In this document: positions 1 to 18,267 of the stretch, piece by piece | How the letters are laid out: every line of letters starts with the position of its first letter | Numbering within the stretch: the stretch's first letter is position 1 | Origin: Polaromonas sp. | GTDB taxonomy: Bacteria > Pseudomonadota > Gammaproteobacteria > Burkholderiales > Burkholderiaceae_C | Direction: 5' to 3' | Assembly (NCBI GenBank): GCA_026786065.1 | Contig: JAJAYS010000292.1 | Location: forward strand, 1-18,267 | Length of the DNA stretch: 18,267 nt | Translations under genes and position numbers: made by a program | The notes under the pieces: generated by a model | Databases searched by the model: none | Told to the model about the DNA's origin: nothing | Seen by the model: only the letters and a program-made list of their open reading frames with translations

Positions 1-402
1 AAGGTCCTCGGACGAGTAGCCAGCGAAGTTGCTCTCCGTTTGCGCGGCAAACACAAGGCCATTTATACGCCTCACGTCGATACCGGTGACTTCATCGTCA
101 TCATCAACGCAGCCCAGCTGCGTGTCACCGGTGCCAAATCGACAGACAAGATTTACTACCGTCACTCCGGTTATCCAGGCGGCATCAGTGCCACCAATTT
201 CCGTGACATGCAGACCAAGTTCCCGGGCCGTGCGCTCGAGAAAGCCGTCAAGGGCATGCTGCCCAAAGGCCCGCTCGGTTACGCAATGATCAAAAAGCTC
301 AAGGTCTATGGCGGTGCCGAGCATCCGCACACCGCACAACAACCCAAAGTGCTCGATATTTCGGGCATCTCGGCAAACGCTCAACGGGAGGCAGCCAAAT
401 GA
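1..402 (+). CDS. rplM: 50S ribosomal protein L13 (5' partial)
   Basis: Large-subunit ribosomal protein L13, an early 23S rRNA-binding assembly protein. The frame is open from the first base of the window and gives 133 residues; the family is about 142 residues, so only about the first nine are missing. Recognisable L13 features are the [15 protein letters not shown] stretch near the start, the central [16 protein letters not shown] segment, the [12 protein letters not shown] motif and the [18 protein letters not shown] segment followed by EHPHTAQQP near the C-terminus. The stop codon overlaps the rpsI start in an ATGA arrangement (399-402), so the two are translationally coupled as in most bacteria. 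The promoter lies outside the window. Confidence 0.97.
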
Positions 403-791
403 TTGGTGACTGGAACAATGGCACTGGCCGTCGCAAATCGAGCGTCGCCCGCGTGTTCATGAAAAAGGGCACCGGCAAGATCATGATCAACGAAAAGGAC
501 ATTCGTGTGTTCTTTGGTCGTGAAACCTCCATCATGATCTGCCGACAGCCCCTGTTTTTGACCAACCATGTCGAAACCTTCGACATCATGGTCAATGTGC
601 ACGGCGGTGGTGAATCGGGCCAGGCTGGTGCGGTGCGCCACGGCATCACCCGCGCGCTGATCGACTACGACGAAACCCTGAAGCCGGCACTGAGCCAGGC
701 CGGTTTCGTAACCCGTGATGCACGCGAGGTCGAGCGCAAAAAAGTCGGCTTCCGCTCTGCCCGCCGCCGTAAGCAGTTCAGCAAGCGTTAA
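399..791 (+). CDS. rpsI: 30S ribosomal protein S9
   Basis: Small-subunit ribosomal protein S9, whose basic C-terminal tail reaches the P-site tRNA. The product is 130 residues, the usual bacterial length. It has the N-terminal [13 protein letters not shown] motif, the central [21 protein letters not shown] block, the [18 protein letters not shown] segment and the invariant terminal SKR. It starts at the ATG that overlaps the rplM stop by four bases; no independent Shine-Dalgarno is needed. A strong intrinsic terminator follows 30 bases after the stop, so rplM-rpsI looks like a closed operon separate from the bactofilin gene downstream. Confidence 0.98.
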
Positions 792-820
792 ACGCGCCGA
801 GAGCCTTCGGGCTTTGGTCA

Positions 821-856
821 AAGCCGTTTCGGTTCAAGCCGAAGCGGCTTTTTTTT
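821..856 (+). terminator. Rho-independent terminator of rplM-rpsI
   Basis: A 12-bp stem (821-832 with 839-850, one G-T wobble) closes a six-base loop and is followed by a run of eight T (849-856). A smaller hairpin with a TTCG tetraloop sits just upstream at 802-813. The position directly after rpsI and the strength of the T-run make this the operon end. Confidence 0.92.
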
Positions 857-1189
857 GGGCACTCGACACCCTGCGGGGTTTGAGACAGCAATGCGCAGCG
901 AATTTGCCGGCTTATTCCTAAAACTCAATAAAGTTGCATCCAGATGCAAGCGGCGGGCTCTTTCGCCACACTTTGCTGAGCTTCTCGCAGACTACGGCGC
1001 AAAATTGCCAAACAAAAAGAGGGTGGGGCTTGTCTTGAAATTCTGCCTGTTGCGTCGCCGTTGGACGATGACCAAAACCACCGCGGCGACGATGACGGAG
1101 AGCGCCGCAATGCGCTCGGTGCAGACGCTCAGGCTTTAAGACCGGCAAGACCGGCTCAAGAACCTTTGCTGTGTTCAACGAAGATTTAT
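857..1189. other. Non-coding stretch between rpsI terminator and bactofilin gene
   Basis: About 330 bases with no gene I can support. Open frames exist on both strands but start with rare codons, lack ribosome binding sites and encode no recognisable protein. The one ordered element is a perfect inverted repeat, TTGCATC-CA-GATGCAA, at 934-949. Its two-base spacer is too short for an RNA hairpin but suits a dimeric DNA-binding protein. The bactofilin promoter must lie somewhere here; I do not see a convincing sigma-70 pair. Confidence 0.5.
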
Positions 1190-1197
1190 GGAGGAGG
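1190..1197 (+). promoter_or_regulatory. Ribosome binding site deciding the bactofilin start
   Basis: GGAGGAGG lies six bases before the ATG at 1204. A second in-frame ATG at 1198 directly abuts the motif and a GTG at 1171 lies upstream of it, so the spacing selects 1204. Confidence 0.85.
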
Positions 1198-1203
1198 ATG
1201 GTT

Positions 1204-1650
1204 ATGTTTGGAAAAAGAAAGCAGCCGCCGATCAAAAGCTTGATCGCACCCGGCACAACAATCGAGGGAACCTTGACGTTCGGCGACGGAATTCGCATCG
1301 ACGGCATCGTCATCGGCGATATCCGTGCCATGGACGGCAAACCGAGCATGCTGTTTATCAGTGAATCGGCCACCATCACAGGAGCCGTTTATGCGGACCA
1401 CGTCATCGTCAATGGCTGTGTAAAGGGGCCGATCCATGCGGGGGACTTGCTGGAGCTGCAGCCAAAGGCAAAAATAGAAGGCGACGTTTTTTACAAGGCG
1501 CTTGAAATGCATCAGGGCGCCGCGATATTCGGTCAGCTGCGTCCCGCCTCCTACGTTGAACCGGAAGGCAAGCCCGCCTTAAAGCTGGCTGCCATCAAGC
1601 TACAGGGCGTGGAGACGCCCTCTGTGGCCGACAAACTTGCCGCCGGCTGA
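1204..1650 (+). CDS. Bactofilin family (polymer-forming) cytoskeletal protein
   Basis: Bactofilins self-assemble without nucleotide into filaments that act as scaffolds for cell-wall enzymes, stalks or motility machinery. The 148-residue product has the typical form: a short basic N-terminus (MFGKRKQPP), a right-handed beta-helix core of repeated short strands (TTIEGTLTF, IRIDGIVIGDIRA, ITGAVYADHVIVNGCVKGPIHAG, KIEGDVFYKALEMHQGAAIFGQL), and a flexible tail from about residue 115. ATG at 1204 is chosen from the strong GGAGGAGG six bases upstream. It lies between rpsI and erpA on the same strand but has its own long leader. A cell-shape role is inferred from the family only; an M23 peptidase gene lies 2 kb downstream on the opposite strand. 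Confidence 0.9.
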   Translation: MFGKRKQPPIKSLIAPGTTIEGTLTFGDGIRIDGIVIGDIRAMDGKPSMLFISESATITGAVYADHVIVNGCVKGPIHAGDLLELQPKAKIEGDVFYKALEMHQGAAIFGQLRPASYVEPEGKPALKLAAIKLQGVETPSVADKLAAG

Positions 1651-1682
1651 ATAGGGATTCTTGACGGCGTGATGGCCGCCGG

Positions 1683-1705
1683 CCGACCCGGTCTGTGACG
1701 GTCGG
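1683..1705 (+). terminator. Possible weak hairpin after bactofilin gene
   Basis: CCGACC (1683-1688) pairs with GGTCGG (1700-1705) around an 11-base loop. There is no T-run, so it is at best a weak or factor-assisted terminator or an mRNA-stabilising stem. The rest of the 1651-1824 gap shows nothing I recognise apart from the erpA ribosome binding site CAGGAG at 1813-1818. Confidence 0.25.
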
Positions 1706-1824
1706 GTTCCATCGCCGCCGACCGTGGCACAGCCGCACGGGGCGGGGCCGTCTTTACACGCAAGGGGTCCCGGGTTGCTGCCGGTGCGTTACCATTGCAC
1801 TTTGCCCAGTTTCAGGAGTTTTTC

Positions 1825-2190
1825 ATGAGTGCCGTTGCAGAAAATATTCAGTCCGTCATGCCCGACCCTTTCGTCTTTACCGACAGCGCCGCAGCCAAAG
1901 TGGCGGATTTGATCGCCGAAGAGGGTAACCCGGACCTGAAGTTGCGGGTCTTCGTGCAGGGCGGCGGATGCTCCGGTTTCCAGTACGGCTTCACGTTTGA
2001 CGAAGTGACCAACGAGGACGACACCACCATGACAAAAAATGGGGTGTCGCTGCTGATTGACGCGATGAGCTACCAATATTTGGTCGGCGCCGAAATCGAC
2101 TACAAAGACGACCTCGAAGGCGCCCAGTTCGTTATCAAGAACCCCAATTCGACCAGCACCTGTGGCTGTGGTTCAAGCTTTTCGACCTGA
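1825..2190 (+). CDS. erpA: Iron-sulfur cluster insertion protein ErpA (A-type carrier)
   Basis: A-type carrier that binds an Fe-S cluster and delivers it to apo-enzymes, in E. coli including the isoprenoid-pathway IspG/IspH proteins. The product is 121 residues. The three ligand cysteines of the HesB/IscA fold are all visible: C49 in GGGCSGF and C113/C115 in the terminal TCGCGSSF. The start ATG at 1825 is preceded by CAGGAG with six-base spacing; an in-frame TTG at 1795 has no such support. The [15 protein letters not shown] ending is typical of ErpA rather than IscA or SufA. It stands alone, without isc or suf genes, and is followed by a bidirectional terminator. Confidence 0.95.
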
Positions 2191-2213
2191 GCCGACACCC
2201 TACCGACAAAGTA

Positions 2214-2237
2214 AAAAACCGCCTTCGGGCGGTTTTT
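2214..2237. terminator. Bidirectional terminator between erpA and anmK
   Basis: A perfect 10-bp stem, AAAAACCGCC with GGCGGTTTTT, closes a TTCG tetraloop at 2224-2227. The A-run on the left and T-run on the right make it work for both converging genes, erpA (+) and anmK (-). Confidence 0.93.
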
Positions 2238-2262
2238 GCTTTTTGGGGGGCGAATTCGACCA

Positions 2263-2310
2263 GACTCGCATTCTGATTTACAGCGGGATTCACAGCCGGA
2301 TTTACCCAGG
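2263..2310. repeat. Four degenerate 12-bp tandem repeats
   Basis: Four consecutive 12-mers begin with GA(T/C)T: GACTCGCATTCT, GATTTACAGCGG, GATTCACAGCCG and GATTTACCCAGG. They lie in the gap between the terminator and the anmK 3' end. No gene runs through them. A minisatellite remnant is the simplest reading; the first unit is the most divergent. Confidence 0.55.
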
Positions 2311-2338
2311 AGTTGCCAGCGGCAATTCAAATCCGATT

Positions 2339-3520
2339 TCAGGCCAGATAAATCGCCCCCAACACCCGCGCTCCGGCAGCGCCGGTGACGCTGGGCAGGT
2401 TGCCGGTCCGGCCCTGGATGGTTTGGCGGGCCAGCCAGGCGAAGGCGGCGGCTTCGACCTGCAGCGGCGGCAACCCGTGTTCAGCAGATGACGCCACCGC
2501 CACACCCGGCAGGCTGGCTTGCAGCCGCGTCATCAGGTGGGTGTTGAAGGCACCGCCTCCACAGACGATCAGCCTGTCGCTATTTTTTTGATAGCTGCTA
2601 ATTCCCGTTAAACATGGCTGAACCGTGAATTCGGCCAGGGTATTTTGAACGTCCCGGGGATTGCGTGAGGCAAAGGGCTTCAGCTTCGCGGCCAGCCAGT
2701 CGGTGCTGAAGAGGTCGCGGCCGGTGCTCTTGGGCGGGGCTTTGGCAAAGTAGGGCTCGTCCAAAAGATCGACGAGCAGCTCGGGAATCAGCACGCCGCC
2801 AGCCGCCCAGGCACCGACGTCGTCATACGACTGGCCGAGGTGCTGCTGGCACCAGGCGTCCATCAGGGCGTTGCCAGCGCCGCAGTCAAAGCCGAGCACG
2901 GCACCGCCGGACGACGCCGGCGGCAGCAGCGTCAGGTTGGATATGCCCCCCAAGTTCAATACCGCGACCGCCGCGTCGGGCTGCGAAAAAAGGTACTGAT
3001 GAAAGCCGGGTGCCAGCGGTGCGCCCTGGCCGCCAGCGGCGAGGTCGCGGCTGCGGAAATCGGCAACCACCGTCAGGCCGGTCAACTCGGCCAGCCGCGA
3101 CGGGTTGCCCAACTGCAGGGTGTAGCTCTGGTCGCCGCCACACGATGCGCCGGACGCCCGCCCACCAGGCGGCTGGTGGCGCACGGTCTGGCCGTGCGCG
3201 CCTATAGCCACGACCTGCCGGGCCTGAATGCCGCTGACCTGCGCTGTCTGCAGCAGGCTGTGAACCACGCCGGCATAGGCTGCGGCCAGCCTGTTGCCGG
3301 CCAGCGCCGCGCGGTGCAGTTCGTTGTGCGACGGTGAATTGAGCGCCAGCAACTCAGCCCGAAACCCGACATCGAACGCGGCGCTGCTTGCCGCCAGCAC
3401 CTTCAGCCTCTGCGCGGGGGCGGCGGACGGTGTGCTGTCGTCGGGTACGAAAGCGGCCAGTACGCCATCGACACCGTCGAGCGAGGTGCCCGACATCAGG
3501 CCGATATAGAACTCAGTCAT
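2339..3520 (-). CDS. anmK: Anhydro-N-acetylmuramic acid kinase AnmK
   Basis: Cytoplasmic peptidoglycan-recycling enzyme that opens the 1,6-anhydro ring of anhydroMurNAc and phosphorylates it to MurNAc-6-phosphate. The 393-residue product has the family landmarks: the N-terminal phosphate loop MSGTSLDGVD (residues 9-18), GAHGQTVRH (about 108-115), the DFRSRDLAAGGQGAPL block (about 154-169), LNLGGISNLT (about 189-197), FDCGAGNALMD (about 211-221) and VCGGGAFN (about 319-326). ATG at 3520 is preferred over the TTG at 3538 because the conserved N-terminus starts there. Residues about 303-315 (CLTGISSYQKNSD) are encoded by a copy of the dispersed repeat described separately and replace a helix preceding the GGG motif. 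It lies downstream of the M23 peptidase gene on the same strand. Confidence 0.95.
   Translation of the reverse strand: MTEFYIGLMSGTSLDGVDGVLAAFVPDDSTPSAAPAQRLKVLAASSAAFDVGFRAELLALNSPSHNELHRAALAGNRLAAAYAGVVHSLLQTAQVSGIQARQVVAIGAHGQTVRHQPPGGRASGASCGGDQSYTLQLGNPSRLAELTGLTVVADFRSRDLAAGGQGAPLAPGFHQYLFSQPDAAVAVLNLGGISNLTLLPPASSGGAVLGFDCGAGNALMDAWCQQHLGQSYDDVGAWAAGGVLIPELLVDLLDEPYFAKAPPKSTGRDLFSTDWLAAKLKPFASRNPRDVQNTLAEFTVQPCLTGISSYQKNSDRLIVCGGGAFNTHLMTRLQASLPGVAVASSAEHGLPPLQVEAAAFAWLARQTIQGRTGNLPSVTGAAGARVLGAIYLA
2579..2622 (+). repeat. Dispersed repeat, copy A (inside anmK)
   Basis: Reads GCTAT, seven bases, ATAGCTGCTAA, then TTCCCGT and AAACATGGCTGAA. The GCTAT start, TAGCTGCT block, CCCGT block and AACATGGCT tail match copy C (14991-15037); the first half matches copies B and D. 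It runs antisense to anmK and is read through in frame. Confidence 0.75.
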
Positions 3521-3566
3521 GCGGGAAGGCTGCCGCAACCGGTGCGACCTGCAAGGCAGGTACGGG

Positions 3567-4931
3567 CTATTCGGCCCGTGTCTGAGTGATGGTCGAGGCG
3601 GCGAGCAACTGGTTTCTCACGCCGTTGGCCAGCTGGGTGAACACCGGCATTGCCGCTGCCGGAACCGGCACGACTTCGCTTTGCTTTGCCATGGTCATCG
3701 GGTCCTGTTGCACGCCATTGACGCGGAATTCGAGGTGCAGGTGCGGGCCGGTGGACCAGCCGGTAGAGCCGACCAGGCCGATGGTGTCGCTCTGGTTGAC
3801 ATGCTGGCCTTCGCGCACCAGGATTTTGCTCAGGTGAGCGTAAACCGTCTCGTGGTTATTCCGGTGTTTGACGAAAACCACATTGCCATAGCCGTTTTGA
3901 ACCCCGGCGAAGCTCACCACGCCGTCGCCGATGGTGCGGGCCGGCGTGCCGGTTGGGGCGGCGAAGTCGGTGCCCAAGTGGGCGCGCCACTTTTGCAGAA
4001 CAGGGTGCATGCGCATCGAGAAACCGCTGGTTATACGCGAAAACTCCAGCGGCGAGCCCAGATACGCCCGGCGCAGGCTTTTGCCTTCAAGCGAGTAGTA
4101 ACCGCCTTTGAGCGGCGTGCCACTCGCGTCCTTGCCAGCAGGCTGAAACCACATCGCCTGATGGGTTTTGCCGGAGTTGACGAATTCGGCCGAAAGCACC
4201 CGTCCGGGGCGCAGCGGCTCGCCGTCGGCTTCCAGGGTTTCATAGACCACGTTGAAGTGGTCTCCCTTGCGCAGCGCCTGGCGGAAATCGATTTCGCTCG
4301 AAAAAATCTCGGCAAGCTGCACTGCAACGGTATCTGGAATGCGGGCCTGGTCGGTGGCCGCGAACAGCGAGGTCTGGATGCTGCCGCTGGCGAGCTGCGC
4401 GGTGCTGGTGTAAGGGGCGGTTTCAACACGGGCGGTAAAACCGGCGCCGCTGCGCTCGACCACCAGCCGGTTGAACAGCGTGGCGTTGTCGGTGGCCCAG
4501 CGCATGCTGAGCTTGACGAGCTGCTGGTTGTCACTGGCTTCGGCGATCACGGTTTTGCCGGGGCGCCCTGCCAGAATCAGTTGGGCTTGCGGGTCACGCC
4601 GCAAAAAGGCAACGGCCGCCGGATCGCTGATGTTCAGGCGCCACAGCAGCGCCTCGGCGGTGTCGCTGCTGCGGGTGGTTTCGGTGCGGAAAAGGTTGAA
4701 ACGAAAATCGGCCAGGCTGTCAAGTTGCGCCGTGGTTGGGGCTACTTCGATCGTCTCGACGATCTGGCGAACCGGCAGGTCGGCGGCGTCGGGCGCGAGC
4801 GGAGCCACGCCGAAGGCCGTCACTCCGGTGCCCAGAAGCAGCACCGCAAGCGCCACCGTCACGCGCTGTGAGTGCTGTTGCAACTGCGCCCGCAACAACG
4901 GTCCAGAAATAAACAGATAGGGAAGGGGCAA
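3567..4931 (-). CDS. M23 family metallopeptidase, membrane anchored (LytM type)
   Basis: Periplasmic murein endopeptidase-like protein, or a degenerate activator of one. From the proposed start it is 454 residues: a hydrophobic segment at about 24-45 ([20 protein letters not shown]), a long OapA/LysM-like central region, then a LytM domain with H319 and D322 of HxxxD (HLGTD), H366 in YAHL, and H397/H399 in HLHLE. All zinc and catalytic residues are present, so it should be active. No ATG begins the frame. I prefer TTG at 4931, which has AGGA six bases upstream; a GTG at 5048 and a TTG at 4898 are alternatives, so the first 50 or so residues are uncertain. Divergent from tyrS and upstream of anmK; the pair suggests wall turnover plus recycling. 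Confidence 0.88.
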
Positions 4932-5122
4932 GAGAATTCCTGAAATCAAAACGGCGGCGGCGCGGAAGCTGGCGAGCGGGGCCAGGGAACGACGGCCGGG
5001 TGTCAAAAGGTCCGCCCTTGCTATGCTCAAGAGCAAATTGCAGGCCACCTAAAATGGGCGGCGGCGGACAAAAGAGTTGGATTATAGAGGCCACTTTTTA
5101 CCCCACCCGGCAAAAAATCCTT

Positions 5123-6355
5123 ATGAATCAAGAACTTGTTACGGAATTTACCGCATCCGACCGGGTGCGCGAGGCCCTCGCGGTGTCGCTGCGCGGCTGC
5201 GATGAGCTGCTGCCCGAAGCCGAATGGCTGAAAAAACTGGTCCGCAGCGAGGCCACCGGCACCCCGCTGCGCATCAAACTGGGCCTGGACCCGACCGCCC
5301 CCGACATTCATGTCGGACACACGGTGGTGCTGAACAAAATGCGGCAGCTACAGGATCTGGGCCACAGCGTGATTTTCCTGATCGGCGACTTCACGACGCT
5401 GATCGGCGACCCCTCCGGCCGAAACACCACCCGGCCACCGCTGAGCCGCGAGCAAATCGAAGCCAATGCTCAGACCTACTACCGGCAGGCCAGCCTGGTG
5501 CTGGACCCGGCCCGAACCGAGATTCGTTACAACAGCGAATGGAGCGACCCGCTAGGGGCGAGGGGCATGATCGAACTGGCGGCCAAATACAACGTCGCCC
5601 GCATGATGGAGCGGGACGACTTCAGCCGGCGCTTCAAGGCCGGCCAGACCATCAGCGTCCATGAGTTTTTATACCCGCTGATGCAGGGCTATGACTCGGT
5701 GGCGCTCAAGAGCGACCTGGAGCTGGGCGGCACCGACCAGAAATTCAATCTGCTGGTCGGCCGGCATCTGCAGGCTGAATACGGCCAGGAGCCCCAGTGC
5801 ATCCTGACGATGCCGCTGCTCGAAGGGCTGGATGGCGTCGAAAAAATGTCGAAAAGCAAAAACAATTACATCGGCATCTCGGAAGACCCCAACAGCATGT
5901 TCGCCAAGGTGCTGAGCATTTCCGACGTGCTAATGTGGAAGTGGTACACGCTGCTGTCCTTCAAAACTGAGGCAAACATCGTCGCGCTGAAGGCCGAAGT
6001 CGAAGGCGGGCGCAACCCGAAAGACGCCAAGGTCGCGCTGGCCAAAGAGATCACTGCGCGCTTTCATTCGCCAGCGGCGGCCGACGCGGCCGAGCAGGAC
6101 TTCACCAACCGCAGCCAGGGCGGCGTGCCCGACGAGATTGCCGAGGTAACGCTGGCTGGCGCGCCTATGGGCGTTGCCGCGCTGCTGAAGGCGGCCGGGC
6201 TGGCACCATCGGGCAGCGAAGCCTCCCGGCTGATCGACGGCGGCGGGGTGCGCATCGATGGCGGCGTGGTCAGCGACAAGGCCTTGAAGCTGGCTGCGGG
6301 CAGCTATGTGCTGCAGGTCGGCAAACGGCGTTTTGCCAGGGTCACGCTGGCCTGA
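5123..6355 (+). CDS. tyrS: Tyrosyl-tRNA synthetase
   Basis: Class I aminoacyl-tRNA synthetase charging tRNA-Tyr. The 410-residue product has the HIGH-type signature as HVGH (residues 63-66), the [13 protein letters not shown] loop (about 88-100), QGYDSVAL and GGTDQKFN in the tyrosine pocket (about 188-209), and the KMSKS loop at 241-245. A C-terminal S4 RNA-binding domain runs from about 345 ([17 protein letters not shown]). The sequence resembles the TyrRS subtype common in betaproteobacteria. ATG at 5123 is chosen because family similarity begins there; the frame is open upstream but the leader does not look like protein. The Shine-Dalgarno is weak. Confidence 0.97.
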
Positions 6356-6416
6356 GCCTGCGCGCCGCACTGGCGCTACGATGGACAGAACTTTCTTTTT
6401 TTCGAGACGCTGGCTC

Positions 6417-7331
6417 ATGCCTTTTTTGTCCCTGCAGGCCCTGACGCCCCAGCGCCTGCTGAAGGCGTCTATCGGCGTCGCCGTGCTCACCATCGTGCTG
6501 AAAACCTGGGCTTGGTACATCACCGACTCGGTGGGGCTGCTGTCGGACGCGATGGAATCGTTCGTCAACCTGGCCAGCGCGATGTTCGGGCTGGCGATGG
6601 TCACCATCGCCCAGCGGCCGGCCGACGACGACCACCCCTACGGCCACCACAAGGCAGAGTACTTTTCCTCGGGCTTCGAGGGCGCGCTCATCATCGCCGC
6701 AGCGCTCGCCATCATCTGGGCTGCGGGGCACAGGTTGATCAATCCCCAGCCAATACAGCAGGTCGGCTGGGGCTTGGGCCTGTCGGTCATCAGTTCGGCC
6801 TTCAACGGCTTGCTGGCCTGGGCGATGTTTTCGTCGGCCAGGGTGCATCGCTCGATGGCCTTGCAGGCCGGCGCCAAGCACCTTGTCACCGATGTCTGGA
6901 CCTCGGTTGGCGTGGTTGTCGGCATCACGGCCGTCGCGCTGACCGGCTGGCTGTGGCTCGATGCAGTGGTGGCCATCGGCGTGGCGCTGAATATTTTGCG
7001 CGAGGGCCTTCACCTGGTTTGGCGCTCGTCGCAGGGTCTGATGGACGAGGCGGTCGAGCCTGAGGTGCTGGATGAGATCAAAAAGACGCTGCAAGGCTTT
7101 GAGCACCCTACCATCCGCTTCGACCACCTGGCGACGCGGCGTTCTGGCAAGCGGCGCTTTGTCGATTTGCACATGCACATGCCGCCTGCGTGGTCGCTGG
7201 GCCGGGCGGCGGCGGTGCGGGCCAGTGTCGAGCAGGCGCTGATGAGCGCCGTGCCCGGTCTGCGGGCGACGATTCAATTGCTCCCCTCCGACGTCGAATC
7301 GCATTTCGACGCCGAGAGGGATTTGATTTGA
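6417..7331 (+). CDS. Cation diffusion facilitator family transporter
   Basis: Inner-membrane divalent-metal/proton antiporter of the CDF family, exporting a metal such as Zn, Fe, Mn or Co; the substrate cannot be set from sequence. About 304 residues. Several hydrophobic spans are visible (ASIGVAVLTIVLKTWAW, ALIIAAALAIIWAAG, GLGLSVISSAFNGLLAWAMF, VGVVVGITAVALTGWLWL), with the family signature SVGLLSDAMESFVNLAS in TM2, the HPYGHHKAEYFSSGFEG loop and the HLVTD metal site (HxxxD) in TM5. The cytoplasmic C-terminal ferredoxin-like domain follows (FVDLHMHMP). ATG at 6417 fits family N-termini; ATG at 6381 would add 12 residues. It follows tyrS by about 60 bases and may be co-transcribed. Confidence 0.92.
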   Translation: MPFLSLQALTPQRLLKASIGVAVLTIVLKTWAWYITDSVGLLSDAMESFVNLASAMFGLAMVTIAQRPADDDHPYGHHKAEYFSSGFEGALIIAAALAIIWAAGHRLINPQPIQQVGWGLGLSVISSAFNGLLAWAMFSSARVHRSMALQAGAKHLVTDVWTSVGVVVGITAVALTGWLWLDAVVAIGVALNILREGLHLVWRSSQGLMDEAVEPEVLDEIKKTLQGFEHPTIRFDHLATRRSGKRRFVDLHMHMPPAWSLGRAAAVRASVEQALMSAVPGLRATIQLLPSDVESHFDAERDLI

Positions 7332-7388
7332 TCGGCAGTAACCGTAACCGGCCCGGTGAGCACTTCAAATAAAGGGAGAACATAGCGC

Positions 7389-8384
7389 ATGGCGATTCGG
7401 TTCATTTCATCCGTGACGCCCGGTGTGGGTGACGCCTTCCACATGCTGGGCGGGGCGCTGCTCGGTAACCAGGCGTCTGCTGGTCTGCCAGGGGGGGCGC
7501 TGCAACACGTGTGTGCCCCCTTGCTGGGCGTGGTGCAAGACGCACTCAGTGAGGCTTGGGTGACCGACTCGATGCCGCAGGCGGGCCACGCTGATGGTGT
7601 CAACTGGCGGCGCAGCGGTGATGTGCTCTATGGGGTGATCGAGCTCGACGAGCGCGGCACCACCGCAGAGCCCAGCCTGCCAACCCTGCAGGCGTTGAGT
7701 GAACAAGCCTATGCAAGTGTTTTTCGCTTGCTGGATGCACAGGGGTTGCCGCACTTATGGCGGGTCTGGAATTACATGGCCGACATCCATGGGCAAGCCG
7801 GTGGGCTCGAACGCTACCGCCAGTTCAATCTGGGCCGCGGCGATGCTTTTCTCAAGAATGCGCGCGCTGTAGTGGGGCGGGTACCCGCGGCCTGCGCCAT
7901 TGGCGTGGGCAGCGGTCCGCTGTCAATTGCTTTTCTGGCCGGCGCCACACCGGCCTTGTCGATTGAAAATCCGCGCCAGGTCAGTGCCTATGACTACCCG
8001 GTGGAATATGGGCCGCGAAGCCCGACGTTTTCACGCGCTGCGCTGGTGTATCCACCGGGGCAGGAGTTTCTTTTCATTTCAGGAACGGCCAGCATCGTGG
8101 GCCACCGCAGCATGCACGGTGGTGACGTGGCCGCCCAGTGTCGGGAGACGATGGACAACATCGCCGCGGTGGTCACCGAAGCCAATCGCCGCGGTCGAAA
8201 TGGTCCGTTTGCCTTGGGGGACCTGTCCTACCGTGTCTATGTCCGGCACGCAGCCGACCATCCGCTGGTGCAGGACAGCCTGGCCGCGCGGGTCGGCGCC
8301 GTACCGGTGGTGTATGTGCAAGCCGATATCTGTCGCGGTGAGCTGCTGGTCGAAGTCGAGGCCATGGGTTTGCGCCGCATCTGA
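7389..8384 (+). CDS. Chorismatase, XanB2/Hyg5/FkbO family (pteridine-dependent dioxygenase-like)
   Basis: Chorismatases convert chorismate to hydroxybenzoates (XanB2: 3- and 4-hydroxybenzoate; Hyg5: 3-hydroxybenzoate) or to a dihydroxy-diene acid (FkbO). The 331-residue product shows the family blocks: HLWRVWNYMADIH (122-134), YRQFNLGR (143-150), AIGVGSGPLSIAFLAG (170-185), IENPRQVSAYDYP (192-204), YGPRSPTFSRA (207-217), FISGTASIVGHRSMHGGD (229-246) and DICRGELLVEVEA (313-325). The N-terminal 60 residues are less conserved. GGGAG lies ten bases before the ATG at 7389. No aryl-polyene, xanthomonadin or polyketide genes surround it, so a role in supplying 4-hydroxybenzoate for ubiquinone, as shown for XanB2 in Xanthomonas, is a reasonable inference. 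Subtype (XanB2 versus Hyg5 or FkbO) is not certain. It converges on ybeY 30 bases downstream. Confidence 0.85.
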   Translation: MAIRFISSVTPGVGDAFHMLGGALLGNQASAGLPGGALQHVCAPLLGVVQDALSEAWVTDSMPQAGHADGVNWRRSGDVLYGVIELDERGTTAEPSLPTLQALSEQAYASVFRLLDAQGLPHLWRVWNYMADIHGQAGGLERYRQFNLGRGDAFLKNARAVVGRVPAACAIGVGSGPLSIAFLAGATPALSIENPRQVSAYDYPVEYGPRSPTFSRAALVYPPGQEFLFISGTASIVGHRSMHGGDVAAQCRETMDNIAAVVTEANRRGRNGPFALGDLSYRVYVRHAADHPLVQDSLAARVGAVPVVYVQADICRGELLVEVEAMGLRRI

Positions 8385-8414
8385 CTACCTGGCGCTGGAG
8401 CCGGGTGGTCCGCG

Positions 8415-8876
8415 TTATCCGCGCTGATACGGGTCCGGTTGGCCCAGCCCGGCGAGTATTGCGATCTCCCGCGCTTCCATCGCCTCGGCCTCAGCCGCGC
8501 TGGTTTCATGGTCCCAGCCTTGCGCGTGCAGCGTGCCATGCACCAGCAGATGCGCATAGTGCGCCTGCAGCGTTTTGCTGTTTTCTTTCGCCTCGCGCGC
8601 GATCACCGGCGCGCACAGCACCAGGTCGGCCGTGACGACCGGTTGCTGCGTGTAGTCGAAGGTCAGCACATTGGTGGCGTGGTCTTGCTGGCGGTAGCTG
8701 CGGTTGAGCGCCAGGCCTTCGTCGGCACCGACGATGCGCACCGTGATCTCGGCGTCGCACTCCAGCGCGTGGCGAATCCACCGCCGCACGCCGTGGCGCG
8801 GCAGCGCAGCGCGGTGCAGGGCCGCGTCGGCCAGCTCGCCGAACTGCAGCGAAAGCTGCAAACTTTTAAGAGCCAT
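8415..8876 (-). CDS. ybeY: Endoribonuclease YbeY (16S rRNA maturation)
   Basis: Zinc-dependent single-strand endoribonuclease involved in 16S rRNA 3'-end maturation and 70S ribosome quality control. The product is 153 residues, the family's usual length. The zinc motif HGTLHAQGWDH gives H113, H117 and H123, and the conserved NRSYRQQDHATNVLTFDY segment (58-75) precedes it. The start overlaps the end of phoH by 11 bases, the classic phoH-ybeY pairing, and no strong Shine-Dalgarno is visible, so translational coupling is likely. The bases just upstream of the start come from dispersed repeat copy B. No corC gene follows, unlike many proteobacteria; a convergent chorismatase gene takes that place. 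Confidence 0.96.
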   Translation of the reverse strand: MALKSLQLSLQFGELADAALHRAALPRHGVRRWIRHALECDAEITVRIVGADEGLALNRSYRQQDHATNVLTFDYTQQPVVTADLVLCAPVIAREAKENSKTLQAHYAHLLVHGTLHAQGWDHETSAAEAEAMEAREIAILAGLGQPDPYQRG

Positions 8877-9882
8877 TTCGGCTTTTAACCCTTGAAATAC
8901 GGGCGTTAGCAGCTACTTTTTTTATAGCGACTGGCGCGGCGTCCGGGGCCTGCTCCGGTGCGGTTTTGTCGTAGGCATCGACGATGCGCGCCACCAGCGG
9001 GTGCCGCACGACGTCGGCGATGGTCAGCCGGGTGATCGCAATGCCGGCCACGCGTCTAAGCACGCGCTCGGCATCAATGAGGCCGCTGAGCTGCGTGCGC
9101 GGCAAATCGACCTGGCTGACGTCACCGGTGACCACCGCCTTGGCGCCGAAGCCGATGCGCGTCAGAAACATTTTCATCTGCTCGGGCGTGGTGTTTTGCG
9201 CCTCGTCGAGGATCACGAAAGCGTGGTTCAGCGTGCGGCCGCGCATGAAGGCCAGCGGCGCAATCTCGATCTGCTGGCGCTCGAAGGCTTTTTGCACCCG
9301 CTCGAAACCCATCAGCTCATATAGCGCGTCGTAGAGCGGCCGCAAGTAGGGGTCCACCTTCTGACTCAGGTCGCCTGGCAAAAAACCCAGGCGCTCGCCG
9401 GCCTCAACCGCGGGTCGCGTCAGCACGATGCGCTGGACCGCGCTGCGCTCGAGCGCATCGACCGCACAGGCCACCGCCAGGTAGGTTTTGCCGGTGCCGG
9501 CCGGGCCGATGCCGAAGGTGATGTCGTGCGCCCTGATGTTGTCAAGGTAGGCCGCCTGATTGGCGGTGCGCGCGCGCAGGTCGGCCCGGCGCGTCGAAAG
9601 GCCAGCGCCGTCGGCCGCCGCGCCCATTGCCGTGTTGCCCGCCAGCATCAACTGCACGGTTTCTTCTTCGATGGGTCGTTGCGCCATTTCATACATCGCC
9701 TGCAGCACCTCCAGCGCCTGGGTGGCCGCCGCTTTCGGCCCGTCGATCTTGAACTGCTCGAAGCGGTGCGCAATCGTCACCGGCAGCGCCTGCTCGATGG
9801 TGCGCAAGTGCGCGTCGGTCGGGCCGCACAGGTTGGCCATGCGGGTGTTGTTGGGCGGGGTGAAGGTGTGGCGAAGAATCAA
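8866..9882 (-). CDS. PhoH family ATPase (PhoL)
   Basis: Cytoplasmic P-loop ATPase of the PhoH/PhoL type, genetically linked to YbeY and RNA metabolism. From TTG at 9882 it has 338 residues: Walker A GPAGTGKT at 126-133, a second motif RPAVEAGERLGFLPGD at 156-171, Walker B VILDE at 223-227, and VTGDVSQVDLP at 251-261. I choose TTG 9882 because MILRHTFTPPNNTR resembles the conserved betaproteobacterial PhoH N-terminus, which an ATG start at 9840 would lose; TTG 9918 is also possible. The last 20 residues (from VAIKKVAANAR) are encoded by dispersed repeat copy B and look like a late extension. It overlaps ybeY and is divergent from ruvA. Confidence 0.93.
   Translation of the reverse strand: MILRHTFTPPNNTRMANLCGPTDAHLRTIEQALPVTIAHRFEQFKIDGPKAAATQALEVLQAMYEMAQRPIEEETVQLMLAGNTAMGAAADGAGLSTRRADLRARTANQAAYLDNIRAHDITFGIGPAGTGKTYLAVACAVDALERSAVQRIVLTRPAVEAGERLGFLPGDLSQKVDPYLRPLYDALYELMGFERVQKAFERQQIEIAPLAFMRGRTLNHAFVILDEAQNTTPEQMKMFLTRIGFGAKAVVTGDVSQVDLPRTQLSGLIDAERVLRRVAGIAITRLTIADVVRHPLVARIVDAYDKTAPEQAPDAAPVAIKKVAANARISRVKSRNGS
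8881..8928 (-). repeat. Dispersed repeat, copy B (3' end of phoH, upstream of ybeY)
   Basis: On the minus strand it reads GCTAT, seven A, GTAGCTGCTAA, CGCCCGT, ATTTCAAGGG, TTAAAAGCC. It encodes PhoH residues 319-334 in the frame AIKKVAANARISRVKS and ends five bases before the ybeY ATG. The GTAGCTGC and CGCCCGT blocks are shared with copies C and D. Confidence 0.8.
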
Positions 9883-9909
9883 GGAGGCTCGCTTGGCGGA
9901 TGGTGGCTC

Positions 9910-9924
9910 GGACAGCAATTGTCC
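9910..9924. promoter_or_regulatory. Inverted repeat between phoH and ruvA
   Basis: GGACA-GCAAT-TGTCC is a perfect 5-bp inverted repeat with a 5-bp spacer in the divergent intergenic region. It could be an operator for one or both genes. It does not match the LexA consensus CTGT-N8-ACAG, so SOS control of ruvA is not supported. Confidence 0.25.
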
Positions 9925-9973
9925 GCCTGATTTTGAGCGGCGTGCGCCGGGAGCCCACTGCTAAGATTTGCCG

Positions 9974-10546
9974 ATGATTGGACGCCTGACTGGCCTTTTG
10001 GCCGAAAAAAATCCGCCCGAAATCCTGCTCGATTGCAACGGCGTCGGCTACGAAGTGCTGGTGCCTATGAGCACCTTCTACAACCTGCCGGGGCTGGGTG
10101 AAAAGGTCAGCCTGCTGACGCATTTGGTGGTGCGTGAAGACGCGCAAATCCTCTACGGCTTCGGGCAGGCCAGCGAGCGCGCCGCTTTTCGCCAGCTCAT
10201 CAAGATCGCCGGCGTCGGGCCGCGCACCGCGCTCAGCGTGCTGAGCGGCCTGAGCGTCGAAGAACTCTCGCAAGCCGTGACCGCGCAGGAAGCCGGCCGC
10301 ATCATCAAGGTGCCCGGCATCGGCAAAAAAACCGCCGAGCGGCTGCTGCTCGAACTCAAGGGCAAGCTCGGCGCCGACATGGGCATCACCGTCAGCCTGG
10401 CCGACGGTGCCCAGTCCGACATCCTGCAGGCGCTGGTGGCACTCGGCTACAGCGACCGCGATGCCGCGCTGGCGTTGAAGGCGCTGCCGAAGGAGGTCGG
10501 CGTCAGTGACGGCATCAAGCTGGCTTTGAAGGCGCTGGCGAAGTAA
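9974..10546 (+). CDS. ruvA: Holliday junction branch migration protein RuvA
   Basis: Junction-binding subunit that clamps a Holliday junction and loads two RuvB rings. The 190-residue product has the OB-fold domain I ([12 protein letters not shown] to about residue 62), the double helix-hairpin-helix domain II ([18 protein letters not shown] about 75-92 and [18 protein letters not shown] about 109-126), a short acidic-to-neutral linker, and domain III that contacts RuvB (about 142-190, [22 protein letters not shown]). ATG at 9974 is the family start; the TTG six bases upstream is not needed. ruvB is not adjacent: a toxin-antitoxin pair of about 0.6 kb separates them. Confidence 0.97.
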
Positions 10547-10577
10547 TTTTTCAGGCTTCTCGGGCACTGGACGCGAC

Positions 10578-10602
10578 GGACTAAGTCCACTAGACTAAGT
10601 TC
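10578..10602 (+). promoter_or_regulatory. Probable antitoxin operator
   Basis: A perfect palindrome GGACT-A-AGTCC (10578-10588) is followed, 14 bp centre to centre, by an imperfect copy AGACT-A-AGTTC (10592-10602) that abuts the antitoxin ATG. Two helically spaced half-similar palindromes directly at the start codon are the usual autoregulatory operator layout of Phd/YefM operons. Confidence 0.6.
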
Positions 10603-10839
10603 ATGCAAATCGTCAACATTCATGAAGCCAAAACCCACCTTTCCAGGCTTGTCGAGCGGGCTGCGCAGGGCGAGCCCTTCGTGATTGCGAAAGCGGGTCG
10701 GCAGCTTGTGAAAGTCGTCGCCTTGCAAAGTGATGTCGTGCCGCCGCGCAGAACCGGCTTCATGGCCGGGCAGATAGCGGTTCCCGACAATTTCGACCAG
10801 ATGGGGTCGAGCGACATGGCGCAACTGTTCAGCGCATGA
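10603..10839 (+). CDS. Phd/YefM-family antitoxin
   Basis: Small DNA-binding antitoxin, 78 residues, expected to neutralise the PIN toxin encoded next and repress its own operon. The N-terminal fold is typical: MQIVNIHEAKTHLSRLVERAAQGEPFVIAKAGRQ (about 1-34), with the NIHEAKTHLSRL helix and the GEPFVIAKAG hairpin. The C-terminal half (RRTGFMAGQIAVPDNFDQM) is the flexible toxin-binding tail. The stop overlaps the toxin start (ATGA, 10836-10839). The palindrome pair just upstream is the likely operator. It sits 56 bases after ruvA on the same strand. Confidence 0.9.
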   Translation: MQIVNIHEAKTHLSRLVERAAQGEPFVIAKAGRQLVKVVALQSDVVPPRRTGFMAGQIAVPDNFDQMGSSDMAQLFSA

Positions 10840-11222
10840 GGCTGCTGCTCGACACCCACCTTCTGCTGTGGGCGGCGGCCACGCCAGAGCGGCTTTCAGC
10901 GCCGGCGATGGAGCTGATTGAAAACCCCGCCAACGAACTGCTTTTCAGCGCCGCCAGCATCTGGGAAATAGTCATCAAGTCGGGTCTTGGGCGGGAGGAT
11001 TTTCGCGTCGATGCGCGCGAGCTGCGCCAGGCCCTGCTGGCCAATGGCTACCAGGAGCTGGCTGTGTCCGCGCTCCATGCCTTGACGCTGGCCGATCTGC
11101 CGACGATTCACAAAGACCCGTTTGACCGGATCTTGCTCGCCCAGGCCATGCGCGACGAGCTGACGCTGATGACCGCCGACGCCGCGCTGGCGCATTACCC
11201 CGGCCCGATCATCCGGGTGTGA
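10836..11222 (+). CDS. PIN-domain toxin (VapC-like ribonuclease)
   Basis: Predicted Mg-dependent ribonuclease toxin, 128 residues. The four acidic PIN residues are present: D6 in [11 protein letters not shown]44 in [11 protein letters not shown]97 in [11 protein letters not shown] and D115 in MTADAAL. The [10 protein letters not shown] start and the [12 protein letters not shown] block place it in the PIN group usually paired with Phd-like antitoxins. It overlaps the antitoxin gene by four bases, and its stop codon lies five bases before the ruvB ATG, so toxin and ruvB share a transcript and probably couple translationally. RNA target unknown. Confidence 0.9.
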
Positions 11223-11227
11223 CTCTC

Positions 11228-12289
11228 ATGACCATCCACACCGACGATTTTTCCGCCGCCGACCTGCCGCCATCCCGGCGCGTGATTTCGGCGGCGACGG
11301 CTTCGCCGCAAGAAGAAGCCGTTGAGCGCGCGCTGCGGCCCAAGCTGTTTGACGACTACGTCGGCCAGACCAAGATCAGGGAGCAGTTGCAGATCTTCAT
11401 AGGCGCAGCCAGGAAGCGCGCCGAAGCGCTGGACCACGTGCTGCTGTTCGGCCCGCCCGGCCTGGGCAAGACCACGCTTTCCCACATCATTGCGCACGAG
11501 CTCGGCGTCAACATGCGCCAGACCTCCGGCCCGGTGCTGGAAAAGCCGAAAGACCTGGCCGCGCTGCTGACCAACCTCGAAAAAAACGACGTGCTGTTCA
11601 TCGACGAGATTCACCGGTTAAGCCCGGTTGTTGAAGAAATCTTGTACCCCGCACTGGAGGACTACCAGATCGACATCATGATCGGCGAAGGCCCGGCGGC
11701 GCGCTCGATCAAGCTCGACTTGCAGCCCTTCACGCTGGTCGGCGCCACCACCCGCGCCGGCATGCTGACCAACCCGCTGCGCGACCGCTTCGGCATCGTT
11801 GCGCGGCTGGAGTTCTACACCCCTGAAGAGCTGGCGCGCATCGTCAGCCGCAGCGCCAGGCTGCTAAACGTGACGACGGATGTTGACGGCGGCTTCGAGA
11901 TCGCCCGGCGCTCACGCGGCACACCGCGCATTGCCAACCGCCTGCTGCGGCGGGTGCGCGACTATGCGGACGTCAAAGGTACCGGCGTCATTACGCTGGA
12001 CATAGCCAACAAGGCGCTCGCCATGCTGGATGTCGATCCGCAAGGCTTCGACGTGATGGACCGCAAGCTGTTAGAGGCTGTGATCCACCGCTTCGACGGC
12101 GGCCCGGTCGGGCTGGACAACATCGCCGCCAGCATCGGCGAAGAGCGGGACACGATCGAAGACGTGATCGAGCCCTATCTGATCCAGCAGGGCTATTTGC
12201 AGCGCACACCGCGCGGGCGGATTGCCACGCTGGCGGCGTATCGGCATCTGGGGGTGGCGCCGCCGGCAAATGGCACCGAACTTTTTTAG
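11228..12289 (+). CDS. ruvB: Holliday junction branch migration helicase RuvB
   Basis: Hexameric AAA+ motor that drives branch migration with RuvA. The 353-residue product has Walker A GPPGLGKT (75-82), Walker B IDEIHR (125-130), sensor 1 GATTRAG (172-178), the arginine-finger region LRDRFG (184-189), sensor 2 region [16 protein letters not shown] (about 232-247), and the C-terminal winged-helix domain ([16 protein letters not shown]). ATG at 11228 gives the usual MTIHTDDF start; a GTG at 11219 overlapping the toxin stop would add three residues. It follows the toxin gene with a five-base gap, so its expression may depend on the toxin-antitoxin promoter, the ruvA promoter or both. Confidence 0.98.
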
Positions 12290-12346
12290 GCGGGACTGCC
12301 TGCCTTTCCCCCCTTAGCCAGCCACGACGCACGGCGCTGCGGCGCA

Positions 12347-12374
12347 GCCTGAGGGGCCGTCGCCCCGGCCAGGC
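12347..12374. terminator. GC-rich hairpin between converging ruvB and PLP-enzyme gene
   Basis: A nested stem: GCCTG (12347-12351) with CAGGC (12370-12374), and GGGGC (12353-12357) with GCCCC (12362-12366) around a CGTC loop. An alternative pairing uses CCCCTTAG (about 12309-12316) with CTGAGGGG (12349-12356). No T-run follows, so terminator function is only suggested by its place between convergent genes. Confidence 0.35.
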
Positions 12375-13556
12375 TCAAGTCAGCGCGCCCCGCGCATCAA
12401 CCGCAATAATTCGCTCGACCACGCCTTTGCGCAGCCCGCCGCTGACGCCGATCATCACGTCGTGCAGGTTCACCGTAGGGTCACAGTGGCCGGGAATCAG
12501 CCACAGCGTGCGGCCCAGGGCGGGCAGGTGCTGGTTGCCGTCTGGCGCACGCACAATGCCGTGCTCGTCGCCGCCGTTGGCGTACTCGAGGCGGGCTTCG
12601 CCCTCGAAGGTGTGGACCCGCGGCAGGCCCGAATCGATGGCGTGGCTCTTGTGACCGGCATCGCACACGACATGGCCGGCATGTGTGCTGGTGACCTGGG
12701 TTTTCACGAACAGCGCGTGCTCGAATTGCGGCTGGGCGGCCTCTGGCTCGTTTTGCGCGTAGTCGGCGTCCATGAACAAAAACGAGCCGGCCTGCAACTC
12801 GCCGTACACGCCGCTGGCCGCTTCCAGCAACATCGTTCCTGTGCCGGCGCCAGTGATCAGGCCGACCTTCAGGCCTTGCGATTCGAGCAGTGTCCGGCTG
12901 AGTACGACCGCCTCGATGGCGGATGCAATGGCGTCACGCCTCGCCTGGGCGGTGCGCAAATGCTGGGCCTTGCCGTGGTAGCCCTGCAAGCCGGCAAATC
13001 GCAGGGCAGGGTGTTTGCGGATTTCCAGCGCCAGATTCAGCACCGCCGGCCCAGGCTCGACGCCGCAGCGCCCCTGGCCAACGACGATTTCGACGAAGAC
13101 ATTGATCACACTGCCTACACCTCTGCCGCCGCGCGCGTCCAGCATGGCTTTGGCCAGCCGCGTCACGCCTTCGTGGCTGTCCACGGCAATGGCCAGCTGG
13201 CCGCCCAGCGCCGTCAAGCGCCCGCTCAGCGCCGCCACCCGGGCCAGCTTGCGCGGTGCAATCACCTGGTTGGAGATATACACGTCGTGCACGCCGCCCG
13301 CCACCATGATTTCGGCCTCGGCGGTTTTTTGCACGCAGACCCCCACCGCCCCGGCTTTCATCTGGACTTTGGCCAGCGCGGCGCTCTTGTGCATCTTGGC
13401 GTGCGGTCGCCAGCCGATGCCGTGCTTTTTGGCGAATTCGCTCATGCGCACCAGGTTGCGCTTCATGGCGTCGAGGTCGATCACCAGCGCTGGCGTGTCG
13501 ATGGCGTCGCAGGGTTTGCCGACCAGCTCCGCCTTGATGGAACGAAGTGGGGTCAT
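12375..13556 (-). CDS. DSD1-family PLP enzyme (D-threonine aldolase-like)
   Basis: Fold-type III (alanine-racemase fold) PLP enzyme of the D-serine dehydratase/D-threonine aldolase group. The 393-residue product has RPHAKMHKS (50-58) with the PLP lysine K54, the glycine-rich phosphate site GLITGAGTGT (about 234-243), and a C-terminal metal site HCDPT (H357 and D359). A His-x-Asp pair is what D-threonine and D-3-hydroxyaspartate aldolases use, whereas eukaryotic D-serine dehydratases have His-x-Cys, so a Mn- or Mg-type aldolase is more likely than a Zn dehydratase. Substrate is not proven. Its start overlaps the stop of the upstream histidine phosphatase gene by four bases (ATGA), so they form an operon. 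Confidence 0.88.
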   Translation of the reverse strand: MTPLRSIKAELVGKPCDAIDTPALVIDLDAMKRNLVRMSEFAKKHGIGWRPHAKMHKSAALAKVQMKAGAVGVCVQKTAEAEIMVAGGVHDVYISNQVIAPRKLARVAALSGRLTALGGQLAIAVDSHEGVTRLAKAMLDARGGRGVGSVINVFVEIVVGQGRCGVEPGPAVLNLALEIRKHPALRFAGLQGYHGKAQHLRTAQARRDAIASAIEAVVLSRTLLESQGLKVGLITGAGTGTMLLEAASGVYGELQAGSFLFMDADYAQNEPEAAQPQFEHALFVKTQVTSTHAGHVVCDAGHKSHAIDSGLPRVHTFEGEARLEYANGGDEHGIVRAPDGNQHLPALGRTLWLIPGHCDPTVNLHDVMIGVSGGLRKGVVERIIAVDARGALT

Positions 13557-14239
13557 GGAAAAGTCGGTGCGCCGGTTGGATTGGGTGGTGCCGGGCTCGG
13601 GCGCAGTCCGTCGTCCCGTGTGTCGTCGTCGAGGTGGCGCGTGTCGGCCCAGCCGACCAGTGAGAATCCGCCGGCACTCCAGAGCAGGCGGTTGATGGCC
13701 GTGTTGCGCAGTTGCCAGGTGCGCGGCGCGGTGATGTCGAGCCGCATCGCGGCCCGGTACAGCACATCCATCACGCCGCCGTGGCTGACCAGCGCAATCA
13801 GCTTGCCCGGATGCCGCGCCGCCAGCCGGGCGGCTGCGGCGACGACGCGCTCGCGCAGCATGGTGAGCGACTCGCCGCCGTGCGGTGTGAAATGCGGGTC
13901 ACGCGGGCGCCAGCGGCGGGCCTGTTCGGGCAGCGCGGCTTCGATTTCGGCGAAGGTGCGGCCCTCGAAATCGCCGAAGGCGCGCTCGCGCAGCGTCGGC
14001 TCGCGGCCTACCGGCAAGCCCAGGGTATTGCCCAGATGCTGGGCGGTGTCCCAGGCGCGCGACAGGTCGCTGGCGTACACCGCAGTGACGGGTTCGCCGA
14101 CCAGCGCCTGCGCCATGCGCGCAGCCTGCACCCGACCGGTTTCGTTCAACGGAATGTCGAGCTGGCCCTGGATGCGGGTGTCCACGTTCCAGCTGGTTTC
14201 GCCGTGGCGAATCGCGATGATGCGGGTCGGCTCAATCAT
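13553..14239 (-). CDS. Histidine phosphatase family protein (phosphoglycerate mutase-like)
   Basis: Cofactor-independent-looking member of the dPGM/histidine phosphatase superfamily. The 228-residue product starts with the catalytic RHGETSWN (R11, H12), has R61 in ASDLSRAWDTA, the LRERAFGDFEG block with E85 as likely acid, and H153 in LVSHGG. Substrate cannot be read from the sequence; GpmB-like or alpha-ribazole-phosphatase-like annotations are common for such proteins. The last 25 residues, from about DTRHLDDDTRDD onward and rich in Pro, are disordered. It is the first gene of the pair with the D-threonine-aldolase-like enzyme, with ATGA overlap. Confidence 0.92.
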   Translation of the reverse strand: MIEPTRIIAIRHGETSWNVDTRIQGQLDIPLNETGRVQAARMAQALVGEPVTAVYASDLSRAWDTAQHLGNTLGLPVGREPTLRERAFGDFEGRTFAEIEAALPEQARRWRPRDPHFTPHGGESLTMLRERVVAAAARLAARHPGKLIALVSHGGVMDVLYRAAMRLDITAPRTWQLRNTAINRLLWSAGGFSLVGWADTRHLDDDTRDDGLRPSPAPPNPTGAPTFP

Positions 14240-14288
14240 GTGGCTTCATGCGGGTGCAGCTTTTGGGTGTTGCGGGAGCGGAGCGGGG

Positions 14289-14339
14289 TCGCCCTTCGAT
14301 ACCCCTGTCCTGAGCTTGACGAAGGGTCAGGGCGAACGG
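14289..14339. repeat. Extragenic palindromic repeat
   Basis: Overlapping inverted repeats: TCGCCCT (14289-14295) with AGGGCGA (14329-14335), and CCCTTCG (14292-14298) with CGAAGGG (14320-14326), enclosing TGTCCTGAGCTTGACG. The CCTTCG / CCTGAGCTTG / CGAAGGG pattern resembles a dispersed intergenic repeat that I recall from many proteobacterial genomes. It fills the 150-base gap between the phosphatase and lipoprotein genes. It may act as a terminator-like or mRNA-stabilising stem. Confidence 0.6.
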
Positions 14340-14389
14340 CAGGGCGGGCATTCGACAGCCAGTGCGAACGACTGCGCAATCGCATGGGG

Positions 14390-15049
14390 CTAGCGCGGTA
14401 TGTCCACGTTGACGCGCCGCGTGCCCGGCGGCGGTTCCGGAAAACCGAGCAGCGCCGAGTCGAGCATCGCTGGCAGCACCGCCTGCGTGTCGCTCCATAC
14501 GCCTTCGTGCAGCGCCCGGGTCTCATAGCTGACCTGCTGGGTTGCCAGGTCGCGCATTACGACCGAGACTTCGCGCCGGTAATACGGCTGCGGCAGCCGC
14601 AGCGGAAAGCCGAAACCGAAGCCCAGCGCAGCGCCACGGCTGCCGCCGCCCAGAAAAATACCGGAGCTGACCCCGCCGTAACCGCCGTAGCCGCCCCAAC
14701 CACCGAAGCCGTCGTAGCCAGGACGCTCGCCGACCAGCGTGCTGGCGTTGCCCTGCACGCTGAACCGCGCTGCTTCGGGCCGCAGCTCCAGGCCGACCTT
14801 GGCCAGGGCGGTGCGCGCCAGCGCTTCCACTGCGTCCTGCTGGCTTGGCTCGGTTTGCTGCGATGGCAGACGCTCAAAGCGGTACGGGGTGCCGGGGCCA
14901 GGGGGCGCCGATGACCACCTTGAAAACGCCGAGACGTCGCTGTCCACCAGCCTGACGGTGCCGCAGCCGGCCAGAAGTAGCGCCGCGGTAGCTATCAAAA
15001 ACGTAGCTGCTTGCGCCCGTAAAACATGGCTAAAAGCGGTATTTGACAT
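14390..15049 (-). CDS. DUF4136-type outer-membrane lipoprotein
   Basis: Predicted periplasm-facing lipoprotein of unknown function, 219 residues. A signal peptide ends in the lipobox LLAGC, giving a lipidated C29. The mature part contains the DUF4136-like stretches (VRLVDSDVSAFSRW, DAVEALARTALAKVGLEL, REVSVVMRDLATQQVSYETRALHEG) and a glycine/aromatic-rich segment GFGGWGGYGGYGG followed by GIFLGGG and GAALGFGFGF. ATG at 15049 gives a standard signal peptide; an upstream ATG at 15073 would lengthen the n-region. The hydrophobic core of the signal peptide (residues about 7-20) is encoded by dispersed repeat copy C. It lies 60 bases downstream of ttcA on the same strand. Confidence 0.82.
   Translation of the reverse strand: MSNTAFSHVLRAQAATFLIATAALLLAGCGTVRLVDSDVSAFSRWSSAPPGPGTPYRFERLPSQQTEPSQQDAVEALARTALAKVGLELRPEAARFSVQGNASTLVGERPGYDGFGGWGGYGGYGGVSSGIFLGGGSRGAALGFGFGFPLRLPQPYYRREVSVVMRDLATQQVSYETRALHEGVWSDTQAVLPAMLDSALLGFPEPPPGTRRVNVDIPR
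14991..15037 (+). repeat. Dispersed repeat, copy C (in lipoprotein signal peptide)
   Basis: Reads GCTATC, five A, CGTAGCTGCT, TGCGCCCGT, AAAACATGGCTAAAAGC. The tail AACATGGCT is shared with copy A and the GTAGCTGC / GCGCCCGT blocks with copies B and D. It runs antisense to the lipoprotein gene, which reads it as SHVLRAQAATFLIA. Confidence 0.8.
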
Positions 15050-15109
15050 AATTTTCTGGTGTGGATCTGACATTGGCAAGAGGCGGACGCCGGGCCTTTC
15101 ACCGGCTTT

Positions 15110-16057
15110 TCACAGGCTGTTCAGGTCCACCACGGCAAGCCCGGGCCGGGAGGAAACCAGACCGGGCGCGCTGAATTCTTCGGCATCGAAGGCCTTGTCG
15201 CCGTCGGCGTCGGCCGTGCCTGTGGCCCGGATATTTCTGAAATCGTGCTGTTTGCGGTCCATCAGGTGCGAGGGCACGATGTTCTGCAGGCTGGCGAACA
15301 TGTTCTCTAACCGGCCCGGGAATTTCTTGTCCCATTCGCGCAGCAGATTGCCGACCTGTTTTCTTTGCAGGTTCTCCTGGCTGCCGCACAGCGTGCAGGG
15401 AATGATCGGGAACGCGCGCACCTCGGCCCAACGCGTCAGGTCTTTCTCACACACGTAGGCCATTGGCCGGATCACGATGTTCTTGCCGTCGTCGCTGACC
15501 AGCTTGGGCGGCATGCCCTTCAATTTGGCGGCGAAGAACATGTTGAGAAAAAACGTTTGCAGCATGTCGTCCCGGTGGTGGCCCAGCGCGATCTTGGTCG
15601 CTTTCAACTCGCCGGCCACCCGGTACAAAATGCCGCGCCGCAGCCGGGAGCACAGCGAACACAGGGTTTTGCCCTCGGGGATCACGCGCTTGACGATGCT
15701 GTACGTGTCCTGGTTTTCGATGTGGAAGGGCACGCCGAGTTGCCTCAGGTAGTCGGGCAGGATGTGCTCTGGAAAGCCGGGCTGCTTCTGGTCGAGGTTG
15801 ACGGCGATCAGATCAAAGCGCACCGGCGCACGCGTTTGCAGCTTCAGCAAAATGTCGAGCATCGCGTAGCTGTCTTTGCCGCCAGAAACACACACCATCA
15901 CCTTGTCGCCGGCCTCGATCATGTTGAAGTCCACGATGGCCCGGCCGACCTCGCGGCACAGGCGCTTTTCCAGCTTGTGGTCTTCGCGTTCGATCTTCAT
16001 GACGCTCTGCACCCGCTTTGACGCGGCCTGTTCGTCGTCGGTCCAGATTGCATTCAC
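15110..16057 (-). CDS. ttcA: tRNA 2-thiocytidine(32) synthetase TtcA
   Basis: Thiolates C32 of certain tRNAs using ATP and a [4Fe-4S] cluster. The 315-residue product has the PP-loop SGGKDS (58-63) and the three cluster cysteines: C133 and C136 in [10 protein letters not shown] and C221 in [14 protein letters not shown]. The block [18 protein letters not shown] (about 157-174) is also typical. It starts with GTG at 16057, four bases past the stop of the SDR-FolB gene, giving a tight operon; an ATG at residue 20 would lose conserved sequence. The C-terminal 40 residues ([15 protein letters not shown] onward) are variable. Confidence 0.96.
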
Positions 16058-16061
16058 GCTT

Positions 16062-17414
16062 TCACCACTGTCCTGTCTCGATGCGAATGGCGACTTCGCA
16101 GTCGTTGAAAATCTTTAACTTGGCAATCTTCACCCGCACGCCGACGACGCCGGGCAGCTGCAGCAGCCGGTGCGCCAGCTTGCCGATCAGGCTTTCCAGC
16201 AGATTCACATGCTCGGCGGTGCATTCGGTGATAACGATCTGCCGCACCTTGCGGTAGTCCAGCACATGGCCGATGTCGTCGTCGTGCGGCAGCAGCGGCT
16301 GTGGGCCGAGGTTGAGTTCGGCATCGACCTGGATTGGCTGCGGCGCTGTGCGCTCGTGGTCGAGGATGCCCAGGTTCGCGTCGAAGCGCAGTCCGGTGAT
16401 GGTCAGGGTCTGGTTGCCAGAGGCCTTGTGCGCCGCTGCGGGAGGAGGCGGCGACTGCAGGTCGGACCGGGGTTCGGGTTCGGCTTTGAGTTCGGGCACG
16501 GGGATTTGAAGGCTGGGGGACAGAGCAATAACTGCTTCGCAGTTTTGGTCTATCCCGCCAGCTTGAAGTGTGGGGGACAGAGCAATAATTGCTTCGCAGT
16601 TTTGGTCTATCCCGCCAAGTCTCATGAGAGAAAAGTCGCGCGCGAAGCGCTGCAGGTGCTGGCCGCCATCGACCAGCAGCGTGGTGCCGGTGATCGATGC
16701 GTTGCTCAGCGCGAATTTGACGGTAGCCGCAACATCGGCCGGGGTCGAGGAGCGGCCCAGCGGCGAGAGTTTTTGGAGCGCCTCGAACTCGGCGTCGCTG
16801 AGCAGGGTGCTGGTCAGCGTCAGCCCCGGCGCCACGCCGACCACCCGCACCCGCGGCGCCAGAGCCAGTGCCAGCAGCGTGCCGGCCGTCTCTAACGCCG
16901 CTTTTGACAGCGTATAGCTAAAAAAGTCCGGGTTCGGATTCCAGAGTTTTTGATCCAGCAGGTTGACGACCGCGCCACTGGCATCGCGGGCCGCAAGATG
17001 TTCGTGCAGCGCCTGCGCCAGCAAGATCGCGGCGCCGGTGTTGCTGTGCAGGTGTTTGTCGAGCGCGGCAAAGCCGAAGGTCGCGGCGCTGTCGTACTCA
17101 AAAGTCGAAGCGCTGTTGACGACCGCATCGACCCGGCCAAAGTGCGCCGCCACCTGCGGCAGCAGTGCCCGAACCGCCGTCTCGTCGCTCAAATCACAAT
17201 AAAAAGCGGCGCTGGCTCTTTGTGGACGGGCGCAGGCAGCTACTGTTTCAATAGCGTCTGTGGCCGAATGTCGATAGTGGACGGCGACCCGCCAGCCGGC
17301 GTCGGCCAGCGTCAGGGCGATCTCGCGCCCCAGCCGCCGGGCTGCGCCGGTCACGAGGACAACAGGGGAATCGGACGCAGGGAGCATGGTGCTTTCAGAG
17401 TGGTTTGCCGGCAT
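16062..17414 (-). CDS. Fused pteridine-reductase-like SDR and FolB-like dihydroneopterin aldolase
   Basis: One uninterrupted frame of 450 residues carries two folate/pterin-type domains. Residues about 18-262 are an SDR with the NADP motif TGAARRLG (22-29; the Arg-rich form of FolM/PTR1-type reductases), NSAS at 100-103 and catalytic Y167 and K171 in YTLSK. Residues about 334-450 resemble FolB ([58 protein letters not shown]). Between them are two perfect-frame 19-residue repeats (267-304) and a Pro/Glu-rich linker. Start ATG 17414 or ATG 17387 are both possible; the latter leaves more room for a promoter facing midA. Residues 54-68 derive from dispersed repeat copy D. In related bacteria these are, as I recall, usually separate genes, so the fusion looks recent. 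ttcA follows directly. Confidence 0.85.
16506..16619 (-). repeat. 57-bp tandem duplication in the SDR-FolB linker
   Basis: Two adjacent 57-bp units, 16506-16562 and 16563-16619, differ at about five bases. They share GGGGGACAGAGCAATAA and TGCTTCGCAGTTTTGG and then TCTATCCCGCCA. In the gene's frame each gives 19 residues: [19 protein letters not shown] and [19 protein letters not shown]. The unit's base composition and protein sequence match neither flanking domain. Confidence 0.93.
17211..17255 (-). repeat. Dispersed repeat, copy D (inside the SDR domain)
   Basis: On the minus strand: GCTATTGAAACAGTAGCTGC, CTGCGCCCGT, CCACAAAGAGCCAGC. It matches copies B and C through GTAGCTGC and GCGCCCGT. 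It is read in the same frame as copy B, giving [15 protein letters not shown] beside PhoH's AIKKVAANARISRVKS. Confidence 0.65.
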
Positions 17415-17440
17415 CAATCACCGACAATGCGGCGACCGTT

Positions 17441-18267
17441 ATGAGCTATGAAAGTATTTTACCGACCGGCCCTTCGGGCGCAGTGCATCCGGCACTGCTG
17501 ACGGCCCTGTCCGCAGGCGGCGGGTGGATCGGTTTTGACGAGTTCATGGCGCTCGCGCTGTACGCCCCGGGCCTTGGTTACTACGCCAGCGGTTCGCGCA
17601 AGTTCGGCCTGATGCCGTCGGTCGGCGCCGCGCCGCGAAGGTCCGCCACTGACGATGCGGATGCGAACGATGCGAGCCATGCCAAACGCGCAAACGACGC
17701 CAGCAATGCGAAAGTCGCAAAAGACGTGAACGATGTTCCCGACACCGACACCGACACCGGCAGCGATTTCGCCACCGCGCCCGAGATCTCGCCGCACTTC
17801 GGCCGCGCGCTGGCTCGCCAGGTGGCTCAGGCGCTGGAGGCGACCGGCACGCACGAGGTCTGGGAGTTCGGCGCCGGCTCGGGTGCGCTGGCGCAGCAGC
17901 TGCTTGAAGCGCTGGGGCCGCAGGTCGAGCGCTACACCATCGTCGATCTGTCCGGCAGCCTGCGGGCGCGCCAGGCTGCGCGGCTCGCGGGGTATGGCGG
18001 ACAAGTCCAGTGTGTGAGCAGCCTGCCGGAGCACTTCAGCGGCGTGGTGGTCGGCAACGAAGTGCTGGACGCGATGCCAGTCAAATTGCTGGCGCGGCTG
18101 GGCGGCGTGTGGCATGAGCGCGGGGTGGAGATGGCCCCCACGCCCCCCGCTTCGTTTGGTTCGCTGCCCCCCGAGGGGGCGCATTTTTCCTCGGGGCGGC
18201 CCTTCGGAAAAACCTTGGCCCCCACGCCCCCCAACGCGCCGCCCAACGCCCCGACGCTAACCTTCGC
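17441..18267 (+). CDS. MidA/NDUFAF7-family SAM-dependent methyltransferase (3' partial)
   Basis: Class I methyltransferase family whose human member NDUFAF7 dimethylates an arginine of complex I subunit NDUFS2; the bacterial role is less clear. The frame is open from ATG 17441 to the window end, 275 residues without a stop. Visible family blocks are FDEFMALALYAPGLGYYASGSRKFG (32-56), DFATAPEISPHFGRALARQ (109-127), the SAM motif WEFGAGSGALAQQLL (141-155), YTIVDLSGSLRARQ (165-178) and GNEVLDAMPVKLL (205-217). Two oddities: a repetitive low-complexity insert at residues 57-107, between the KFG and DFATAPEIS motifs that are normally nearly adjacent, and a Pro-rich stretch from 231 encoded by a GC-rich palindromic repeat. 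Both keep the frame, so I treat the gene as intact. It is divergent from the SDR-FolB gene, 26 bases away. Confidence 0.87.
   Translation, partial: MSYESILPTGPSGAVHPALLTALSAGGGWIGFDEFMALALYAPGLGYYASGSRKFGLMPSVGAAPRRSATDDADANDASHAKRANDASNAKVAKDVNDVPDTDTDTGSDFATAPEISPHFGRALARQVAQALEATGTHEVWEFGAGSGALAQQLLEALGPQVERYTIVDLSGSLRARQAARLAGYGGQVQCVSSLPEHFSGVVVGNEVLDAMPVKLLARLGGVWHERGVEMAPTPPASFGSLPPEGAHFSSGRPFGKTLAPTPPNAPPNAPTLTF
17666..17758 (+). repeat. Minisatellite inside the midA-like gene
   Basis: A 27-nt unit occurs twice and then partly: 17666-17692 (NDASHAKRA), 17693-17719 (NDASNAKVA), 17720-17737 (KDVNDV). Each unit is itself three 9-nt subunits of form (N/S/K)-x-(A/V). It is followed by three GACACC hexamers at 17741-17758 giving DTDTDT. 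Preceding bases (GATGCGGATGCG) look like further decayed units. Confidence 0.85.
18132..18232 (+). repeat. GC-rich palindromic repeat element inside the midA-like gene
   Basis: Two exact 17-bp direct repeats, TGGCCCCCACGCCCCCC, at 18132-18148 and 18216-18232, bracket a palindrome GCCCCC-CGA-GGGGGC at 18166-18180. The pattern of a CCCCACG edge, TTCG...TTCGCTG and a CCCCGAGGGG core resembles a common Comamonadaceae intergenic repeat (from memory). Here it is translated as MAPTPPASFGSLPPEGA and onward. Confidence 0.75.

Follow-up and report, generated by a model that had tools for sequence, protein, structure and literature searches.

Four copies of a short repeat lie in or at protein-coding genes of an 18,267-nucleotide stretch of Polaromonas sp. 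DNA (the window), and the question is whether they are a small mobile or recombinogenic element tolerated as protein, as originally predicted, or a motif that has arisen in place. The predicted positions and strands are all correct, and full copies are about 72 bp long. Copy A (2574-2645, plus strand; core TAGCTGCTAATTCCCGT, two mismatches) is antisense within the gene for anhydro-N-acetylmuramic acid kinase (AnmK; 2339-3538, minus strand; Pfam PF03702), and an exact core match is present in three of the four copies. Copy B (8862-8933, minus strand) is sense in the C-terminal tail of a PhoH-like ATPase (8866-9918, minus strand; PF02562), and its right end extends to where the next gene (8415-8876, minus strand) begins. 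Copy C (14986-15057, plus strand) is antisense over the N-terminal signal region of a lipoprotein-like DUF4136 protein gene (14390-15079, minus strand; PF13590) whose true start codon is uncertain; because orthologues begin there, the gene probably starts within copy C. Copy D (17189-17260, minus strand) is sense in the FolM-like short-chain dehydrogenase part of a fusion with FolB, dihydroneopterin aldolase (16062-17417, minus strand; PF13561 and PF02152). The peptide given for both sense copies, AI(K/E)(K/T)VAA(N/C)AR, is a correct translation. The absence of copies from intergenic gaps holds for this window at best: C probably lies over a gene start, and B bridges the end of phoH and the beginning of its neighbour.

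In the window alone, the copies are not clearly beyond chance: allowing up to three mismatches, the core pattern occurs 4 times versus 1.9 expected, and 28 of 200 shuffles reach 4. Across this Polaromonas genome, which is incomplete, the core pattern with at most one mismatch is found at 184 sites versus 5 in the control, and a longer pattern with at most three mismatches at 261 sites versus 1, so that copies are far commoner than chance and the large dispersed family read through as protein is confirmed. Within the bacterial family the spread of the motif is patchy: at least 30 sites occur in 36 of 150 sampled genomes of that family, Acidovorax temperans has 414, and ten named Comamonadaceae genera have at least one exact match. 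Forward and reverse totals show that both strands are equally used, and runs of one strand among the places listed were disregarded because these totals balance. Copies are mostly single, with mean spacings of 5.0 and 6.6 kb and not about one per kb. Even spacing of copies, as for the uptake signal sequence (USS) of Pasteurellaceae, was looked for and not seen, and no excess of perfect copies over singly mismatched ones was found. Plasmids and phages nearly lack the motif.

Counting also bears on the claim that copies always fall within or at the end of a gene, and it does not uphold it. In this genome 38 copies were sampled, those of the window and of 30 loci picked for an exact core match: genes enclose 16 of them, 3 sit at an edge and 19 are intergenic; inside genes lie 17 of 36 copies in genome G013 and 13 of 33 in G023. 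Roughly two in five copies are therefore intragenic, in DNA that is about 82-84% coding, and this share is a lower bound because the gene caller overlooked at least one coding copy (that in folM of G013). Intragenic copies are sense and antisense alike, which argues against a signal acting in RNA (a terminator, processing hairpin or antisense) and not in DNA. An RNA signal could make use of two dyads in the motif, GCTAT...ATAGC on the left and a second on the right, both able to pair; however, no covariation is seen in the right-hand dyad when each genome set is taken by itself, pairs being about as frequent as the columns predict, and no Rfam family is present in the window. A role in RNA is thus very improbable, and a hairpin was discarded on these last two grounds.

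Insertion was evaluated from the lengths of host proteins. At most coding sites open to testing, ordinary codons have given way to the motif with protein length unchanged, and conservation is seen at the level of codons. The length of 9 of 11 genes is within 3 residues of that of orthologues lacking the motif, as scored where the alignment puts the motif, with a flank of 25 residues needed on either side, a rule that dropped PhoH and DUF4136; genes were grouped by hand, and L091:2057, an antisense frame of AnmK, was merged. At copy A, all 16 Polaromonas AnmK rows are ungapped, as is the solved AnmK of another organism (3qbw, from P. aeruginosa), compared as protein only. Across copy D, FolM-like proteins have gaps of one or two residues only, and 10 of 12 Polaromonas rows are ungapped, the remaining two not covering the site. 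Solved methylcrotonyl-CoA carboxylase and guanine deaminase from other organisms are likewise ungapped across the element. The result named beforehand as refuting insertion was thus obtained at A and D; B, where the C-terminal tail is variable, and C, close to where a gene starts, decide little. A first gap test, later repeated at the aligned position as above, covered 185 site-by-species pairs, of which 117 scored below 15 for the motif (the best score in a 140-residue neighbourhood, low scores near gene ends being partly cut-off effects); 75 of these are ungapped and 2, both at one site, are shorter by at least 16. No site empty of exactly the element was found in the gap tests or the intergenic length comparison. 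At most testable coding sites, then, the motif evolved in place, and the predicted mobile or inserted element finds no support there.

A small mobile or MITE-like element, often inserting in frame within genes and perhaps made uniform afterwards through ectopic gene conversion, was rejected for most sites by these gap tests but kept as a rival on account of exceptions. In a UvrA-like gene (G052) and an RlmJ-like gene (names assigned by eye), the segment that holds the motif exceeds its counterpart in relatives lacking the motif by 12-25 residues or more, and insertion may have occurred at such sites. The UvrA-like segment, at 99 bp the nearest approach to an empty-site case, starts no more than a few bases from the left end of the element but exceeds the element by 27 bp; the RlmJ-like linker is longer where the motif is present. 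GlmU has an 11-residue gap, and a hydrolase has small gaps. Motif-bearing intergenic regions are longer by a median of 50 bp, yet a difference of 40-100 bp is seen in just 3 of the 12 intergenic pairs, with no peak at the element's length, in a set that is small and ambiguous. The consensus is long and its left edge is sharp in the column profile, as a mobile element would have it, but the two edges are not mirror images by eye. Rickettsia palindromic elements and MITEs are likewise palindromic repeats in frame within genes; their insertion lengthens the host protein, whereas most testable host proteins here keep their length. With distant homologues ungapped and plasmids and phages almost free of the motif, mobility as the general explanation is improbable.

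The motif has a GC content of about 46% (mean of the G013 profile), carries 55-66 bits of information and occurs in lineage dialects: when shared sites are paired between unlike genomes, each follows the dialect of its own genome in all 28 pairs. A binding site for a chromosome-organising or nucleoid protein, with ordinary selection maintaining hundreds of sites in place and dialects tracking changes in the protein, would also account for in-place origin, strand balance, scarcity on plasmids and phages, and a dyad lacking base-pair covariation. In one Polaromonas clade, however, each of the seven members placed has 0-4 sites, so that the function would be dispensable, and the information content seems to exceed what is needed to find 300-800 sites. 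Together with a published own-species limit on transformation of the motif-rich A. temperans, reportedly transformed only by DNA of its own species (PMC4212676), this makes a nucleoid-protein site unlikely.

On balance, we favor reading the repeat as a Comamonadaceae motif akin to DNA uptake sequences, though a long one. The type IV pilus machinery of a competent cell would prefer DNA carrying the motif, and transformation would swap a resident allele for a better-matching one at the same locus. Through point mutation and homologous recombination, copies would then accumulate in place, within genes and gaps and on both strands, while dialects would drift as a putative receptor changes and the motif would fade where uptake is lost. 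We infer DNA uptake as the selective agent, a reader protein borne on the pilus, and a right-hand dyad read as half-sites. "Recombinogenic" in the original prediction may thus be indirectly right, provided that DNA bearing the motif is singled out for uptake and recombination.

Known uptake sequences provide partial parallels, with a density and a consensus strength unlike those of this motif. DNA uptake sequences (DUS) of Neisseriaceae are 10-12 bp, without AT tracts, and have a known receptor, ComP, unlike the motif described here. They share with it lineage dialects, intragenic and intergenic placement, confinement to one family and some overlapping inverted pairs (PMC3630211). USS of Pasteurellaceae (PMC1626085) resemble it in a core with AT-rich flanking tracts, occurrence on both strands and in genes and gaps, origin by substitution in place, and subclade types. 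The Polaromonas motif differs from USS in its family, its length of some 72 bp with two dyads, a density about 5-7 times lower and a looser consensus. Beta-proteobacterial repeat elements (BRE; Hot 2011) are also dispersed repeats, partly intragenic, of Bordetella and Comamonadaceae including Polaromonas; as described there (PMC3110155), they are about 90 bp long with a mean GC content of 69% in Bordetella, are often tandem or VNTR-like, and were counted at up to 29 copies. Identity with BRE was rejected on that description, size, GC content and arrangement all differing from those of a mostly single motif with hundreds of copies.

Pasteurellaceae and Neisseriaceae are the two families for which strong sequence preference in DNA uptake has been described (PMC7811141). 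A bolder proposal, to which we give slightly less than an even chance, is that Comamonadaceae are a third bacterial family with its own DNA self-recognition, based on a two-dyad uptake sequence of about 70 bp that has AT tracts and exceeds all known ones in length, with dialects across the family and a hypothetical, possibly dimeric pilus receptor. If true, a much longer signal in environmental bacteria would mean an independent origin, would test whether uptake bias is by itself enough to write such motifs into genomes, and would explain own-species-limited transformation in Acidovorax, giving a concrete candidate for the unexplained limit in A. temperans. A DNA signal, not the protein, would also be shaping coding sequence at hundreds of sites. 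Among the matches listed, judged by titles and the starts of abstracts, no title in the literature on uptake sequences or transformation in Comamonadaceae, Betaproteobacteria, Burkholderiales, Acidovorax or Polaromonas describes the motif, and its letters matched only one unrelated human-genetics paper.

The distribution of uptake machinery was compared with that of the motif. PilM is present in the window's genome, and when Polaromonas is split by PilM, at least 30 sites are found in 25 of 27 genomes versus 1 of 14. Since a tree places 8 of those 14 as one clade plus G019, the association within Polaromonas amounts to about one event. Genomes G047 and G002 possess PilM yet have almost none of the motif. 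ComEC is present in 132 of 132 good family genomes and has no match in the window's genome, which is 83.6% complete. For ComEA (TIGR00426), nothing exceeds the cut-off in 41 genomes; the weaker matches are mostly in open frames of at least 800 residues and look like another helix-hairpin-helix protein.

All four copies of the dispersed repeat in the original prediction are present in the window, at 2574-2645 (+) in an AnmK gene, 8862-8933 (-) at the end of a PhoH-like gene, 14986-15057 (+) across the probable start of a DUF4136 gene and 17189-17260 (-) in a fused FolM-like/FolB gene (copies A to D). Alignment of 32 copies, and a column profile of 31 of these, put the element's length at about 68-72 bp. 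Its left edge is sharp and reads (G)TCGCTAY; an A/T-rich spacer and then ATAGCTGCTTACGCCCGT follow. The right half is more weakly conserved and contains a GG...CC dyad, and AT tracts lie on the right side. The middle varies with genus (CGCTT...AAGCGC in Acidovorax-like genomes, CGCCCGT in many Polaromonas), and information content is 55-66 bits in the Polaromonas sets. Overlapping inverted pairs with a common GCTAT-ATAGC centre were seen in two stretches, L196 (about 7849-7883) and L188, and are similar to the overlapping pairs of Neisseriaceae uptake sequences (DUS) reported for Simonsiella (PMC3630211).

The genome-wide search for further copies that had been suggested was productive: the window's assembly (2.93 Mb, 83.6% complete, 396 contigs) holds 261 sites of the family-wide left pattern against 1 for the reversed control, and 184 matches to a 17-base core at up to one mismatch against 5. 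Acidovorax temperans DSM 7270, taken here to be identical with type strain ATCC 49665, carries 414 sites in its genome, with 1 for the control. Counts range from 0 to 626 in 41 Polaromonas genomes, and 36 of 150 sampled family genomes have at least 30 (maximum 834), most others having 0-4; across the 150, strands are balanced. Among the matches listed (80 loci out of at least 120 stretches), exact-match hosts include Polaromonas, Rhodoferax, Acidovorax, Simplicispira, Giesbergeria, Curvibacter, Diaphorobacter, Ottowia, Ramlibacter and Paenacidovorax. In an order-level sample of 120 genomes, 117 of them from other families, a search at up to two mismatches gave no site in 110 of the 117 and one site in each of the other seven. 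With a single Acidovorax-type consensus as query, which may miss distant dialects, the motif was found in 3 of 72,556 plasmid and 0 of 50,697 phage records; exact matches occurred in 14 of about 2.9 million viral contigs.

Gene calls from a simple codon-usage method place 16 of 38 copies sampled from the window's genome inside genes, as well as 17 of 36 and 13 of 33 in two relatives (G013 and G023). Coding sequence makes up 82-84% of the same DNA, and intergenic copies are therefore over-represented; the reported lack of copies in the gaps holds at best for this window. Most intragenic copies use one of two reading frames (12/16, 13/17 and 10/13, respectively), and both G013 copies using the frame in which TAGC would give a stop have GAGC instead.

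The proposal of an inserted or mobile element is contradicted by orthologue alignments at copies A and D. All 16 Polaromonas rows are ungapped across copy A, as are 10 of 12 across copy D, where the other two (L096, L092) do not reach the site; at these positions motif-rich species have motif-like codons, and several motif-poor species have ordinary GC-rich codons. Against solved structures of other organisms, the element region is ungapped in AnmK and guanine deaminase, and methylcrotonyl-CoA carboxylase beta has zero gaps over 534 residues; FolM has gaps of one or two residues, 3-hydroxyisobutyryl-CoA hydrolase small gaps, and GlmU an 11-residue gap in the element's right half; two further queries gave zero matches at the cut-off used. 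A wider test of 26 sites yielded 122 orthologue pairs, 45 of them (20 sites) with a motif-less orthologue. Some gap fell in the element window in 12 of the 45 (27%; control windows within those proteins, 14%), and six showed a loss of at least 16 residues (controls, 0.2%). We group the sites into 11 distinct genes, of which 9 differ by three residues or fewer; all six long losses stem from the other two. In the RlmJ-like gene the motif sits in a variable Ala/Pro/Lys-rich linker. The UvrA-like gene (named by eye; L147:5600-5900) is longer in the relative G052 than in three others by an in-frame 99-bp segment that starts no more than a few bases from the element's left end and overshoots the element by about 27 bp; this is the strongest candidate for a true insertion. 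The gap rate resembles that of Haemophilus uptake sequences (USS), for which Redfield et al. reported gaps in 24% of alignments and concluded origin by substitution (PMC1626085), but the two long cases exceed what controls predict. Intergenic regions with and without the motif formed 12 pairs, some of which represent one locus covered by two overlapping stretches. The region with the motif was longer by a median of 50 bp (range -54 to +160), with no peak at the element's length; this raises the odds of insertion slightly, and as a general account insertion appears improbable.

Bearing the marks of uptake sequences, the motif would act in DNA uptake. Natural transformation in Comamonadaceae is described for A. 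temperans, A. facilis and Verminephrobacter eiseniae in the passages of PMC4212676 covered, which propose sequence specificity and name no sequence. There, A. temperans gave transformants only from own-species DNA, a limit that lack of homology could also cause; in V. eiseniae a 100-fold excess of salmon DNA lowered transformation about tenfold, with no further fall up to 1500-fold, and pilus gene disruption reduced it strongly. Standard PilM, defined as a best E below 1e-75 (a cut chosen after data inspection), occurs in 132 of the 150 genomes sampled from the family; at least 30 sites were counted in 36 of these 132 and in none of the 18 others, genomes being counted without phylogenetic correction. 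Within Polaromonas this contrast amounts to one clade lacking standard PilM, with 0-4 motif copies (G004, G012, G017, G022, G042, G055, G056), plus G019, on a tree placing 8 of the 14 genomes concerned. A search of the window's 83.6%-complete assembly did not find ComEC, whose presence is not informative for the motif. The motif is looser than USS or DUS, and its copies are sparse (5-7 kb apart) with no regular spacing found; length, sparseness, irregular spacing and looseness do not fit known uptake sequences. Much of this evidence would also follow if the motif were a binding site of a chromosome-organising protein. Given these misfits and this alternative, the motif is better said to behave like an uptake sequence than to be one. 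We lean towards an uptake-sequence-like element of Comamonadaceae, a reading made slightly less likely by the intergenic lengths and by the possibility that lack of homology limits transformation. More tentatively, and with odds reduced a little on the same grounds, this could be a third bacterial family with its own DNA self-recognition by a long uptake sequence, besides the two named in PMC7811141.

Other repeats were noted in the window. A 57-bp unit is tandemly duplicated (94% match) in frame at 16506-16617, in the FolM-like/FolB linker, and a stretch overlapping it is similar in the relative G020 (L090). A 27-bp tandem repeat (2.3 copies, 79%) lies at 17666-17726 within an open frame starting at 17405. 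The segment at 14309-14339, CCTGAGCTTGACGAAGGGTCAGGGCGAACGG, presumably resembles another dispersed repeat of many proteobacterial genomes.
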